Shown here: positions 1 through 64,000 of the stretch, in pieces
Position numbering within the stretch: the first letter of the stretch is position 1
Layout of the letters: each line of letters opens with the position of its first letter
Assembly: GCF_001888185.1 (NCBI RefSeq)
Contig: NZ_CP016364.1
Coordinates: forward strand, 2,852,001-2,916,000
Source of the DNA: Phaeobacter porticola
Lineage (GTDB): Bacteria; Pseudomonadota; Alphaproteobacteria; Rhodobacterales; Rhodobacteraceae
Reading direction: 5' to 3'
Length of the DNA: 64,000 nt
The notes under the pieces: model-generated
The model's input: only the letters and a program-made list of their open reading frames with translations
What the model was told of the DNA's origin: nothing
Database searches by the model: none
Position numbers and translations under genes: made by a program

Positions 1-114
1 TTTTCGCATATGACACATGCAATTTCAGCGATTGTCAGGGTCAATTCACATGACTAAGTGCCGTCCATCGCCGCAACGCGGTTCACTGAATTCAACCTCC
101 GAAAGGACGAGGAC

Positions 115-333
115 ATGGCTGCTTTTGACACCACCCGCCCCACCTATGGCACCAGCAGCCTGTTTGGCCGCTTTAGCGCCATGACCGCCAGCCTGCTGGC
201 GGCAATCGTCGACTGGAACGATGCCCGCGCGACCCGCCAGACCCTGGGTCAGCTGAACGACCGGGAACTGGCCGACATTGGCCTGTGCCGCGCAGACATC
301 GACCGTATTGCCGAGGGTAAGCCCGTCTTCTGA
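115..333 (+). CDS. DUF1127 (YjiS-like) small protein
   Basis: A 72-aa protein ending in the DUF1127 signature, with LNDRELADIGL followed by CRADIDRIAEG (about residues 49-67). These short basic proteins are common in Rhodobacteraceae; related ones in other bacteria have been tied to phosphate, carbon and RNA metabolism, but no function can be fixed here. The start at 115 is chosen because AAGGACGAGG lies just upstream; an in-frame ATG at 58 has no such site and would add 19 residues unlike the family. The gene stands alone and is followed by a strong hairpin terminator. Confidence 0.85.
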   Translation: MAAFDTTRPTYGTSSLFGRFSAMTASLLAAIVDWNDARATRQTLGQLNDRELADIGLCRADIDRIAEGKPVF

Positions 334-384
334 GATAGGCTGCTGTCCCGGCACCGCCGGGGGCTACAGATCACCTGACATATG

Positions 385-418
385 AAAAACGCCGCCTCCA
401 GACGGAGCGCGGCGTTTT
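385..418 (+). terminator. Rho-independent terminator after the DUF1127 gene
   Basis: Arms AAAACGCCGC and GCGGCGTTTT are perfectly complementary, and CTCC/GGAG inside the loop extends the stem. The T-run closes the hairpin. It sits about 50 bases after the DUF1127 stop. Confidence 0.85.
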
Positions 419-539
419 CTATAGGTCTGGTTTGCAGATCTGCGCCTAGGCGACACCCTGCTGCGTCGGACATGACTGCGCGACCGTTTTATGTCGGATG
501 CCCCCCAGCGCCCGACATCTGGCCCGCCAGCCTGCCCCC

Positions 540-884
540 CTACCGCAGCACAGGCCCGATCTTCTCGGCCAGGAACTGCGACACGGGATCCCGCTGCATC
601 ACAAATGCACCGGCTTTCTCCAGCCCGGTTCCTGCCCGCAGCTGATCGACACGGAAGTCGTAGCTGCCAAATCCCAGCGCCGCCATCAAGAACCCCTTGA
701 ACAGCAGAAACGCCGCGACAAACAAGATCAGTGACCGACCGGAAATCCGCGATTGCACCCGTCGCGGCGCGACGACGATCAACCCATCCGGGCCCACCTT
801 CGCAGTATAACCGCGCGACATGGCCCCGTGTTTGCGTTCCAATCGGTCAAGCCGAGCGTAGAAATTGTTACTCTGTTCACCCAT
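540..884 (-). CDS. Small single-pass membrane protein, unknown function
   Basis: A 114-aa protein (MGEQSNNFYARLDRLERKHG...). It has an N-terminal charged, probably helical segment, then a basic stretch, one hydrophobic helix (ILFVAAFLLFKGFLMAALGF, about residues 56-75) and a soluble C-terminus. The family is not recognised. The layout suggests an inner-membrane protein with a cytoplasmic N-terminal helix. The start at 884 is preferred over the upstream ATG at 917, which would add 11 residues; the ribosome site is weak in both cases. It lies downstream of prmA on the same strand, separated by about 100 bases, so co-transcription is possible. Confidence 0.6.
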   Translation of the reverse strand: MGEQSNNFYARLDRLERKHGAMSRGYTAKVGPDGLIVVAPRRVQSRISGRSLILFVAAFLLFKGFLMAALGFGSYDFRVDQLRAGTGLEKAGAFVMQRDPVSQFLAEKIGPVLR

Positions 885-989
885 ACCCAACACCCTGCAA
901 TGGCTCCCACCATCCACATCTTAATGTTTAGGTAGGGAATGGGACCATTTTGGGGCGGGTCGTTAAAATGCTCAACAAACTTGAACGAT

Positions 990-1862
990 TCAGCCCGTTT
1001 TCTGCAAAAGCAGCGTCGTCCAGTCACCAATCTCACTGCGCTGCACCAGATTGATGCCATTCTGTGCATAAACGCCCTGCACTTCATCGGCCTGTTCATT
1101 GAGAAGACCGGAGAGAATCGCATAGCCATCGCTGCGCAGATGGGCCGCTACATCCGGGGCCAATGCAACCAGAGGGCCCTTCAGGATATTGGCGAAGATC
1201 AGGTCATAGGGCGCGGCCTCGGCCAGGGCCGGGGCGTCAAAGCCCGCCGCTTCCAGACATTGCACACGGCCTTCCATGTCGTTGGCCTTCAGATTGGCCT
1301 CTGCCACGTCAACGGCAACCTGATCAATATCGCTGGCCAGAAGCTGCCCGTCCCAGACCCGCGCAGCCGCCATCGCCAGCACCGCTGTGCCGCAGCCGAT
1401 ATCGGCGACTTTTTCGCCGACGAAGCCATCTTCGATCAGCTTGTCCAGCGCCTTCAGGCAGCCCAGGGTGGTGCCGTGGTGACCCGTGCCAAAGGCCATC
1501 GCCGCCTCAATCAGAAGAGGAATGCGGTCGGCAGGCAGTTTGTCGGCATCATGGCTGCCATAGACAAAGAAACGACCGGCTTCGACCGGAGCCAATTCGC
1601 GGCGCACATGGGCAACCCAGTCGGTTTCCGGCAGTTCGGAGATCACAAAGGGCTGAGCATCGAACATGGTCGCCAGCAGCGCCAGACCGGCCTCATCCGG
1701 GGTCTCGGTGAAATAGCCGCCAACCTCCCACAGGCCGGAGCCGTCTTCGACCTCAAACACGCCAAGGCCGGTGGGCTCGGGCGTCAGACGCTCCATCGCC
1801 GCGCCAAGCGCTTCGGCGGGGGCTTTTCCGGTCAGGGTGGTCAGGGCGGTGAAGGTGGGCAT
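990..1862 (-). CDS. prmA: Ribosomal protein L11 methyltransferase
   Basis: PrmA uses S-adenosylmethionine to trimethylate ribosomal protein L11 in the cytoplasm. The 290-aa product has the family layout: an N-terminal L11-recognition domain (about 1-110), then a Rossmann methyltransferase domain with AMAFGTGHHGTT, the SAM-binding VADIGCGTAVLAMAA and the catalytic-region motif FANILKGPL. Length is normal for the family. The ATG at 1862 is preceded by CCGGAGACC, a good ribosome site. It lies about 100 bases downstream of the MFS gene on the same strand. Confidence 0.95.
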   Translation of the reverse strand: MPTFTALTTLTGKAPAEALGAAMERLTPEPTGLGVFEVEDGSGLWEVGGYFTETPDEAGLALLATMFDAQPFVISELPETDWVAHVRRELAPVEAGRFFVYGSHDADKLPADRIPLLIEAAMAFGTGHHGTTLGCLKALDKLIEDGFVGEKVADIGCGTAVLAMAAARVWDGQLLASDIDQVAVDVAEANLKANDMEGRVQCLEAAGFDAPALAEAAPYDLIFANILKGPLVALAPDVAAHLRSDGYAILSGLLNEQADEVQGVYAQNGINLVQRSEIGDWTTLLLQKTG

Positions 1863-1966
1863 GGCGGTCTCCGGGCAAAGGTTGCACAGCGCCTAGGCCC
1901 GTCGGCGGCGCAGGTCAAGAGCCGTGGCCGCGGCCCCGTATTGGGACAGGGCCAGCGGCCTGCGCG

Positions 1967-3202
1967 TTATTCTGCCGGGGCGGTGCCCTGCCATTTCGAA
2001 AATATGGTCTCATTGCCCGGTTCGGGGTGGCGCGGGATCAACAATGACAACGTCAGCGAGATCAGCGCCATACAGGCCGCCAGTGCAAAGACCGCAGCCG
2101 GAGAAACCACCCACAGCAAGCCCAGCGTCACCGGCAGCACCACGGCGGCAATATGATTGATGGTGAAGGCCACGGCAGCTGTCGGCGCAATGTCCGACGG
2201 GTCGGCGATTTTCTGGAAATAGGTTTTCAGCGCCAGTGCCAGACCGAACAGGATATGATCCACCACATAGAGCGTGCCTGCCAGCACCACGCCCCAGCTG
2301 AACCAATAGAGCCCGCCGTAAGCAGCAAAGACCAGCGCAAGCCCGGTGTATTCAAAGATTAGCGTCCGGCGTTCACCAAAGCGGGCCACAGCACGCCCAA
2401 GCAGCGGTGCGGCGATCATGTTGATCATCAGGTTGATCAGATAAAGACTGGTCAGCTCATGCACCGCAAAGCCGAATTTCTCCACCATCATGAAGCCTGC
2501 AAAGACCACGAAGATCTGCCGCCGCGCACCGGCCATGAACTGCAACGCATAATAGAGCCAATAGCGGCGGCGCAGGATCAGGCGTTTGGTCTGTGGATGC
2601 GGGGCATCGAATTGCGGATAGGCCAGCAGGCAGAAGATCGCCAGAACCGTGGTGGTGCCCCCTGCCAGCAGGAAGACAATATTATAGGTGAGGCCCAGCG
2701 GTTCCCACAGCAGCGCGATCAGGCTGTAGACCACCAGCGTTGCCGCCGATCCCGCCGCCACCAGCCAGCCCAGGATCTGCGGCGCGCGCAGCTTTGGCAG
2801 CCATTGCAATTGCAGCGATTGGTTGACCGTCTCATAGTAATGAAACCCGATGGAGCTGAGCAGCGTGATCGTGAGCAGCCCGCCAAGGCTGGGGAACCAG
2901 GCGGTGACGGCCGTGGCCACGCCCAGCATCATCAAGGAGACCAGCCCCAGCACCTGTTCGCGCACAAACAGGATCACCGCAATCACACCAATGGCCAGAA
3001 ATCCCGGAATCTCGCGCACCGTATGCAGCAGGCCAATGTCTGCCCCGTCGAAATTTGCAGCCTCAATGACGAAATTGTTCAGCAGCGCGCTCCAGGTGTT
3101 GAAGGCGATGGGCATGGTCAGAGCCATCACAAACAACAGCGTCGTGGGGCGGCGCCAGAGCGGCAGGGAAGCGGCGGCTTCGGTGGGGACAGGTTTGAAC
3201 AT
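1967..3202 (-). CDS. Major facilitator superfamily transporter
   Basis: A 411-aa hydrophobic protein with about twelve predicted membrane segments, starting near residue 23 (TTLLFVMALTMPIAFNTWSALLNNF). It carries MFS-like cytoplasmic loops rich in Arg and Lys between helices (for example TKRLILRRRYW mid-protein and ARFGERRT later). The substrate cannot be read from the sequence. The start at 3202 (MFKPVPTEAA) is favoured because the preceding in-frame residues are hydrophilic and lack family character; an ATG at 3259 is the alternative. The gene is divergent from the sulfur transporter gene at 3333, so the space between them probably holds both promoters. Confidence 0.8.
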   Translation of the reverse strand: MFKPVPTEAAASLPLWRRPTTLLFVMALTMPIAFNTWSALLNNFVIEAANFDGADIGLLHTVREIPGFLAIGVIAVILFVREQVLGLVSLMMLGVATAVTAWFPSLGGLLTITLLSSIGFHYYETVNQSLQLQWLPKLRAPQILGWLVAAGSAATLVVYSLIALLWEPLGLTYNIVFLLAGGTTTVLAIFCLLAYPQFDAPHPQTKRLILRRRYWLYYALQFMAGARRQIFVVFAGFMMVEKFGFAVHELTSLYLINLMINMIAAPLLGRAVARFGERRTLIFEYTGLALVFAAYGGLYWFSWGVVLAGTLYVVDHILFGLALALKTYFQKIADPSDIAPTAAVAFTINHIAAVVLPVTLGLLWVVSPAAVFALAACMALISLTLSLLIPRHPEPGNETIFSKWQGTAPAE

Positions 3203-3332
3203 GCTCCAGCAGATACGCCCATCCGGCACATCAGGCGAGAGAAAAAGCGCGCCGCACATCTGATCTGCATCAATGCACGGAGCAGCTCGGCCTCATATTC
3301 AGATTTCCGAATGATAACGAGAGGCTGATGCG

Positions 3333-4397
3333 ATGCCGGAACTGGTTGAGATCATGGACTGGGCAGGCGAGCCGGCGACAGCGGCGTTGCTAGGCCTGCT
3401 GACCGGGGGGATCTTTGGTGTCGCGGCGCAGCGGTCGCGGTTTTGCCTGCGGGCGGCAACCGTGGAATTTGCCCGTGGCCATCTGGGAAACCGGGTGGCG
3501 GTCTGGCTTCTGACCTTTTCCACCGCGCTGGTCTGGGTGCAGGCCGGGCGGCTGCTGGGCTGGATTGACACCGATGAGGCGCGGATGATGGCGGTGCCCG
3601 GCAGTTGGTCGGGGGCCATCATCGGCGGGCTGATCTTTGGCGTTGGTATGGTGCTGGCGCGGGGCTGTTCGGGGCGGCTTTTGGTGCTGGCGGCGACCGG
3701 CAATCTGCGCAGCGTGGTCTCCGGGCTGATTTTTGCGGTGGTCGCACAAATGAGCCTCGCCGGGTATCTGGCACCGCTGCGCGATTATCTGGCCGGTCTC
3801 TGGATCACCCCCGGCGGGCGCAATCTGGATCTGCTGACAGCGCTGAGCCTGCCGGATTGGTCCGGGTTGGCGTTGGGGCTGGGCATGGCCGCTCTCGCGC
3901 TTGGGGTCGCGTTGCACAACCGCATCGGGGCGGCGCGGCTGATCTTTGCCTCTGGTGTCGGCTTTGCGGTGGCGCTTGGCTGGGCGCTGACATCGGCGCT
4001 GGCACAGGTGGCCTTTGATCCGGTGCAGATCGAAAGCGTGACCTTTACTGGCCCTTCGGCGCGTATGTTGATGTTCTTTCTGGATCGCGCCTCGGTGCTG
4101 GAATTTGATATCGGGCTGGTGGCCGGGGTGTTTGGTGGCGCGATGCTGGCGGCGGCTTTGGCGGGCAAGATGCGCATTCAGGCCTTCGATGGGGCGGCAA
4201 CCATGCGCAAGGCAATGATCGGCGCGGCGCTGATGGGATTTGGCGGGATGCTGGCCGGCGGCTGTGCCATCGGGGCTGGCGTTACCGGGGGATCAATCTT
4301 CGCGGGCACCGCCTGGCTGGCGCTGTTTTCGATGTGGGTCGGGGCGGTGCTGACAGATCTGCTGGTGGACCAGCGCGGCGTGACGGCACCCGCTTAG
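3333..4397 (+). CDS. YeeE/YedE-family (DUF395) sulfur-compound transporter
   Basis: A 354-aa integral membrane protein made of two repeats. Each repeat carries conserved small-residue loops with cysteines: RSRFCLRAA (about residue 38), ARGCSGRLL (about 112) and AGGCAIGAGVTGGS (about 312). In the family these loop cysteines line the pore of thiosulfate transporters such as TsuA, so uptake of thiosulfate or a related sulfur anion is the likely role. No partner (TusA-like, rhodanese) is adjacent, so the substrate is inferred from family only. ATG 3333 follows GAGAGGCTGATGCG, a plausible ribosome site. It ends convergently with priA, 58 bases away. Confidence 0.88.
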   Translation: MPELVEIMDWAGEPATAALLGLLTGGIFGVAAQRSRFCLRAATVEFARGHLGNRVAVWLLTFSTALVWVQAGRLLGWIDTDEARMMAVPGSWSGAIIGGLIFGVGMVLARGCSGRLLVLAATGNLRSVVSGLIFAVVAQMSLAGYLAPLRDYLAGLWITPGGRNLDLLTALSLPDWSGLALGLGMAALALGVALHNRIGAARLIFASGVGFAVALGWALTSALAQVAFDPVQIESVTFTGPSARMLMFFLDRASVLEFDIGLVAGVFGGAMLAAALAGKMRIQAFDGAATMRKAMIGAALMGFGGMLAGGCAIGAGVTGGSIFAGTAWLALFSMWVGAVLTDLLVDQRGVTAPA

Positions 4398-4455
4398 ACA
4401 GGTCGGGCGCCAAACCCCTGCGGTGATTTATCTGTCCTGTCTTTTCTACCGGGCT

Positions 4456-6651
4456 TCAGAAGAAATTCTGCGGATCAATATCGACCGACAGACGCAGATC
4501 CCCCTTGAGACGCGCCGGTTTGATCCAGCGGGCAATGGCGTCTTGCAGGGGTGTGCCCTTACTGGCCTTGATCAACAGTCGCACCCGGTGGCGACCGCGG
4601 ATGCGGGCAATTGGCGCCGGGGCCGGGCCAAAGACCTGCGCGCCGATCTGGCGCAACGGCCCATCGTTGCGCGCAAGGGCCATCCCCAGATCCATAACCG
4701 CAGGCAGCTCCGGCCCGGACAGCACGATACCTGCCATGCGCCCATAAGGCGGCACGCCTGCGGCCTGGCGTTCGGCGGCTTCAGCGCGCCAGAAGGCTTC
4801 CTCATCCCCCGACAGAATTGCGCGAATGACCGGGTGTTCCGGCTGGAAGGTCTGCATCAGCGCCTCGCCCGGTTTATCGGCCCGCCCGGCCCGCCCTGCG
4901 ACCTGCCGCATCAGCTGAAAGGTGCGCTCTGCCGCGCGCAGGTCGGACCCTTGCAGGCCAAGATCCGCGTCGATCACACCAACCAGTGTGAGCAGGGGGA
5001 AGTTATGCCCCTTGGCCACCAGCTGGGTGCCAAGGATAATGTCAGCCTCGCCTGCGGCGATCTCCTCGATCCGTTGTTTCAGGGCGCGGGCTGAGGCAAA
5101 GAGGTCAGACGACAGCACCGCAATTCGGGCCTCTGGGAACAGCGCGGCAGTTTCCTCACCCAGCCGTTCGATGCCGGGACCGACGGGGGCCATCTTGCCC
5201 TCGACCTGACAGGTCGGGCAGGCGTCCGGTACCGGTTTGGTCTCGCCGCATTGGTGGCACATCAGCCGTTTCATGAAGCGGTGTTCGACCATGCGGGAAT
5301 CGCAGTGGTCGCAGGTCACATGGCCGCCGCAGGCGCGGCAGATGGTGACGGGCGCAAAGCCCCGGCGATTGAGAAACAGCAGCGATTGTTCACCCCGTTC
5401 GATCCGCGCAGTCATCGCCTGCTTCAGTGTTGGCGAGATCCAGGTCGACGCGGGAAGTTTTTCCGCACGCATATCAATCGCGCGCATCTCTGGCAGAACG
5501 GCCGACCCAAATCGTGCTGCGAGATTGAGCCGTTTGTATTTGCCCGCCTCAGCATTGGCCCAGGTTTCCAAGCTGGGCGTTGCTGAGGCCAACACCACCT
5601 GCGCCGAACACATCGCTGCGCGCAGCACCGCCATATCGCGGGCATTATAACAGACGCCTTCGTCCTGTTTGTAGGAGGTGTCATGTTCCTCATCCACGAT
5701 GATGAGGCCGAGATTCTGATAGGGCAGGAACAGGGCCGAGCGCGCGCCGATCACCAGCTGCGCCTTGCCTTGCCCGACCATGCGCCAGACCCGGCGGCGT
5801 TCGGTCATGGTCGCGCCGGAGTGCCATTCCGCGGGCGTCGCACCAAAGCGCTGTTCGACCCGTTTCAGAAATTCTGCCGTGAGCGCGATTTCCGGCAACA
5901 GCACCAGCGCCTGACGCCCTGCACGCAAGGTGGCGGCGACCGCCTCCAGATAGACCTCGGTCTTGCCCGAACCCGTCACGCCTTTCAGGAGGGTGGTGCC
6001 ATAGCGGCCACCGGCAACCGCCTCGCCCAGAGTGTTGGCCGCGGCGGCCTGATCCTCGGTCAGGGTCTTGCCGGGGAGATCCGGGTCCAGTCGGGGATAG
6101 GGCAGATCACGGGGGGCTTCTTCCTCGCGCAGGGCGCCTTGTTTCACCAGTCCTTTGACCACCGAAGAGGTAACGCCTGCCAGATCGGCCAGTTCCTTGG
6201 CGGTGAAGGCCAGGCCGCCGAATTCCTCCACTGCGGCAAGGACACGGGTGCGGGCATCGGTCATGCGATCTGGCAGCCCACTGCCCAGCCGCAGCACCTT
6301 GCGCATGGAGACGGGATCCGACAGGCCCGGCGCGCGGGTGGCCAGCCGCAGCATCGCCGGCAGAGGGGTCAGCGTGTAGTCGGCAGATTTGCTCAGGAAC
6401 TGGCGCATCTCATCGCGCATCGGGGCCACATCCAGCACCCGATTCACCGGGCGCAGTTTGGCCGAATCGAAGTCACCCGCCCCCGGCCCCCAGATCACCC
6501 CGAGGACACGGCGCGGGCCCAGCGGCACCTCGACATAGGCACCCAGATGACAGCCGCCTTCGGGGGCGCGGTAGTCCAGAACGCGGTCCAGCGGCTGTGT
6601 TGTCAGCACGCCAACCCGTTCGCCTTCGTTGAAAAATGCCTGCTCCTGCAC
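4456..6651 (-). CDS. priA: Primosomal protein N' (replication restart helicase)
   Basis: PriA is the 3'-5' helicase that reloads the replisome at stalled forks. Visible landmarks: an N-terminal DNA-binding domain, Walker A GVTGSGKT, Walker B/DEAH-type DEEH followed by DTSYKQ, and an eight-cysteine zinc region (CRACGGHVTCDHC ... CHQCGETKPVPDACPTC). Helicase C-terminal motifs (LGTQLVAKGHNFP, RAAERTFQLMRQVAGRAGR) follow. A GTG at 6651, with AGAGG eight bases upstream, gives a 731-aa protein of normal length. The ATG at 6723 would add 24 non-conserved residues, so the GTG is preferred. Confidence 0.93.
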   Translation of the reverse strand: MQEQAFFNEGERVGVLTTQPLDRVLDYRAPEGGCHLGAYVEVPLGPRRVLGVIWGPGAGDFDSAKLRPVNRVLDVAPMRDEMRQFLSKSADYTLTPLPAMLRLATRAPGLSDPVSMRKVLRLGSGLPDRMTDARTRVLAAVEEFGGLAFTAKELADLAGVTSSVVKGLVKQGALREEEAPRDLPYPRLDPDLPGKTLTEDQAAAANTLGEAVAGGRYGTTLLKGVTGSGKTEVYLEAVAATLRAGRQALVLLPEIALTAEFLKRVEQRFGATPAEWHSGATMTERRRVWRMVGQGKAQLVIGARSALFLPYQNLGLIIVDEEHDTSYKQDEGVCYNARDMAVLRAAMCSAQVVLASATPSLETWANAEAGKYKRLNLAARFGSAVLPEMRAIDMRAEKLPASTWISPTLKQAMTARIERGEQSLLFLNRRGFAPVTICRACGGHVTCDHCDSRMVEHRFMKRLMCHQCGETKPVPDACPTCQVEGKMAPVGPGIERLGEETAALFPEARIAVLSSDLFASARALKQRIEEIAAGEADIILGTQLVAKGHNFPLLTLVGVIDADLGLQGSDLRAAERTFQLMRQVAGRAGRADKPGEALMQTFQPEHPVIRAILSGDEEAFWRAEAAERQAAGVPPYGRMAGIVLSGPELPAVMDLGMALARNDGPLRQIGAQVFGPAPAPIARIRGRHRVRLLIKASKGTPLQDAIARWIKPARLKGDLRLSVDIDPQNFF

Positions 6652-6799
6652 GCGGTCTGCCTCTTTTGCCCGGTGGGGATGATGACCCCCAAAGCGATGC
6701 CCTGCAATCGACGCCGGGCGCACGGGGGGTTTTTAAAGCCCGTCCCATCAGGTAAAGGCTAGCGCAATCAAGGCCAACCCATCCAGAGGACCCTAGCCG

Positions 6800-7453
6800 A
6801 TGAAATTTTTTGTAGACACCGCCGAAATCGATGCCATTGCCGAGCTGAACGATCTGGGCATGGTGGATGGTGTGACCACCAACCCGTCGCTGATCAAGAA
6901 ATCCGGTCGTGATATCATCGAAGTGACCAAAGAAATCTGTGATCTGGTCGATGGTCCGGTCTCTGCCGAGGTGACCGCAACCGACGCCGAGACCATGATC
7001 GCCGAAGGCCGCAAGCTGGTTGAGATCGCCGAAAACATCGCCGTCAAAGTGCCGCTGACCTGGGACGGTCTGAAGGCCTGCAAAACCCTGACCGACGATG
7101 GCCATATGGTGAATGTGACCCTGTGCTTCTCTGCCAATCAGGCGCTTCTGGCGGCCAAGGCTGGCGCGACCTTCATCTCCCCCTTCATTGGCCGTCTGGA
7201 CGATATAAACCTGGATGGCATGGATCTGATCGCGGACATCCGCACCATCTATGACAACTACGGGTTTGAGACCGAGATCCTCGCCGCCTCTATCCGCAGC
7301 GCCAACCACGTGCTGGAAAGCGCGCGCATCGGTGCTGATGTGATCACCGCGCCGCCCGCCGTGATCAAAGGCATGATCAACCACCCGCTGACCGACAAGG
7401 GTCTGGATGCCTTCCTCGCCGACATCAAGGCCGCGAACATCAAGATTCTGTAA
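6800..7453 (+). CDS. tal: Transaldolase, small TalC/Fsa-type
   Basis: The 217-aa length and GVTTNPSLI / AVKVPLT / [11 protein letters not shown] motifs place this in the small transaldolase / fructose-6-phosphate aldolase group. Lys83 in AVKVPLT is the Schiff-base lysine. In true F6P aldolase (FsaA) the position in the SPF motif is Tyr, while transaldolases have Phe as here. This favours transfer of dihydroxyacetone units in the pentose phosphate pathway over free aldolase activity. Cytoplasmic. The ribosome site AGAGGA lies about 12 bases upstream. It is monocistronic, with a GC-rich hairpin and T-run downstream. Confidence 0.93.
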
Positions 7454-7481
7454 GCCGCAGGGCACCGGACAGGTTTCAGGA

Positions 7482-7509
7482 GGGGCGGCCCGGCGGGCGG
7501 CCCCTTTTT
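7482..7509 (+). terminator. Probable terminator after transaldolase gene
   Basis: GGGGCGGCC pairs with GGCGGCCCC with one internal G-G mismatch, followed by TTTTT. It begins 29 bases after the stop codon. Confidence 0.7.
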
Positions 7510-7636
7510 CGTTGACTGAGGCCCTCTCCCCGGTACAGGCGACGGTGCGCCGGTGGCGGGGAATTTTTTGCCACCCCTGCGCGAAACCCGTGTTATAACA
7601 CCGTCAAAACCCATCAGAGGTCACAAAGAGCAGAAC

Positions 7637-8344
7637 ATGAGCACGACGGCAGAACTGGAAGACAATTTGCGCCAGGCGATCCTGGCCAAACCCGACGCCC
7701 TATTGGAAGATCAAAGCGTGATGAGCGCGCTGGTTAGCGCCAATGAGCGCGCGATGGGGTCCAATATTGTGGACCTGCGCGGCATCGCGATGGAGCGGAT
7801 GGAGGCCCGGCTGGACCGGCTGGAGGACACCCATCGCTCTGTAATTGCCGCAGCTTATGAAAATCTTGCCGGGACCAATCAGATCCACCGTGCTGTGTTG
7901 CGGCTGCTGGATCCGATGGATTTTGAGAGCTATCTCGGCAACCTCGGTGGTGAGCTGGCGGAGATCTTGCGGGTGGATGCGGTGACGCTGGTGCTGGAAT
8001 CGGCGCAGCCCGAACAGGATGCTGCCGTGCAGCGCATGGATCAGGTGCTAAAGGTGGTCGAGCCGGGCTTTGTGGAGCAATATATCAATTCACAGCGCAG
8101 TGGCCCCGATCGTCAGGTCACCCTGCGCCAGATGCAGTCTGGCAATGCCCGCACCCATGGGGCTAAGGCTGATTTCATCCGGTCCGAGGCCTGTCTGAAA
8201 CTGGAACTGGGCGAAGGCCGCCTGCCCGGTCTGCTGGTTCTGGGGTCCGAGGACCCGCATCAGTTCACCCCGCAGCATGGCACCGATCTGCTGGCGTTTT
8301 TTGCCGGCGTCTTTGAGCGGTCGATGCGCCACTGGTTGTCGTGA
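7637..8344 (+). CDS. DUF484 family protein
   Basis: A 235-aa cytoplasmic protein of the DUF484 family, which has a GAF-like fold and is often found directly upstream of xerC. Residues 1-75 form a charged helical segment (LEDNLRQAILAKPDALLEDQSVMSAL, then MERMEARLDRLEDTH). The remainder matches the GAF-like part (YLGNLGGELAEILRVDAVTLVLES ... LPGLLVLGSEDPHQFTPQHGTDLLAFFAGVFER). The biochemical role is unknown. The start at 7637 (MSTTAELEDNL) is chosen over the ORF start 28 codons upstream, which runs through non-conserved sequence. Its stop overlaps the GTG start of xerC (GTGA), implying translational coupling. Confidence 0.88.
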   Translation: MSTTAELEDNLRQAILAKPDALLEDQSVMSALVSANERAMGSNIVDLRGIAMERMEARLDRLEDTHRSVIAAAYENLAGTNQIHRAVLRLLDPMDFESYLGNLGGELAEILRVDAVTLVLESAQPEQDAAVQRMDQVLKVVEPGFVEQYINSQRSGPDRQVTLRQMQSGNARTHGAKADFIRSEACLKLELGEGRLPGLLVLGSEDPHQFTPQHGTDLLAFFAGVFERSMRHWLS

Positions 8345-9276
8345 CGACACCAGCCACAACGCTGATCTCCCCGGCCTGCCGGGACTCGCTGGAGCAGTGG
8401 CTGGCTGGTCTGGCCGCGCTTCAGGGGGCAGCTGAGAACACCGTCACCGCCTATCGCGGCGATGTGGTGGAGTTTCTCGCATTTATGACCCAGCATTTTG
8501 GCGGCCCGCAGGGGCTGGGGGCGCTGGCGGAGATTTCCACCGGTGATATGCGCGCCTGGATGGCGGCCACCCGCGCCACAGGCACCGGGGCGCGGTCATT
8601 GGCGCGCAAGCTATCGGCGGTCAAAAGTTTTTATACCTGGCTGGCTGAACGGCAGGGGTTTGAGCCCACGGCCGTCTTGTCGGCGCGCAGTCCCAAGTTT
8701 CAGAAAAAACTGCCCCGCCCGCTGGCGCAGGATGCCGCGCGGGCGGTGATCGAGACGGTGGAGTTTCAGTCCACCACCGATTGGGTGGCAGCGCGCGATG
8801 TGGCGGTGGTGACTCTGCTCTACGGCTGTGGCTTGCGAATCTCCGAAGCACTGGGGCTGACTGGGGCAGACGCGCCGCTGCCGGCGGTGCTGCGGATCAC
8901 CGGCAAGGGCGGCAAGGAACGGATCGTGCCGGTGCTGCCCACCGCGCGCGCGGCGGTGGATCGGTATCTGCGGCTCTGCCCGCATCCGCAGGAGCGGGAC
9001 GCACCGTTGTTTCGCGGTGTCCGTGGCGGGGCGCTGAATGCGCGGCTTATTCGCAGCGCCATGGCACAGGCGCGCGCCCAGCTGGGACTGCCTGCAAGTG
9101 CCACACCACATGCGTTGCGCCACAGCTTTGCCACCCATCTGCTGGAAGCAGGCGGCGATCTGCGCGCCATCCAGGAACTACTCGGCCATGCCTCGCTGTC
9201 GACAACGCAGGCCTATACGGCAGTGGACACAGCGCATCTGATGGATGTCTACAATCGCGCCCATCCAAAAGCGTAA
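8341..9276 (+). CDS. xerC: Tyrosine recombinase XerC
   Basis: XerC, with XerD, resolves chromosome dimers at dif during division. The 311-aa protein has an N-terminal SAM-like core-binding domain (residues about 14-110: WLAGLAALQGAAENTVTAYRGDV) and the C-terminal catalytic domain. The active-site set is visible: Arg in YGCGLRISEAL, Lys in TGKGGKERIVP, HALRHSFATHLL (His and Arg), the His in LGHASLSTTQ, and Tyr in AYTAVD. The GTG start overlaps the DUF484 stop, as in the usual DUF484-xerC pair. It is unlikely to be a mobile-element integrase given this context and its length. Confidence 0.93.
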   Translation: MTTPATTLISPACRDSLEQWLAGLAALQGAAENTVTAYRGDVVEFLAFMTQHFGGPQGLGALAEISTGDMRAWMAATRATGTGARSLARKLSAVKSFYTWLAERQGFEPTAVLSARSPKFQKKLPRPLAQDAARAVIETVEFQSTTDWVAARDVAVVTLLYGCGLRISEALGLTGADAPLPAVLRITGKGGKERIVPVLPTARAAVDRYLRLCPHPQERDAPLFRGVRGGALNARLIRSAMAQARAQLGLPASATPHALRHSFATHLLEAGGDLRAIQELLGHASLSTTQAYTAVDTAHLMDVYNRAHPKA

Positions 9277-9373
9277 GACCTGCGCAAAATGCGCGATCAA
9301 CGGGCAGAGTTTAACCCCGCGGTAAGAGCGATGCACGAAATTACTGGCGTCAAATCCAGAAGGACCCCCAGTG

Positions 9374-9715
9374 ATGAGTATCGTCTCCCAAAGCCACACG
9401 ACAGAAACCGCGCCGCTTGGTGCGCCCTATAATCCCGCCAACCGCAGTGCCGCCAATGCCAGCACATCCGATATCGGAGATGTGGATTTCAGCCAATTCT
9501 ACGAACAGCTTCTGGCAGATCTCGACAGTGACGGCGACCGCCAGATTTCCGATCAGGAATGGGCCAGTTATCGCGCAAGCAAGGCTGCGCGCGGTGAATA
9601 CATCGCCAGCCCCGGATCAGATACTGCCAGCGATGCCCCGCAGGTGGTGGACAGCCGCACCCTAACCGAAACCCTGTTTCGCGCCGCATTTACGGATGAC
9701 GCACAGGACGATTGA
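9374..9715 (+). CDS. EF-hand domain small protein
   Basis: A 113-aa acidic protein with one canonical EF-hand calcium loop, DLDSDGDRQISDQEW (about residues 49-63), which has Asp/Ser/Asp at the ligand positions and a Glu at position 12. The rest is polar and low in complexity. There is no signal peptide, so it may be a cytoplasmic calcium sensor or buffer; a single loop would need to dimerise. AGAAGGA precedes both a GTG at 9371 and the ATG at 9374. No partner is evident nearby. The family is not otherwise recognised. Confidence 0.7.
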   Translation: MSIVSQSHTTETAPLGAPYNPANRSAANASTSDIGDVDFSQFYEQLLADLDSDGDRQISDQEWASYRASKAARGEYIASPGSDTASDAPQVVDSRTLTETLFRAAFTDDAQDD

Positions 9716-9968
9716 ACCAGATCAGATCACGGGGGAGTGCCCCCAGCCAGGACGCCAGAAACCGGATAGGTGGCTTTGATCGTTGCGACGGGGCCACTGC
9801 CCTGCCAAGGTGCCCCGCTGCCCCCGTGGCTGACACAGCGCCCTTACAAAGCGCAACGCCGCATTGTTCATAGATCTGACACCAAGGGACAGACAAAAAG
9901 CCGCCCAGTGCCAAGCGAAATTGGCATTGCAGGCTTGCGGGGCCGGGGGAAAATTGCCATCAGGGCAT

Positions 9969-10664
9969 ATGACCCCTCAGTTTCGCGCCCTCTCCGTTCA
10001 TTTGCTGACCGCCACCGGTGCAGTGTTTGCAATTCTGGCCATGCTGGCCGCCGCTGATGCCAAATGGAGCCTGATGTTTGTCTGGCTTGTTGTGGCCTTT
10101 GCCGTGGACGGAGTCGATGGCCCGCTGGCGCGTCACTATGAGGTGAAACGCTACGCGCCGGAATTTGATGGCGTGTTGCTGGACCTGATCATTGATTACC
10201 TCACCTATGTGTTCATTCCGGCCTTTGCGTTGTTCAAATCCGGGTTGATGGCGGGCTGGACTGGCTGGGTGGCGCTGATCGTGATCACCTTTGCCAGCGC
10301 GTTGTATTTCGCCGACACCCGGATGAAAACCAAGGACAATTCTTTCTCTGGCTTCCCCGGCTGCTGGAACATGCTGGTGCTGGTCATCTTTGCGCTGGAG
10401 CCGAGCCATTGGACCAGCCTGGTGCTGGTGACGCTGCTGTCTGTCGCCATGTTCCTGCCGCTGAAGTTCATCCACCCCGTGCGCACCGAGCGCTGGCGCA
10501 AACTGTCGTTGCCGATGGCGCTGGCCTGGACCTTCTTTGCCGGATGGGCAGCCTGGGTGGATTTTCATCCCGAGAGCTGGGCACATTGGGGGCTGGTTCT
10601 GACCTCTATCTATTTGATCTTTGTCGGCATCGCCCAGCAGATCGTTCCAGAACGCCAAAGCTGA
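9969..10664 (+). CDS. pcs: Phosphatidylcholine synthase
   Basis: Pcs condenses choline with CDP-diacylglycerol to give phosphatidylcholine, a route typical of alphaproteobacteria. The 231-aa membrane protein has the CDP-alcohol phosphotransferase signature in the Pcs form: DGVDGPLAR, then FDGVLLDLIIDY spaced as in Sinorhizobium Pcs, with the metal-binding Asp residues present. About seven to eight hydrophobic segments follow. ATG 9969 (MTPQFRALSVHLLTA) is preferred; the ORF start at 9864 would add 35 hydrophilic residues. The preceding 250 bases hold no gene. Confidence 0.9.
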   Translation: MTPQFRALSVHLLTATGAVFAILAMLAAADAKWSLMFVWLVVAFAVDGVDGPLARHYEVKRYAPEFDGVLLDLIIDYLTYVFIPAFALFKSGLMAGWTGWVALIVITFASALYFADTRMKTKDNSFSGFPGCWNMLVLVIFALEPSHWTSLVLVTLLSVAMFLPLKFIHPVRTERWRKLSLPMALAWTFFAGWAAWVDFHPESWAHWGLVLTSIYLIFVGIAQQIVPERQS

Positions 10665-10966
10665 TGACGGGCGTCAAAAACAGCTGACACGAGCCCCCGC
10701 GGCCATCGGATTTATCGCTCTGAAGTCGGATCCGCCCGAGGCCACGGGCACTAGCCCAATACGCGTGGGCATGCGAACCGCCATCTGCCGCTTTACCCTT
10801 CCGTCGCGTAGGCCTATAAGGCCCCCATGTCCCATGTTGCGGCCATCATTATTCGAATTATATCCCCGGCGCTCTGACCACGTGAGCCGCCGGGCAAAGG
10901 TGCTTGAGCCATCGCACCGAACCGAATATCCCAAAACACGACCAGATCATCCAAAGGACGCTGCAC
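10665..10966 (+). promoter_or_regulatory. ileS upstream region with a sigma70-like promoter
   Basis: A 302-base gap. TTTACC at 10792-10797, a 17-base spacer and TATAAG at 10815-10820 form a good promoter, giving a leader of about 140 bases before ileS. No T-box or other riboswitch is recognised in the leader. Confidence 0.5.
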
Positions 10967-13897
10967 ATGTGTGCCGACACGCCTCAGACGCCTGAGTACA
11001 AAGACACCCTCAATCTGCCCAAAACCGATTTCCCGATGCGCGCGGGCCTTCCCAAGCGGGAGCCGGGCTGGCTGGAGCGTTGGGCCCAGATTGGCGTCTA
11101 TGACAAACTCCGCGAAAAGGCCGCCGCCGCCAAGGGCACCGATGTGGAACGCAAGCCCTTCACCCTGCACGATGGCCCCCCTTACGCCAACGGTCACCTG
11201 CACATCGGCCACGCGCTGAACAAGACGATCAAGGACATGATCGTGCGCTCGCACCAGATGATGGGCTTTGATGCGCGCTACGTGCCGGGCTGGGATTGCC
11301 ACGGCCTGCCGATCGAATGGAAGATCGAAGAGCAGTACCGCAAGAAGGGCAAGAACAAGGACGAAGTGCCGGTTGTTGACTTCCGTCAGGAATGCCGGGC
11401 CTTTGCCGATGAATGGGTTGGCATCCAGCGCGAAGAATTCAAGCGTCTGGGCATCACCGGCAATTGGGATGATCCGTACCTCACCATGAACTACCACGCC
11501 GAGGCGGTGATCGCGGGGGAGTTCCAGAAATTCCTGATGAACGGCACGCTCTATCAGGGCTCCAAGCCCGTGATGTGGTCGCCGGTAGAGAAAACCGCCC
11601 TGGCCGAGGCCGAGATCGAATATCACGACCACAAGTCCCACACCATCTGGGTGCCTTTTGGCTTTGCTGGTGCAACCGGTGATCTGGCCGAAGCCCGCGT
11701 TGTGATCTGGACCACCACCCCCTGGACCATCCCCTCGAACAAGGCCGTCGCCTTCAACCCGAAGGTCGCCTATGGCCTCTACCGCGTCGACGCCACGCAG
11801 GAAGAGAGCTGGACCAAACCGGGTGAGCTGTATCTCTTTGCCGATGCGCTGGCCGCAGACGCGCTGGAGAAATCCCGCGTGACCGAATTCACCAAAGTCC
11901 GCGATGTGGAGGCCTCTGAACTCGATGGCTTGACCCTGAACCATCCGTTCAAGGGCATCGAGGGCGCGAACGGCTTCTGGGATTACGACGTACCGATGAT
12001 CGACGGCGACCACGTCACCGATGATGCGGGCACCGGTTTCGTGCACACCGCGCCCAGCCATGGTGCGGATGACTACGAGTGTTTCGTGGCGCGCAACTGG
12101 ATCGACCGGATGACCCATAACGTGGGCGAAGAATCCGAGTTCCTGCCGCATGTGCCGTTCTTTGCGGGCCTTCAGGTCTTTGACAAGAAGGGCAAGGAAG
12201 GCAAAGCCAACACCGCTGTGATCGCCAAGCTGGTCGAGGCCGGTGGCATCATCGCCCGGGGCCGCGTCACCCATAGCTACCCGCATTCCTGGCGCTCCAA
12301 GGCGCCAATTGTGTTCCGCAACACGCCGCAGTGGTTTGCCTCCGTCGACCGCGAGCTGGACGACGGCATGGGCGAGATGGGCGACACCATCCGCACCCGC
12401 GCGCTCAATTCCATCGACCAGCTGGTGCAGTGGACCCCGCAGACCGGTCGGAACCGTCTCTATTCCATGATCGAAAGCCGCCCGGATTGGGTGCTGTCGC
12501 GTCAGCGTGCCTGGGGCGTGCCGCTCACCTGCTTCACCAAGAAGGGCGTGCTGCCGACTGATCCCGATTTCCTGTTGCGCAACGAGGAACTGAACACCCG
12601 CATCGTGGCCGCGTTCGAGGAACATGGCGCCGATGTCTGGTACACCGATGGCTTCAAGGACAAGATGCTCGACGGCATCGTGCCCCCCGACGACTACGAT
12701 CAGGTGTTTGATGTGCTGGACGTGTGGTTCGACAGTGGCTCCACCCACGCTTTTGTGTTGCGCGACCGCGAAGACGGCACCGAGGATGGCATCGCCGATG
12801 TCTACATGGAAGGCACCGACCAGCACCGTGGTTGGTTCCACTCTTCCCTTTTGCAGGCCTGTGGCACCAAAGGCCGCGCGCCCTATCGCAACGTGGTCAC
12901 CCATGGCTTCACGCTGGACGAGAAGGGCAACAAGATGTCCAAATCGCTCGGCAACACCATCGTGCCCGAGAAAATCGTCCAGCAGTATGGCGCCGATATC
13001 CTGCGTCTCTGGGTGGCCCAGACCGACTACACCGCCGACCAGCGCATCGGGCCGGAGATCCTGAAAGGCGTCGCCGATGGCTATCGCCGCCTGCGCAATA
13101 CCATGCGCTACATGCTCGGCAGCCTTGCGGATTTCTCCGAGGATCAGCGCGTGGATCCGGCGGATATGCCGGAGTTGGAACAATGGGTTCTGCATCGTCT
13201 GGCCGAGCTGGATCATAAGGTCCGCACCGGCTATCAGGCCTATGATTTTCAGGGCGTGTTCTCTGCGGTGTTCAACTTTGCCACGGTGGATCTGTCGGCT
13301 TTCTACTTCGATGTCCGCAAGGATGCGCTTTATTGCGATGGTGACACACTGAACGCGCGTGCGGCCCGTACCGTGCTGGATATCCTGTTCCACCGCCTGA
13401 CAACCTGGCTGGCGCCGATCCTGGTCTTCACCATGGAAGAGGTCTGGCTGGAACGCTTCCCCGGTGAAGACAGCTCACTGCATTTGCAGGACATTCCCGC
13501 GACCCCGGCGGATTGGCTGAATGAGCCGCTGGCCGCGAAATGGGCCAAGGTCCGTCAGGCCCGCCGCGTCGTCACCGCCGCCCTTGAGGTGCAGCGCGTG
13601 GACAAGGTGATCGGTGCCTCGCTGGAGGCCGCGCCGGTGGTGCATGTGCGCGATCCGGAGGTGCTGGAGGCGCTGAAATCGGTGAATTTTGCTGATGTCT
13701 GCATCACCTCCGATATCGCCCTCAGCGGCGATCCTGCCCCGGCGGAAGCCTTCCGCATGCCCGAGGTCGATGGCGTGTCGGTGGTGTTTGAGAAGGCCGA
13801 TGGCGACAAATGCCAGCGCTGCTGGAAAATCCTGCCCGATGTGGGCAACCACAGCCACGCGGGCGTCTGCGGGCGCTGCGATACGGCGCTGAGCTAA
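10967..13897 (+). CDS. ileS: Isoleucyl-tRNA synthetase
   Basis: IleS charges tRNA-Ile with isoleucine. The 976-aa class I synthetase carries the HIGH-type motif PPYANGHLHIGHALNK (about residues 68-83), an editing (CP1) domain with TTTPWTIPSN and AGTGFVHTAPSHGADDY, the KMSKS loop (KGNKMSKSLGN), an anticodon-binding domain, and a C-terminal zinc finger (KCQRCWK ... CGRCDTAL). ATG 10967 has AAAGGACG upstream; the longer ORF start at 10904 adds 21 non-conserved residues. It is monocistronic, bounded by a strong terminator. Confidence 0.97.
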   Translation: MCADTPQTPEYKDTLNLPKTDFPMRAGLPKREPGWLERWAQIGVYDKLREKAAAAKGTDVERKPFTLHDGPPYANGHLHIGHALNKTIKDMIVRSHQMMGFDARYVPGWDCHGLPIEWKIEEQYRKKGKNKDEVPVVDFRQECRAFADEWVGIQREEFKRLGITGNWDDPYLTMNYHAEAVIAGEFQKFLMNGTLYQGSKPVMWSPVEKTALAEAEIEYHDHKSHTIWVPFGFAGATGDLAEARVVIWTTTPWTIPSNKAVAFNPKVAYGLYRVDATQEESWTKPGELYLFADALAADALEKSRVTEFTKVRDVEASELDGLTLNHPFKGIEGANGFWDYDVPMIDGDHVTDDAGTGFVHTAPSHGADDYECFVARNWIDRMTHNVGEESEFLPHVPFFAGLQVFDKKGKEGKANTAVIAKLVEAGGIIARGRVTHSYPHSWRSKAPIVFRNTPQWFASVDRELDDGMGEMGDTIRTRALNSIDQLVQWTPQTGRNRLYSMIESRPDWVLSRQRAWGVPLTCFTKKGVLPTDPDFLLRNEELNTRIVAAFEEHGADVWYTDGFKDKMLDGIVPPDDYDQVFDVLDVWFDSGSTHAFVLRDREDGTEDGIADVYMEGTDQHRGWFHSSLLQACGTKGRAPYRNVVTHGFTLDEKGNKMSKSLGNTIVPEKIVQQYGADILRLWVAQTDYTADQRIGPEILKGVADGYRRLRNTMRYMLGSLADFSEDQRVDPADMPELEQWVLHRLAELDHKVRTGYQAYDFQGVFSAVFNFATVDLSAFYFDVRKDALYCDGDTLNARAARTVLDILFHRLTTWLAPILVFTMEEVWLERFPGEDSSLHLQDIPATPADWLNEPLAAKWAKVRQARRVVTAALEVQRVDKVIGASLEAAPVVHVRDPEVLEALKSVNFADVCITSDIALSGDPAPAEAFRMPEVDGVSVVFEKADGDKCQRCWKILPDVGNHSHAGVCGRCDTALS

Positions 13898-13969
13898 GAC
13901 AGGGATCCGTCCAGGTGGGCAGCCGGTGCTGCCCCGGACAGCGGTGATCTCAGATCCCCAACGGGATCT

Positions 13970-14013
13970 GCGCGCCGCCCACCCCTCGATGGGGCGGGCG
14001 GCGCGCTTCTTTT
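13970..14013 (+). terminator. Strong Rho-independent terminator after ileS
   Basis: GCGCGCCGCCC pairs with GGGCGGCGCGC, extended by CCCC/GGGG around a short loop and followed by TTCTTTT. It starts about 70 bases after the ileS stop. Confidence 0.9.
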
Positions 14014-14091
14014 GACGTCTTTGACGGGGGTATTCTGTCAAAGAACGCCGGCGGTTTTCTGGTCAGCGCGAGGGAGGCGATCCGGGCCGGA

Positions 14092-14439
14092 TCAGCCGAT
14101 CACCCGCAGCGCTGCGCGATATTTGTTCTGGGCAATCACTTCGCTGGCTGGAAGCGGCCCGGCGTGGCAACCCGATTGCAGATCCTGCAGGGTCTGTTGC
14201 ACCACGGTGCGCAGATGCTGGGTGCCGGCAGCCATCAGACTTCCGCCCTCACGGGTTCCGGTTATGGCTGCCTGCTGGGACACGGCCTTGGCCGTCTTGG
14301 CCAGGGAGGCCGCAGTTTCCAGCCCGCCCGGCAGCGTTCCGGTCTGCTGGGCCTGCGCCTGTTTCGTCGCCGCCTGCCCACTCATGTGGCCATTCAGCAT
14401 GCGGTAAACGCTGATATTTCCTTGGGTGGTGATATGCAT
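14092..14439 (-). CDS. Hypothetical protein, Ala/Gln-rich
   Basis: A 115-aa protein, MHITTQGNISVYRMLNGHMSGQAATKQ..., rich in Ala, Gln and Thr, with a predicted helical middle. It has no signal peptide, membrane segment or recognisable domain. The start is well supported by GAAGAAGG seven bases upstream. A perfect inverted repeat (ACTAAA-A-TTTAGT, 14477-14489) lies about 40 bases upstream and may be an operator. The gene is convergent with ileS and divergent from ogt. Function unknown. Confidence 0.6.
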   Translation of the reverse strand: MHITTQGNISVYRMLNGHMSGQAATKQAQAQQTGTLPGGLETAASLAKTAKAVSQQAAITGTREGGSLMAAGTQHLRTVVQQTLQDLQSGCHAGPLPASEVIAQNKYRAALRVIG

Positions 14440-14476
14440 GGCGACTGACCTTCTTCATAACTTGAGACCCAGTTTT

Positions 14477-14489
14477 ACTAAAATTTAGT
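14477..14489. promoter_or_regulatory. Short inverted repeat in the ogt/hypothetical intergenic region
   Basis: ACTAAA and TTTAGT flank a single A, in an AT-rich patch about 40 bases upstream of the gene at 14439. It could be an operator, or chance in AT-rich DNA. Confidence 0.3.
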
Positions 14490-14684
14490 GCAATTGCATG
14501 GGCACCTGAGGTTAGCCGACCCTGCCGAAGGCATAGCCTCCTATCCCAAAGGTTAGGTCCAGCGGCCGGATCGAGGTTCCGCCTTGACGCTGAGCAGGAT
14601 CCAGCAGACGCTGGCCAAGGTGTGACAGCATCAAGCGTAAGGACCACCGGACCCGTGCAGCCCCCTGAAACCGCGACCCAACAG

Positions 14685-15143
14685 ATGGCAGAGGCCAGTC
14701 TTGAAACACCTGTCGGCACGCTGTGCGTGGGGGAGCAGGATGGCGCCATTGTTCGCCTGACGTGGCAGGCCGCGCCGACCGGCGCATCGGGCTCGGCCCT
14801 GACGGCTGAGGCTCTGGCCCAGTTGCGCGCCTATTTCGCCCATGAGCTGACCGCTTTCGACCTGCCGCTGGCGGTCGCGGGCAGCGATTTTCAGCGCGCG
14901 GTCTGCGCCGCCATGTCGGCAATCCCGCTTGGCGAAACCCGCACCTATGGCGACATCGCAAAGGAGCTCGGCGCAGCAGCCCAGCCCGTTGGCAACGCCT
15001 GTGGCGCCAATCCGATCCCGGTGATCATCCCCTGCCACCGGGTGCTTGGCGCCTCAGGTCTCGGGGGATTTTCCGGCGCGGGCGGGGTTGAGACAAAGGT
15101 GGCGTTGCTGCGCCACGAAGGGGCGGCAGGGTTGTTGATCTGA
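14685..15143 (+). CDS. ogt: Methylated-DNA-[protein]-cysteine S-methyltransferase
   Basis: This suicide enzyme transfers the alkyl group from O6-alkylguanine in DNA to its own cysteine. The C-terminal domain has the invariant IPCHRVLG motif (acceptor Cys about residue 117 from this start) and the DNA-recognition segment QRAVCAAMSAIPLGETRTYGDIA. The 152-aa length fits Ogt/MGMT without an Ada domain. The start is uncertain: ATG 14685 (MAEASLETPVG) aligns best with the family, and GTG codons at 14622 and 14655 are alternatives. None has a strong ribosome site. Confidence 0.88.
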   Translation: MAEASLETPVGTLCVGEQDGAIVRLTWQAAPTGASGSALTAEALAQLRAYFAHELTAFDLPLAVAGSDFQRAVCAAMSAIPLGETRTYGDIAKELGAAAQPVGNACGANPIPVIIPCHRVLGASGLGGFSGAGGVETKVALLRHEGAAGLLI

Positions 15144-15279
15144 TCCACCGGATGCCGGACAGACGCTGCGCGGATCCGCGGCACGACCCGAACAATTGGT
15201 CGCAGCGCAGAAGCGGTCCGGCGGGTGTACGATGCTGGGCAATCTGGTGTAGGGCAACGCCCAAAAGGTGACTTCTGAC

Positions 15280-15690
15280 ATGACCCAATTGCCCCTCGCC
15301 CGGTTTGACATCACGGCAGAACAAATCGCCTATGTGGTGGATGTGTTCTATGCCCGCGTGCGTGTGCATCAGGTGTTAGGACCCGTGTTTTCTGCCCATG
15401 TCGAAGACTGGCCAGAGCATGAAGAGAAGATCACCCGGTTCTGGTGCAATGCGATCCTGCGGGAGAAATGTTACAGCGGCAATCCGATGCGGGTGCATGT
15501 CAGCCGACCGGACGTGAAGGCAGAGCATTTTCCGATCTGGCTGGGGCTGTTTCACGAGGTCCTGCAAGCCGAATTGCCAGAGCTGACCGCCCGGCAATGG
15601 GGCGCACTGGCGGATCGCATTGGCGAGGGGTTTCGCACCGGCATCGTCGCCATGCGCCAGCCCAAGGACGCGCCGCCGAAGTTGTTCTGA
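15280..15690 (+). CDS. Group III truncated haemoglobin
   Basis: A 136-aa globin of the truncated group III type. Recognised by ITRFWCNAILREKCYSGNPMRVH (E-helix region with the Tyr and Trp of the haem pocket) and VKAEHFPIWLGLFHEVL, in which the His of EHF is the likely proximal haem ligand. Such proteins bind O2 or NO and are linked to microaerobic life or nitrosative stress. AGGTGA lies eight bases before ATG 15280; a GTG at 15268 is the alternative. It follows ogt by about 140 bases on the same strand. Confidence 0.88.
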   Translation: MTQLPLARFDITAEQIAYVVDVFYARVRVHQVLGPVFSAHVEDWPEHEEKITRFWCNAILREKCYSGNPMRVHVSRPDVKAEHFPIWLGLFHEVLQAELPELTARQWGALADRIGEGFRTGIVAMRQPKDAPPKLF

Positions 15691-15725
15691 CCCAACTGCA
15701 GGCTGGTGACATCGGGTTGATGCCG

Positions 15726-16772
15726 CTATTTGTCCTTTGAAAACAAACCTGTCAGGGCACTCTGGATCACCTTTCGGGTGCTGGGCTTGTGTCCTTTGGA
15801 GAAAACCATCGGGCGGCAAACCTCCATCGCGGCGATGCCGACGCGCGCCGAAAGCGCGCCGTTCACCAGACCTTCGCCAAAGCGGCGCGACAGTTTGGAC
15901 AGGATCGAGCCGCCCAGTACCGGCTCAAGCAGATCATCGCCCACCGCCACAGCGCCAGTGGTCACCAGATGCGCCAGCACCGCTCTGGTGAGCCGCCAAG
16001 AGCTGAAAAAACCCGAACGCCCGCCATAGATCTCGGCGATCCGACGGATCATCCGCAAGGAGGTAAAAAGCGCCGTCACCACATCGGCCAGCGCCAGCGG
16101 CACCAGCGCGGTGACTGTGGCGACCTGACGCGCGCCGCCTTCGACCACCCGCCGCGCACGGACGTCCAGTGGGGCGAGCAACTCGGTCTCGGCCAGATGC
16201 AACAGCGCATCGGCGTCCATGATGTCGCCCTTACGCTCACCCAGCCGGGCAAGGCCCCAGCTCAGATCCTTGCGTCCGTGGTAAAAGCGCTCCAACCCCG
16301 CAACGTAGCGGCGCGCGGCCTTCAGATCAGCAGTGGCATCGGCCGTCTGGCCCGCCGCTGGATCCGCTGCCAGTAACGGCTGACTATTGCGCAGCGTTTC
16401 CACACGGCGCAGGCGCGACAGCGCCGCAAGTTCACGCAGAACCATCAATAGCGCCAACACCAAGGCGACAGCAAATCCCACCGTGATGGCCCACCCCAGC
16501 AGCGGAACGCGGTCGATCAGGCCAGTGGTGAAATCCCAGGCCGCGACAGAGACAACGGCGCCAATAAGGGCTGTTAGAGAAGCCCAGAACCAGCGCACCA
16601 GACGCGAGGGTCGCCGGTTTACCAGCTCTGCTGCCTGCGCCAGCGCGGGTTGCGGCAGATCCCCGGTTGCGCCATCCAGATCCGGCACAGGCGGTGCTGT
16701 GGCCACATCCGGCGAGGCGTCCGCCACGCTGGTGTCGCTCAGATCAAAAAGCACAGCATCCTTGCGGGTCAT
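15726..16772 (-). CDS. YcjF/TIGR01620-family membrane protein (DUF697)
   Basis: A 348-aa inner-membrane protein with a variable acidic N-terminus (1-55), two close membrane helices (about 60-110: WFWASLTALIGAVVSVAAW, then GWAITVGFAVALVLALLMVL), and a C-terminal DUF697 domain with further hydrophobic segments (VATVTALVPLALADVVTALF). YcjF-like proteins are consistently encoded with the YcjX GTPase-like protein, as here with a GNAT gene between them. The cellular role is unknown; envelope stress has been suggested in enterics. Its start overlaps the end of the GNAT gene by 4 bases, so translation is coupled. Confidence 0.85.
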   Translation of the reverse strand: MTRKDAVLFDLSDTSVADASPDVATAPPVPDLDGATGDLPQPALAQAAELVNRRPSRLVRWFWASLTALIGAVVSVAAWDFTTGLIDRVPLLGWAITVGFAVALVLALLMVLRELAALSRLRRVETLRNSQPLLAADPAAGQTADATADLKAARRYVAGLERFYHGRKDLSWGLARLGERKGDIMDADALLHLAETELLAPLDVRARRVVEGGARQVATVTALVPLALADVVTALFTSLRMIRRIAEIYGGRSGFFSSWRLTRAVLAHLVTTGAVAVGDDLLEPVLGGSILSKLSRRFGEGLVNGALSARVGIAAMEVCRPMVFSKGHKPSTRKVIQSALTGLFSKDK

Positions 16773-17287
16773 GCGGAATCCTTTGGCGGGTTGGACTGAG
16801 TGGTGGGAGTTGTCGCCGTAGGTTTAGATGCGGGTTTCGGCGCAGGTTCCGGCGCGGGCCAGACATATCGCATATCTGGCAGCTGCTCATTGTTGCCGGC
16901 ACCATCGGTACGGCGTTCTTCGACGAACCCTTCGCGCAGGTAGAACCGCTGCGCGCCCTCATTGGCCTGAAAGGTCCACAGATGCAGCGGTGACTGCACG
17001 GATTTGGCATAGTCCAGCAACGCCCTCCCAAGCCCCTGCCCCCGTGCCGTATCACGAATATAGAGCGCGCAGACCTCGGCTTCATCGCGGGCGAGGAACC
17101 CCTCCACGCGCCCTGCAATCTGCGCCACAGTGACCCAGCCGCGGTCAATCATGATGCCGCAGAAGTTGATCGCCTCGGCGCCCGTATGCTGCTTGGGCAT
17201 CCAGGGGGTCTCGACTTCAAACCCGTGCAGGATTTCGGCGATCTTACCCGCGTCTGTGCTGCGGGCGGGACGTAGAATATGGGTCAT
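16769..17287 (-). CDS. GNAT-family N-acetyltransferase
   Basis: A 172-aa GNAT acetyltransferase: N-terminal strand ILRPARSTDAGKIAEIL, acetyl-CoA loop LYIRDTARGQGLGRALLDYA (the R-G-Q-G-L-G pyrophosphate loop) and C-terminal FQANEGAQRFYLREGFVEERRT. The final 30 residues are a Pro/Thr-rich tail (PEPAPKPASKPTATTPTTQ) unusual for the fold and probably disordered. The acceptor substrate is unknown. It sits between ycjX-like and ycjF-like genes with 4-base overlaps on both sides, so it may act on that system. Confidence 0.85.
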   Translation of the reverse strand: MTHILRPARSTDAGKIAEILHGFEVETPWMPKQHTGAEAINFCGIMIDRGWVTVAQIAGRVEGFLARDEAEVCALYIRDTARGQGLGRALLDYAKSVQSPLHLWTFQANEGAQRFYLREGFVEERRTDGAGNNEQLPDMRYVWPAPEPAPKPASKPTATTPTTQSNPPKDSA

Positions 17288-18699
17288 AGGCGATCTCCGA
17301 TCAGAAATTCCGCTGCCCGGTCCAGGCGGATATGAGGCGGGCCATCGCCGGGGCGCAGAGTCAGCGGTGCAGGCGCAAAGGCCATTGCCTGATACTCTCC
17401 GTCAAGCCAGCTTGCGGCGCCTTGGCGGGCGGGTGTCAGCAGGTGCGAAGGGTCTGCGGGCAGCGCACCGGGGTAAAAGGCAGCAGGTTTTCCATTGTTC
17501 AGAAGCGTGCCACGCACGCAAGGAAGATCGGTGCCGCTATGGCTGCGCATTTCCTCGGTTGTGGCGCGGAGTGCGGCGAGGGACAACGCTGCTGTTTCTG
17601 CCCCGGCAAAGCGGGCGCGGTCGCGGGCATCGCGGGTCAGCGCCTCAATGATCGCAGTCAGCTGCGGGTGTTGCTGGTGATGAAGATGGTCCGCCTTGGT
17701 CGCGGCAAAGAGGATCTTCTCCACCCGCTTGCCGCGCAGGACCTGGCGCAGGAAACCATTGCGACCGGGGCGAAAGGCGGCAAGTATATCAGTCATCGCA
17801 TGGCGCAGATCCTCTACCGCGCGGGGGCCGGAATGGATGGCGCTAAGTGCATCGACCAGAACCACCTGCCGGTCAATGCGGGCGAAGTGATCGCGAAAGA
17901 AGGGTTTGACGACCTTGGATTTATAGGCTTCAAAGCGGCGCTCCATCTCGCGGTGAAGCGAGCGGCGCGGGGCGCTGGCCGACAACGGGATGGGCGCAAA
18001 GGTCAGCACCGGTGAACCCGCCAGATCCCCCGGCAGCAGAAACCGCCCCGGCGTGCAATCATAATACCCATCACCGCGCGCGGCCTGAAGATACGCCGCA
18101 AAAGCCGCCGCAAGATCCTGTGCACGCGGTTCATCATGGGGGGCTGTCGCGTCCACCTTCTGTGCCAAATCCAAAAAGGCCTGCGCTTGCGACCTGCCCC
18201 GGATGCGGGTCAGCACCTCGTCGCACCATTGGGCATAGGTCTTGTCCAGCAACGCCAGATCCAGCAGCCATTCGCCGGGATAGTCCACGATATCCAGGTG
18301 CAGCGTGCGCGGACCTTGCAAGCCAGAGAGCAACCCATTTGGCTGAACCTTCAGGCTGAGCCGCAGTTCTGAAACCGCGCGGGTGCTATCGGGCCAAAAG
18401 GGGCGCGGGCCGGTGAGGGCCGCGAGATGGTTTTCATAATCAAAACGCGGCACGGTATCGTCGGGTTGCGGTTGCAGAAAGGCCGTGTCGATCCGCCCTT
18501 CGCGCGCCGCTGCAAGCTGTACCATCCGCCCCCGGTTCATCAGATTGGCCACCAGAGAGGTGATGAACACCGTCTTGCCTGCACGGGCAAGACCCGTGAC
18601 GCCAAGCCGGATCGACGGCTCAAACAGGCTCTCCGAGAGCGAGGCCCCCGCCCCCTCGACGCTGCGCAAGACCCCGTCTGCCAATGATGAAAGTCCCAA
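17284..18699 (-). CDS. YcjX-family P-loop protein (DUF463)
   Basis: A 471-aa predicted nucleotide-binding protein. The P-loop GLARAGKTVFITSLVANL lies near residue 34, followed by a Walker-B-like DIVDYPGEWLLDL (about 133-145). The DUF463/YcjX family has a GTPase-like fold and is induced with the phage-shock response in enterics; its action is not established. It is the first gene of a three-gene operon (ycjX-like, GNAT, ycjF-like) with overlapping ends. It is divergent from truA, with about 220 bases between. Confidence 0.87.
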   Translation of the reverse strand: MGLSSLADGVLRSVEGAGASLSESLFEPSIRLGVTGLARAGKTVFITSLVANLMNRGRMVQLAAAREGRIDTAFLQPQPDDTVPRFDYENHLAALTGPRPFWPDSTRAVSELRLSLKVQPNGLLSGLQGPRTLHLDIVDYPGEWLLDLALLDKTYAQWCDEVLTRIRGRSQAQAFLDLAQKVDATAPHDEPRAQDLAAAFAAYLQAARGDGYYDCTPGRFLLPGDLAGSPVLTFAPIPLSASAPRRSLHREMERRFEAYKSKVVKPFFRDHFARIDRQVVLVDALSAIHSGPRAVEDLRHAMTDILAAFRPGRNGFLRQVLRGKRVEKILFAATKADHLHHQQHPQLTAIIEALTRDARDRARFAGAETAALSLAALRATTEEMRSHSGTDLPCVRGTLLNNGKPAAFYPGALPADPSHLLTPARQGAASWLDGEYQAMAFAPAPLTLRPGDGPPHIRLDRAAEFLIGDRL

Positions 18700-18922
18700 G
18701 TAATCGCCTCGCGCTGCTGACCTGTCCTGCGGCCATGTAATGTGGATCAGGTGACGCCGTCATATTGGTGCGGCCCATTGGATCCTCTTTGGTTTTCACC
18801 AAGATAGGCGCTGGCCCGGTCCGATACCACCCTAGAGCAGCCCCGCAATGAACGCGCAAAGCACAAGGTCTGACCGCCTGGGGGACTTGTGCCGCCGCTG
18901 TCGGCAGGATAATTGCCCCGCC

Positions 18923-19705
18923 ATGCCGCGTTTTGCTTTAAAAGTCGAATACCATGGGGCGCCCTTTGCCGGATGGCAGCGCCAGAAAGATCAGCCCTCG
19001 GTTCAGGGTGCGATCGAGGATGCGCTTGCGCGGTTGGAACCCGGCCCGCACACCATCGCGGCAGCGGGGCGCACCGACACCGGCGTGCACGGTTTGGGTC
19101 AGGTTGCCCATTGCGATATGGCCAAGGAGTGGGACCCTTTCCGTCTGTCCGAGGCCCTGAACTTTCACCTAAAGCCTGCACCGGTCGCCATTGTGGCCTG
19201 TGCCCGCGTCGAAGACGATTGGCACGCGCGGTTTTCAGCGGTCGAGCGGCAGTATCTGTTCCGCATTCTGATCCGCCGTGCACCTGCAACCCATGATGCG
19301 GGCCAGGTTTGGCAACTGGGCCATGATCTGGACGCCGAAGCCATGCAGGAAGGGGCCAACCACCTGATGGGTCAGCATGATTTCACCACCTTCCGCTCGT
19401 CTATCTGTCAGGCGGCCAGCCCGTTGAAAACGCTGGACGAGTTGCGGGTGGAGCGTGTGCAGGGGTTTTCCGGGCCAGAAATACATTTCCACGTGCGGGC
19501 GCGATCCTTTCTGCACAACCAAGTCCGCAGCTTTGTCGGCACGCTGGAGCGGGTTGGGGCGGGGACCTGGGATCCTGCCGACGTCAAAACCGCGCTGGAC
19601 GCACAGAACCGCGCGGCCTGTGGGCCGGTGTGCCCCGGTCATGGGCTTTATCTGGCACGGGTCGGCTATCCGGATGATCCTTTTGACGGACCCCGTGCAT
19701 CCTGA
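18923..19705 (+). CDS. truA: tRNA pseudouridine(38-40) synthase
   Basis: TruA converts uridines 38-40 in the anticodon arm of many tRNAs to pseudouridine. The 260-aa product has the family start [21 protein letters not shown], the catalytic-Asp motif [17 protein letters not shown] and the C-terminal [17 protein letters not shown] 18923 is chosen because the family begins at this point; the longer ORF start at 18848 adds 25 unrelated residues. No gene lies within 150 bases downstream. Confidence 0.95.
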
Positions 19706-19868
19706 GCATTACAAAAATAGTTTCTCCACAAGATATTGTTTTTAAAACTTTAAATGTGAAAAATCGCGTTTCACCGTGCTTATCTCTGTTTTTTTCAATA
19801 CCTAGGGGAACCATCTTCCGCATCTCGCGTTACTCAATGAGTAAGAGTTTTATCCAGCGGGCGGTAAG

Positions 19869-20564
19869 ATGGAAAACGACATGGATCTTCTTGGCAATTT
19901 GCTACGGCATTCATCACTGCCGCTGTCACTTCTTGATCCCGGCAAAGATGAGATTGAGCTGACCTTCGTTAACAAGGCGTTCGAAAAGATGACCGGTTAC
20001 CGGCGACAGGATTTAATTGACCGGCCCTGCCCCCTATTTCAGGGACCTACGATTGACGGGAACGCGGTCAGCGATTTGAAAATAGCCCGCGATGAAGGTA
20101 AACGCGTTTCACGGGTGTTCTGGGTCACGACTGCGGACGGAGAGCCTTTCGAATGTCTGACCTACATTGATCCGATTGAGGTTTCTCCTGGTGTAGTTGT
20201 GATGCTCGGCTGCCACTTTGCTCTGTCACCGGCCCTGTCAAAAGCACCTCGAACCGGTCATTTCGCAAACGGATCCTTCTTACCGTCCGAGTTGCCCGCG
20301 CCAACTGGAGAGAATGCTATAAATGTCGGAGAGAACCGCAACTCGGAGATACTGAATTTCGAGGACAGCAAAGACGAGCTGCTTGATTACGCGCGTAAGG
20401 CGCTGCTGCGCTGCATTGAGATGCGTCGTAACACGCTCTACAGTCGGATTGATCTCTACTTCAACCGCCGTCGTGGCAATTTAATGGGTGGGCAACCCGA
20501 CGATATTGATGCAGCAGCCATGGCCCGTGACCCGCTGCTGGGGCGCCGGGGAAATCAGGCCTGA
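19869..20564 (+). CDS. PAS/LOV-like domain protein
   Basis: A 231-aa protein with one N-terminal PAS domain (about 15-125): LTFVNKAFEKMTGYRRQDLI, DRPCPLFQGPTIDGNAV, then RVFWVTTADGEPFECLTYIDPI. The DRPCPLFQG segment aligns with the LOV flavin-cysteine motif GxNCRFLQ and keeps the cysteine, but the flavin-binding Asn and Arg are replaced, and the NYRKDG and FWN asparagines are lost. The C-terminal half (160-231) is charged and probably helical, with no known output domain. It may bind a ligand or flavin, or be a decayed photosensor. Upstream DNA is AT-rich. It is convergent with queF. Confidence 0.8.
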   Translation: MENDMDLLGNLLRHSSLPLSLLDPGKDEIELTFVNKAFEKMTGYRRQDLIDRPCPLFQGPTIDGNAVSDLKIARDEGKRVSRVFWVTTADGEPFECLTYIDPIEVSPGVVVMLGCHFALSPALSKAPRTGHFANGSFLPSELPAPTGENAINVGENRNSEILNFEDSKDELLDYARKALLRCIEMRRNTLYSRIDLYFNRRRGNLMGGQPDDIDAAAMARDPLLGRRGNQA

Positions 20565-20621
20565 TGGCCTGATCCGATCTATTGCCCGCCCAGCAATGTT
20601 AGGCGATATCTCAAAGCAAGA

Positions 20622-21086
20622 TCAGCCGCGACCGCGATAGGGCGGCACACCCTGATCCGGGATCCAGACGCCGTCTGGCATCGGACCGGTTTGCCAGAAG
20701 ACATCAATCGGAATGCCGCCGCGCGGATACCAGTAGCCGCCGATGCGTAGCCACTGCGGGTCAAGAAAATCAGCAAGGCGGCGGGCGATCGAAACGGTGC
20801 AATCCTCGTGGAATGCGCCGTGGTTGCGGAAGGATCCAAGAAACAGTTTCAGCGATTTGCTCTCGACCAGCCAAGGGCCGGGTACATAGTCGATAACCAG
20901 ATGGGCGAAATCAGGCTGGCCGGTCATCGGGCACAGCGATGTAAACTCTGGCGCGGTAAAGCGCACATTATACGCAACATCGGCCTGCGGGTTTGGCACC
21001 CGTTCCAGCTCTGCCTCATCGGGGTTGGACGGCATAACGGTAGCGCCGCCCAGTTGTTTGAGATTCTTGTAGATATCGTCGCTCAT
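20622..21086 (-). CDS. queF: PreQ1 synthase (NADPH-dependent 7-cyano-7-deazaguanine reductase)
   Basis: QueF reduces the nitrile of preQ0 to the amine of preQ1 with NADPH, the step before insertion into tRNA. The 154-aa length matches the unimodular type I enzyme. Cys52 in [12 protein letters not shown] forms the thioimide with the substrate and Asp59 is the proton donor. The QueF motif [21 protein letters not shown] follows (about 84-104). ATG 21086 has AGGGAAAA upstream. It is the last gene of the queC-queD-queE-queF operon, 28 bases after queE. Confidence 0.95.
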
Positions 21087-21114
21087 CAAATTTTCCCTAA
21101 GATCGTGGAGGTGT

Positions 21115-21912
21115 TCAGACGCCGCGTTTGTTGCCCCAGACCAACACATGCAGCTGCGGCAGCACACGAGGGGCGAACCACAGGTCACCGGTCACTTTTT
21201 CAATCAACCAGTGCAGACGTTCCGTTGCGGCGACAAGATCCACCGCCACATCTGGATCAACCTCGGGGTTGCCCGGTTGCAGGTAAAGCGGCAGGTCGGG
21301 CAGCCGTTTGGCAACTGCCCGCGCCCAATCGTAATCCCGATCATCAAAGATGACGATTTTCACCACAACCTGACCGCAGCCCTTGGCCGCACTTAGACAA
21401 TGATCGAATTTTTGCCAATCAACGCGGTGACCGCTGGAGGGCGGTTTGGGGCTAAGCACAAGCGTATCCAGATCCGCAAACCAGGGCTGCCTGATCGACC
21501 CTTGGGTTTCACAGGCAAAGCGATACCCTTCGGCCTTGCCCTTGGCGATCAGTGGCGCAAAATTCTGAATTGCCGGGTTGCCGCCTGACAGGGAGATCGT
21601 AAGCGGCTGCCCTCCGCTGAGGCGCGTGACGTCCTGCCAGATCTGACTGGTGGTCATGGGGGCCCAGCTTTCGCGAAAGCGGCTGTCCACGGCATGCAGG
21701 CTGTCACACCAGCTGCACCGGTAGTCACACCCGCCCGCACGAACAAAAACCGTTGGTTCCCCGATCAGCGCGCCCTCGCCTTGAATGGTCGGGCCAAAGA
21801 TTTCCGCGATGCGCAACATCGTCCCAGCCCGCGCCATTGGTTTCAGAGCGCTGCCCGGTACATCTGCCTCAATCGGTGCCCGTGTTGCCGTCGGGGCTTG
21901 GCTGTGTATCAT
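21115..21912 (-). CDS. queE: 7-carboxy-7-deazaguanine synthase (radical SAM)
   Basis: QueE turns 6-carboxy-tetrahydropterin into 7-carboxy-7-deazaguanine by radical SAM chemistry. The iron-sulfur cluster motif CDYRCSWC (Cys62, 66, 69) has the CxxxCxxC spacing, followed by [10 protein letters not shown] and a C-terminal region typical of the family. The ATG at 21912 overlaps the queD stop (ATGA), which supports it; an internal ATG at 21819 ([11 protein letters not shown]) matches the usual family N-terminus and is a real alternative. Substrate comes from QueD and product goes to QueC. Confidence 0.94.
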
Positions 21913-22262
21913 GGTCGATATTCCGCCCATGTTTTGGGGGTTTCCGAGATACGCACCGCTGTTGTTTCTGGCCAGCGCGCGGCACACCAATCGTAGAAAT
22001 GACGCGCCATGTTTTCCGCCGTAGACGGTCCGTCCATCACATCATTTAGGTGACGGTGGTCAAATGTGCCGTCGATGTAATTCTTCAGCGGAGCCAATTC
22101 ATGATAGTCGCGAACGAACCCGTCGCTGTTCAGCTTGGCCCCCGCCAATTCAACAATAACGATGTAATTGTGCCCATGCAGGCGTGCGCATTGATGATCA
22201 TCCGGCAGATGGGTCAGCTGATGCGATGCGGAGAAATGGAATTCCTTAGTGATCCGATACAT
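21909..22262 (-). CDS. queD: 6-carboxy-5,6,7,8-tetrahydropterin synthase
   Basis: QueD converts dihydroneopterin triphosphate to 6-carboxy-tetrahydropterin. The 117-aa protein shows the zinc ligands in FSASHQL and ARLHGHNY (His residues) and DHRHLND, plus the SxExxA-type segment [14 protein letters not shown]. Length fits the family. Its start overlaps the queC stop and its stop overlaps the queE start, so the three are translationally coupled. Confidence 0.95.
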
Positions 22263-22960
22263 CAGGCGGCCCCTTCTTTGGTGGCGGTCAGCCAGAACTC
22301 AGGATCATCGTAGATGGTGGGATCGGTGACGCCCGCCAGATGAAATGCCTCGCGCCGCTCGACGCAGGTGCCGCAGCGTCCGCAATGGTGGGCACCGCCT
22401 TTGTAGCAGGACCAGGTTTCGGCAAAGGGCGTATTGACCCGCGCGCCCTCGAGCACGATATCGCCTTTGGAGCGGTCCACGAAGGGCGTGACCAGTGCCA
22501 CATCCGCATAGCCGTCCAGCGCCTGCCGTTGCATCTGGTCAAACGCTTTAGTGAAGGCCGGGCGGCAGTCCGGGTAGATGAAATGATCACCGCCGTGCAC
22601 CGCTGTTGCAACAGCGGTGTCGCCCTTGGAAGCCGCAATCCCATAGGCGATGGTCAGCATGATGGCATTGCGGTTGGGCACCACGGTAACCTTCATGGTT
22701 TCTTCCGCGTAGTGCCCGTCCGGCACGTCGATATCATCCGTTAGTGCCGAGCCGCTGAGCGCCGCACCGACAGAGCGCATATCAATGATGTCATGCGGAA
22801 CGCCGAGCCGTTGCCCGCAAGCAGCGGCATAATCAAGTTCCTTGCGATGGCGTTGACCATAGTCAAAAGACACCAAACGCGACAGCTGCCCTTGGGCTGC
22901 CAAAACATGGGCGAGGGATACCGAATCCAATCCGCCAGAGCAGATGACTAGTGTTTTCAA
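22262..22960 (-). CDS. queC: 7-cyano-7-deazaguanine (preQ0) synthase
   Basis: QueC uses ATP and ammonia to convert 7-carboxy-7-deazaguanine to preQ0. The 232-aa protein has the PP-loop SGGLDSVSLAH near the N-terminus and the four-cysteine zinc site CYKGGAHHCGRCGTC near residues 190-204. The start is a TTG at 22960 with AAGGA eight bases upstream; no ATG fits better. It is the first gene of the queC-D-E-F operon. No preQ1 riboswitch is recognised upstream. Confidence 0.95.
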   Translation of the reverse strand: MKTLVICSGGLDSVSLAHVLAAQGQLSRLVSFDYGQRHRKELDYAAACGQRLGVPHDIIDMRSVGAALSGSALTDDIDVPDGHYAEETMKVTVVPNRNAIMLTIAYGIAASKGDTAVATAVHGGDHFIYPDCRPAFTKAFDQMQRQALDGYADVALVTPFVDRSKGDIVLEGARVNTPFAETWSCYKGGAHHCGRCGTCVERREAFHLAGVTDPTIYDDPEFWLTATKEGAA

Positions 22961-23011
22961 TTTTTCAGTCCTTGTTTTGATGTCCGGGTAGGCTGCGACC
23001 GGAAAGGCGTG

Positions 23012-23040
23012 CGTATAGCGAGCAGAATTAACCTTTGCAA
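23012..23040 (-). promoter_or_regulatory. Probable promoter of the queCDEF operon
   Basis: Read on the minus strand: TTGCAA (23040-23035), a 17-base spacer, then TATACG (23017-23012). It lies about 50 bases before the queC start. Confidence 0.5.
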
Positions 23041-23067
23041 GATCATGTCTGACGATTGCCGCAACGT

Positions 23068-23110
23068 AAAGAACCCCTGCTGATTGAGGCGTCAGCAGGG
23101 GTTCTTTTTT
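23068..23110. terminator. Strong bidirectional hairpin terminator
   Basis: AAAGAACCCCTGCTGA pairs perfectly with TCAGCAGGGGTTCTTT, with T-rich flanks on both strands. It separates the end of the acyl-CoA dehydrogenase gene from the queC promoter. The gap from 23111 to 23238 is AT-rich and contains GTCACT-AG-AGTGAC (23152-23165) but no gene. Confidence 0.85.
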
Positions 23111-23238
23111 AAATTAACTATTTATTTTTAATAGAAAATTATCGAACTTCAGTCACTAGAGTGACCTCTAAGAACTGCCCATTGGCTTGGCACGCTATTG
23201 AGGTTTGAGAAAATTGACACCCCTAGCTCACCGAGGCG

Positions 23239-24477
23239 TTAACCAAGATCTTCCTGCGTGTAGGCCTTTAGTTCTGCGCGGGCGACCTGACGGCGATGCA
23301 CCGCATCAGGACCATCAGCCAGCCGCAGGGTGCGCACATGGGTCCAGGCCTGGGCCAGCGGCGTGTCCTGACTAACCCCCTGCCCGCCATGCATCTGCAC
23401 CGCCTCATCAATAACTTTCAGCGCGACCCGAGGGGCGATAACCTTGATCTGGCTGATCCAAGGGGCAGCTGCGCGGGCGTCGCCCTGATCCATATACCAT
23501 GCCGCCTTAAGGCACAGGAGACGTGCCATTTCTATCTCCATCCGGCATTCGGCGATGATATCGTAATTGGCACCAAGCTGCGCCAAGGGCTTGCCGAACG
23601 CCTCGCGACGCAGGGACCGGCGGCACATTTGTTCCAACGCGATTTCTGCCTGACCAATGGCGCGCATACAGTGGTGAATGCGCCCCGGCCCGAGACGGCC
23701 CTGGGCGATCTCAAACCCGCGGCCTTCGCCGAGCAGGATATTCATAGTCGGCACGCGGACGTTGGAAAAGCGGATGTGCATATGCCCATGCGGGGCATCG
23801 TCGTGGCCATAGACCTCCATCGGGCGCAACACTTCGATCCCCGGCGTATCAGCGGGCACGACAATCATCGACTGGCGTTTGTGCTTGGGCAGGCTGGCAT
23901 CGCCGGTGCGCACCATGACAATGTAGACCTTGCAGCGCGGATCACCCGCCCCTGAGGCCCACCATTTTTCACCGTTCAGCACATAATCCTCACCGTCGCG
24001 CACACAAGACATCGCCACGTTGGTCGCATCAGAGCTGGCCACGTCAGGCTCTGTCATCAGATAGGCAGACCGGATCTCGCCCGCCAGCAAGGGGGCCAGC
24101 CACTGTTGTTTCATCGCTTCGGTGCCGTAGCGCTCAAACACCTCCATATTGCCGGTGTCCGGCGCAGAGCAGTTGAAGACTTCCGCCCCGAGTGGGGTCT
24201 TGCCCATTTCCTCGGCGAAATAGGCATATTCTACGGTGGTGAGACCAAAGCCCTTGTCACTGTCCGTCAACCAGAAATTCCACAGGCCCTCCGCTTTCGC
24301 CTTGGCTTTCAGCCCTTCCAGTATCTCAGCCTGACGGTCGGTGTATTGCCAGCGGTCATCTTTGCCGATCTCAGCGTGATACGCATCTTCCAGCGGCATG
24401 ATCTCGTCGCGGATCATTGTCGCCACCCGGTCCAGCAGGGCGCGGGTTTCGCTCCGCATTCCGAAGTTCATGTCCAT
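23239..24477 (-). CDS. Acyl-CoA dehydrogenase family protein
   Basis: A 412-aa FAD-dependent acyl-CoA dehydrogenase. Landmarks: the N-terminal helical domain with AYFAEEMGKTPLGAEVFNCSAPDTGNM, the FAD/substrate motif AYLMTEPDVASSDATN, NGEKWWASGAGDP, and the C-terminal QMHGGQGVSQDTPLAQAWTHVRTLRLADGPDAVHR. The long form with the last motif resembles the ACAD10/11-like or large acyl-CoA dehydrogenases rather than the classic short-chain type; the substrate is unknown. The start at 24477 (MDMNFGMRSETRALL) follows AAAAAGGC. It is downstream of gcvH on the same strand, about 200 bases away. Confidence 0.88.
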   Translation of the reverse strand: MDMNFGMRSETRALLDRVATMIRDEIMPLEDAYHAEIGKDDRWQYTDRQAEILEGLKAKAKAEGLWNFWLTDSDKGFGLTTVEYAYFAEEMGKTPLGAEVFNCSAPDTGNMEVFERYGTEAMKQQWLAPLLAGEIRSAYLMTEPDVASSDATNVAMSCVRDGEDYVLNGEKWWASGAGDPRCKVYIVMVRTGDASLPKHKRQSMIVVPADTPGIEVLRPMEVYGHDDAPHGHMHIRFSNVRVPTMNILLGEGRGFEIAQGRLGPGRIHHCMRAIGQAEIALEQMCRRSLRREAFGKPLAQLGANYDIIAECRMEIEMARLLCLKAAWYMDQGDARAAAPWISQIKVIAPRVALKVIDEAVQMHGGQGVSQDTPLAQAWTHVRTLRLADGPDAVHRRQVARAELKAYTQEDLG

Positions 24478-24642
24478 GCCTGCGCCTTTTTGGTTGCTGT
24501 TGTCAGATGCAGCATGGCGCGGGGCTGGCGGCGCTGTCCAGCCGGGTGACGGGACGTCACAGCAACAAAGACCGGATTGCCGCAACAAAGTGCAGCAGGG
24601 CAGGCATCCTCAGGCCGTGGGTCTGGCAGAGGTCGTTGCATA

Positions 24643-24673
24643 TGCCCCGCCTGACGCAGCGGTCGGCGGGGCA
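24643..24673 (-). terminator. Possible terminator after gcvH
   Basis: TGCCCCGCC pairs with GGCGGGGCA, right after the gcvH stop. There is no T-run, so it is doubtful as an intrinsic terminator. Confidence 0.3.
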
Positions 24674-24679
24674 AAGGGA

Positions 24680-25042
24680 TCAGCTGATGAAAGCTTTGTA
24701 GCCAGCGTCGTCCATGTAGTCATCCATCGGAGACAGATCAGCGGGCTTGATCTTAAAGAACCAGGCATCGCCCTGCGGATCGTCATTGATCTTGCCGGGA
24801 TTGTCGACCAGCGCCTCGTTGACCTCGACGATTTCACCGTCCAGTGGCGCCAGAATATCGGACGCTGCCTTGACGGATTCGATCACCACAATCTCGTCAT
24901 CCTTTGACACCTCGGTGCCAACTTCGGGCAACTCTACAAAGACCACATCACCCAGCTGCTCGGCCGCGTGACTGGTGATGCCCACTGTGATCAGGTCGTC
25001 GCCGTCGGGCAGCAGCCATTCGTGTTCTTCGGTGTATTTCAT
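24680..25042 (-). CDS. gcvH: Glycine cleavage system H protein
   Basis: GcvH carries the aminomethyl group on a lipoyl arm between the P, T and L proteins of the glycine cleavage complex. The 120-aa protein begins [10 protein letters not shown] and has the lipoyl-lysine motif ESVKAASD (Lys58). The C-terminal [15 protein letters not shown] is typical. AAAGGAAG precedes the ATG. A tandem glycine riboswitch lies about 290 bases upstream, but gcvT and gcvP, usual partners, are not adjacent. Confidence 0.95.
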
Positions 25043-25334
25043 CTGTTTCTTCCTTTAGGAATGGGCGCGGGGGTCAGCGCCCGTATGTGGCCACCACAAC
25101 GGGTGGCCAAGGTTTCGTATTCATAATGGTGATCTATTGCGGCGGACACACGCAACCGGATCGCCGTGACGCGAACAGCATTGGCCAGCCCTGTGAAAAG
25201 ACGGCCATGACATTTTCGGTTTTTGCGTGGTCTTAGCAACCATGCCGATCCGTCCCATATATTCAGGGCCGGTCCGATCAAGATGATGACTGGTCCCGGC
25301 ATCAAATCCCTACGCAGGCCAAGCCTGCGCAGTG
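25043..25334 (-). other. Long leader between riboswitch and gcvH, no gene seen
   Basis: About 290 bases lie between the second aptamer and gcvH. Apart from the stem at 25292-25335 I see no conserved protein in any frame; reading frames here resemble neither GcvT nor GcvP. It may be the scar of a deleted gcvT or simply a long 5' leader. Confidence 0.5.
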
Positions 25335-25510
25335 TGATGCCCCCTCTGTCCCTTTGCCTGAGATCGTTATCCCTTCGGCGCCCTGCGGTGGTCAGGATCT
25401 CTCCAGAGTGCGTTACGTTTACGGTCCCTTGTGCCTGAGAGTTTCCGGGGCGGTTGCTCCTTCGGCACCAGTGTCGGGGGGTAAATCCCGCCGCAATGGT
25501 TCTCCCGCAT
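25335..25510 (-). ncRNA. Tandem glycine riboswitch
   Basis: On the minus strand two glycine aptamers follow each other. The first (25510 to about 25422) has GGAGAACC, GCCGAAGGAGCAA, CTCTCAGGCA and AAGGGACCG. The second (25410 to about 25335) has CTGGAGAGA, GCGCCGAAGGGATAA, ATCTCAGGCAAAGGGACAG. These are the conserved glycine-riboswitch blocks in the right order, joined by a short linker. A nested stem after it (GGCATCA/TGATGCC around CGCAGGC/GCCTGCG, 25292-25335) may be the expression platform. The nearest downstream gene is gcvH, about 290 bases away. Confidence 0.92.
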
Positions 25511-25520
25511 ACGCCTGTAT

Positions 25521-25549
25521 ACGCTACCAATATCGCTAATTTCGTTCAA
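25521..25549 (-). promoter_or_regulatory. Probable promoter of the glycine riboswitch transcript
   Basis: On the minus strand: TTGAAC (25549-25544), a 17-base spacer, TAGCGT (25526-25521), placing the transcript start just before the first aptamer. Confidence 0.45.
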
Positions 25550-25636
25550 GCTGCAATCGGCGTCAGTGCGGTTTCAAAACGTAGCACAATCGCCCTGTCT
25601 GACAATAAGTGTGCCCCACAAAATGGGCTATAAGCA

Positions 25637-27088
25637 TCAGTAAAGGTTGAAATACTCCGCCTGTTCCCATTCACTGACGGTGTCGAGATAGCGCGACCAC
25701 TCGACCTCTTTCAAATGTGCGAGATAGTCCACGACATCATCCCCCAACGCAGTGCGAAACAGGTCTGAGGCCGTAAAGGCCGCAAGCGCCTGACCAAGCG
25801 AACGAGGCAGTTTGGCCGCGTCGTCTGAATAGGGTGACACTGTCGGCGCAGGGGCACGACGCCCGCTGACCAGCCCCTCGCTGCCAGCGATAATCTGCGC
25901 GGCCAGTGCAAAATACGGATTGGCCGAACTGTCGGGTGCACGGTTTTCGATGCGACTGGTGACATCCCCCGGGCGCATCAGCCCGCGCAGCATAGCACCG
26001 CGATTGTCTTCGCCCCACTGCACCCGGTTGGGCGCCAGCTGGAACGGAAGGTAGCGTTTGTAGCTGTTGACCGTGGGCGCAACCAAAAGCGACGCGGCCT
26101 CGGCGTGGGCCAGCAGCCCCGCCATCCAACTGCTGGCCTCTGGTGTCAATTCGCCTGCAACCTCGGGCATGAACAGATTGCGGCCCGTGGCCCCGTCGAG
26201 CAGCGATTGATGGATATGCCAACCATTCGCCATGGCGTGGTCCTGTCGCGGCTTGGCCATGAAACTTGCGTGCAAGCCCCGCGCCGTACAGACCTCCTTG
26301 ACCATGGTGCGGAACATCATCATCGCATCGGCCTGCGTCATTGGGTCGGCAGGATCAAAGGTAAACTCGAACTGGCTGGGGCCCATTTCGATTTCCACGC
26401 TGCGCACCGGTAGGCCCAGCGCCTGCGCGTGTCGCCGCAACGTATCGAGGATTTCCTCGGCCTCGCTGTAACGGGTTTCGGTCAGATACTGGTAACCCTG
26501 GATCAGGTTACGCGTTTCAATCGGGGCCCCTGGCATACCCGACTGCCCATGCGCCAGAGCCGGGTCCACACGCTCAAAAATCTGAAACTCCACCTCCAGT
26601 CCGACCACGGCTTCCAGCCCCTGTTCGGCCAGCGTGGCCATCGCCCGGTCCAGTATATGCGCCGAGCCGAAAGGCACCACCGCGCCATCGTAAAAGGCGA
26701 CGTGACAAAATACCCAAGCAGAATGCGGCGACCAGGGCAGTATTCGGAACGTCTCGGGCCGGGGGACCAGCAACACGTCGCTTGCCCCCTGCATCGGGGT
26801 GACGACGTCCTCGGGGTTTTCGCTCCAGACCGGGAAGGCCGTCCGGTGGGCTGTGTCCTTTAGCAGCAGCGTCGAAGGCATGGCAATGCCCTGCTCAAAC
26901 AGTGCCCGCAGACCTGAGGCCATCAGCGTCTTGCCCCGCAGAATACCGTGCTGATCGGCAAAGAGCACCCGCACGGTTTCCAGGCCCGCTGCCTCTGCCT
27001 GAGCGATCACCGCCTCGCCTGACTGGCATGCCTGCTCTGCGAGCAACCCTTTGCGCGCAAGCGCTCCCTTATGAAGAGACGTCGTCAT
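25637..27088 (-). CDS. Glutamine synthetase family protein (gamma-glutamyl ligase type)
   Basis: A 483-aa enzyme of the glutamine synthetase fold: N-terminal beta-grasp (VRVLFADQHGILRGKTL), GLEVEFQIF and EIEMGPSQFEFTF for metal and glutamate binding, GWHIHQSL for ATP/metal, NRVQWGEDNRGAM and SRIENRAPDSSANPYFALAAQI. It is closer to PuuA-like gamma-glutamyl-amine ligases and other GS paralogues than to GlnA: the adenylylation-site region is absent. The amine substrate is unknown; the purine-catabolism neighbourhood suggests a nitrogen scavenging role. It is divergent from the IclR regulator, with a 28-bp palindrome between. Confidence 0.85.
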   Translation of the reverse strand: MTTSLHKGALARKGLLAEQACQSGEAVIAQAEAAGLETVRVLFADQHGILRGKTLMASGLRALFEQGIAMPSTLLLKDTAHRTAFPVWSENPEDVVTPMQGASDVLLVPRPETFRILPWSPHSAWVFCHVAFYDGAVVPFGSAHILDRAMATLAEQGLEAVVGLEVEFQIFERVDPALAHGQSGMPGAPIETRNLIQGYQYLTETRYSEAEEILDTLRRHAQALGLPVRSVEIEMGPSQFEFTFDPADPMTQADAMMMFRTMVKEVCTARGLHASFMAKPRQDHAMANGWHIHQSLLDGATGRNLFMPEVAGELTPEASSWMAGLLAHAEAASLLVAPTVNSYKRYLPFQLAPNRVQWGEDNRGAMLRGLMRPGDVTSRIENRAPDSSANPYFALAAQIIAGSEGLVSGRRAPAPTVSPYSDDAAKLPRSLGQALAAFTASDLFRTALGDDVVDYLAHLKEVEWSRYLDTVSEWEQAEYFNLY

Positions 27089-27506
27089 TCTGTGATCGTG
27101 CCCTTATGTTGTCTGTCGGCTTGAGTGTTGTCAGTCTGTGCCCGCTTGGTGTTCTGTACTGTCGCCCCTGATATCACCGCTTTTGCATTAGAGGGTAAAA
27201 GGAACGCGGCGTCTTAAATTATGCAAATGCATAATTTAAGCTTGAACTAAAAAACCAGTTCAGGTCCAGTCCCTTATCAAATGCGATGCAGAAAAACGGC
27301 GGCGTACCTTCAGATTGCTGCGCATGGCTGAAAACACAAATAGATGTGCCACCCATGGTGGCAGAGCGGGACAACAAGAGAGCGACACATACGCGGGACT
27401 GGCTGGATGACATCTGGTCGTCGCACATATAACCGTATGTTGGATCCAATATAACCATTTGGTCTGTGTCAAATGAGGCCCCTGCCATGAGATTGCGGAA
27501 GAGACG
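27089..27506. promoter_or_regulatory. Divergent regulatory region with palindromic operator-like site
   Basis: A 418-base gap between two divergent genes. At 27213-27240 arms CTTAAATTATGCA and TGCATAATTTAAG form a perfect 13-bp inverted repeat around AA. TTGGATCCAA (27440-27449) is a second palindrome, bracketed by two copies of ATATAACC (27427-27434 and 27450-27457). The neighbouring IclR-type gene suggests these are its operators, but that is inference. No gene is seen in the gap. Confidence 0.6.
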
Positions 27507-28277
27507 ATGAGTGAGCAAGACCGAAATATTTCCTCCAGCTTTGCCAAAGGACTGGCTGTTCTGGCCGTGTTTGACGCGGCCACACCAACGCTGACACTGG
27601 CAGAGATTGCGCGGCGCACCGGGCAGGATCGCGCCACCGCACGGCGCGGGGCGCTGACTCTGGTGCAGGCAGGATACCTGCGCCAGCAGGGGCGTGTGCT
27701 GTCGTTGACACCGCAAGTGCTGGCGCTGTCGGGCGGCTTTCTTCAGGCCAATCAGTTTGGTCGCAAGGTGCAGCCGGTGCTGAACAGGCATGCGCGCAGC
27801 CTAGGGGCAGAGATCACGCTGGCCACCCTTGATCAGAACCGCGTGCTGCTGCTGGCACAATCCACTGTGGAACATGCGCCGGTCACCTATGGGTTTACGG
27901 CTGGGGCCCATATCCCGCTGGTTCACACCAGCCTGGGCCGGATGCTGATGGGCTGCCTGCCCGCCGAGATCGCCGTCGATGCGTTGTCGAGCGCCAAGAT
28001 CCCGCGTCATACCGAACAGTCACTGATCAAGGTCGACCAGATCCTAGAGCGCATCTCAGCGGCCCGCCAACAGGGATACGCCGTGACCGATAGTGAGTTT
28101 GAAACCGGGATCATTGGCTATGCAGTGCCAGTATCGCGCCCGGATCAGCGGCCAATCGTCGTGGGCAGCTCAGCGCCGCGTGGACTGAACCCTGAGCAAG
28201 ACACCGAAGCCTCCCTGCGGGCGCTGCAACTTTGCGCGGCAGAGCTGCGCCAGAGCCAGGCATTGGCGGATCTGTAG
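27507..28277 (+). CDS. IclR-family transcriptional regulator
   Basis: A 256-aa regulator: N-terminal winged helix-turn-helix (about 9-70, SFAKGLAVLAVFDAATPTLTLAEIARRTG then DRATARRGALTLVQAGYLRQ) and a C-terminal IclR effector domain (about 75-250) with HTSLGRMLMGCLP and GYAVTDSEFETGIIGYAVPV. IclR proteins of this kind often control aromatic-acid or purine/allantoin degradation (AllR is one). Its position between the GS-like gene and the ureidoglycine aminohydrolase gene makes control of this island likely. GGAAGAG precedes ATG 27507. Confidence 0.9.
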   Translation: MSEQDRNISSSFAKGLAVLAVFDAATPTLTLAEIARRTGQDRATARRGALTLVQAGYLRQQGRVLSLTPQVLALSGGFLQANQFGRKVQPVLNRHARSLGAEITLATLDQNRVLLLAQSTVEHAPVTYGFTAGAHIPLVHTSLGRMLMGCLPAEIAVDALSSAKIPRHTEQSLIKVDQILERISAARQQGYAVTDSEFETGIIGYAVPVSRPDQRPIVVGSSAPRGLNPEQDTEASLRALQLCAAELRQSQALADL

Positions 28278-28400
28278 CCTCTCGGAAGTGCGGGCAGTCC
28301 GATATTCAAAATTTCGCGAAGGATGTTATCCCAAGCGCCCCCCTTGGAGTGCCACCGGCAAGTCCGCATAAATGCAAGGTGCATCATGAAAGGACCGCCG

Positions 28401-29231
28401 ATGACCGCGCCGCGCTATTTCACCCCCAAAGGGGGCCATCCCGGTCAGGAGCAACTGCTGACCGACCGCGCCATGTTCACCGATGCCTATGCGGTGATCC
28501 CCAAGGGCACGATGCGTGATATTACCACGTCGTTCCTGCCGGGCTGGACGGGTATGCGCATGTGGGTCATTGCGCGACCGCTCAGCGGGTTTGCCGAGAC
28601 GTTTTCACAATACATCGTCGAGCTGCAACCGGGCGGCGGATCTGATCTGCCCGAACATGATGACGCCGCACAATCGGTGCTGTTTGTCACCGAGGGCCGG
28701 TTGGGTCTGACAGTTGCGGGCGCACAGCATGTTCTGGAACCGGGCGGCTATGCCTATATTCCCGCTGGTGCCGACTGGTCCCTGCACAATAGCAGCGAGA
28801 CGGCGGCCGGGTTCCATTGGATCCGCAAACGCTGGCAGACCGCGCCGGGTGTTGAAAAGCCCACGCCCCTGATTGCCAATGAACGCGATATCGCGCCGAC
28901 AGTGATGCCCGACACCGAGGGTCGCTGGGCCACGACGCGCTTTGTCGACCCCAGCGATCTGTCCCATGACATGCATGTCACCATTGTCACCTTTGAGCCG
29001 GGTGGGGTGATCCCTTTCCCCGAAACCCATGTGATGGAACACGGGCTGTTTGTGCTGGAAGGCAAAGCCGTCTATCGGCTCAACCAGGATTGGGTCGAGG
29101 TCGAGGCCGGCGATTTCATGTGGTTGCGCGCCTTCTGCCCGCAGGCCTGTTATGCCGGGGGTCCGGGGCGTTTTCGCTACCTGCTCTACAAAGATGTGAA
29201 CCGTCACATGCCCCTCAGCCCGCCACGCTGA
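28401..29231 (+). CDS. (S)-ureidoglycine aminohydrolase (bicupin)
   Basis: The enzyme removes ammonia from ureidoglycine to give (S)-ureidoglycolate in allantoin breakdown. The 276-aa protein has two cupin domains: IVELQPGGGSDLPEHDDAAQSVLFVTEGRL near residue 75 and VTFEPGGVIPFPETHVMEHGLFVLEGKAVYRL near 195, the second with metal ligands (Glu, His, His type) expected for this Mn enzyme. ATG 28401 is preceded by AAAGGA; an upstream ATG at 28386 is possible. Product feeds ureidoglycolate lyase, also in the window. Confidence 0.88.
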   Translation: MTAPRYFTPKGGHPGQEQLLTDRAMFTDAYAVIPKGTMRDITTSFLPGWTGMRMWVIARPLSGFAETFSQYIVELQPGGGSDLPEHDDAAQSVLFVTEGRLGLTVAGAQHVLEPGGYAYIPAGADWSLHNSSETAAGFHWIRKRWQTAPGVEKPTPLIANERDIAPTVMPDTEGRWATTRFVDPSDLSHDMHVTIVTFEPGGVIPFPETHVMEHGLFVLEGKAVYRLNQDWVEVEAGDFMWLRAFCPQACYAGGPGRFRYLLYKDVNRHMPLSPPR

Positions 29232-29396
29232 CCAGAGGTGAAAAGATGGGGCGGTGCACGCGTCGCCTCATGTCCAATTTGACAAAAATACCTTGCCTGC
29301 CCCGCCTTGCCAGATCGCGAGGACAGGTTAAGCTTGAGAGACCTCAAACTGTGCCGTGGACTGCGCGACGCCCCCGTGACCAAAGATGGAAATCAA

Positions 29397-29813
29397 ATGC
29401 CCCTGCCGACCTTTGTAATTTCTAACAGCCCGACCGGTCAGCCGCGCTCGATCCCCCGCACTACATTGGGTGCCGCAATCTGTGCCCTGACGCTGACCCT
29501 TGGCGCGGTGCTGCCCGGACCCGCTGCGCGGGCCGGTGATATGAAACATGTCGGCGAGGTAAAAAGCGTTCATGTGCTGGGCCGGACCTGGCATGTCGCC
29601 GCATTGGAGGCCGACGAGGGCGCGCGCCTGAAGACACCGCGCTATACTGCCGTGCGTCAGAACGCGGAACTGGATGCCTTTCGCCCGCCTGCCGTGCTGA
29701 GCGCGAAACAGGCCGTGCGCGCGTTTCACGCAGCAACAGGCTGTCGTGCCAACATATCCACCATGGTGCGATCCATAGATGGTACGTATATCGCGCAGCT
29801 TGTCTGCCGCTGA
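29397..29813 (+). CDS. Small secreted protein, unknown function
   Basis: A 138-aa protein with a clear Sec signal: basic start, hydrophobic TTLGAAICALTLTLGAVLP and an ARA-like cleavage site (ARAGD, about residue 46). The mature part has two Cys (CRANISTM and the C-terminal VCR) that could form a disulfide, and is basic and polar. No domain is recognised. The start at 29397 follows GATGGAAATC; longer in-frame starts exist but would put charged residues ahead of the signal. It lies between the aminohydrolase and a GAPDH gene on the same strand. Confidence 0.65.
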   Translation: MPLPTFVISNSPTGQPRSIPRTTLGAAICALTLTLGAVLPGPAARAGDMKHVGEVKSVHVLGRTWHVAALEADEGARLKTPRYTAVRQNAELDAFRPPAVLSAKQAVRAFHAATGCRANISTMVRSIDGTYIAQLVCR

Positions 29814-29932
29814 CCCTCGCATCCACCGGCACGCTGAATTGAAACACCGCGCAGGCAATTGTGACCGAAACCATGGCACAATTGCCGTTGTGGCGGATTG
29901 AGCCATCAGGTGCGCCCTGTCATAGCTTGGGC

Positions 29933-30922
29933 ATGAAACTTGCAATCAATGGATTCGGCCGCATCGGCCGCGCTATTCTGCGCCAGATCCTGACATCGCC
30001 ACGCGGTGACGGGATTGAGATTGCGCGGATCAACGATATCGCGCCTTTGGACATGTGCGCTTATTTGTTTCAATACGATAGCACCTATGGTCCCTACCCC
30101 AGCGCAGTCACCGCAGAGGGCGACAGCCTGCTTATTGCAGGCCGCCGCATCCCATTTAGCCAGACGGCAGATCTTAGCACACTGAACCTACGTGGCGTGG
30201 ATGTGGTGCTGGAATGTACCGGCATCGCGCGGACGTCAGATGTGGCGGAACGCGGCCTGGCTGCGGGCGCACGCAAGGTGCTGATCTCTGGCCCCTCGCC
30301 GGCTGCTGAACAGACCGTTGTTCTGGGTGCGAATGAGACGGATCTGGGTGCGGCCAAGATCATCTCCAATGCGTCCTGCACCACCAATGGGCTGGCGCCT
30401 CTGGTCAAGCTGCTGGACGCCCTGAGGGGGATTGATAGCGGTCATATGACCACGATCCATTGCTACACAAATTCGCAGCCGATGGTCGATGCACCACGCG
30501 GTGACTTTGCCCGTTCCCGCGCCGGGGCGCTGTCAATGGTGCCGACCACCACCTCGGCGATGCATTTGATCGACGAGGTCTTGCCGCATCTGGCAGGCCG
30601 CATTAGCGGCGCTGCAGTGCGGGTACCAACGGCCAGTGTGTCGGCGGTGGATCTGGTGGTCACGACACAGCAATCAATGGCGCTGGATTTTGCCGAAACC
30701 ACTCTACGCAACGCCGTCGGTGCCTCGGCGGTGTTGGGATGGACCGACCATCCGCTGGTGTCCTCGGACCTGCGCGCCCGACCTGAATCGCTGATCCTTG
30801 CGGGCCCGGAAACCCGTCGGGTGGGCGATCATCAGCTGCGGGTCTTTGGCTGGTATGACAATGAATGGGGCTTTTCAGCGCGGATGCTGGATATGGCCCG
30901 ATTGATGGCGGCGCGGACCTGA
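29933..30922 (+). CDS. Glyceraldehyde-3-phosphate dehydrogenase-type protein
   Basis: A 329-aa GAPDH-fold enzyme. NAD-binding MKLAINGFGRIGRAILRQIL starts the protein; NASCTTNGLAP carries the catalytic Cys (residue 149, the canonical number) and SGAAVRVPTASVSAVDL, WYDNEWGFS follow. It departs from housekeeping Gap (SGPSPAAEQTVVLGANE in place of the usual SAP..D.PMfV.GVN segment, PTTTSAMHLIDEVLPHLAGRI in place of PTsTGAAkAvgkVlPeL), so it is a paralogue, perhaps Epd-like or acting on another aldehyde. It is not with pgk or other glycolytic genes. Confidence 0.82.
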   Translation: MKLAINGFGRIGRAILRQILTSPRGDGIEIARINDIAPLDMCAYLFQYDSTYGPYPSAVTAEGDSLLIAGRRIPFSQTADLSTLNLRGVDVVLECTGIARTSDVAERGLAAGARKVLISGPSPAAEQTVVLGANETDLGAAKIISNASCTTNGLAPLVKLLDALRGIDSGHMTTIHCYTNSQPMVDAPRGDFARSRAGALSMVPTTTSAMHLIDEVLPHLAGRISGAAVRVPTASVSAVDLVVTTQQSMALDFAETTLRNAVGASAVLGWTDHPLVSSDLRARPESLILAGPETRRVGDHQLRVFGWYDNEWGFSARMLDMARLMAART

Positions 30923-30953
30923 TTGCGAGCCTGTGCCCGTCACCATTAGCAAA

Positions 30954-30978
30954 GGGCCGCGCATGTCTGCTGCGGCCC
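30954..30978 (-). terminator. Possible terminator between GAPDH and purine permease genes
   Basis: GGGCCGC and GCGGCCC enclose an 11-base loop, with only TTT downstream on the minus strand. Convergent genes end on both sides. Confidence 0.4.
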
Positions 30979-31018
30979 CTGCTCATTTCAAGATCAAGAT
31001 CTTAAACCAGTTGCAGGA

Positions 31019-32446
31019 CTATTCTCCCGGCAGGCTTCCACGGCCCTGGCCCGACAGCCCACCCGAGACCTCCTCGGTCGACTCGCTGGCCAGCTCGGTT
31101 GGCAGCAACAGGTTCAGCACCACCGCGATCAGCGCCGCCGGCAAGAGACCCGAGGTCATCAGCACCCGCAGTGTATCTGGCAGATGCTGTACCGCACCGG
31201 GCTCCAGCTGGAGCCCAAGACCTACGGAGAGCGAAATCGCAAAGATCACCATATTACGGCGGTTCCAGTCCACATCCGACAGCATCGAAATACCCGCTGC
31301 GACAACCATGCCAAACATGACAATAACGCCGCCGCCCAACACCTCGATCGGGATGGTACGGATGATCGCGCCAACCTTCGGCACCAACCCGCAAAGGATC
31401 AGGAACAGCGCCCCGATGGTCACGACATGGCGGCTCATGACGCCGGTCATGGCGATCAACCCAACGTTCTGGCTGAAGGAGGTGTTGGGCAGTCCGCCAA
31501 AGATGCCTGCCACGGCAGATCCGACACCATCGGCGTAGGTCGCGCCAGAAATTTCGGCATCCGTCGCCTCGCGCCCAGCGCCACCACGGGTGATCCCGCT
31601 GACGTCGCCTACGGTTTCCACTGCAGACACCAGCCCCATCAGGCAAAAGCCGACGATGGCGGCAAAGGTGAACTCGATCCCGTATTTGAACGGCATTGGC
31701 AGGGCAAAGGCACTGGCGCGCGACCAGCTGGTGCCAATCGCCTCAAATGTGACCATGCCCATCATCAGCGCGTAGAGATAGCCAACAATCAGGCCCAGCA
31801 GCACGGCCGAGATCGACAGCATACCACGGGCAAAAAACTTGAGCCCCAGCGTGACGATGATGACCACCAATGCGGCTGACCAGTTGAGCAACGAACCATA
31901 TTCCGGCGTGCCGATGGCTGGAACACCGCCGGCGGCGTATTGGATGCCGACCTTGACCAAAGCCAGGCCGATCATGGTGACCACCAACCCGGTGACCAGC
32001 GGTGGTAATGCAAAGCGGATGCGGCCAATCACCAACCCTAAGGCTGCGTGAAAGATCCCACCGACAAGAACACCGCCAAACAGCGCCGCCAGCCCATCAA
32101 CGCCCTTGCCTGCGACCAGCGGAATCATGATCGGCAAAAAGGCAAAACTGGTGCCCTGCACAATCGGCAGTGCCGCCCCGACCGGGCCAAGGGTCACCGT
32201 CTGCAACAGAGTGGCGACACCGGCAAACAACATCGACATCTGGATCAGATACAGCAGCTCCGGGAAATCAGGCGAGTTTGAGCCAAAGCCAAACCCCGCA
32301 GCGCCGGCCACGATGATGGCCGGTGTGACGTTGGAGACAAACATTGCCAGCACGTGCTGAATGCCCAGTGGCACCGCCTTTGCCAGTGGTGGCGTATAAT
32401 TTGGATCGCGCAGCTGGGCTGGCGTTCCGATCGACCCGTCGGCCAT
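31019..32446 (-). CDS. NCS2-family purine (uric acid/xanthine) permease
   Basis: A 475-aa transporter of the nucleobase:cation symporter-2 family with about 12-14 membrane segments. The substrate-binding motifs of the family are present: VSAVETVGDVSG (helix 8 Glu) and FGGLPNTSFSQNVGLIAMTGV (helix 10). It also has the early QHVLAMFVSNVTPAII segment. The last 30 residues are a polar tail. The neighbouring urate-degradation genes point to uric acid or xanthine. It has its own leader: the upstream lyase gene ends in a terminator at 32549-32583. Confidence 0.9.
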   Translation of the reverse strand: MADGSIGTPAQLRDPNYTPPLAKAVPLGIQHVLAMFVSNVTPAIIVAGAAGFGFGSNSPDFPELLYLIQMSMLFAGVATLLQTVTLGPVGAALPIVQGTSFAFLPIMIPLVAGKGVDGLAALFGGVLVGGIFHAALGLVIGRIRFALPPLVTGLVVTMIGLALVKVGIQYAAGGVPAIGTPEYGSLLNWSAALVVIIVTLGLKFFARGMLSISAVLLGLIVGYLYALMMGMVTFEAIGTSWSRASAFALPMPFKYGIEFTFAAIVGFCLMGLVSAVETVGDVSGITRGGAGREATDAEISGATYADGVGSAVAGIFGGLPNTSFSQNVGLIAMTGVMSRHVVTIGALFLILCGLVPKVGAIIRTIPIEVLGGGVIVMFGMVVAAGISMLSDVDWNRRNMVIFAISLSVGLGLQLEPGAVQHLPDTLRVLMTSGLLPAALIAVVLNLLLPTELASESTEEVSGGLSGQGRGSLPGE

Positions 32447-32548
32447 GGTTTAGTCCCTCTCTGTTATGGTTACATCATTTATTATCTGTTGGTCTTGGTC
32501 GGTGGTACGATGGCGATCTCGTTTTGCGGAGCACCTGTTCGTCAAAGA

Positions 32549-32583
32549 AAAAGGCGCATGACCCGATGGGGGCGGCGCCTTTT
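32549..32583 (-). terminator. Terminator of the allantoinase-ureidoglycolate lyase operon
   Basis: AAAAGGCGC pairs with GCGCCTTTT; on the minus strand it is followed by TTTTTCTTT and begins nine bases after the lyase stop. Confidence 0.8.
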
Positions 32584-32591
32584 GTAATGGG

Positions 32592-33077
32592 TCAGGGTCG
32601 GATCACCTGATAGGGAGCATCGAACCAATGTTCTTCTAGGTTTGCCCCGTCTCCGATGCGGTCAACAACCGCAAACAGCCCCGGTGCATGCAGCGGTGTC
32701 AGGACCCCATGCCAACTGCCGCGATGAAAATTGATCGCCTGTCCCGGCTCTGTTTCAAACGCCAAAGGCAGGCCCGGCGCGCCGTCGCAATCGGGGGCAA
32801 CAATCACCAGAAAGCCATGATCGCTCATTGGGATAAAGGCCTGACTGCCGTCCGGGTGACGTTCGACCATCAGCAGTGGCATAGGCAGGGCGCGCGGCTC
32901 AGCGTTGAACAGGCTCAGCCCGGCACGACCTGCGTTAAAATCCAAGGTGGCCCGGTCATGATATCGCCCGCAAAGGCCCTGATTGATGATCTTGTCAGGC
33001 GCGCCGTGACAATCAAGCAGATCACCAAAAGGGGCAAACGCCTCGGCAGAGATGGGCTGGATATTGATCGTCTTCAT
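32592..33077 (-). CDS. allA: Ureidoglycolate lyase
   Basis: The enzyme splits (S)-ureidoglycolate to glyoxylate and urea, the end of allantoin breakdown. The 161-aa protein matches the AllA family: ISAEAFAPFGDLLD at the N-terminus, MVERHPDGSQAFIPM with the metal-site His, and FHRGSWHGVLTPL near residue 120. It follows the allantoinase fusion by 28 bases and is probably co-transcribed with it. Confidence 0.93.
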   Translation of the reverse strand: MKTINIQPISAEAFAPFGDLLDCHGAPDKIINQGLCGRYHDRATLDFNAGRAGLSLFNAEPRALPMPLLMVERHPDGSQAFIPMSDHGFLVIVAPDCDGAPGLPLAFETEPGQAINFHRGSWHGVLTPLHAPGLFAVVDRIGDGANLEEHWFDAPYQVIRP

Positions 33078-33105
33078 CGGTCGGCCTCACGCGCGCTTGG
33101 GCGGT

Positions 33106-34521
33106 TCATTGCAAGAGATCCCTGAGCCGGAATTCCGCGATGCGTTCGACCTGACGGCAGGCTTCGGCAAATTCGCGATCTCGATCATTGCCGATGCGCT
33201 GCTCAAAAGCAGCAAGGATCGACGCCTTATCATGATCGCGCACCGCAATGATGAAGGGGAAGCCGTGTTTTTCCACATAGGACGTGTTCAATTGCGTAAA
33301 ATGTGCGCGTTCTTTGTCTGTCAGCGCATCCAGCCCGGCCGAGGCCTGTTCATTGGTGCTCTCGGCCGTCAGCCGCTTGGCCGCTGCCAATTTGCCTGCC
33401 AGATCCGGATGTGCGGTCAGTACACCCAGCCGCTCTGCCTCGCTTGCGGTGCGGAAAACCCGACAGAGCGCATTGTGCACCCCGGCTGCGCGATCATGGG
33501 CCGGGCCCAGTTCCAACCCATGCGCCCGTTCGGCGATCCAGGGAGAATGTTCAAAAATACCGCCAAAGACCGTCACAAAGCGGTCCTGCGCCATCTGGCT
33601 GGGCCGTTCGCGACGCTGATGTGGGTGGGTTTTGGTCCAATGGTCGGCAATATCAATGCGGCGCGGGCACCAGACATTTTCAAAACTCTGGATATAGTCG
33701 ATGAACCGCTTCAGCCCCGCCGCCTTGCCCGGACGGCCAATCAGACGGCAATGCAACCCGATCGACATCATTTTGGGCGCGCCCGCCTCGCCTTCGGCGT
33801 GGAGCAGGTCAAACGCGTCCTTCAAGTACTGATAGAATTGCTCGCCTGTGATGTAACCGGGGGCCGTGGCAAAGCGCATGTCGTTGGCTTCCAGCGTATA
33901 GGGAATGATCAGTTGATCGCGGTCGCCTACCTCCAACCAATAGGGCAGATCATCGTCATAGGTGTCAGAGATATAGTCGAATCCGCCTTCTTCAGCCACC
34001 AGACGGACGGTGTTTTCACTACAGCGTCCAGTGTACCAGCCCCGCGGGCGCGTGCCGACAACCTCGGTATGCAGGCGGATCGCCTCGGCAATCGCTGCGC
34101 GCTCATCCTTTTCGGGCATGTCCTTGTGTTCGACCCATTTCAGCCCGTGCGAGGCAATCTCCCAGTCGGCGGCCTTCATAGCGGCGACCTGTTCTGGGGA
34201 CCGCGCCAACGCGCTGGCAACGCCGTAGATGGTGAGCGGGATATTGGCGGCGGTGAACATACGGTGCAGTCGCCAGAACCCGGCCCGTGCGCCATAATCG
34301 TAGATCGATTCCATATTCCAATGCCGTTGCCCCGACCAAGAGGCTGCGCCTGCGATATCGGAAAGAAACGCCTCAGAGCCTGCATCGCCATGCAGGATGT
34401 TGTTTTCGCCGCCCTCTTCGTAGTTCAGCACGAATTGCACCGCAATTTTTGCCCCACCGGGCCACGCAGCATCGGGCGGCATTGCACCATGGCCAATCAT
34501 GTTGCGGGGGTATCTCTTCAT
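33106..34521 (-). CDS. puuE: Allantoinase PuuE fused to OHCU decarboxylase
   Basis: A 471-aa bifunctional protein. Residues about 1-305 are the PuuE-type allantoinase of the polysaccharide deacetylase fold (NYEEGGENNILHGD, SIYDYGARAGFWRLHRMF, EIASHGLKWVEH, and GLHCRLIGRPGKA). Residues about 310-471 are 2-oxo-4-hydroxy-4-carboxy-5-ureidoimidazoline decarboxylase (FGGIFEHSPWIAERAH, LTAHPDLAGK, NTSYVEKHGFPFIIAVR). The order of catalysis is reversed relative to the polypeptide: decarboxylation to S-allantoin, then hydrolysis to allantoate. ATG 34521 is preceded by AGAGG; the ORF start at 34605 adds 28 poorly conserved residues. It is divergent from uraH. Confidence 0.93.
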   Translation of the reverse strand: MKRYPRNMIGHGAMPPDAAWPGGAKIAVQFVLNYEEGGENNILHGDAGSEAFLSDIAGAASWSGQRHWNMESIYDYGARAGFWRLHRMFTAANIPLTIYGVASALARSPEQVAAMKAADWEIASHGLKWVEHKDMPEKDERAAIAEAIRLHTEVVGTRPRGWYTGRCSENTVRLVAEEGGFDYISDTYDDDLPYWLEVGDRDQLIIPYTLEANDMRFATAPGYITGEQFYQYLKDAFDLLHAEGEAGAPKMMSIGLHCRLIGRPGKAAGLKRFIDYIQSFENVWCPRRIDIADHWTKTHPHQRRERPSQMAQDRFVTVFGGIFEHSPWIAERAHGLELGPAHDRAAGVHNALCRVFRTASEAERLGVLTAHPDLAGKLAAAKRLTAESTNEQASAGLDALTDKERAHFTQLNTSYVEKHGFPFIIAVRDHDKASILAAFEQRIGNDRDREFAEACRQVERIAEFRLRDLLQ

Positions 34522-34604
34522 TGCGCAAGCGCCTCTTTCCAAACAACTGTCTGTCATTACTATGGCAGAAGAGCTGCGCGATTTTTCAAATTTTCCCGAA
34601 TACA

Positions 34605-34620
34605 CTATCAGATCTGACAG
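34605..34620. promoter_or_regulatory. Inverted repeat between puuE and uraH
   Basis: TCAGATCTGA (34608-34617) is palindromic, and the flanking CT and AG extend it with one mismatch. It lies midway in the divergent intergenic region and may be a shared operator. Confidence 0.4.
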
Positions 34621-34677
34621 GTTTGCAGCACCTGCCCCTATCGGGCAGAGGTAGCTCTACAGCAGGAGGACGACAAA

Positions 34678-35049
34678 ATGAGCTATGGAACCGAAGCCGG
34701 GTATCTCACCACACATGTTCTGGACACGGCGCGCGGCTGCCCTGCCGCTGGGCTGCCGATCCGGCTCTATCGGCTGGACGCAGGCGGACGCACAGAGATG
34801 GCCAAAATGCTGACCAATGCAGATGGGCGTACGGACACCCCGATCCTGCCCAAGAAGGACTTTGTGACCGGCACATATGAATTGGTGTTTGAAGCTGGGG
34901 AATATCTGCGCGCCAGTGGACAGGCCTCGGGCGAGGTGCTGTTTCTGGACGACGTGCCGATCCGGTTTGGCATCACAGACGAAAGCGCGCATTACCATGT
35001 GCCGCTGCTGCTGTCGCCCTTTGGCTATTCCACCTATCGCGGCAGCTGA
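34678..35049 (+). CDS. uraH: 5-hydroxyisourate hydrolase
   Basis: HIUase hydrolyses 5-hydroxyisourate, the product of urate oxidation, to OHCU. The 123-aa transthyretin-like protein has LTTHVLDTARGCPAAGLPIRLYRL at the N-terminus, ADGRTDTPIL with the catalytic Arg, and the diagnostic C-terminal YSTYRGS. An AGCAGGAGGACGAC ribosome site precedes the ATG. It provides the substrate of the decarboxylase half of the divergent fusion. Confidence 0.95.
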   Translation: MSYGTEAGYLTTHVLDTARGCPAAGLPIRLYRLDAGGRTEMAKMLTNADGRTDTPILPKKDFVTGTYELVFEAGEYLRASGQASGEVLFLDDVPIRFGITDESAHYHVPLLLSPFGYSTYRGS

Positions 35050-35125
35050 CCGCGTCGCCGCCCGGTGACGCCTGGACCCGGGATGCCGTCTGGGCGCGTG
35101 GTCAGGCGTGCACGGTCAGGGGCGA

Positions 35126-36064
35126 CTAGCTGGCGGGACTAACAGGCGCTGCGCCACCAGCCTCGCGCAGGCGGGTGGCCAGCTGGCTGGTCATATAGTC
35201 CATGAACAACCGTGTCTTGGGGTCCTGGTGGCGCCGATGCGTGTAAAGGCAGGCCAGTTGCACAGGCACAGGCGGTGTCGCTACGGCCACAGGCACCAGA
35301 CGCCCGGCGGCAAGATGGTCGGCCACCTCGAAGGTCGGCTTTAGCACGATCCCCTCGCCCGCCAGCGCCCAATCGGTCAACACATCGCCATCGTCACATT
35401 CATAGCGCCCGCTCACCGCATAGCGCTGCGGCCCGTCGCTGGTCTGCAAAAGCCACTGAAACTCGCTCGCACCGGGATAGCGCAAGTTCAGACAGTCGTG
35501 GCCATCACGCAGCAATGCGGCGCCGTCCTCTGGCATACCCCGTCTGACTACATAATCGGGTGCGGCACAAAGCACGCGCTGGCAATCGGCGATTTTGCGG
35601 ATGCGCAGGTTGCTGTCCTCGGGCTGACCAAGGAAGAACGCCAGATCCAGCCCCTCGCTGGTCAAGTCAACAGCACGGTCAGACAGGCGTAGGCGCAGAT
35701 TGATCTCTGGGTAGTCTGACAGGAACTGCGGGACCTCAGGTGCCAGCAATCGCCGCCCAAGCCCCAGAGGTGCCGCCACAAAAAGGGTCCCACGGGGCGT
35801 ATCGGTCAGATGCATCACCTTTGCCTCGGCCACATCGACCGCGTCCAGCACCGCAACAGCCCCATCGTAGAAGGCTCGCCCCTGCTCGGTTGCCGTCAGA
35901 TTGCGGGTGGTGCGCTGGAACAGGCGCACGCCGAGGTATTCCTCCAGCTGCGATATCCGCGCCGAGGTCACCGCAGGCGACACCCGCAGATCACGGCCCG
36001 CCGCCGACATAGAGCCGAGTTCGTAGACCCGGACAAAGGTGCGGATATTGTCGAGATAAGACAT
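35126..36064 (-). CDS. LysR-family transcriptional regulator
   Basis: A 312-aa LTTR: N-terminal helix-turn-helix (YLDNIRTFVRVYELGSMSAAGRDLRVSPAVTSARISQLEEYLGVRLFQRTTR, residues 3-55), then the periplasmic-binding-protein-like effector domain (about 90-295). It is divergent from puuD, with an inverted repeat of LTTR type in between, so it probably controls urate oxidation with urate or an intermediate as co-inducer. That role is inferred from position. It converges with uraH. Confidence 0.9.
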   Translation of the reverse strand: MSYLDNIRTFVRVYELGSMSAAGRDLRVSPAVTSARISQLEEYLGVRLFQRTTRNLTATEQGRAFYDGAVAVLDAVDVAEAKVMHLTDTPRGTLFVAAPLGLGRRLLAPEVPQFLSDYPEINLRLRLSDRAVDLTSEGLDLAFFLGQPEDSNLRIRKIADCQRVLCAAPDYVVRRGMPEDGAALLRDGHDCLNLRYPGASEFQWLLQTSDGPQRYAVSGRYECDDGDVLTDWALAGEGIVLKPTFEVADHLAAGRLVPVAVATPPVPVQLACLYTHRRHQDPKTRLFMDYMTSQLATRLREAGGAAPVSPAS

Positions 36065-36096
36065 GACAGAGGCCTGCGATTGTTCCAGAATTTTTG

Positions 36097-36113
36097 ATAC
36101 AGTTTGGCAGTAT
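36097..36113. promoter_or_regulatory. LysR-type box between the LysR gene and puuD
   Basis: ATAC-N9-GTAT, an inverted repeat with the T-N11-A core expected for LysR-family binding, about 30 bases upstream of the LysR start and 150 upstream of puuD. Confidence 0.5.
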
Positions 36114-36265
36114 ATGGGAATACCGAATAAACCCCGCTTTGCCTAGTCTGACCGGACCCGCATCGGATGAGCTGTCTGTGACACCATTCCCCGGCTGCCG
36201 GTGACGAATTCTAACCCATGCCCCGGCACCCCCTGCCGCATTGGGCGACAAAGGACCGGATCTGA

Positions 36266-37498
36266 ATGTTTGAGCTGTTGATGATGTGGGATTGGCTGGG
36301 TTTTGCCATTCGTTGGCTGCATGTGATCACCGCAATCGCCTGGATCGGTTCTTCGTTTTACTTCATCGCGCTGGATCTGGGCCTGCGCAAGGCCCCGGAC
36401 CTGCCGGTTGGGGCGCATGGTGAGGAATGGCAGGTTCACGGGGGCGGGTTTTATCATGTCCGCAAATACCTCGTGGCGCCGGCCGAAATGCCCGACCACC
36501 TGACCTGGTTCAAATGGGAAAGCTATTCGACTTGGCTGTCGGGTTTTGCTCTGTTGATGTTGGTCTATTGGGTCGGCGGAGAGCTCTATCTGATTGATCA
36601 GTCCAAGGCAGATCTGGCGCTCTGGCAGGGGATCCTGATCTCTGCCGCGACGCTATCAATTGGCTGGCTGGTCTATGACCGGCTGTGCAAATCAGGCCTT
36701 GCCGAGCGTCCAACCCTGCTAATGGTGCTATTGTTTGTGATGCTGGTCGCGATGGGCTGGGGGCTCAATCAGGTGTTCACCGGCCGCGCCATGATGCTGC
36801 ATCTGGGCGCCTTCACCGCCACGATCATGACCGCCAATGTGTTTTTCATCATCATGCCCAACCAGCGCATTGTGGTAAAAGATTTGCAGGAAGGCCGCAC
36901 ACCGGACGCCAAATACGGCAAGATCGCCAAGCTGCGCTCGACCCACAACAACTATCTGACGCTGCCGGTGGTGTTCCTGATGCTGTCGAACCACTACCCG
37001 CTGGCCTTTGCCAGTGAATACAACTGGCTGATCGCCGCGCTGGTGTTCTTGATGGGCGTCACCATCCGGCATTACTTCAACACGCGCCATGCCCGCGGCG
37101 GGAATCCCACTTGGACCTGGCTCGCCACGGCGCTGCTGTTTCTGGGTGTGATCATCCTCTCCTCGCTGGGGCTTGAGCATGAGGGCGATGATGCGCGGGA
37201 AGAAGCGGCGCTGAGCGGTACTGCGCTGGCAATGGCCAACACCGAAGGCTTTGAGCAGGTCCATGAAATCGTCATGGGGCGGTGCAGCATGTGCCACGCG
37301 CGAGAGCCGTTCTGGGATGGCATCCGCACCGCACCCAAGGGTGTGCTGCTGGAAACAGAGGGGGATGTGGCCCGCCGCGCGCACGAGATCTATCTGCAGG
37401 CAGGTGTGACCCATGCGATGCCCCCTGCCAATGTCACCTATATGGAACCTGAAGATCGCGCCGCGATCCGTCGTTGGTTCCGCGCAACGCAGATGTAA
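36266..37498 (+). CDS. puuD: Membrane urate oxidase with C-terminal cytochrome c (PuuD)
   Basis: PuuD (DUF989 family) oxidises urate to 5-hydroxyisourate and passes electrons to the respiratory chain instead of making H2O2. The 410-aa protein has about eight membrane helices (residues 10-305, starting DWLGFAIRWLHVITAIAWIGSSFYFIALDLGL) followed by a soluble cytochrome c domain with the haem motif CSMCH (Cys340, Cys343, His344) and a likely distal Met in HAMPPANV. It fills the first step of the pathway completed by uraH, puuE and allA. Confidence 0.92.
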   Translation: MFELLMMWDWLGFAIRWLHVITAIAWIGSSFYFIALDLGLRKAPDLPVGAHGEEWQVHGGGFYHVRKYLVAPAEMPDHLTWFKWESYSTWLSGFALLMLVYWVGGELYLIDQSKADLALWQGILISAATLSIGWLVYDRLCKSGLAERPTLLMVLLFVMLVAMGWGLNQVFTGRAMMLHLGAFTATIMTANVFFIIMPNQRIVVKDLQEGRTPDAKYGKIAKLRSTHNNYLTLPVVFLMLSNHYPLAFASEYNWLIAALVFLMGVTIRHYFNTRHARGGNPTWTWLATALLFLGVIILSSLGLEHEGDDAREEAALSGTALAMANTEGFEQVHEIVMGRCSMCHAREPFWDGIRTAPKGVLLETEGDVARRAHEIYLQAGVTHAMPPANVTYMEPEDRAAIRRWFRATQM

Positions 37499-37556
37499 AG
37501 CCACGCAGCTGTCAAAGTGTTGAACAGCAAAACATGCGGGAACTCTTTCAGCCGGA

Positions 37557-37587
37557 TTGACGTTTCACCCCGGATTGCGCCTATGTT
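37557..37587 (+). promoter_or_regulatory. Possible promoter for tamA-tamB
   Basis: TTGACG at 37557 and TATGTT near 37582 with a spacer of about 19 bases, 90 bases upstream of tamA. The spacing is longer than ideal. Confidence 0.35.
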
Positions 37588-37675
37588 AGGTCTGATCCCG
37601 GTCCAAACGTCTTTGGCTGTGCAATAATGCGCGCACGAGGCCGGCGGACGCCCTTGCACACCGCCCGGAGCGCCC

Positions 37676-39541
37676 ATGTCCCGTTACCGACCCATCCGAC
37701 ACCGCTCATTGCTTCAATGCCACGCCAAGGCGACAGGTTTCTTACTGCGTGGTCTGCCCTATCGGATGGCCATTATGGCGATCCTCTTCTTGGGTGCGGG
37801 GAACGCAGCGATGGCCGCCGACACCCGGCTGACAGCGCCCGGATCCGATGGCGATCTGCGCGATCTCTTGCAGGATGCCTCGGCCACGCTGTCCGCCAGT
37901 GCACGGGGTGAGACTGGCGTGCAGCCGCTGCTGGCGGCGGCGCTGTCGGACTATCGTACGCTGGTGCAGGTGCTCTATGATCAGGGCTATTTCTCGCCCG
38001 TGGTGCAAATCCGTATGGACGGGCGCGAGGCGGCCCGCATCCAGCCTTTGAACCTGCCGCCCGAAATCAAATCCATCGACATCACAGTCAAAGCCGGACC
38101 AAAGTTCACCTTTGGCACCGCTGAGCTTGGCCCGCTCCCGCCCAAACGCGAGGTGGAAATCCCAGAGGACTTTGCGGCCGGACGTACAGCCACCACCGCC
38201 GTTCTTCGTGATGCCGCCAATGCCGGCGTCGACAATTGGCGCTATGCCGGCCACCCGCAGGCCGATGTGGGCAGCCAGTCGATTACGGCAAACCATCTGG
38301 AGGCCAGGCTAAACGCCAGCCTGCGCATTGCCCCCGGCCCACAATTGCGTTTTGGCGCGTTGAAGTTGGCCAACCCCTCTGCGGTCCGCGCCGAGGCCAT
38401 CCAGCGGATCGCAGGTTTCCCCACTGGCGAGGTATTTCACCCTGATCTGCTGTCGAAATCTTCCACCCGCCTGCGACGCACGGGTGCCTTCTCGTCGGTT
38501 GTCATCCGCCCTGCCAAAACAGCCAACGCCGATGGCACATTGGACTATACCGCCACCATTGAGGACATGCCGCCGCGGCGGCTGACCTTTGGTGCGGAAC
38601 TCAGCTCCTCAGACGGGCTGGAGGTCAGCACCACTTGGATGCATCGTAATCTGTTTGGCGGCGCGGAACGGCTACGGTTTGAAGCACGTCTGTCCGGTAT
38701 CGGCAGCGCAAATGATCTTGACGGACGCGTGGCACTGCGCCTGGACCGCCCTGCCGCCTTTGGCCCCGACGATAGCCTGTTCTACCTTCTGGAGGCTGAA
38801 CGGCTTGACGAAGAGCATTACACAGCAACCCGCGGTCTGGGGGGCATCGGTGTGCGCAGGGTCTATTCCAACCAACTGTTTGCCGAGGCGGCCGTCGGCT
38901 TTGACAGCACTTTGGCCGAAGATGTTTTTGGCAAGCGGCGGTTCAAATATCTGGCGGGATATTTGCGCGCCGAATACGATGGACGCGACAGCAGTTTAAG
39001 CGCGACCAGCGGTTACTATCTTGACGCCCGCGCAGTGCCCTTTATCGGGCTTGATGGCAGCAAGTCGGGGCTGCAACTGAAATTCGATGGGCGTGCCTAC
39101 AAGGGGTTTGGGCCAGATGACCGCATCGTACTGGCCGGACGCCTGCAACTGGGATCTGTAATTGGCCCGTCACTGTCCGAAATTTCACCGACGCTGTTGT
39201 TCTATTCCGGCGGTGCCGGGTCTGTGCGCGGACAGGAATTCCAATCTCTTGGCGTGCCTGCCGGGGGCGGCACTGCAGGTGGGCGCGGCTACCTGGCCCT
39301 ATCCGGCGAGGTGCGCGGCCGCATCAGTGAAAAGTTCACTCTTGTCGGCTTTTACGACGTCGGACTGGTGGACGCTGACAGTTTTGTCTCATCAGATTCG
39401 GCCCGCCATGCAGGCGCTGGCGTCGGGGTGCGCTATGATGTGGCCGGTATCGGTGCGATCCGCTTTGACCTCGCTTACCCCGTGGACGGCGGCAGTGAGG
39501 ATGGTCTGCAATTTTACATCGGCATAGGACAAGCATTTTGA
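37676..39541 (+). CDS. tamA: Outer-membrane assembly factor TamA (BamA superfamily)
   Basis: TamA is an outer-membrane beta-barrel that, with TamB, helps insert proteins or move phospholipids across the envelope. The 621-aa precursor has a signal sequence (GLPYRMAIMAILFLGAGNAAMA, cleavage near residue 48), POTRA domains (about 75-330, for example LVQVLYDQGYFSPVVQIRMDG and FPTGEVFHPDLLSKSSTRLRRTGAFSSVVIR), and a C-terminal barrel with SGGAGSVRGQEFQSLG (the VRGF-like motif) and ending in a hydrophobic strand with terminal Phe. GGAGCG precedes the ATG. Its stop overlaps the TTG start of tamB. Confidence 0.92.
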   Translation: MSRYRPIRHRSLLQCHAKATGFLLRGLPYRMAIMAILFLGAGNAAMAADTRLTAPGSDGDLRDLLQDASATLSASARGETGVQPLLAAALSDYRTLVQVLYDQGYFSPVVQIRMDGREAARIQPLNLPPEIKSIDITVKAGPKFTFGTAELGPLPPKREVEIPEDFAAGRTATTAVLRDAANAGVDNWRYAGHPQADVGSQSITANHLEARLNASLRIAPGPQLRFGALKLANPSAVRAEAIQRIAGFPTGEVFHPDLLSKSSTRLRRTGAFSSVVIRPAKTANADGTLDYTATIEDMPPRRLTFGAELSSSDGLEVSTTWMHRNLFGGAERLRFEARLSGIGSANDLDGRVALRLDRPAAFGPDDSLFYLLEAERLDEEHYTATRGLGGIGVRRVYSNQLFAEAAVGFDSTLAEDVFGKRRFKYLAGYLRAEYDGRDSSLSATSGYYLDARAVPFIGLDGSKSGLQLKFDGRAYKGFGPDDRIVLAGRLQLGSVIGPSLSEISPTLLFYSGGAGSVRGQEFQSLGVPAGGGTAGGRGYLALSGEVRGRISEKFTLVGFYDVGLVDADSFVSSDSARHAGAGVGVRYDVAGIGAIRFDLAYPVDGGSEDGLQFYIGIGQAF

Positions 39542-42500
39542 AACGGTTTCTCTCAGCTCTTCGCCCTGCCGCCCTGCTGTCCCCCCTGCTGGTCGCCACG
39601 ACGCTGGTGATCCCCGCGTCTGGTATCCATGCGCAAGACAGCAGCGAGGCCGGCGGGCTGCTGGTCGATTTCCTGGAGGATACGCTGTCAGGCGACAGTC
39701 GGGCGATCCGCGTCACTGGCTTGGAGGGCGCGTTGTCCTCGCAGGCGACGCTGGAAAAGCTGACGGTGGCCGATAGCGACGGGATCTGGCTGACGATTGA
39801 AGGCGCTGAACTGGACTGGAACCGTCTTGGACTGCTGCGCGGTGCCTTTTCTGTCAACACGCTGAAGGCCGACCGCATTCATATCGAACGTGCGCCTGCC
39901 GCACCGCTGGAAGATCCCAACCTCCCGACCCCCGAAGCAGCGCCTTTCCAGCTGCCCGAGCTGCCTGTTTCAATCACCTTGGGAGAGATCAAGGTTGGAC
40001 GCCTGACACTGGGGCAGGATCTGGTCGGTGTCGCGGCGGTTCTCAGCCTTGATGGATCACTTTCCCTTGCCAATGGAACCCTGGACAGTGCGCTACAGAT
40101 CGCACGACTGGACCGCGACAGTGACACGCTAACGCTGGCCGCCGGGTTTGCCAATGAAACTGGCAATATCACCGTCGACATGCTGCTGAAGGAAGATGAC
40201 GGCGGTTTGGTCAGCACCGCACTGGACTTGCCGGGTGGCCCGGATATTGAACTGGCATTGCAGGGCAATGGTCCGGTCAATGATTTTAAGGCCGAACTGG
40301 CGCTACAAACGGATGGTAGCCAGCGTCTGGGTGGCACGCTTGTGCTGGCTGCAACCGAGGCTGCACCCACCGATCCAGCAGATGGCAGCCGCCCCATCGG
40401 TTTTCGCGCCGATCTGACAGGCGACATCACCGAACTGGTCGAACCGGTTTACCAGCCGTTCTTCGGCCCCGATATGCAGGCACGGTTGCGTGGCCAAACC
40501 CGCGCGACAGGCGGCGTGGTGATTGAGGATCTGGCGCTCAGCACGCAAGCGCTGGATCTCTCTGGCCAATTGCAGATGGCAGCGGGTGGCCTATTGGAAA
40601 GCGCGGATTTGACCGCCGATATCACCCCACCACTGGGCCAAGAGGCGGTTGTTCTACCCGTCGCCGGCGGCTCGACCACGGTGACCGACCTCTCGCTGCA
40701 TGTGCAGAAACCCACCGGCAGCAACTGGACCGTCACCGCAGTCATGAAGCGGCTGAACAACCCCGCCCTGCGCATCTCTCGCGCCGAATTGGACATGACG
40801 GGGACGCTGGATCAAAATCGCGGGTTTGCATTGGACGGTCAAATCGCCGCTGCGCTAACCGGCTTTGTGCCCACGGATCCTGCACTCGCAGAAGCACTCG
40901 GCGCGGCCATTACGTTTGATGGGCAGGTCACGACCGATGGGCCCGGTGCCCTGCGCGTTACTGATATGCTGCTTCTTGGGACAGATTATGGTGCCACTGG
41001 CGAATTGACCGTAGAAGGGCTGGAAAGCGGGTTGCGGGTAGCTGCCGATATCGAGGCAAACGCACAGAATCTGGCGCGGTTCTCGACGCTGGCCGGCCGG
41101 CCGCTGGCGGGACGTATGACAGCGACTGCCGCAGGCTCTGCCACGCCACTGTCCGGCGCATTCGACATTAACCTGTCAATGCTCGGGGAGGATCTTTCTG
41201 CCGGGCTAAAGCCGGTGGATGATTTGATCGGCGGCACCACATCGCTGGCGCTGAAGGCTGCGCGGGACGAAAGCGGGCTGCGGATCGACCGCTTTGCGCT
41301 GGACGGCAAGGCCATGTCGGCCAAGGCGAATGGCCAGCTGGGCAGCACCCGTGGCCAACTTAGCCTAGAAGCAACCTTGAAGCAGTTGGAGAAAATTCTG
41401 CCACAGGCCCCCGGCGCCCTAGAATTTTCCGCGAATGTCACGCGAGACAATCAGATCTTTTCCGGCATGGCCGAGTTGCGCGGACCAAAGTCCTCGCTGG
41501 CACAGCTGACCGGCGCGATGAACATGAACGGCGATGGCGACTTTGACGTCGATGCCGCGATCAACGCGCTGGAACGGTTTGTGCCCACGCTCGCAGGATC
41601 GCTGACCGCAAAGGGGAGCGCCAGTCGGCGCGCCGGGGTGTGGAATTTCGACGGCGTGGCCAAGGGACCTGCGGGGATCTCTGCCGATCTGGACGGGACC
41701 GTGTCTGAAAACAAGGGCGATGCCGACATTACTTTTGACGCACTGATCGCCGAGGTACAGCGATTTGTGCCCGAATTGTCGGGGCGGTTGACGGCCGAGG
41801 GCACCGCCCGCCGCCGCGCTGGCGTCTGGCAGATCGCCAGTCGCGCCGTTGGGCCAGCCGGTGTCACCAGCACCGTCAACGGCAGCTGGGACGAATTGCA
41901 AGGCCGCGCTGATATTGATGCCAAGGGACAATTGCGGCTGGAAGGGATCAACCCCTTTATCACGCCCAATCTGGTGCGCGGCCCGGCGCAGTTCGACCTG
42001 TCGCTACGAGGGGAGCCATCGCTGGCCAATCTCAGCGGTCAGATCCGCACCAGTGGCGCATCGCTGGCCATCCCGGCTGCGGCACAACGGCTTGATGCGA
42101 TCAACGCAACCGTCTCTATTGCGCGGTCTAGAGCCAATATTCAGCTAACAGCGCAGCCCCGCGACGGCGGGCAGATCCGTGTGAACGGCCCAGTTGCGCT
42201 GATCGCGCCCTTTGATGCCCAGCTTCAAATCGCATTGGCAGATGTCATCCTGAGCGATCAGCTGTCCTACGATACCCGTCTGTCCGGCGCGCTGACGCTG
42301 GCGGGCGGTTTGACCCGGACCAATCGGCTGAGCGGGCGTATCGACGTGGGCGAGACCAACATCAATCTTGCCACTGCCGGCGGATCGGTAACCGCCGCGC
42401 CCATTCCTGAAATCCGCCATACAGGCGAGCCTTCGGACGTACGTCGCACCCGCGCCCGGGCCGGGCTGATCAACACGGGCAGTGGTGCAAACGGCGGCAG

Positions 42501-43191
42501 GGGTCGTACCCTGCTGGATGTGTTGATCAGCGCTCCGAACCGAATTTTTGCACGAGGACGCGGCGTGCGGGCCGAGTTGGGCGGGCAGATCCAGCTGCGC
42601 GGCAGCACCGCCAACCTTGCCCCTGCGGGCCAGATCAGCCTGATCCGAGGCACATTTGACATTCTGGGCCGCAGGCTGGATCTCGACGAGGGGCGGATCA
42701 CCATGCAGGGCGATTTGCGCCCCTACCTTCTGCTACGCTCGTCTTCTTCCACCTCTGGCGGCAGCGCAACATTGGAGATCTCTGGTTTGATCGACAGCCC
42801 AGAGATCAAAGTGACGTCAGACCCTGAACGGCCCAGCGAAGAGGCGCTGGCCTTGCTGTTGTTTGGCGACAATATTCAGGATCTATCACCTTTGGCACTG
42901 GCCCGATTGGCCGGATCTGTTGCCACCCTCAGCGGCCGCGGCAGCAATCGCGCAGAAAACAAGTTGCGCGACGAAACCGGTGCCAGCAATGTCGAGCTGG
43001 GATTGGGCGCCGGCTTACTGGATATCGGCGGCTATGTGTCTGAGAACGTCTATACCGATTTCAACGTCAACACCCGAGGCGAAAGCGAGCTGAGCATCAA
43101 TCTGGACGTCAGCAAGAGCCTGACCGTCACTGGTAAAGTAGATGGCGAGGGTGAAACCGGCCTGGGCCTGTTCTTCAAGCGGGACTACTGA
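39538..43191 (+). CDS. tamB: Translocation and assembly module protein TamB (DUF490)
   Basis: A 1217-aa envelope protein: N-terminal signal anchor (LRPAALLSPLLVATTLVIPASGIHA, about 5-30), a long repetitive beta-rich body (30-860) typical of AsmA/TamB lipid-transfer bridges, and the DUF490 domain at the C-terminus (about 880-1217: GQISLIRGTFDILGRRLDLDEGRITMQGDLRPYL, then SDPERPSEEALALLLFGDNIQDLSPLALARLA). Internal repeats are visible, such as two copies of the ALERFVPTLAGSLTAKGSASRRAGVWN type near residues 675 and 740. TTG at 39538 overlaps the tamA stop, so the two are coupled. Confidence 0.93.
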   Translation: MKRFLSALRPAALLSPLLVATTLVIPASGIHAQDSSEAGGLLVDFLEDTLSGDSRAIRVTGLEGALSSQATLEKLTVADSDGIWLTIEGAELDWNRLGLLRGAFSVNTLKADRIHIERAPAAPLEDPNLPTPEAAPFQLPELPVSITLGEIKVGRLTLGQDLVGVAAVLSLDGSLSLANGTLDSALQIARLDRDSDTLTLAAGFANETGNITVDMLLKEDDGGLVSTALDLPGGPDIELALQGNGPVNDFKAELALQTDGSQRLGGTLVLAATEAAPTDPADGSRPIGFRADLTGDITELVEPVYQPFFGPDMQARLRGQTRATGGVVIEDLALSTQALDLSGQLQMAAGGLLESADLTADITPPLGQEAVVLPVAGGSTTVTDLSLHVQKPTGSNWTVTAVMKRLNNPALRISRAELDMTGTLDQNRGFALDGQIAAALTGFVPTDPALAEALGAAITFDGQVTTDGPGALRVTDMLLLGTDYGATGELTVEGLESGLRVAADIEANAQNLARFSTLAGRPLAGRMTATAAGSATPLSGAFDINLSMLGEDLSAGLKPVDDLIGGTTSLALKAARDESGLRIDRFALDGKAMSAKANGQLGSTRGQLSLEATLKQLEKILPQAPGALEFSANVTRDNQIFSGMAELRGPKSSLAQLTGAMNMNGDGDFDVDAAINALERFVPTLAGSLTAKGSASRRAGVWNFDGVAKGPAGISADLDGTVSENKGDADITFDALIAEVQRFVPELSGRLTAEGTARRRAGVWQIASRAVGPAGVTSTVNGSWDELQGRADIDAKGQLRLEGINPFITPNLVRGPAQFDLSLRGEPSLANLSGQIRTSGASLAIPAAAQRLDAINATVSIARSRANIQLTAQPRDGGQIRVNGPVALIAPFDAQLQIALADVILSDQLSYDTRLSGALTLAGGLTRTNRLSGRIDVGETNINLATAGGSVTAAPIPEIRHTGEPSDVRRTRARAGLINTGSGANGGRGRTLLDVLISAPNRIFARGRGVRAELGGQIQLRGSTANLAPAGQISLIRGTFDILGRRLDLDEGRITMQGDLRPYLLLRSSSSTSGGSATLEISGLIDSPEIKVTSDPERPSEEALALLLFGDNIQDLSPLALARLAGSVATLSGRGSNRAENKLRDETGASNVELGLGAGLLDIGGYVSENVYTDFNVNTRGESELSINLDVSKSLTVTGKVDGEGETGLGLFFKRDY

Positions 43192-43278
43192 CACACGTCC
43201 CAGACCCAGTCGGCTATCTGATCGGCATTTTTGCAGAACTCGCTGTTGAGGCCTGTCTCCCGCTTTCCCCTCCGAACT

Positions 43279-43754
43279 TTAGGCGACGCGGATGATCTCG
43301 GCAGTGCCGCGTGCGAGGATCGCGGCATGGCAGCGTCGCGTGTCATAGGCGCCATCCACTGCCCGGCAGGGCATCACACAGTGATGTCCCGAGAGGGGGC
43401 AAGCAGGTTCAGCGGCCCACCGGCGCGGCGATATCGGATCTGGACGGCCAGCGTAGAGAAATCCGGAACGGGCCAGTCCAGACCCGCCAGGTGCAAAAGG
43501 CTGGTGCCCCTCCCGACGGTCTGCCGGAGGGGCAGCTTGAACAGAACCTTGATCGACAGGCAAACTGGATCGCCGCACCCGAGAAGACCGCAGGGCGGCC
43601 GGGGCTGCCATCCTGCGGCGCGAGCCAGATCATCTCGTTGTCCAACCAGATCAGAAGCGACCCGCGCTTTCTGAGCGCATCGTTCTAGCTGGACCAATGC
43701 GTCGTACGGTAGCGGCCAAGTGCGGGCTTGTTCATCTGCCCTGTCTAGCCGCAT
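43279..43754 (-). pseudogene. Decayed IS5-family transposase
   Basis: Fragments of an IS5-family transposase are found in shifting frames on the minus strand: ARTWPLPYDALVQ, then DNEMIWLAPQDGSPGRP with AVFSGAAIQF, then CLSIKVLFKLPLRQTVG, LAGLDWPVPDFSTL, IRYRRAGGPLNLL, and later VDGAYDTRRCH and TAEIIRVA at the stop. Several frameshifts and at least two internal deletions remove most of the DDE core, so it is inactive. GGATTC and GAATCC at 43755-43773 may be a terminal inverted repeat remnant. The rest of the 715-base gap (43192-43278 and 43774-43906) holds no gene; the latter part is AT-rich. Confidence 0.8.
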
Positions 43755-43906
43755 GGATTCGTATTGTGAATCCTTAGCACTCAGAGTGCTGCAACAACGC
43801 CATCAGAACCACAAAACAAGTTTTGGATCACGCGCTGATCGACGAAACAAAGGCCCTGTATTTTTACCCGGCCTTTATTAACACGATATCCATATATGCT
43901 AATTTA

Positions 43907-44812
43907 CTATTCAGCGTTCGTATTCTCAACAGTTCTTCTGATATGCCTCAATTTATATCGATGTATTATACTGTGAGGGCCAAACCACGACCTTCCTGAA
44001 ACACATTTTCCTGAGGATGCGTCAAATTGATGAAACCAAGGCGCGGCCTTTGTGCCGCCACGATGTAATAGAAGCTTTAACACCTCTGTCCCTGCAATAC
44101 CGGCACAAAGAGTGATCCCCATTGGCGTCGACGGAGCTTTTTGGGCTTTGAAGTCGATAAATGACGGATCTACCAAAAAGGATCGATGCAATCCTTTTGG
44201 GCTAAGACCAAGCAGGAAACGAATGTAATCATCGTCATCATTGTGTTCTGAAAACCCGAAATATTCTTCAAACGACTGGCTCTGCGGTGTGAAGATCAAC
44301 CAGGCGCATCCTGTGCCAACTGGAGCTGCGGTGATCGCAGGGATGCCACGGCGTCTGGCCTCAGCAAACAATGCACGGCGGACCTCCAGTGCGAAAAAGT
44401 CGATGGAGTCGACGTAGATGTCCGCCCCGTCCAGGAATTTGGAAACCGTATCAGATGTGATCGCTTGGTCCCAGCTTTCGATCTTGATCTCGGGGTTGAT
44501 GTCCAGAAGATGTTCGGCAATCACCTGCTGTTTTGGACGCCCAAGATTGGACATGGTTGCGCAGAACTGTCGGTTGAAATTGGCCAAGTCAAAATGATCG
44601 AAATCCGCAAGCTGAAAGGCTCCGACCCCGAGGCGCGCAAGGGTTATTGCGTGGGCGCCTCCGACGCCGCCTAGCCCGCAGATCGCGACTTTCTTATCAC
44701 GCAAAACTTGTTGTTCTTCGCGCGTGATCCATCCAAGGGTTCGGGAGAACGCCTCTTCGTATGAGAACGTTTTGGAAGGCGTAGTATCTTCTTCAATCTG
44801 TTGAAAAATCAT
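43907..44812 (-). CDS. ThiF/MoeB/E1-like adenylyltransferase
   Basis: A 301-aa member of the ThiF/E1 superfamily, which adenylate a C-terminal carboxylate of a small carrier protein. ATP-site landmarks: VAICGLGGVGGAHAITLARLGVG (44-66) with GxGGxG, DFDHFDLANFNRQ with the conserved Asn-Arg-Gln, and DSIDFFALEVRRALFAEAR. The zinc CxxC pairs of MoeB/ThiF are not seen. No ubiquitin-like carrier gene is adjacent. It is downstream of an N-acyltransferase, 59 bases apart, same strand, probably one operon. DNA is markedly AT-richer than the neighbours. The start at 44812 is an ATG; a TTG at 44827 is possible. Confidence 0.85.
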   Translation of the reverse strand: MIFQQIEEDTTPSKTFSYEEAFSRTLGWITREEQQVLRDKKVAICGLGGVGGAHAITLARLGVGAFQLADFDHFDLANFNRQFCATMSNLGRPKQQVIAEHLLDINPEIKIESWDQAITSDTVSKFLDGADIYVDSIDFFALEVRRALFAEARRRGIPAITAAPVGTGCAWLIFTPQSQSFEEYFGFSEHNDDDDYIRFLLGLSPKGLHRSFLVDPSFIDFKAQKAPSTPMGITLCAGIAGTEVLKLLLHRGGTKAAPWFHQFDASSGKCVSGRSWFGPHSIIHRYKLRHIRRTVENTNAE

Positions 44813-44871
44813 AATTAACCCAATCAATGTAGAAAATGGAGGGTGCTCACATCAGCAAGAGAGAGCTCGGA

Positions 44872-45630
44872 TCAAATCGCGTATCTGGTTTCTCTTTCGA
44901 GAGCCTGCCGATCCAGTGGCCATGTCTCACCATTGTCAGTGATATAGCGCCAGACCTCGACGTTCTTATCAAACAGCTCTGCCAGCAGAGCGGGAAGTTC
45001 ACGATATATCGGCACTCTGATACCGCGATGATCAATGCGCACACCGATATCATGATAGCGAAAACCAGATCGAGACAGCATGCGCTGCAAACCGGGGGCA
45101 ACGGTCATGATCACTGTATCAACATCATCATATGCAATCGCCCGCATGATCCCGCGAACCAGAGCCAACGCAGGGAAAATGCCGGTCGCAAGATCCGCAC
45201 GGCTCACCTTGGTCGCCGAATGCTCTCTCGAAAGCGTAAACCGGGATATCTCGATAAGTTTTCCTTTGGTCCAATGCCGACGCATATGCTTTTGAAACCT
45301 GTCGGACCTCTCAAAAGACGGGAATTGCGGATCCTTGGCTTCAAAGCTTTGATAGAGAATGCGGACAGTCCCCACTGGGTCACCAGTTCTTTGGTCTTCT
45401 AGTAGGATATGGACGGCACTGTCATCATATTGATCCCGTTCAAGCCCGTCTGGAAATTGTTCTAACGCTTCCCACGATCTATTCACGCAGTATTCCTGAT
45501 ACCTCAAACGCATGCAGGTTCTGATATCATCAATCGTTCTGCAAGTACGTGGGTTTAGAGTTGGAAATAAATCCACATGTTTATGTCTTCTACCAATTTC
45601 AGCGGTTCTTACGAATTCCATATATCCCAT
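44872..45630 (-). CDS. LuxI/FeeM-like N-acyltransferase (PEP-CTERM-associated acyltransferase type)
   Basis: A 252-aa protein of the autoinducer-synthase-like GNAT group: IDDIRTCMRLRYQEYCVNRSWE (about residue 35), ILLEDQRTGDPVGTVRILY, LIEISRFTLSRE, IMRAIAYDDVDTVIMTVAPGLQRMLSRSGFRYHDIG. It resembles the exosortase-system-associated acyltransferases and N-acyl amino acid synthases (FeeM), which join acyl-ACP to an amine or amino acid. No PEP-CTERM or exosortase gene is in the window. ATG 45630 has GGAGAAA upstream; a GTG at 45660 is weaker. It pairs with the ThiF-like gene in an AT-rich block that looks acquired. Confidence 0.82.
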   Translation of the reverse strand: MGYMEFVRTAEIGRRHKHVDLFPTLNPRTCRTIDDIRTCMRLRYQEYCVNRSWEALEQFPDGLERDQYDDSAVHILLEDQRTGDPVGTVRILYQSFEAKDPQFPSFERSDRFQKHMRRHWTKGKLIEISRFTLSREHSATKVSRADLATGIFPALALVRGIMRAIAYDDVDTVIMTVAPGLQRMLSRSGFRYHDIGVRIDHRGIRVPIYRELPALLAELFDKNVEVWRYITDNGETWPLDRQALERETRYAI

Positions 45631-45906
45631 GTGTTTCTCCAAGGGGTTAGGTGAATACACATTTATGGTTTAATAATTTATTTACGATCAACGCTTTGTT
45701 AACAACTAAAATACTAAAAATTTAGTTGTATAGGGCAATGACGTCTCGCACGATTCATGCATGTGCAAGGCGAGAGGGTATCTGCTCCGATAGGGAAATC
45801 GTTCTGCGGCAGGTGCCACAGATGCCGTGTTCGGACCATGGCCGCCATCTGTCACAGCTCAGGTCGGACCAACAAGCCGTCCATGCTCACACCCTTTGTC
45901 TTGTTG

Positions 45907-45942
45907 CGACCATCACCGCATTAACGACCATCACCGCATTAA
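45907..45942. repeat. 18-bp perfect tandem repeat
   Basis: Two adjacent copies of CGACCATCACCGCATTAA, just beyond the glucokinase terminator. It could be a duplication slip; no function is evident. Confidence 0.7.
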
Positions 45943-45972
45943 AAAGGCCCCGGCGTTATGCGCCGGGGCCTT
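45939..45972 (-). terminator. Terminator of glucokinase gene
   Basis: AAGGCCCCGGCG pairs with CGCCGGGGCCTT around a five-base loop; on the minus strand a T-run follows. It is about 30 bases after the glk stop. Confidence 0.9.
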
Positions 45973-46001
45973 ATGGTAAGGTTTCAAGGCCGTTCTGGGT
46001 G

Positions 46002-46952
46002 TTAGCCAGCACCGCCTGCGACATCAATGGCAAAGCGCGCCGCCCCACTGACGCCTGCGGCGTCATCAGTGATCAGCCACAGCGGCGTGGTCTCACAGCG
46101 GCTCTGCACGCCAGTGGCAGGTTGCAGGAAACTGTTCAAAAAGTCCTCGCGCGCAGGGGTCCCCAAAACACCCCGTGCCACGCTGCCGGCAAAGAAAATC
46201 CCCTGCCCCGGCATATAGGTCGGCACCAGCTCACGGGCGAAGTGACCCAACAGACGCGCCCAAGAGGTCACGGTATGGGCCGCCGCGCTTGTACTGTCGT
46301 CCTGATAGGCCGCCACAATCTGTGCGCCGCCCTCGGCTGCGACGCCGTGTAACGCCTGATGATAGCGCACCAGTCCACGACCCGAAAACAGATCCTCATT
46401 GGTGGCAAATTCGCCGATTTTATCCCCCAACAGCGCTGCCAGATCCCTGGCGACAGGGGCCGACAGGCTGGTATGGCCCATCTCGGCCTCGGCGGTGTGG
46501 CCATCAACGGATAGCGAGACATTGAACCCAGTGCCGATCCCGGCGACCAGCGCCTGCTTGCCCCGCTGATGACCAGCACGCAGCGACGACAGCTGACCGG
46601 GGATCAAGGCAGGCAAGGAATGGCCCAACGCCGCCAGATCATTGATCACATCCACTCGTGCATTTTCACCCAATTGCAGCTGCTGTGCCAGGCCAGCCGT
46701 CGTACCGTGCCAATTCCGATTGGTCAGCTGGTATTCATCGCCGTAGACAGGCCCTGCCACAGCGATACATGCCCCCGCCAGCGACGGCAGGTCTGGTTGC
46801 GCACAATAGGCCGCCAGCACGTCGTCCAGACTCGAGAAACTGTCGTTGGCAAAGCTCTGCAACGCAGTGACACCGATTTCAGGACCGGCAAGCGCCAACC
46901 GCGTGTTACTGCCGCCCACGTCGCCAACCAGCACTGTTATGTCCGTGCTCAT
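46002..46952 (-). CDS. glk: Glucokinase
   Basis: Glk phosphorylates glucose to glucose-6-phosphate with ATP. The 316-aa protein has the N-terminal phosphate loop LVGDVGGSNTRLALAG, IAVAGPVYGDEYQLTNRNW, VINDLAALGHSL, VAGIGTGFNVSL, and EAEMGHTSL, in the order of the bacterial glucokinase (COG0837) type. AAAGGCAG precedes the ATG. It is monocistronic and divergent from the glycosyltransferase operon starting at 47113. Confidence 0.93.
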   Translation of the reverse strand: MSTDITVLVGDVGGSNTRLALAGPEIGVTALQSFANDSFSSLDDVLAAYCAQPDLPSLAGACIAVAGPVYGDEYQLTNRNWHGTTAGLAQQLQLGENARVDVINDLAALGHSLPALIPGQLSSLRAGHQRGKQALVAGIGTGFNVSLSVDGHTAEAEMGHTSLSAPVARDLAALLGDKIGEFATNEDLFSGRGLVRYHQALHGVAAEGGAQIVAAYQDDSTSAAAHTVTSWARLLGHFARELVPTYMPGQGIFFAGSVARGVLGTPAREDFLNSFLQPATGVQSRCETTPLWLITDDAAGVSGAARFAIDVAGGAG

Positions 46953-47112
46953 GTGCTCTGCCTTTCTGATGTCGAATTTGGCGAGACACTGCCGTATTCG
47001 ATGGCTAAATGCAATTGGAGCTGCGCGGATTGTTTAGGCGCTAACATAACTCATACACCTTGCCAGATGGGCATGTTTTTGCGCAACTTGTGCCAATCGA
47101 TCAGGAAACACG

Positions 47113-48207
47113 ATGACAGGCACAGATGACGGCGCGCAGCATCCGCAGGAAAATCGCACCCGCCCGCGCGGCAACGGCGTAGCCGCGCGCCTGTCGGGCC
47201 TGTGGGACCGGTATGTGGCCCTGCCTGGCGACCGGTTACGGTTCAGCGCCTCCGTGCGCCATATCTCTGGTCCGCGCCAACCTAAGTCCACGCCGGATGC
47301 GGTTACGGTGATCGCATTAGTGCGTGACGGGGCCTATTATCTGGATGTGTTTCTGAGCCACTACCGCGCCCTTGGGGTTACGCATTTTGTGTTCTGCGAC
47401 ACCGGTTCAGCAGATGGGACGCTGGCACGGCTGGCGGCGGAACCTGATGTCACCGTGTTGCAATCCTTGCTGCCCTGGGGCCGGTTTGAAAACATGTTCC
47501 GTGGCTATGCCGCCCGGAGGTTCTGTCAGGACCGCTGGTGTCTTTTTGCTGACATGGACGAGATCCTGGAGTTTGAGGGGCAGAACGCGGCCGGATTGCC
47601 TGGATTGATCACCTATCTCGAGCGTCACGGGTATACTGCTATGATGGCGCAAATGCTGGAGATGTTTCCCAATGCCCCGCTCACCACAGTGGCGGATCTG
47701 TCTTATCGCGCTGTTCAGGATCAATTCTGCCACTATGACATCACAGCGGTGCGCGCCCTGCCTTACGACAGCAAAGCGACAGGGCTGTCGTATTTCCTGC
47801 AACAGAATGAACTGCCAGACACAGCAGAGCCAAAAATGCAGTTTGATGGCATTCGTGGTGCCGTTTTTGGCGAGCGTTGCTGCCTTAGCAAGCATCCTCT
47901 GGTTCATATTGGTGAGGGGGTTGCTCCGGCGGTTCATCCGCATCTGTCCACGGGTGTCCGGGTTGCAGATGTCATGGCCGTTCTGAAACACTACAAATTC
48001 GCCAACAACGCCCTGGCCAGAGACCGTGCATCCCAGTCGAGCGAGGCCATTCCACATGGCGAAGATGCGCTGCGTGTGGCCGGATTTTCCGCCGATCCCG
48101 ATCTATCGCTTTGGTCCACTGCGGCGCAGGTCTATGAGGGTCCGGCGCTGTTGCGCGCGCAGGGATTTGTGCAACTGGCCCCTCGCTATCTGAAGGAAAT
48201 CACATAA
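47113..48207 (+). CDS. Glycosyltransferase, GT2-like (Glyco_tranf_2_4 type)
   Basis: A 364-aa cytoplasmic glycosyltransferase with a GT-A start VTVIALVRDGAYYLDVFLSHYRALGVTHFVFCDTGSADGTLARL and a DxD-type motif FADMDEILEF (about residue 145). This family of short-chain GT2 proteins adds sugars to polysaccharide or glycolipid. It lacks membrane segments. It is the first gene of the exopolysaccharide-like part of the locus and overlaps the next gene by one base (TAATG). Confidence 0.85.
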   Translation: MTGTDDGAQHPQENRTRPRGNGVAARLSGLWDRYVALPGDRLRFSASVRHISGPRQPKSTPDAVTVIALVRDGAYYLDVFLSHYRALGVTHFVFCDTGSADGTLARLAAEPDVTVLQSLLPWGRFENMFRGYAARRFCQDRWCLFADMDEILEFEGQNAAGLPGLITYLERHGYTAMMAQMLEMFPNAPLTTVADLSYRAVQDQFCHYDITAVRALPYDSKATGLSYFLQQNELPDTAEPKMQFDGIRGAVFGERCCLSKHPLVHIGEGVAPAVHPHLSTGVRVADVMAVLKHYKFANNALARDRASQSSEAIPHGEDALRVAGFSADPDLSLWSTAAQVYEGPALLRAQGFVQLAPRYLKEIT

Positions 48208-49196
48208 TGAATGGTGACCGAGACGCAGCGGCCCCGCCCGTCTCCGCGACGCCCTATGTCGACGCCGTCGTAATCGGCCGGAACGAGGGCGCACGATTGG
48301 TCAGCTGCCTGCGCAGTTTGCAAGGGCAGGTGCGGCAGGTGATCTACGTTGACAGCGGCTCGACCGACGGATCTGTAGCAGCGGCAGAGGCCTTGGGCGC
48401 GCATGCGATCTCGCTTGATATGAGCGAAGGTTTCACCGCCGCCCGCGCCCGCAACGCAGGTCTCGCACATCTGGCGGGGGATTGCACCTATGTGCAATTG
48501 GTGGACGCCGACTGCGATGTCGCTGTCGGCTGGATTCCTCTCGCCAAGTCTCGGCTGGAGGCAGATGCAAAGCTGGCCGTCGCCTGTGGCCGTCGCCGTG
48601 AACGCCATCCCGAAGCGTCGATTTACAATCAGCTTTGCGATCACGAATGGAATACGCCAATTGGCCCGACCAAGGCCTGCGGTGGCGACGCCCTGATGCG
48701 GCTGGCGGCCCTGAAGGAGGTCGGCGGATATCGCAACGACCTGATTGCTGGCGAAGAACCGGAGCTGTGCCTGCGTCTCGCACGGGCCAGTTGGGGCATT
48801 TGGCGGCTGGATGCAGAGATGACCCTGCATGACGCGCAAATGTACCGGTTTTCGCAATGGTGGCAACGCAGCCGTCGTGCTGGTTTTGCCTTTGCAGAGG
48901 GTGCAGCGCTGCATGGAACCGCGCCTGAGCGTCATTGGGTTGCAGAAACCCGGCGGGCATTGATTTGGGGCGCGGGATTGCCATTGGGTATTTTGTTGTT
49001 GGCCCTGATGTTTACCAGCTGGGCCTTGCTTCTGGCACTGATCTATCCGGCGCAATGGCTGCGCCTGTCGCGCCGAATGGGGGTGACGCGCGCGCTCTAT
49101 TCGGTGCTTGGCAAATTTGCCGAGGCACAGGGCGCGCTTGAATTCCACTGGCTGCGCCTTCGTGGCCGCAACCGTGGTCTGCTGGAATACAAATGA
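48207..49196 (+). CDS. Family 2 glycosyltransferase with C-terminal membrane segments
   Basis: A 329-aa GT2: VDAVVIGRNEGARLVSCLRSLQGQVRQVIYVDSGSTDGSVAAAEALG, DxD-like LVDADCDV (about residue 99), then AGEEPELCLRLARASWGIWRLDAEMTLHD as in dolichyl/undecaprenyl-type glycosyltransferases. Two hydrophobic segments near the end (WGAGLPLGILLLALMFTSWALLLALIYP) anchor it to the membrane. GAAGGA lies before the ATG. It is coupled to the previous gene and convergent with the WecG-like gene. Confidence 0.88.
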   Translation: MNGDRDAAAPPVSATPYVDAVVIGRNEGARLVSCLRSLQGQVRQVIYVDSGSTDGSVAAAEALGAHAISLDMSEGFTAARARNAGLAHLAGDCTYVQLVDADCDVAVGWIPLAKSRLEADAKLAVACGRRRERHPEASIYNQLCDHEWNTPIGPTKACGGDALMRLAALKEVGGYRNDLIAGEEPELCLRLARASWGIWRLDAEMTLHDAQMYRFSQWWQRSRRAGFAFAEGAALHGTAPERHWVAETRRALIWGAGLPLGILLLALMFTSWALLLALIYPAQWLRLSRRMGVTRALYSVLGKFAEAQGALEFHWLRLRGRNRGLLEYK

Positions 49197-49224
49197 TCCC
49201 ACGTGAATACGGGCTTGGGCCGTT

Positions 49225-49977
49225 TCAGGGGTGACGCAAGCGCAGTGCATGCAATAGCTGCCCCGGCAGGATCGCAAGACAGCGCAAATAGCGTGGCCCA
49301 AGCCTGCGCGGACTGCTGAGCGCCCGCCACAGCCATTCAAGCGCCAGTTTGCGAACCCATTCCGGCGCACGTTTCTGATGACCCCCCAGAAAATCCAAGC
49401 CAGCCCCAACAGAGGCAAACCCCACCTCTGGCGCAAGAGCCCGGCCACGGGCCGCCATGGCTTCCTGCTTGGGGGCCCCAAGAGCCAGGAAGCAGAGGCC
49501 GATCTGTCGGCGTCCAAGTTCTGACAGGATTTTCGCCGCCTCCTCTCCACTGGGATCAAACACCCCAGACGGCGCGTGACACCAGGCGACCTCCAATCCG
49601 GGCACCTCAGCGATAAGCGCCTCGGACGCATCCTTGAGGGCCTTATCAGTGCTGCCCACCAATGCGATTGGCACCCCGGCGCGCGCCGCCCAGCGGCACA
49701 AGGGCACGACCATGTCCGACCCCGGCATCAGTTCCACTGGCCGCTGTGCAAGCTGCGACAGCCAGACAATTGGCCGCCCGTCTGCCACGACAAAATCCTG
49801 CGCCGCGTACGCCTTAAGAAAGTCACCAGAGGCCCGCATCTTTACCAGGTGGTCGAGGTTCACTGTCGCCAGCGCAAAGCCGCGCCGGGTCTGAAAATGC
49901 CCCATCACAGCCTGCTCTAGCCGGGCGGCATCGGCTATATTCACCTCGATCCGCACATCATCAATTTCAAAATACAC
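49225..49977 (-). CDS. WecG/TagA/CpsF-family glycosyltransferase
   Basis: A 250-aa member of the GT26 family, which transfers N-acetylmannosamine-type sugars to lipid carriers in teichoic acid, ECA or capsule synthesis. Signature pieces: ATVNLDHLVKMRASGDFLKAYAAQDFVVADGRPIVWLS, SDMVVPLCRWAARAGVPIALVGSTD, FLALGAPKQEAMA and ASVGAGLDFLGGHQKRAPEWVRKLALEWLWR. The GTG at 49977 has GAGGGGG five bases upstream and is preferred to the ATG at 50019. It lies within a locus of polysaccharide genes on the opposite strand. Confidence 0.88.
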   Translation of the reverse strand: MYFEIDDVRIEVNIADAARLEQAVMGHFQTRRGFALATVNLDHLVKMRASGDFLKAYAAQDFVVADGRPIVWLSQLAQRPVELMPGSDMVVPLCRWAARAGVPIALVGSTDKALKDASEALIAEVPGLEVAWCHAPSGVFDPSGEEAAKILSELGRRQIGLCFLALGAPKQEAMAARGRALAPEVGFASVGAGLDFLGGHQKRAPEWVRKLALEWLWRALSSPRRLGPRYLRCLAILPGQLLHALRLRHP

Positions 49978-50151
49978 GTCTACCCCCTCATGCCCCGTCC
50001 AGCGCTGCCCATGTGCCACCCCTCTTCGATCACACGGCCTTGCGTCTCATTCAAGAGTTTACCTCAGACGACGAATGCGGGCGACATTGGGCGGATCTAA
50101 AGCTAAGCTTATGACCACGAGGGGCAAAAAAGAACGTAGGACCCGCAATCA

Positions 50152-51615
50152 ATGCCAAATGCACTGGCATATCTGATGCTGATCGCCTGGCCGGTGATCG
50201 CGTATCATCTGTTTCGGCGTCTGCCGCTGCAACAGGCGATTTTATGGTGTGTGATCGGCGGCTATCTGTTTCTACCGCCGTTGGCCGTATTCGACCTGCC
50301 GCTGGTCCCAGACATGGACAAGGATTCCATTCCCGCGGTCGTGGCCTTTGTGATCTGTGTCTACGTACTGGGCCACAAGGTGGAGATCTGGCCACGCCAT
50401 CCCGCAATGCGGGCACTGGTGGCGATATTTCTGGGCTCTGTCATCGCGACGGTTATGACCAACGGCGATCCGATTGTGTTCCGCGTAATTGAAAACGCCG
50501 AACCCATCGTTTTCCCCACCTATGCGTTGCCCGGTTTGCGGTGGCGCGATCTTGGGTCGGTGATGATCAACCAGTTCATCGTTCTTCTGCCCTTCTTTCT
50601 GGCGCGACGATACTTGTCGCATCCTGACCAACAGCGTCAGTTGGTTATAGTGCTGATGGTGGCTGGGCTGGTATACTCGATCCCCTCGCTGATCGAGGTG
50701 CGTTTTAGCCCGCAGGTCAATACCTGGATCTATGGTTTCTTCCAGCATGACTTTAGCCAAACCATGCGGCAAGGCGGGTTCCGGCCCATCGTATTCCTGC
50801 CCCACAGCCTGTGGCTGGCGCTGTTCATGCTGATGTCGGTACTGGCAGCAACTGCGCTCGCCCGTAGTTCAAAAGCTCCGGACCAACGGCGTTTCGCAAT
50901 GGCCGCCCTCTATCTTTTTGGGGTGTTGATCCTATGCAAGAGCATCGCATCGCTGGTCTATGGCCTTGTGTTTACGCCCTTTGTGGCAATGGCCTCATAT
51001 CGGATGCAGATGCGTCTGGCTCTGATCCTGGGGGTCATTGCCATTGTCTATCCCATGTTGCGCAACCTTGATTTGGTGCCGGTGGATGCCATTCTGGCAC
51101 AGGCACAGGCCTTTAGCCCTGAACGTGCACACTCATTGGGGTTTCGCTTTACCAATGAGGCCCTAATGCTGGATCGCACAGCTGAGAAACCCTGGTTCGG
51201 CTGGGGCGGCTGGGGCCGCAATCTGGTGCGTAATCTGGAAAGCGGAGAAATCGAGTCCATTCCAGACGGGCGTTGGATTCTGGTGTTCGGCACCTTTGGC
51301 TGGGTGGGCTACATTGCTGAAATGGGCCTGCTCGCCGGACCGTTGGTGCTGCTGTGGCAACAGATCCGCAAACATGCCGCCGCTACGCTTTCTCCCTTTG
51401 CCGCGCCGTTGGCGTTGATGCTGGCGGCCACTTTGGTCGATATGCTTTTGAACGCCACACTGACACCCGTGACCTGGCTCTGTGCGGGATCGGTGCTAGG
51501 CTACGCTGAGCGGTTGCGATACCCCGGTCTCTTCACGCCCAAACGGCAATTGTTCGATGGCAATCAGGCGCTGGCCACTGCGCCACCGCCACGCAAACGG
51601 CGCAGCGTGCTATGA
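50152..51615 (+). CDS. O-antigen ligase / Wzy-like polymerase membrane protein
   Basis: A 487-aa multi-spanning membrane protein with about ten to twelve hydrophobic segments, a large periplasmic loop between about residues 320 and 390, and the arrangement of Wzy polymerases and O-antigen ligases. The loop holds LGFRFTNEALMLDRTAEKPWFGWGGWGRN, resembling the conserved ligase region (an Arg-rich loop then a Trp-Gly-rich segment). The role is assembly or transfer of a lipid-linked glycan; the substrate is not readable. It is the last gene before the PKS, 257 bases upstream. Confidence 0.8.
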   Translation: MPNALAYLMLIAWPVIAYHLFRRLPLQQAILWCVIGGYLFLPPLAVFDLPLVPDMDKDSIPAVVAFVICVYVLGHKVEIWPRHPAMRALVAIFLGSVIATVMTNGDPIVFRVIENAEPIVFPTYALPGLRWRDLGSVMINQFIVLLPFFLARRYLSHPDQQRQLVIVLMVAGLVYSIPSLIEVRFSPQVNTWIYGFFQHDFSQTMRQGGFRPIVFLPHSLWLALFMLMSVLAATALARSSKAPDQRRFAMAALYLFGVLILCKSIASLVYGLVFTPFVAMASYRMQMRLALILGVIAIVYPMLRNLDLVPVDAILAQAQAFSPERAHSLGFRFTNEALMLDRTAEKPWFGWGGWGRNLVRNLESGEIESIPDGRWILVFGTFGWVGYIAEMGLLAGPLVLLWQQIRKHAAATLSPFAAPLALMLAATLVDMLLNATLTPVTWLCAGSVLGYAERLRYPGLFTPKRQLFDGNQALATAPPPRKRRSVL

Positions 51616-51872
51616 TGCCGCATTATTTTCGCAATTTTGGCAGGATTGGACACAATCCGTCCCTAACGATACCGTATATCTTTTGCAGGGTTCACATTGC
51701 GAACAGGGTTTTCCGTCGGCTTGGGGGCCAGCGGGCGAACGCCCTTTTCACAGATTGGGGACCAATTCTTGCCACTGTTGCAGGACCACCCGAATAGGGC
51801 GGTCAGTATTGTTAATTGGTTGGGGCTATGTCCGGTGCTGCATTCAGGGCCGGGCACATGATTTGAGGACGA
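51616..51872. promoter_or_regulatory. Upstream region of the PKS-NRPS operon
   Basis: A 257-base gap, less GC-rich than its neighbours, likely holding the PKS promoter. GGATTG and CAATCC (51643-51658, four-base spacer) form a short inverted repeat just after the ligase-like gene. No gene is seen. Confidence 0.4.
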
Positions 51873-54800
51873 TTGGGGCAATTGAAGACATCTGGGAACA
51901 CCACGGATCGCACTCCGTTCGATGCCTCGCGGTACAGCGGGGATATCGCCATTGTGGGTATGTCACTCTGCGTGCCGGGTGCCCAGTCTCCCGGCGCATT
52001 CTGGCAAAATCTGCGCGACGGCGTGGAATCCATCCACCCCGTCAGCGAAACCGATCTGCTGGCCGCTGGTGAAGATGCAGACACAATTTCCGATCCCAAC
52101 TATGTGGCAGCAACAGCTGCACTAGATGGGTATGCGGAGTTTGACGCCGATTTTTTTGGTTTCAGCCCGAAGGAAGCCGCGATCCTTGACCCCCAACACC
52201 GCAAATTTCTGGAGGTTGCCTGGAACGCGATGGAGGATGCCGGTCATCCCCCCGAGAGTCTTGACGGTCCGATCGGGGTCTATGCCGGCTGCGGCATGGG
52301 AAGTTATTTCTACTTCAACATCTGCTCCAACAAGTCGCTGGTCGATGATGTGGGTATGTTCCTGCTGCGCCATACTGGCAACGACAAGGATTTCCTGTCC
52401 ACCCGCGTCAGCCATGTGTTCAATCTAAAAGGCCCGTCGGTGAACATTCAGACCGCCTGCTCAACCTCGCTGGTGGCAGTGCATTACGCCAGCAAGGCGC
52501 TGCGCGAGGGCGAGTGTGAGATGGCCCTTGCCGGAGGCGTCACGATTGAGCTGCCGCAGGGCCGGGGCTACCTGTTCAAGGAGAACGAAATCCTGTCACC
52601 GGACGGCCACTGCCATGCGTTTGACCACCGTGCGCAGGGGACCGTTTTTGGCTCCGGCGCGGGGGCGGTTGCATTGCGCCGTCTGGAGGATGCGCTGGCG
52701 GATGGCGATCACATCTGGGCCGTCATCAAGGGTTCGGCGATCAACAATGACGGCGCCGACAAGGCCGGCTATCTGGCCCCTTCGGTTGAGGGGCAGGCCA
52801 GCGCCGTGCGACAGGCGCTGCGCGCCGCCAAGACCCCGACGGATACCATCGACTATGTCGAATGCCACGGCACCGGAACCTATCTGGGTGACCCGATTGA
52901 GGTCACGGCCCTGACCGAGGCCTACCGTGAGACCACGTCGGCGGTCGGCTATTGCCGCATCGGCTCGGTCAAAACCAATATCGGGCATCTGGATACGGCC
53001 GCCGGTGTGGCCGGGCTGATCAAGACAACGCTCGCGCTGCATCATGGCCAGATCCCGCCCAGCCTCGGCTATGAGGCTCCGAACCCTGCGATTGACTTCG
53101 AGACCTCGCCTTTTGTGGTCAATGACCACTTGCGCGACTGGACCTCTGCCAAAGGCCCCCGCCGTGCTGCGATCAATGCGCTGGGGGTCGGCGGTACCAA
53201 CGCCCATGTGGTTCTGGAACAGGCCAGCGCCCGCCCAGCCCCAGAAGAAAGTGACTTTCCATTCCAGGTCTTATGCCTCTCTGGTCATTCCAAGGCGGCG
53301 CTGAATGCCAACTCCGCCGCGCTCGCAGCACATCTGCGTGCCAATCCTGAATCACCGCTGGAGGATGTTGCCTATACTCTGAAAGAAGGTCGGCGTGGTT
53401 TTGGCAAACGGCGGGTGCTGGTGGCAGAAACCACCGCAGAGGCCGCTAATCTGCTGGAGGCCGGTGATCCACGTCGGGTATTTGATCATGACAGCGCCGG
53501 TGCGGAACCCGAAGTTGTCTTCATGTTCCCCGGCGGTGGCGCGCAGTATGCCGGCATGGCGCGGGATCTCTATGAAACTGAACCGGTTTTCGCCGATTGG
53601 ATGGACCGGGGGTTGGATCACCTTCAGGCGCAGCTTGATTACGATATTCGTGCGCTGTGGCTGCCGGAACCGGGCGACGAGGACGCCGCCAATGCAAGGT
53701 TGAAACAGCCATCGGTGCAGCTGCCGCTGATCATGATCGTGGAGTTTGCACTGGCGCAACTGTGGATCAGCTGGGGCGTACGCCCCGCCGCGCTGGTTGG
53801 TCACTCCATGGGGGAGAACACCGCAGCCTGTCTGGCCGGAGTACTGTCGTTTGAGGATTGCATCGATTTGGTGCTGCTGCGTGGGCGTTTGTTTGACAAA
53901 GTGCCTGCCGGTGGGATGCTGTCGATTTCTCTCCCGCTTGAGGAGGTGGAGGCCCGGCTTACCGCCGATCTGGACATCGCCAGCGTCAATGCGCCGCGAT
54001 TGACCGCCGTGTCCGGTCCACAAGACGCCCTTGATGCGCTATCGGCCACGCTCACCGCAGATGAAATCGATCACCAGCGCATTCAGATCGACATTGCCGC
54101 CCACAGCCGGATGTTAGAGGGCATTCTGGATGAGTATCGCCAATTCCTGCGCGGCTTGTCCCTGTCCGCACCCGGTCGTCCGATCCTGTCAAACCGCAGC
54201 GGTCAGATCCTGACCGACGCCGAGGCAACCAACCCAGACTATTGGGTCAGCCAGCTGCGCAATACGGTGATGTTTGCCGCCTGCATCGACCATCTGGCCG
54301 AGACACCAAACCGGATCTATCTGGAGGTCGGCCCCGGCAAGGCGCTGTCCTCGCTGGCGCAGATGGCCCCGGCGATCAAACCCGGTCAGGTGCTCAGCTC
54401 ACTACGTCACCCCGATCAGGACATGGCCGATGATGCCTATTTCTTTGGCGTGATTGGGCGTCTCTGGGCCTGTGGGCTTGATGCGGACTGGGATCAGATC
54501 TGGGGAGATGCCCGCCGTCAGCGCCTGCCCCTGCCAACCTATGCGTTTCAGCGCAGCCGCTATTTCATCGAACCCGCCAAAGACAACATGCCAGAGCAGG
54601 CGCAGATCGCCCCCGCACGCCATGACAACCTTGCCGACTGGGGCTATCGCCCAAGCTGGCGACCAGCGCTGGCGAACTGCGACCTGGATGTCGAGAGCGA
54701 GCTGGGTCAACAGCCGGAAACCTGGCTGCTGTTCGAGGATGACACCGGGCTGTGTGCCGATCTGGCCCCACGGCTAGAACAGGCAGGCCATAGGGTGGTA

Positions 54801-57800
54801 CGGGTGGCCCCTGGCGACACCTATGCACAGCTGAGCGAGACCCGCTATATGCTGGCCCCCGAACAGGGGCGCGCGGGCTATGATGCGCTACTAGCCGATC
54901 TGGCGCTGGCGGATCTGCTGCCCAGTCGTATCGGCCACTTCTGGCTGGTCACTGAGGGCGAGAGCTTCCGTCCCGGCGCTTCCTTCTTTGATCGCAATCT
55001 GGAAATGGGCTTTTATGCGCTGACCGCGTTGGGGCAGGCGCTGGCACAGATCGACCTGCCGCATCCGCTACATCTGGTTGTCTTTACCACCGGAGCAGCG
55101 CAGCTGCGGGGCGAACCCCTGCCCTACCCGGAAAAGGCAATGATTGCCGGTCCCGTCGGGGTACTACCGCGCGAAATTCCCGGTCTCAGCTGCGCCACGG
55201 TTGATATCGAGCTGCCGCAGCGCGCCACGGGTCTGCGTCGCTGGCTCTCTGATCCGGCGCCGCTTGATCTCAGCACCCGCCTGCTAGAGGACTTGATGGC
55301 GGATCCATCGAATGAAATCGCGCTCTGGCGTGGCGATAAGCGCTATGGGCTACGCTGGCGTATGCAACCGCTGCCAGAGACACCTGAGGGCACCAAGACA
55401 GTGCCACAGTTCCGCAAGGGTGGCACCTACCTGATCACCGGTGGGTACGGTGGTATCGGACGCACTATCGCGGCCGATCTGATGCAGACGTATGACGCCA
55501 ATGTCGTGCTGGTCTCGCGCGGCGGGTTGCCACCGCGCAATAACTGGGAAAGCTATCTGAACCGCCACAGCCCGGCCAATACAACCGCGCAACGCATCCG
55601 CGCGGTGATGGCACTTGACGCAATCGGCAAGGGCCGAGTGTTGCCGCTGGCCGCGGATGTCTGCAACAGCGAGCAAATGCGCGCCGCTGTTGCAACGGCT
55701 GAGGAGACTTTTGGCCCGATCACCGGCGTTATTCACGGTGCCGGGCAGATCAACGATGCGCCGGTTCTGGCCAAAACAGAGGAAGATATTGCCCAAGTCC
55801 TCGCCCCAAAGGTCAGCGGGCTGAGAGTTCTCGACGCCATCTTCGGCGCGGGTCAGCTGGAGTTGATGGTGCTGTTTTCCTCCTCTTCAACGGTGACGCG
55901 CCCGATTGGCCAGGTGGACTATGTCGCGGCCAATGAATACCTCAACGCCTTTGCCAAACATCGCACGGCTCTCTCCTCACCGGATCAGAGCACACATGTA
56001 GTCGCTGTCGACTGGGGTGTCTGGGCGGACGTCGGGATGGCGGCAGAGGCCCTCGGCGCACACCAGCCCGAGGCGGGCAGCGACCCCATCCCCTGCGATC
56101 AACCGCTGTTTGACAGCCGCCAATTTGCCCATGACGGCAGCTTGCTGTTTCACCGCCGATTGACCCGTGATCAGTGGGTTCTGGATGACCACCGCACCAG
56201 GGATGGCACCGCGCTGATCCCCGGTACTGGTTATATCGAATATGCCGCTGAGGCGCTGGCAGAGTTGGGTCATGACGCGCCTTTCGCGCTGCGCGATCTC
56301 TATTTCCTGCGACCTCTGGTGGTCACGGGAACACCTTGCGATATGATAGTCCGGTTGACCCCGGTGGAACGCGGCTATGACTTTGCGGTCTACAGCCGCA
56401 CCGCGGAAGGCTATGCGCTGCATGTACAGGCGCTGCTGGACACCGATATCGACGGGGGCAAACCTGCGCCGGTCGATATCGCTGAGCTGAGGCTCCGCAT
56501 GCCAGAGGTATCGGTGGCCACCCCCGCAGAACGACTGAAAACACCGCAGGAAGCGCATCTGAAATTCGGTCCTCGCTGGCATGTTCTGGAAGAGATACGC
56601 CACGGTGCTGCAGAAGGTCTTGCCCAGCTGAAACTGCCGCAGATTGCCGAGAAAGACGGAACACTGCTGCCCCCCGGGCTGATGGATCTGGCCACCGGCT
56701 GGGCCATTGATCTGGCCCCGGCCTATCGGGGCACCGCGCTTTGGGTGCCGGTATCCTATGACAGCATCCAGATCTTTGCCCCGCTGCCCATTGACCTGCT
56801 GAGCCATATGCGGCTGGTCGACAGCACCGCAAGTAGCGCACGGTTTGACATCACGCTGGCGGCAGCTGATGGCACTGTTGTGGCAGAAATCCGTGGGTTT
56901 CAAATGCAGCAGCTGCCCGGCGCGACCAATCTGGCCCCGGCAGAGGGCGCAGACGCCAGCGCTGAGGATCTGGGCCTGACCACCCCCGGCAGTGCGCAGC
57001 CCTTGTCACCGGAGGAACGTCGCCTTCACCGCAATATCGCCCAGGGGATCCGCGCCGAGGACGGCCCCGAGGCGCTGCGCCGTGCGCTTGCCACCGGGCT
57101 GTCGCAGGTGGTGGTCTCTTCGCTGGCGCTGCCGGATCTGATTGCACAGGCCGATCAACCACCGCCGCAGAATGCCGATACCAGCCAGAGCTTTGAGCGA
57201 CCACAACTGGACACCGATTACCTTGCCCCGCGCAATGCCGTGGAGGAAGACATCGCCGCTCAGTTCGCGCGCCTCCTTGGAGTGGCGCAGGTTGGGGTTG
57301 AGGACAGTTTCTTTGACCTCGGCGGTCATTCCCTGATCGCGGTCCGGCTTTTTGCGCAGATCAAGCGCAGCTTTGGCGTTGATCTGGCGATCTCCACCCT
57401 GTTTGAGGCCCCCTCGGTTGCCAAGCTGGCAGAGCTGGTGATTGCGCGCACTGGTGGCGGTCTCACCACCGAGACCCCGGTTGAGGCCACAGGCGACACA
57501 ACGGCTGAGGCCCCCAGCTACACCCATCTGGTCCAGCTGCATCCCGGTGATGGCACCGGGCGGCGGCCATTCTTCCTGGTGGCGGGCATGTTTGGCAATG
57601 TGCTGAACCTGCGCCATCTGGCGCTGATGGTTGGGAAGGACCGCCCCGTTTACGGGCTGCAGGCCCGCGGCCTGATCGGTGAGGATGCGCCACATGACCG
57701 TTTGGACGAGGCCGCACGCGATTATCTTGTGGAAATCCGCAGCGTCCAGCCCGACGGCCCTTATCTGCTGGGCGGGTTCTCCGGCGGCGGGCTGACCGCC

Positions 57801-58370
57801 TACGAGATGGCCCAGCAATTGCAGGCCGAGGGTGAAGAGACTGCCGCGCTGATCCTTTTGGACACGCCGCTGCCGCTGCGCCCGGACCTGTCGCGCCGCG
57901 ACAAGGTGCGGATCAAATGGGCCGAACTGCGCAGCAAGGGGATCGGCTACCTGGGCGAATGGATCGGCAATCGTATCGCCTGGGAGATCGAGAAACGCCG
58001 CTATGCTGCCAGCGGCGACAGCGCAGCGCCAGTGTTCAACAACCGCAAGGTCGAACTGGCCTTCCGCGCCGCTCTGCCCGCTTATGACCTGCAGCCTTGG
58101 TCCGGGCCACTGACGCTGTTCCGCCCGCCGCTGGACCGGCACTGGCAGGTCTCTGCCGGGAATTGGGTTAGCCGCGAGCGGGAATATGTCTTTGATGACA
58201 ACGACTGGACCCGCTGGGCCCCCGCCGTTGAGGTGGTCGAGGTCCCCGGCGATCACGACAGTATGGTTCTGGTGCCCAATGTCAGTGTGCTGGCTGGAGA
58301 AGTGAAGGCGCGACTGGATGCCGCCGACGCCGCAGCGCTGGCCCACAGCACCGCGGAGGCGGCAGAATGA
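51873..58370 (+). CDS. Type I polyketide synthase, KS-AT-KR-DH-ACP-TE
   Basis: A 2165-aa megasynthase. KS, residues 24-450: Cys196 in QTACSTSL, His332 in ECHGTGT, His372 in NIGHLDTAAG. AT, 545-830: Ser645 in GHSMGE; its specificity region reads IAAHS, not YASH or HAFH. KR, 1175-1370: GGYGGIG, then Ser in FSSSST, Tyr1350 and Asn1354. DH-like, 1412-1690: His1440 in DDHRTRDGTALIPG and Asp1605; it lies after the KR and its His-Gly spacing is one residue longer than usual. ACP: Ser1820 in LGGHSL. TE, 1890-2145: Ser1970 in GGFSGGG, His in PGDHDSM. All active sites look intact. The terminal TE says this module ends a chain although the gene comes first in the operon. TTG start with GAGGACGA upstream. 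Confidence 0.93.
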   Translation: MGQLKTSGNTTDRTPFDASRYSGDIAIVGMSLCVPGAQSPGAFWQNLRDGVESIHPVSETDLLAAGEDADTISDPNYVAATAALDGYAEFDADFFGFSPKEAAILDPQHRKFLEVAWNAMEDAGHPPESLDGPIGVYAGCGMGSYFYFNICSNKSLVDDVGMFLLRHTGNDKDFLSTRVSHVFNLKGPSVNIQTACSTSLVAVHYASKALREGECEMALAGGVTIELPQGRGYLFKENEILSPDGHCHAFDHRAQGTVFGSGAGAVALRRLEDALADGDHIWAVIKGSAINNDGADKAGYLAPSVEGQASAVRQALRAAKTPTDTIDYVECHGTGTYLGDPIEVTALTEAYRETTSAVGYCRIGSVKTNIGHLDTAAGVAGLIKTTLALHHGQIPPSLGYEAPNPAIDFETSPFVVNDHLRDWTSAKGPRRAAINALGVGGTNAHVVLEQASARPAPEESDFPFQVLCLSGHSKAALNANSAALAAHLRANPESPLEDVAYTLKEGRRGFGKRRVLVAETTAEAANLLEAGDPRRVFDHDSAGAEPEVVFMFPGGGAQYAGMARDLYETEPVFADWMDRGLDHLQAQLDYDIRALWLPEPGDEDAANARLKQPSVQLPLIMIVEFALAQLWISWGVRPAALVGHSMGENTAACLAGVLSFEDCIDLVLLRGRLFDKVPAGGMLSISLPLEEVEARLTADLDIASVNAPRLTAVSGPQDALDALSATLTADEIDHQRIQIDIAAHSRMLEGILDEYRQFLRGLSLSAPGRPILSNRSGQILTDAEATNPDYWVSQLRNTVMFAACIDHLAETPNRIYLEVGPGKALSSLAQMAPAIKPGQVLSSLRHPDQDMADDAYFFGVIGRLWACGLDADWDQIWGDARRQRLPLPTYAFQRSRYFIEPAKDNMPEQAQIAPARHDNLADWGYRPSWRPALANCDLDVESELGQQPETWLLFEDDTGLCADLAPRLEQAGHRVVRVAPGDTYAQLSETRYMLAPEQGRAGYDALLADLALADLLPSRIGHFWLVTEGESFRPGASFFDRNLEMGFYALTALGQALAQIDLPHPLHLVVFTTGAAQLRGEPLPYPEKAMIAGPVGVLPREIPGLSCATVDIELPQRATGLRRWLSDPAPLDLSTRLLEDLMADPSNEIALWRGDKRYGLRWRMQPLPETPEGTKTVPQFRKGGTYLITGGYGGIGRTIAADLMQTYDANVVLVSRGGLPPRNNWESYLNRHSPANTTAQRIRAVMALDAIGKGRVLPLAADVCNSEQMRAAVATAEETFGPITGVIHGAGQINDAPVLAKTEEDIAQVLAPKVSGLRVLDAIFGAGQLELMVLFSSSSTVTRPIGQVDYVAANEYLNAFAKHRTALSSPDQSTHVVAVDWGVWADVGMAAEALGAHQPEAGSDPIPCDQPLFDSRQFAHDGSLLFHRRLTRDQWVLDDHRTRDGTALIPGTGYIEYAAEALAELGHDAPFALRDLYFLRPLVVTGTPCDMIVRLTPVERGYDFAVYSRTAEGYALHVQALLDTDIDGGKPAPVDIAELRLRMPEVSVATPAERLKTPQEAHLKFGPRWHVLEEIRHGAAEGLAQLKLPQIAEKDGTLLPPGLMDLATGWAIDLAPAYRGTALWVPVSYDSIQIFAPLPIDLLSHMRLVDSTASSARFDITLAAADGTVVAEIRGFQMQQLPGATNLAPAEGADASAEDLGLTTPGSAQPLSPEERRLHRNIAQGIRAEDGPEALRRALATGLSQVVVSSLALPDLIAQADQPPPQNADTSQSFERPQLDTDYLAPRNAVEEDIAAQFARLLGVAQVGVEDSFFDLGGHSLIAVRLFAQIKRSFGVDLAISTLFEAPSVAKLAELVIARTGGGLTTETPVEATGDTTAEAPSYTHLVQLHPGDGTGRRPFFLVAGMFGNVLNLRHLALMVGKDRPVYGLQARGLIGEDAPHDRLDEAARDYLVEIRSVQPDGPYLLGGFSGGGLTAYEMAQQLQAEGEETAALILLDTPLPLRPDLSRRDKVRIKWAELRSKGIGYLGEWIGNRIAWEIEKRRYAASGDSAAPVFNNRKVELAFRAALPAYDLQPWSGPLTLFRPPLDRHWQVSAGNWVSREREYVFDDNDWTRWAPAVEVVEVPGDHDSMVLVPNVSVLAGEVKARLDAADAAALAHSTAEAAE

Positions 58371-59437
58371 CCAACGCCACCGCCCCCTTCGCCGCGCAGC
58401 CTGTAGACGCCTCCTCGGGCGGTACAAATGCGCGCATTCTGACCATCATCCTGAACTACAAAACGCCTCAGATGACGCTGGACTGCGCCGCTGCCGCGCT
58501 GGAGCAGATGGAAGAGCTGCCCGGTGAAGTGGTGATCATCGATAACGGCTCCGCCGATGGCTCTTATGAGCAGCTGCTCACGGCGGTGCAGGCGCGCGGC
58601 TGGCTCGACAGCGGCCGCCTGCGTCTGATCGCCAGCGACCGCAACGGCGGGTTTGGCGCGGGCATGAATATTGGGCTTCGCCTTGGCCTGTCCGATGGCA
58701 GCGCCCCGGAGTTCTACTACCTGCTGAACTCGGATGCCTTTGTGCAACCGGGTGCGATCCGCGCGTTGCGAGATTTTCTGCAAGCGACCCCCGGCGCCGG
58801 TCTGGTCGGCTCTTATGTGCGCGGCACCGATGGGACGCCCCATTGTACCGCCTTTCGCTTTCCCACCATCGCGGGGGAGTTTGAATCCTCGGTTCGGACC
58901 GGCATTGTGACGCGCCTGCTGAAAGATGCCGTGGTGCCGATGGAGATCCCCACCACGCCGACACAGTTGGATTGGACCGCTGGTGCCAGTCTGATGATCC
59001 GCCGCGAGGTGATTGATGCGGTGGGCGGGTTTGACGAGACGTTCTTTCTCTACTTTGAGGAAACCGAGCTGTGCCACCGTGCCGCCCGCGCTGGCTGGAG
59101 CACGCATTACCTGCCGGAAAGCGAGGTGGCCCATGTGGGATCCGCCTCAACCGGGATGAAAGACTGGCAGCGCACCCCGCAATACTGGTTCGACAGCCGG
59201 TTGCATTACTTTCTCAGCACCCATGGGCGGGCCTATACGGTCGGAGCCACACTGGCGCTGATCAGTGGCAGCCTGCTCTATGGGCTGCGGCGGCTGGTAT
59301 CGGACAAACCTGCCTCCGATCCACCCTATTTTCTGCGGGATCTGATCGTTCATCATAGCCGCGCGATCTTTCGCCGCCGAAAAAACCAACCTATGGAACC
59401 GCGCCAGACCCCGTCTCAACCGGAGGAGCAGAAATGA
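58367..59437 (+). CDS. Family 2 glycosyltransferase within the PKS-NRPS operon
   Basis: A 356-aa GT2 resembling rhamnosyltransferases: ILTIILNYKTPQMTLDCAAAALEQMEELPGEVVIIDNGSADGSYEQL, NGGFGAGMNIGLRLGL, LLNSDAFVQPGAIRAL and FDETFFLYFEETELCHRAARAGWSTHYLPESEVAHVG. It overlaps the PKS stop by four bases (ATGA) and the NRPS start by four bases (ATGA), so it is coupled to both. This placement suggests it glycosylates the PKS-NRPS product rather than a capsule, though the upstream polysaccharide genes allow the other view. Confidence 0.9.
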   Translation: MTNATAPFAAQPVDASSGGTNARILTIILNYKTPQMTLDCAAAALEQMEELPGEVVIIDNGSADGSYEQLLTAVQARGWLDSGRLRLIASDRNGGFGAGMNIGLRLGLSDGSAPEFYYLLNSDAFVQPGAIRALRDFLQATPGAGLVGSYVRGTDGTPHCTAFRFPTIAGEFESSVRTGIVTRLLKDAVVPMEIPTTPTQLDWTAGASLMIRREVIDAVGGFDETFFLYFEETELCHRAARAGWSTHYLPESEVAHVGSASTGMKDWQRTPQYWFDSRLHYFLSTHGRAYTVGATLALISGSLLYGLRRLVSDKPASDPPYFLRDLIVHHSRAIFRRRKNQPMEPRQTPSQPEEQK

Positions 59438-62400
59438 CCCCATTCTCCTGTATCGTTCTTGGCAATGAATCGCTGCTTGTTGCCTGCGCGGACACATTGC
59501 TGGCCCGCAGTCACAGCATTGCCGCCGTGGTTACAAAAGACGCCGAAATCCGCCAGTGGGCCGCTGACAAGAGCCTGACTGTGCTTGAAGACGCGCGCGA
59601 TTTTGACGGATCCGTGGACTGGCTGCTGTCCATCGCCAACCTTGAGATCATCCCCGACAGCGTGCTGGCCCGCGCGAGCAAGGGCGGCGTCAATTTTCAC
59701 GACGGTCCGCTGCCACGTTATGCCGGCCTCAATACACCGAACTGGGCCTTGATCGAAGGGGCCACGGAGTATGGCATCACCTGGCACATGATTGAGGGCG
59801 GCGTGGATGAGGGTGATATCCTCGCCCAGCGCCTGTTTGCGATTGCCGGGGATGAGACGGCCTATAGTCTCAACGCCAAATGCTATGCCGCCGCGATGGA
59901 TAGTTTCGCCGATGTGCTGGGGCAATTGGAAACCGGCACGCTGGCGCGGCAGGCGCAGGATTTCAGCACCCGCAAACTCTATACACGCGCTGACCGTCCC
60001 GAAGCGGGCGCACTGCTGGATCTGGCGCAGCCCGCAGCTGATTTGCACCAGCTGGTGCGCGCCCTTGATTTCAACGGGTACTGGAACCCGCTTTGTGCTG
60101 CGAAAATACAGCTAGGCAAAGATGGCGCGGCAGCGGTGGCGCTGATCGGAGCGACTGAAGTTGCGGAAGGATCCGGCGCGCCGGGCACCGTGCTGGCTGT
60201 GGACGACACGACGGTGACACTGGCCTGCGGCGACGGTGCGCTTCGGCTTGACGGGTTGCACTACAGCGACGGGCGCCCGATCCGCGCCACTGATCATGTT
60301 CAAACGGGGGATATTCTACCGTCCCCTGATGCAGCAGCCCGCAGCGATTTGACCCGGCGACTGGCCGCGACGCAGGCCAGCGAGGGTAAATGGCGCAAGG
60401 CGCTGGCGGCCCTGCCCGCTGTGGATCTGCCCTTGGCAGGTCCGGCAGCTGATGGCGCCGCGGAAATCAACCACCTCACGCTCTCCCACAATGCGACCCT
60501 GACAGAGGTCGATGTGCTGAGCATCGCCCTTGCCCTCACGCTATCCAGCACCGGGGCGGAGGCTGCCGGGATCGCGCTCAGCACCGACGCACTACAGGAG
60601 GCTGCCATCGCCGGGATGATCTGTGACTGGGTGCCGGTGCAGGCCCGCCGCGATGCACCCCTTGACGATTTGCGATCCCGGTTGACTGCGGAGTTGGACA
60701 GCACCCGCAACAGCGGTGGATTTGCGGCCGATCTGATCGCCCGCGCGCCGGAGCTGCGACAGACCGGGGGCAGCGGCCTCTGCCCGGATATCGGCTGCAT
60801 GCTGGGGCGCGCGCAACATATCGAAAGATGTGCGGCGACCCTTTCCCTGACAGAGGGCGCGCTGGCCCTGCATATCGATACAGGCCGACTGGATGCGCAA
60901 GCTGCTGAGCTGCTGATGGGCCGGGTCGAAATGCTGGCCAATGTGCTGGCCTCGGCGTCCGGTGGCACCATCGCAGATCTACCCGTCCTGCCAGAGGCCG
61001 AACGGCGGCAGATGTTGGTGAACTGGAACAGCACCGCCCGTTCCGCCACCGGGCAAAGCACCATACCGGCGGAGTTTGCGGCACAGGTTGCACGAACCCC
61101 GGAGGCCACGGCGCTGGTTTATGAGGGTGAGAGCCTGACCTATGCCGAGCTCTCTGCGCAGGTTGATGACCTGGCTGCCATCCTGCATGACCGCGGCGTG
61201 GCACCGGGCAGCCATGTCGGCATCTATCTGGGGCGCGGGCCTGATCTGGTGATTGCCGCCCTCGCCACGATGGCGGCGGGCGGGGCTTATGTACCGCTGG
61301 ATCCCGCCTATCCGGCGGATCGCATTGCACATTTCATCACCGACAGCGCCGCAAGCGTGATCCTGACCGACAGCGGACACCGGGACCAGCTGCCGACCAC
61401 ACTGTCAGCCGATATCCTGTGCCTTGACGCCCTGCCCGAGGTCTCCGCCGTAGCTGAGACGTCTGCCACAGCGCCCGGCCCACAGGATCTGGCCTATCTG
61501 ATCTACACGTCCGGCTCCACCGGCACGCCCAAAGGCGTGATGGTCCGCCATGGCAATGTTGCGAATTTCTTTGCCGCCATGGATGACCGCATCCCGCATC
61601 AGCCGGGGGACTGCTGGCTGGCGGTGACAAGCCTGTCGTTCGACATCTCCGTGCTGGAACTGTTCTGGACCTTGTCGCGCGGCTTCAAACTGGTGCTGTC
61701 CAGTGATGAGGCGCGGTTGCAGCTGTCCAATGGCCCGGTTGCCACCAGTGATCGCGGCATGGATTTCAACCTGTTTTACTGGGGCAACGACGATGGTCCC
61801 GGCCCCCGCAAATATGAACTGCTGCTGGAGGGCGCGAAATTCGCCGATCAGCATGGGTTCAATGCGGTCTGGACACCGGAGCGGCATTTCCACGCCTTTG
61901 GCGGCCCCTATCCGAACCCGGCGGTGACCGGCGCGGCGGTGGCTGCGGTCACGAAAAATATCGGCGTGCGCGCGGGATCCTGCGTGGCGCCGCTGCACCA
62001 CCCGGCCCGCATTGCCGAGGAATGGTCGGTGATCGACAATCTGACAGATGGGCGCGCGGGTATAGGCTTTGCCTCTGGCTGGCAACCGGATGATTTCATC
62101 CTGCGCCCCGAAAACACCCCCCCCGCCAATAAGCCTGCGCTGTTCGAGGCCATTGAGACGGTGCGGAAACTCTGGCGTGGAGAGGAGGTCGCCTTCCCGC
62201 GCAAGGACGGTGGTGAACATGCGGTCCTGACGCAGCCGCGCCCTGTGTCAAAGGAGCTGCCGGTCTGGGTCACCACGGCGGGCAATCCCGAAACCTGGCG
62301 CGAGGCGGGCAGTATCGGGGCCAACGTTCTGACCCATCTGCTGGGACAAAGCATTGAGGAGGTCGCGGGCAAAATCACCATCTATCATGCTGCCCTGCGC

Positions 62401-64000
62401 GCCGCCGGTCACGACCCGCGCGATCACAAGGTGACGCTGATGCTACACAGCTATCTGGCCGACACCCGCGAAGGCGCGCGCGCCACAGCCCGAGAACCGA
62501 TGAAGGATTACCTGCGCGCGGCGGCTGGCCTGATCAAGCAATACGCCTGGGCCTTTCCGGCCTTCAAGAAACCTGAAGGGGTGAAAAACCCGTTTGAGAT
62601 GGACCTCGGCATGCTGTCGGAAGAAGAGCTGGAGGCCATTCTGGACTTCGCCTTTGAGCGGTATTTTGAGGATTCTGGCCTGTTTGGCACCATTGCGGAT
62701 GCCCTGCAGCGGGTGGAGCAGCTCAAGCAGATCGGCGTTGATGAGATTGCCTGCCTGATCGACTATGGCATCGCGCCGGAGATCGTGCTGGAGGGGCTGA
62801 AACCCCTTGCAGAGGTGCTGCGCCTTGCCAACGCCCCGCAGGAACTGGCGGCGGAGGATGTCTCGCTTGCGGCGCAAATCCTGCGTCACGGCGTCACCCA
62901 TATGCAATGCACCCCGTCGATGGCCCGGATGATCAACGCGGACGCCGATGCGAGCCCGGTGCTGGGGCGGCTTTCGCATCTGTTGATCGGCGGGGAGGCG
63001 CTGCCGGGCGATCTGGTGGCCAGCCTGCGCGCGACAACCCGTGCCGAAATCCACAATATGTATGGACCGACGGAGACAACGATCTGGTCGACCATGCAAA
63101 CCCTCGCGAACGAGCCGACAGGCACGGCGCAGATCGGTGCGCCGATTGCTAATACGACTGTTTATGTCGTCGATGACAGCCAGACCCCGCAGCCAGTTGG
63201 TGTGCCCGGCGAATTGCTGATCGGCGGCGCCGGTGTAACCGCTGGTTACTGGCAGCGCCCAGATCTCACGGCGGAGCGTTTCATTCCTGATCCCTTTGCC
63301 GATGCGGGGACGCATGTGCCCTCAACCCACCTATACCGCACGGGAGATCTGGTGCGCTGGCGTGGTGACGGTCAGCTGGAATTCCTGGGCCGCAGCGATC
63401 ATCAGGTCAAAATTCGCGGCCAGCGGATCGAACTGGGCGAAATCGAGGCCGCGCTGACGGCGATGGTCGGCATCACGGGGGCCGTGGTCATCGCCCGCGA
63501 AACCGCAGGTGACACCCGCCTGATCGCCTATGTAACCGGGCCTATGGTACCGGATCAGGCGGCGCTGAAGGCAGCGCTCACGCAACAACTGGCTGCTGTC
63601 ATGGTGCCGAGCCATATCGAACATCTCGACGCCTTCCCGCTGACCCCAAACAAGAAGATAGACCGCAAGGCACTGCCGGACCCCAAACCGGTACAGATTT
63701 CCGCGCCCGCCTCCGACGCGCCGCTCAGCGCCGGGGCACAGAGCAAGATTGCCGAAATCTGGAGTGGCATCCTTGGCATCAGTGGCATTGGGGCTGACGA
63801 CAATTTCTTCACCCTTGGCGGGCATTCACTGCTGGCGGTGCAGGCCCATCGCGACATCCGCAGCACACTGGAGGTCGCAAAACTGTCGATCACAGACATC
63901 TTCCGCTTCCCCACCCTGTCGGGACTGGCAAATCACATTGAGACGCTAAACGGTGGTGGCAGCCGCGAAGACACCACAAACGCCCCGGCTGTGGATGCCG
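59434..64000 (+). CDS. Nonribosomal peptide synthetase, partial: formyltransferase-C(partial)-A(monooxygenase insert)-PCP
   Basis: At least 1522 aa, running off the window with no stop. Residues 1-300 are an Fmt-like formyltransferase (NFHDGPLPRYAGLN with Asn-x-His, then GGVDEGDILAQ with the catalytic Asp). Residues 310-540 look like the second half of a condensation domain, without HHxxxDG. The A domain (545-1420) has YTSGSTGTPKG, SFDISVLELFWTL, NMYGPTETTIW, YRTGDLVRW and NKKIDRKALP, and is split after the SFDIS motif by a luciferase-like flavin monooxygenase (774-1111; MDFNLFYWGNDDGPGP, VWTPERHFHAFGGPYPN). Specificity residues read D-I-L-Q-L-G-M-I-W-K, the glycine code with one change. PCP Ser1465 in LGGHSLL. 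GGAGGAG precedes the ATG. Confidence 0.93.
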   Translation, partial: MTPFSCIVLGNESLLVACADTLLARSHSIAAVVTKDAEIRQWAADKSLTVLEDARDFDGSVDWLLSIANLEIIPDSVLARASKGGVNFHDGPLPRYAGLNTPNWALIEGATEYGITWHMIEGGVDEGDILAQRLFAIAGDETAYSLNAKCYAAAMDSFADVLGQLETGTLARQAQDFSTRKLYTRADRPEAGALLDLAQPAADLHQLVRALDFNGYWNPLCAAKIQLGKDGAAAVALIGATEVAEGSGAPGTVLAVDDTTVTLACGDGALRLDGLHYSDGRPIRATDHVQTGDILPSPDAAARSDLTRRLAATQASEGKWRKALAALPAVDLPLAGPAADGAAEINHLTLSHNATLTEVDVLSIALALTLSSTGAEAAGIALSTDALQEAAIAGMICDWVPVQARRDAPLDDLRSRLTAELDSTRNSGGFAADLIARAPELRQTGGSGLCPDIGCMLGRAQHIERCAATLSLTEGALALHIDTGRLDAQAAELLMGRVEMLANVLASASGGTIADLPVLPEAERRQMLVNWNSTARSATGQSTIPAEFAAQVARTPEATALVYEGESLTYAELSAQVDDLAAILHDRGVAPGSHVGIYLGRGPDLVIAALATMAAGGAYVPLDPAYPADRIAHFITDSAASVILTDSGHRDQLPTTLSADILCLDALPEVSAVAETSATAPGPQDLAYLIYTSGSTGTPKGVMVRHGNVANFFAAMDDRIPHQPGDCWLAVTSLSFDISVLELFWTLSRGFKLVLSSDEARLQLSNGPVATSDRGMDFNLFYWGNDDGPGPRKYELLLEGAKFADQHGFNAVWTPERHFHAFGGPYPNPAVTGAAVAAVTKNIGVRAGSCVAPLHHPARIAEEWSVIDNLTDGRAGIGFASGWQPDDFILRPENTPPANKPALFEAIETVRKLWRGEEVAFPRKDGGEHAVLTQPRPVSKELPVWVTTAGNPETWREAGSIGANVLTHLLGQSIEEVAGKITIYHAALRAAGHDPRDHKVTLMLHSYLADTREGARATAREPMKDYLRAAAGLIKQYAWAFPAFKKPEGVKNPFEMDLGMLSEEELEAILDFAFERYFEDSGLFGTIADALQRVEQLKQIGVDEIACLIDYGIAPEIVLEGLKPLAEVLRLANAPQELAAEDVSLAAQILRHGVTHMQCTPSMARMINADADASPVLGRLSHLLIGGEALPGDLVASLRATTRAEIHNMYGPTETTIWSTMQTLANEPTGTAQIGAPIANTTVYVVDDSQTPQPVGVPGELLIGGAGVTAGYWQRPDLTAERFIPDPFADAGTHVPSTHLYRTGDLVRWRGDGQLEFLGRSDHQVKIRGQRIELGEIEAALTAMVGITGAVVIARETAGDTRLIAYVTGPMVPDQAALKAALTQQLAAVMVPSHIEHLDAFPLTPNKKIDRKALPDPKPVQISAPASDAPLSAGAQSKIAEIWSGILGISGIGADDNFFTLGGHSLLAVQAHRDIRSTLEVAKLSITDIFRFPTLSGLANHIETLNGGGSREDTTNAPAVDA

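Follow-up and report, generated by a model that had tools for sequence, protein, structure and literature searches.

When an adenylation (A) domain of a nonribosomal peptide synthetase (NRPS) carries a flavin oxygenase in its interior, does the module end a chain or begin one? This question is raised by a locus of Phaeobacter porticola at the end of the 64,000-nucleotide stretch of DNA analysed here, which we call the window (contig NZ_CP016364.1, positions 2,852,001 to 2,916,000). The NRPS gene starts on the + strand at 59434 and fills the remainder of the window (59434..64000), its stop codon ending at 64068, beyond the window on the same contig. It encodes 1544 amino acids, for which domain profiles give the order formyltransferase (F), C-terminal half of a condensation (C) domain, A domain interrupted by a luciferase-like monooxygenase (LLM) and carrier (T) domain. 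By Pfam and NCBIfam, Formyl_trans_N/C covers residues 60-288, AMP-binding 548-762 and TIGR04020 778-1128; the A domain resumes at about 1122-1142 and its remainder, with AMP-binding_C at 1336-1408, reaches to about 1414, followed by PP-binding at 1438-1502.

The preliminary description, made from the DNA letters alone, had placed a luciferase-like monooxygenase between motifs A4 and A5. Annotation of the full protein bears this out, with TIGR04020 lying within AMP-binding, and finds the formyltransferase and the truncated C domain in addition. The embedded domain (residues 778-1128; 61765..62817, + strand) belongs to TIGR04020, the MupA/Atu3671 family of LLMs, scoring 470.9 bits over positions 1-340 of the 341-position model, where the curated cut-off is 244.45; the extent first given for it, 61753-62766 (residues 774-1111), gives way to that of this match. 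It is placed after FDIS (736-739) and before NMYGPTE (1208-1214), which we take to be A4 and A5, and so separates the first part of the A domain (A1-A4; 61075..61719, +; Pfam AMP-binding) from the second (A5-A10; 62857..63675, +; Pfam and NCBIfam). At E 1e-60 the family was found in none of 14 well-known control genomes; at E 0.001 ten of these 14 had matches, none above the curated cut-off, and because no control genome exceeds that value the match goes beyond a general luciferase-like likeness. In the window's own genome two weaker relatives occur, each in an open frame some 345 amino acids long and thus not embedded.

A predicted structure indicates that the A domain closes around the insert. 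Residues 535-1421, modelled with AlphaFold2 from 45 rows (mean pLDDT 87, pTM 0.64), match complete A domains (1amu, TM 0.69-0.70 by target; 8www chain A, 0.74) in alignments of about 885-890 columns, which take in both flanks of the insert. The model also matches the PuwE oxygenase 6ket at TM 0.91 by target; in a separate search the embedded domain had a match to 6ket at E 2e-97. Since both 1amu and 8www chain A superpose on it with a high overall rmsd (12-14 Å), the relative placing of the model's parts is uncertain. Besides the window's own row, the two structure alignments used for this study took in 44 out of 63 usable named rows in one case and 37 out of 50 in the other. To the idea that the insert is an inactive relic we give almost no credence. 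No point in its support was found, and against it the solved PuwE domain has the same residue at 72 of the 77 LLM positions that show at least 95% conservation in the named loci, which are the best 80 of at least 590 matches to a Deinococcus query row and include many metagenome bins; those TIGR04020 rows of the family survey whose match covers the model reach about 447-500 bits, versus the cut-off of 244. Doubly interrupted A domains also occur (L192:6586-12537, L219:6622-12474, L160:1525-7080 and L070:10561-16023), in which an LLM between A4 and A5 is accompanied by a later methyltransferase domain, likewise inside the A domain; in Nostoc L070 this second insert is an FkbM-type methyltransferase.

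By motif alignment the ten pocket residues of the A domain read DILQLGMIWK, at positions that we take to follow GrsA numbering, and the code derived earlier by hand was therefore right. Its reading as a glycine code also stands, although not as "one change from" the known one: in the available part of a survey of 2051 A domains, the four glycine domains with a monooxygenase all carry exactly DILQLGMIWK (PMC12283262). The pattern DILQ-x-GM-[IV]-W, with M, L, Y or F at the fifth position, recurs in 97 rows from 100 regions of the window's family (L042-L061 and L073-L152, taken from 99 of 144 matching genomes mostly by score, a non-random choice); two of the other three rows are wholly gapped at the pocket and one mostly, reading D-M at the first three positions. 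Among the named loci (the best 80 of at least 590), all 51 with an F domain upstream of the interrupted A domain (F-type) fit DILQ[MLC]G[MV][IV]WK where covered, two being part-gapped, and the pockets of four of the 21 with a C domain there (C-type) are degenerate and not glycine-like. Because insert family, A4-A5 site and glycine code agree with the MtaG/MelG type, alpha-hydroxylation is the most likely chemistry of the oxygenase. The myxobacterial loci L193, L208, L209 and L230 have an LLM in an A domain with a degenerate pocket and a short second part, and no T domain was found there ahead of the next C domain. On a Streptomyces plasmid (L068), an LLM-interrupted module with the pocket DMVQLGMVWK and a flavin reductase adjoin the amino-group-carrier genes LysW/LysX.

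What lies upstream of the A domain bears more directly on our question. Residues 1-288 (59434..60297, +) form a formyltransferase domain with the catalytic residues N87-H89-D125, as in the F domain of LgrA, supported by Pfam, by fold and by the intact triad; the AlphaFold2 model of residues 1-545 (pLDDT 86, pTM 0.86; 38 rows) matches ArnA and methionyl-tRNA formyltransferases. The N-H-D triad is kept in 92 of the 100 family rows, six being gapped there and two (L049, L140) different, and in 49 of the 51 F-type rows among the best 80 of at least 590 named loci, where L204 and L225 differ. These four cases of changed catalytic residues speak against a starter reading. Between F and A, about 250 residues (60361..61068, +) align to the C-terminal half of C domains (hhalign, 99.9%; columns 191-480 of 480, the end of the alignment taking in the first A-domain residues), without the half that bears HHxxxDG. 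Because the stretch aligns to this half only, F occupies the place of the catalytic half of a C domain. At the other end, the T domain (63745..63939, +; Pfam PP-binding) has its serine, Ser1465, in LGGHS, and this residue is present in 95 of the 100 family rows, the remaining five being gapped. A Pfam scan of the NRPS protein found neither a condensation domain nor a thioesterase (TE).

Thus, of the features of the MtaG/MelG type, the A4-A5 insertion and the glycine code are present, and the full C domain and the TE after T are absent. We read the protein as an initiation module, not a terminating one, because F and half a C domain replace the full C domain, there is no TE of its own, and a separate polyketide synthase (PKS) lies nearby. 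The parallel with MtaG/MelG drawn in the preliminary description therefore holds for insert family, site and glycine code, and is not supported for the terminal amide on an upstream chain; as the default outcome that amide was set aside for lack of a peptidyl donor and a TE (Pfam, hhalign). The sole amide that an MtaG-like cleavage could free here is formamide.

Taking together the domain order, the intact motifs, the pocket code, the predicted folds, the conserved PKS company and the neighbouring polysaccharide genes, we put at about an even chance that the protein is a starter module which N-formylates and oxidises glycine and so primes a one-module PKS, the whole lying within an exopolysaccharide cluster. 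The A domain would load glycine onto the T domain, and F, drawing on formyl-tetrahydrofolate, would formylate the amino group of that glycine. Next the embedded oxygenase, FMN-dependent, would hydroxylate the N-formyl-glycyl thioester at its alpha-carbon. Since the formyl group would play the role of the upstream peptidyl chain of the MtaG type, turning the nitrogen into an amide, this step would give a carbinolamide. What T carries would be N-formyl-alpha-hydroxyglycyl-S-T, or glyoxylyl after loss of formamide, and KS-AT-KR-DH-ACP-TE would extend it once and release it, the C4 product ending in or on a polysaccharide. In this scheme we infer the order of the reactions, the site of oxidation, the transfer to the PKS, the number of extensions and the fate of the product.

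Two variants concern what happens to the glycine. An MtaG-like cleavage would split the hydroxylated N-formyl-glycyl thioester into formamide and glyoxylyl-S-T, so that a two-carbon aldehyde primes the PKS. In the accessible text on myxothiazol and melithiazol the carbinolamide is indeed cleaved, leaving a glyoxyl thioester (PMC10204066), the insertion site is the same, the code is common to glycine-monooxygenase domains, and the LLM of the Pyxidicoccus fallax locus L189 is 54% identical to that of the window. We nevertheless think this outcome unlikely, as the window's NRPS protein lacks the TE of L189, and solanimycin B, by the part of the same source available, keeps its hydroxyglycine (PMC10204066). 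A formyl group put on merely to be lost would, moreover, be wasteful. Alternatively, the oxygenase could hydroxylate the nitrogen, yielding the hadacidin-like N-formyl-N-hydroxyglycine or, if the DH took part, an oxime of the sort put forward for the glycine-primed necroxime line. An F domain beside an oxygenase recalls the N-formyl-N-hydroxy groups of siderophores. In the necroxime pathway, as far as the available text describes it, a glycine primer is modified by Oxy, DH and MT domains (PMC7318616). Those relatives and analogues with a role described in the parts of the literature at hand act on the carbon alpha to the thioester (PMC4219810, PMC10204066), and N-hydroxylation seems to us improbable.

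Does the association of F with the oxygenase extend beyond this genome? The oxygenase domain is not peculiar to the window: at E 1e-60, TIGR04020 is found in all 7 genomes of its genus and in 144 of 394 genomes of its family (own genome included in both), or in 143 of the 393 genera in a sample drawn evenly over genera. In the class sample it occurs in just 6 of 289, four of them of the window's family. Upstream of the interrupted A domain, the best 80 of at least 590 named loci have F in 51 cases and C in 21, the latter assigned by profile in 19 and by eye in L197 and L213. Five of the other eight are cut before the upstream part, L157 has the C half only, and in L207 and L227 what lies upstream is short, so that the 75 loci with this part present divide into 51 F, 21 C and three with neither. 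F-type modules from this best 80 of at least 590 come under 12 phylum names, many of the rows being metagenome bins. A quick tree of 88 rows, built without bootstrap, with six of the 80 named loci lost to length filters and 14 rows added from elsewhere (L068 and L071 labelled C-type by eye), puts the window's protein in a large, mainly F-type part, beside relatives of its own family. The F and C labels cannot be placed on this tree with fewer than five changes, and its deepest forks are weakly supported. The NRPS rows of L156 (Comamonas) and L158 (Myxococcus) are nearly identical, which suggests recent transfer or contamination.

To judge from these sequences, the oxygenase may need an N-acyl-glycine, which F would supply where nothing lies upstream. 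The need fits the data since 72 of the 75 modules with an upstream part carry C or F (among the best 80 of at least 590). Against a strict N-acyl rule speak the three named loci with neither domain and a Deinococcus plasmid protein. The latter, an A(LLM)-T protein at L069:10762-15075, has no F or C by Pfam in the approximately 410 residues of frame upstream, and adjoins PKS and polysaccharide genes.

The likely acceptor of the starter is a type I PKS of one module, KS-AT-KR-DH-ACP-TE by domain profiles (51873..58370, +). A GT2 glycosyltransferase (Pfam; 58367..59437, +) stands between it and the NRPS gene, and in the window 4-base overlaps join PKS to glycosyltransferase, glycosyltransferase to NRPS and NRPS to the gene for a phosphopantetheinyl transferase (PPTase). 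Across the 100 family regions, a PKS homologue of at least 400 bits is present in 93 (87 of the 88 regions of at least 19 kb), a homologue of the intervening GT2 in 86 (80 of 88) and one of the PPTase in 76 (68 of 88). The PKS architecture is the same in 75 of 77 uncut family PKSs and, for the loci from the best 80 of at least 590, in 21 of 26 uncut F-type ones. In the window's own family the PKS precedes the NRPS in 91 of 93 cases, the reverse of the expected order; in F-type named loci with a PKS of at least 400 bits (from the best 80 of at least 590), a same-strand PKS follows the NRPS in 30 of 34. A PKS passing this threshold lies near 34 of the 51 F-type, 9 of the 21 C-type and 3 of the 8 unclassified loci among the best 80 of at least 590; of the 17 F-type loci in that set without one, 14 have no usable match and three a weak one, some being short contigs and others not. 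We had also considered an MSKRR-like C-terminal tail of the NRPS, possibly docking to the PKS, as proof of transfer between the two, and dropped it when the tail appeared in only 28 of the 100 family rows. In the available part of a genome paper on Phaeobacter, a PKS and an NRPS appear as Inhi_1972 and Inhi_1974, two locus tags from each other, and no function is given for them (PMC4062626).

Further upstream the window's cluster has the look of a polysaccharide locus. It contains two GT2 glycosyltransferases (47113-48207 and 48207-49196, +), a WecG/TagA/CpsF glycosyltransferase (49225..50019, -), a Wzy/O-antigen-ligase-like protein with a weak match (50152..51615, +; Wzy_C at E 0.011, under its cut-off), and also a flippase, a weak Wzz match and a sugar transferase. 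Ten polysaccharide queries, with the GT2 between PKS and NRPS excluded, matched 65 of the 88 large family regions and none of them matched in the other 23; they gave no match in window positions 1-40000. In that part of the window, an 859-aa open frame (10814-13393, -) runs antisense to a class I tRNA synthetase gene (10904-13897, +); no Pfam family matches it, and base composition has probably produced it as an artefact. For 20 genomes, the polysaccharide queries matched 15 of the 20 NRPS regions versus none of 20 equally long control stretches from those genomes. By annotation, PKS, NRPS and sugar genes also stand together in named relatives on plasmids of Parasedimentitalea, Shinella, Paracoccus and Aminobacter; in the stretch covered of the Aliiroseovarius and Streptomyces records no polysaccharide-synthesis genes were seen, and the records of Neorhizobium and Methylobacterium came unannotated. 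Among the best 80 of at least 590 named loci, 11 queries found matches in 17 of the 51 F-type loci (16 when the GT2 between PKS and NRPS is left out), in none of the 21 C-type and in 2 of the 8 unclassified. Because just 17 of the 51 F-type loci match, the polysaccharide link is firm for the window's family only.

These figures also bear on the possibility that the product is a free small molecule (a signal, chelator or antibiotic), with the glycan genes adjoining through shared regulation. The PKS does terminate in a TE, the polysaccharide matches reach only those 17 of 51 F-type loci (from the best 80 of at least 590), and among the neighbours we identified no transferase that would move the acyl unit onto a sugar. 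Two proteins after the PPTase gene, of 327 aa (L005:5692-6675) and 852 aa (L005:6672-9230), matched no Pfam family at E 0.001, nor at E 1, where the first was read from a later start; their homologues occur in 27 and 19 of the 88 large family regions, respectively. The GT2 that separates PKS from NRPS in the window has a homologue in 80 of the 88 large family regions, and polysaccharide genes accompany 15 of 20 NRPS regions versus 0 of 20 controls; both findings argue the other way, and we see the free product as a minority possibility.

At its widest, the starter reading would mean that a C4 unit (N-formyl-alpha-hydroxyglycine or glyoxylyl plus malonate), made by a two-protein line with representatives under a dozen phylum names, is built into extracellular polysaccharide, the formyl cap replacing the peptide chain required by the oxygenase. 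We offer this as a tentative proposal and a rather doubtful one. If true, it would define a class of polysaccharide substituent derived from NRPS/PKS chemistry. If the starter reading is right, the reason for pairing F with a glycine oxygenase would be the supply of an N-acyl group, and a little-explored kind of NRPS/PKS product would be linked to bacterial surface polysaccharides. It should be noted that F domains are rare on record, with only three nonribosomal peptides having one according to the available part of a 2022 review (PMC8949500), versus an intact triad in 92 of 100 family regions and F-type modules under 12 phylum names.

How, then, does the module compare with known systems? 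One of the closest is the initiation module of linear gramicidin, LgrA (F-A-T), which likewise has an N-terminal formyltransferase of Fmt/ArnA fold with N-H-D residues ahead of A-T. The window's protein differs from LgrA, which reportedly lacks both an oxygenase and a half C domain ahead of A1 and serves a peptide line. MtaG and MelG, here compared through their published description, resemble the window's protein in that a flavin oxygenase interrupts their glycine A domain at the A4-A5 site; as far as the source is available, theirs end the chain, with a thioesterase after T, and release an amide, whereas here F and half a C domain begin one, without a TE (PMC10204066). Their stand-in among our sequences, the best on architecture and chosen for it, is L189, with TubC_N followed by C-A(LLM)-T-TE and the pocket DILQLGMIWK, which falls in the C-type part of the tree. 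By the same partial account, glycine-monooxygenase modules hydroxylate the alpha-carbon in the myxothiazol, melithiazol and solanimycin pathways; SolF of the last has a glycine A domain with a flavin oxygenase and makes alpha-hydroxyglycine, as proposed here, but there the oxygenase interrupts the domain between a8 and a9, and the glycine comes after an acyl chain (PMC10204066). The PuwE oxygenase domain is the closest solved structure to the insert; it differs, in the text available, by lying between an aminotransferase and an NRPS module, not within A, and by acting on a beta-amino acyl chain, with a proposed part in making a 2-hydroxy acyl chain (PMC4219810). Of the oxime-forming glycine starters, such as those of necroxime and lobatamide, the necroxime one, as described, shares a glycine primer, an oxygenase and PKS modules with DH; its PKS is trans-AT and the accessible description mentions no F domain (PMC7318616). 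Neither an F-A(MOX)-T module nor the combination of F, a monooxygenase-bearing A domain and a C half with a usual PKS partner was found in searches of open-licence PMC text. Judged by site and code, the embedded oxygenase is of the known MtaG/MelG kind, and it is its place in a formylating starter unit that looks new.
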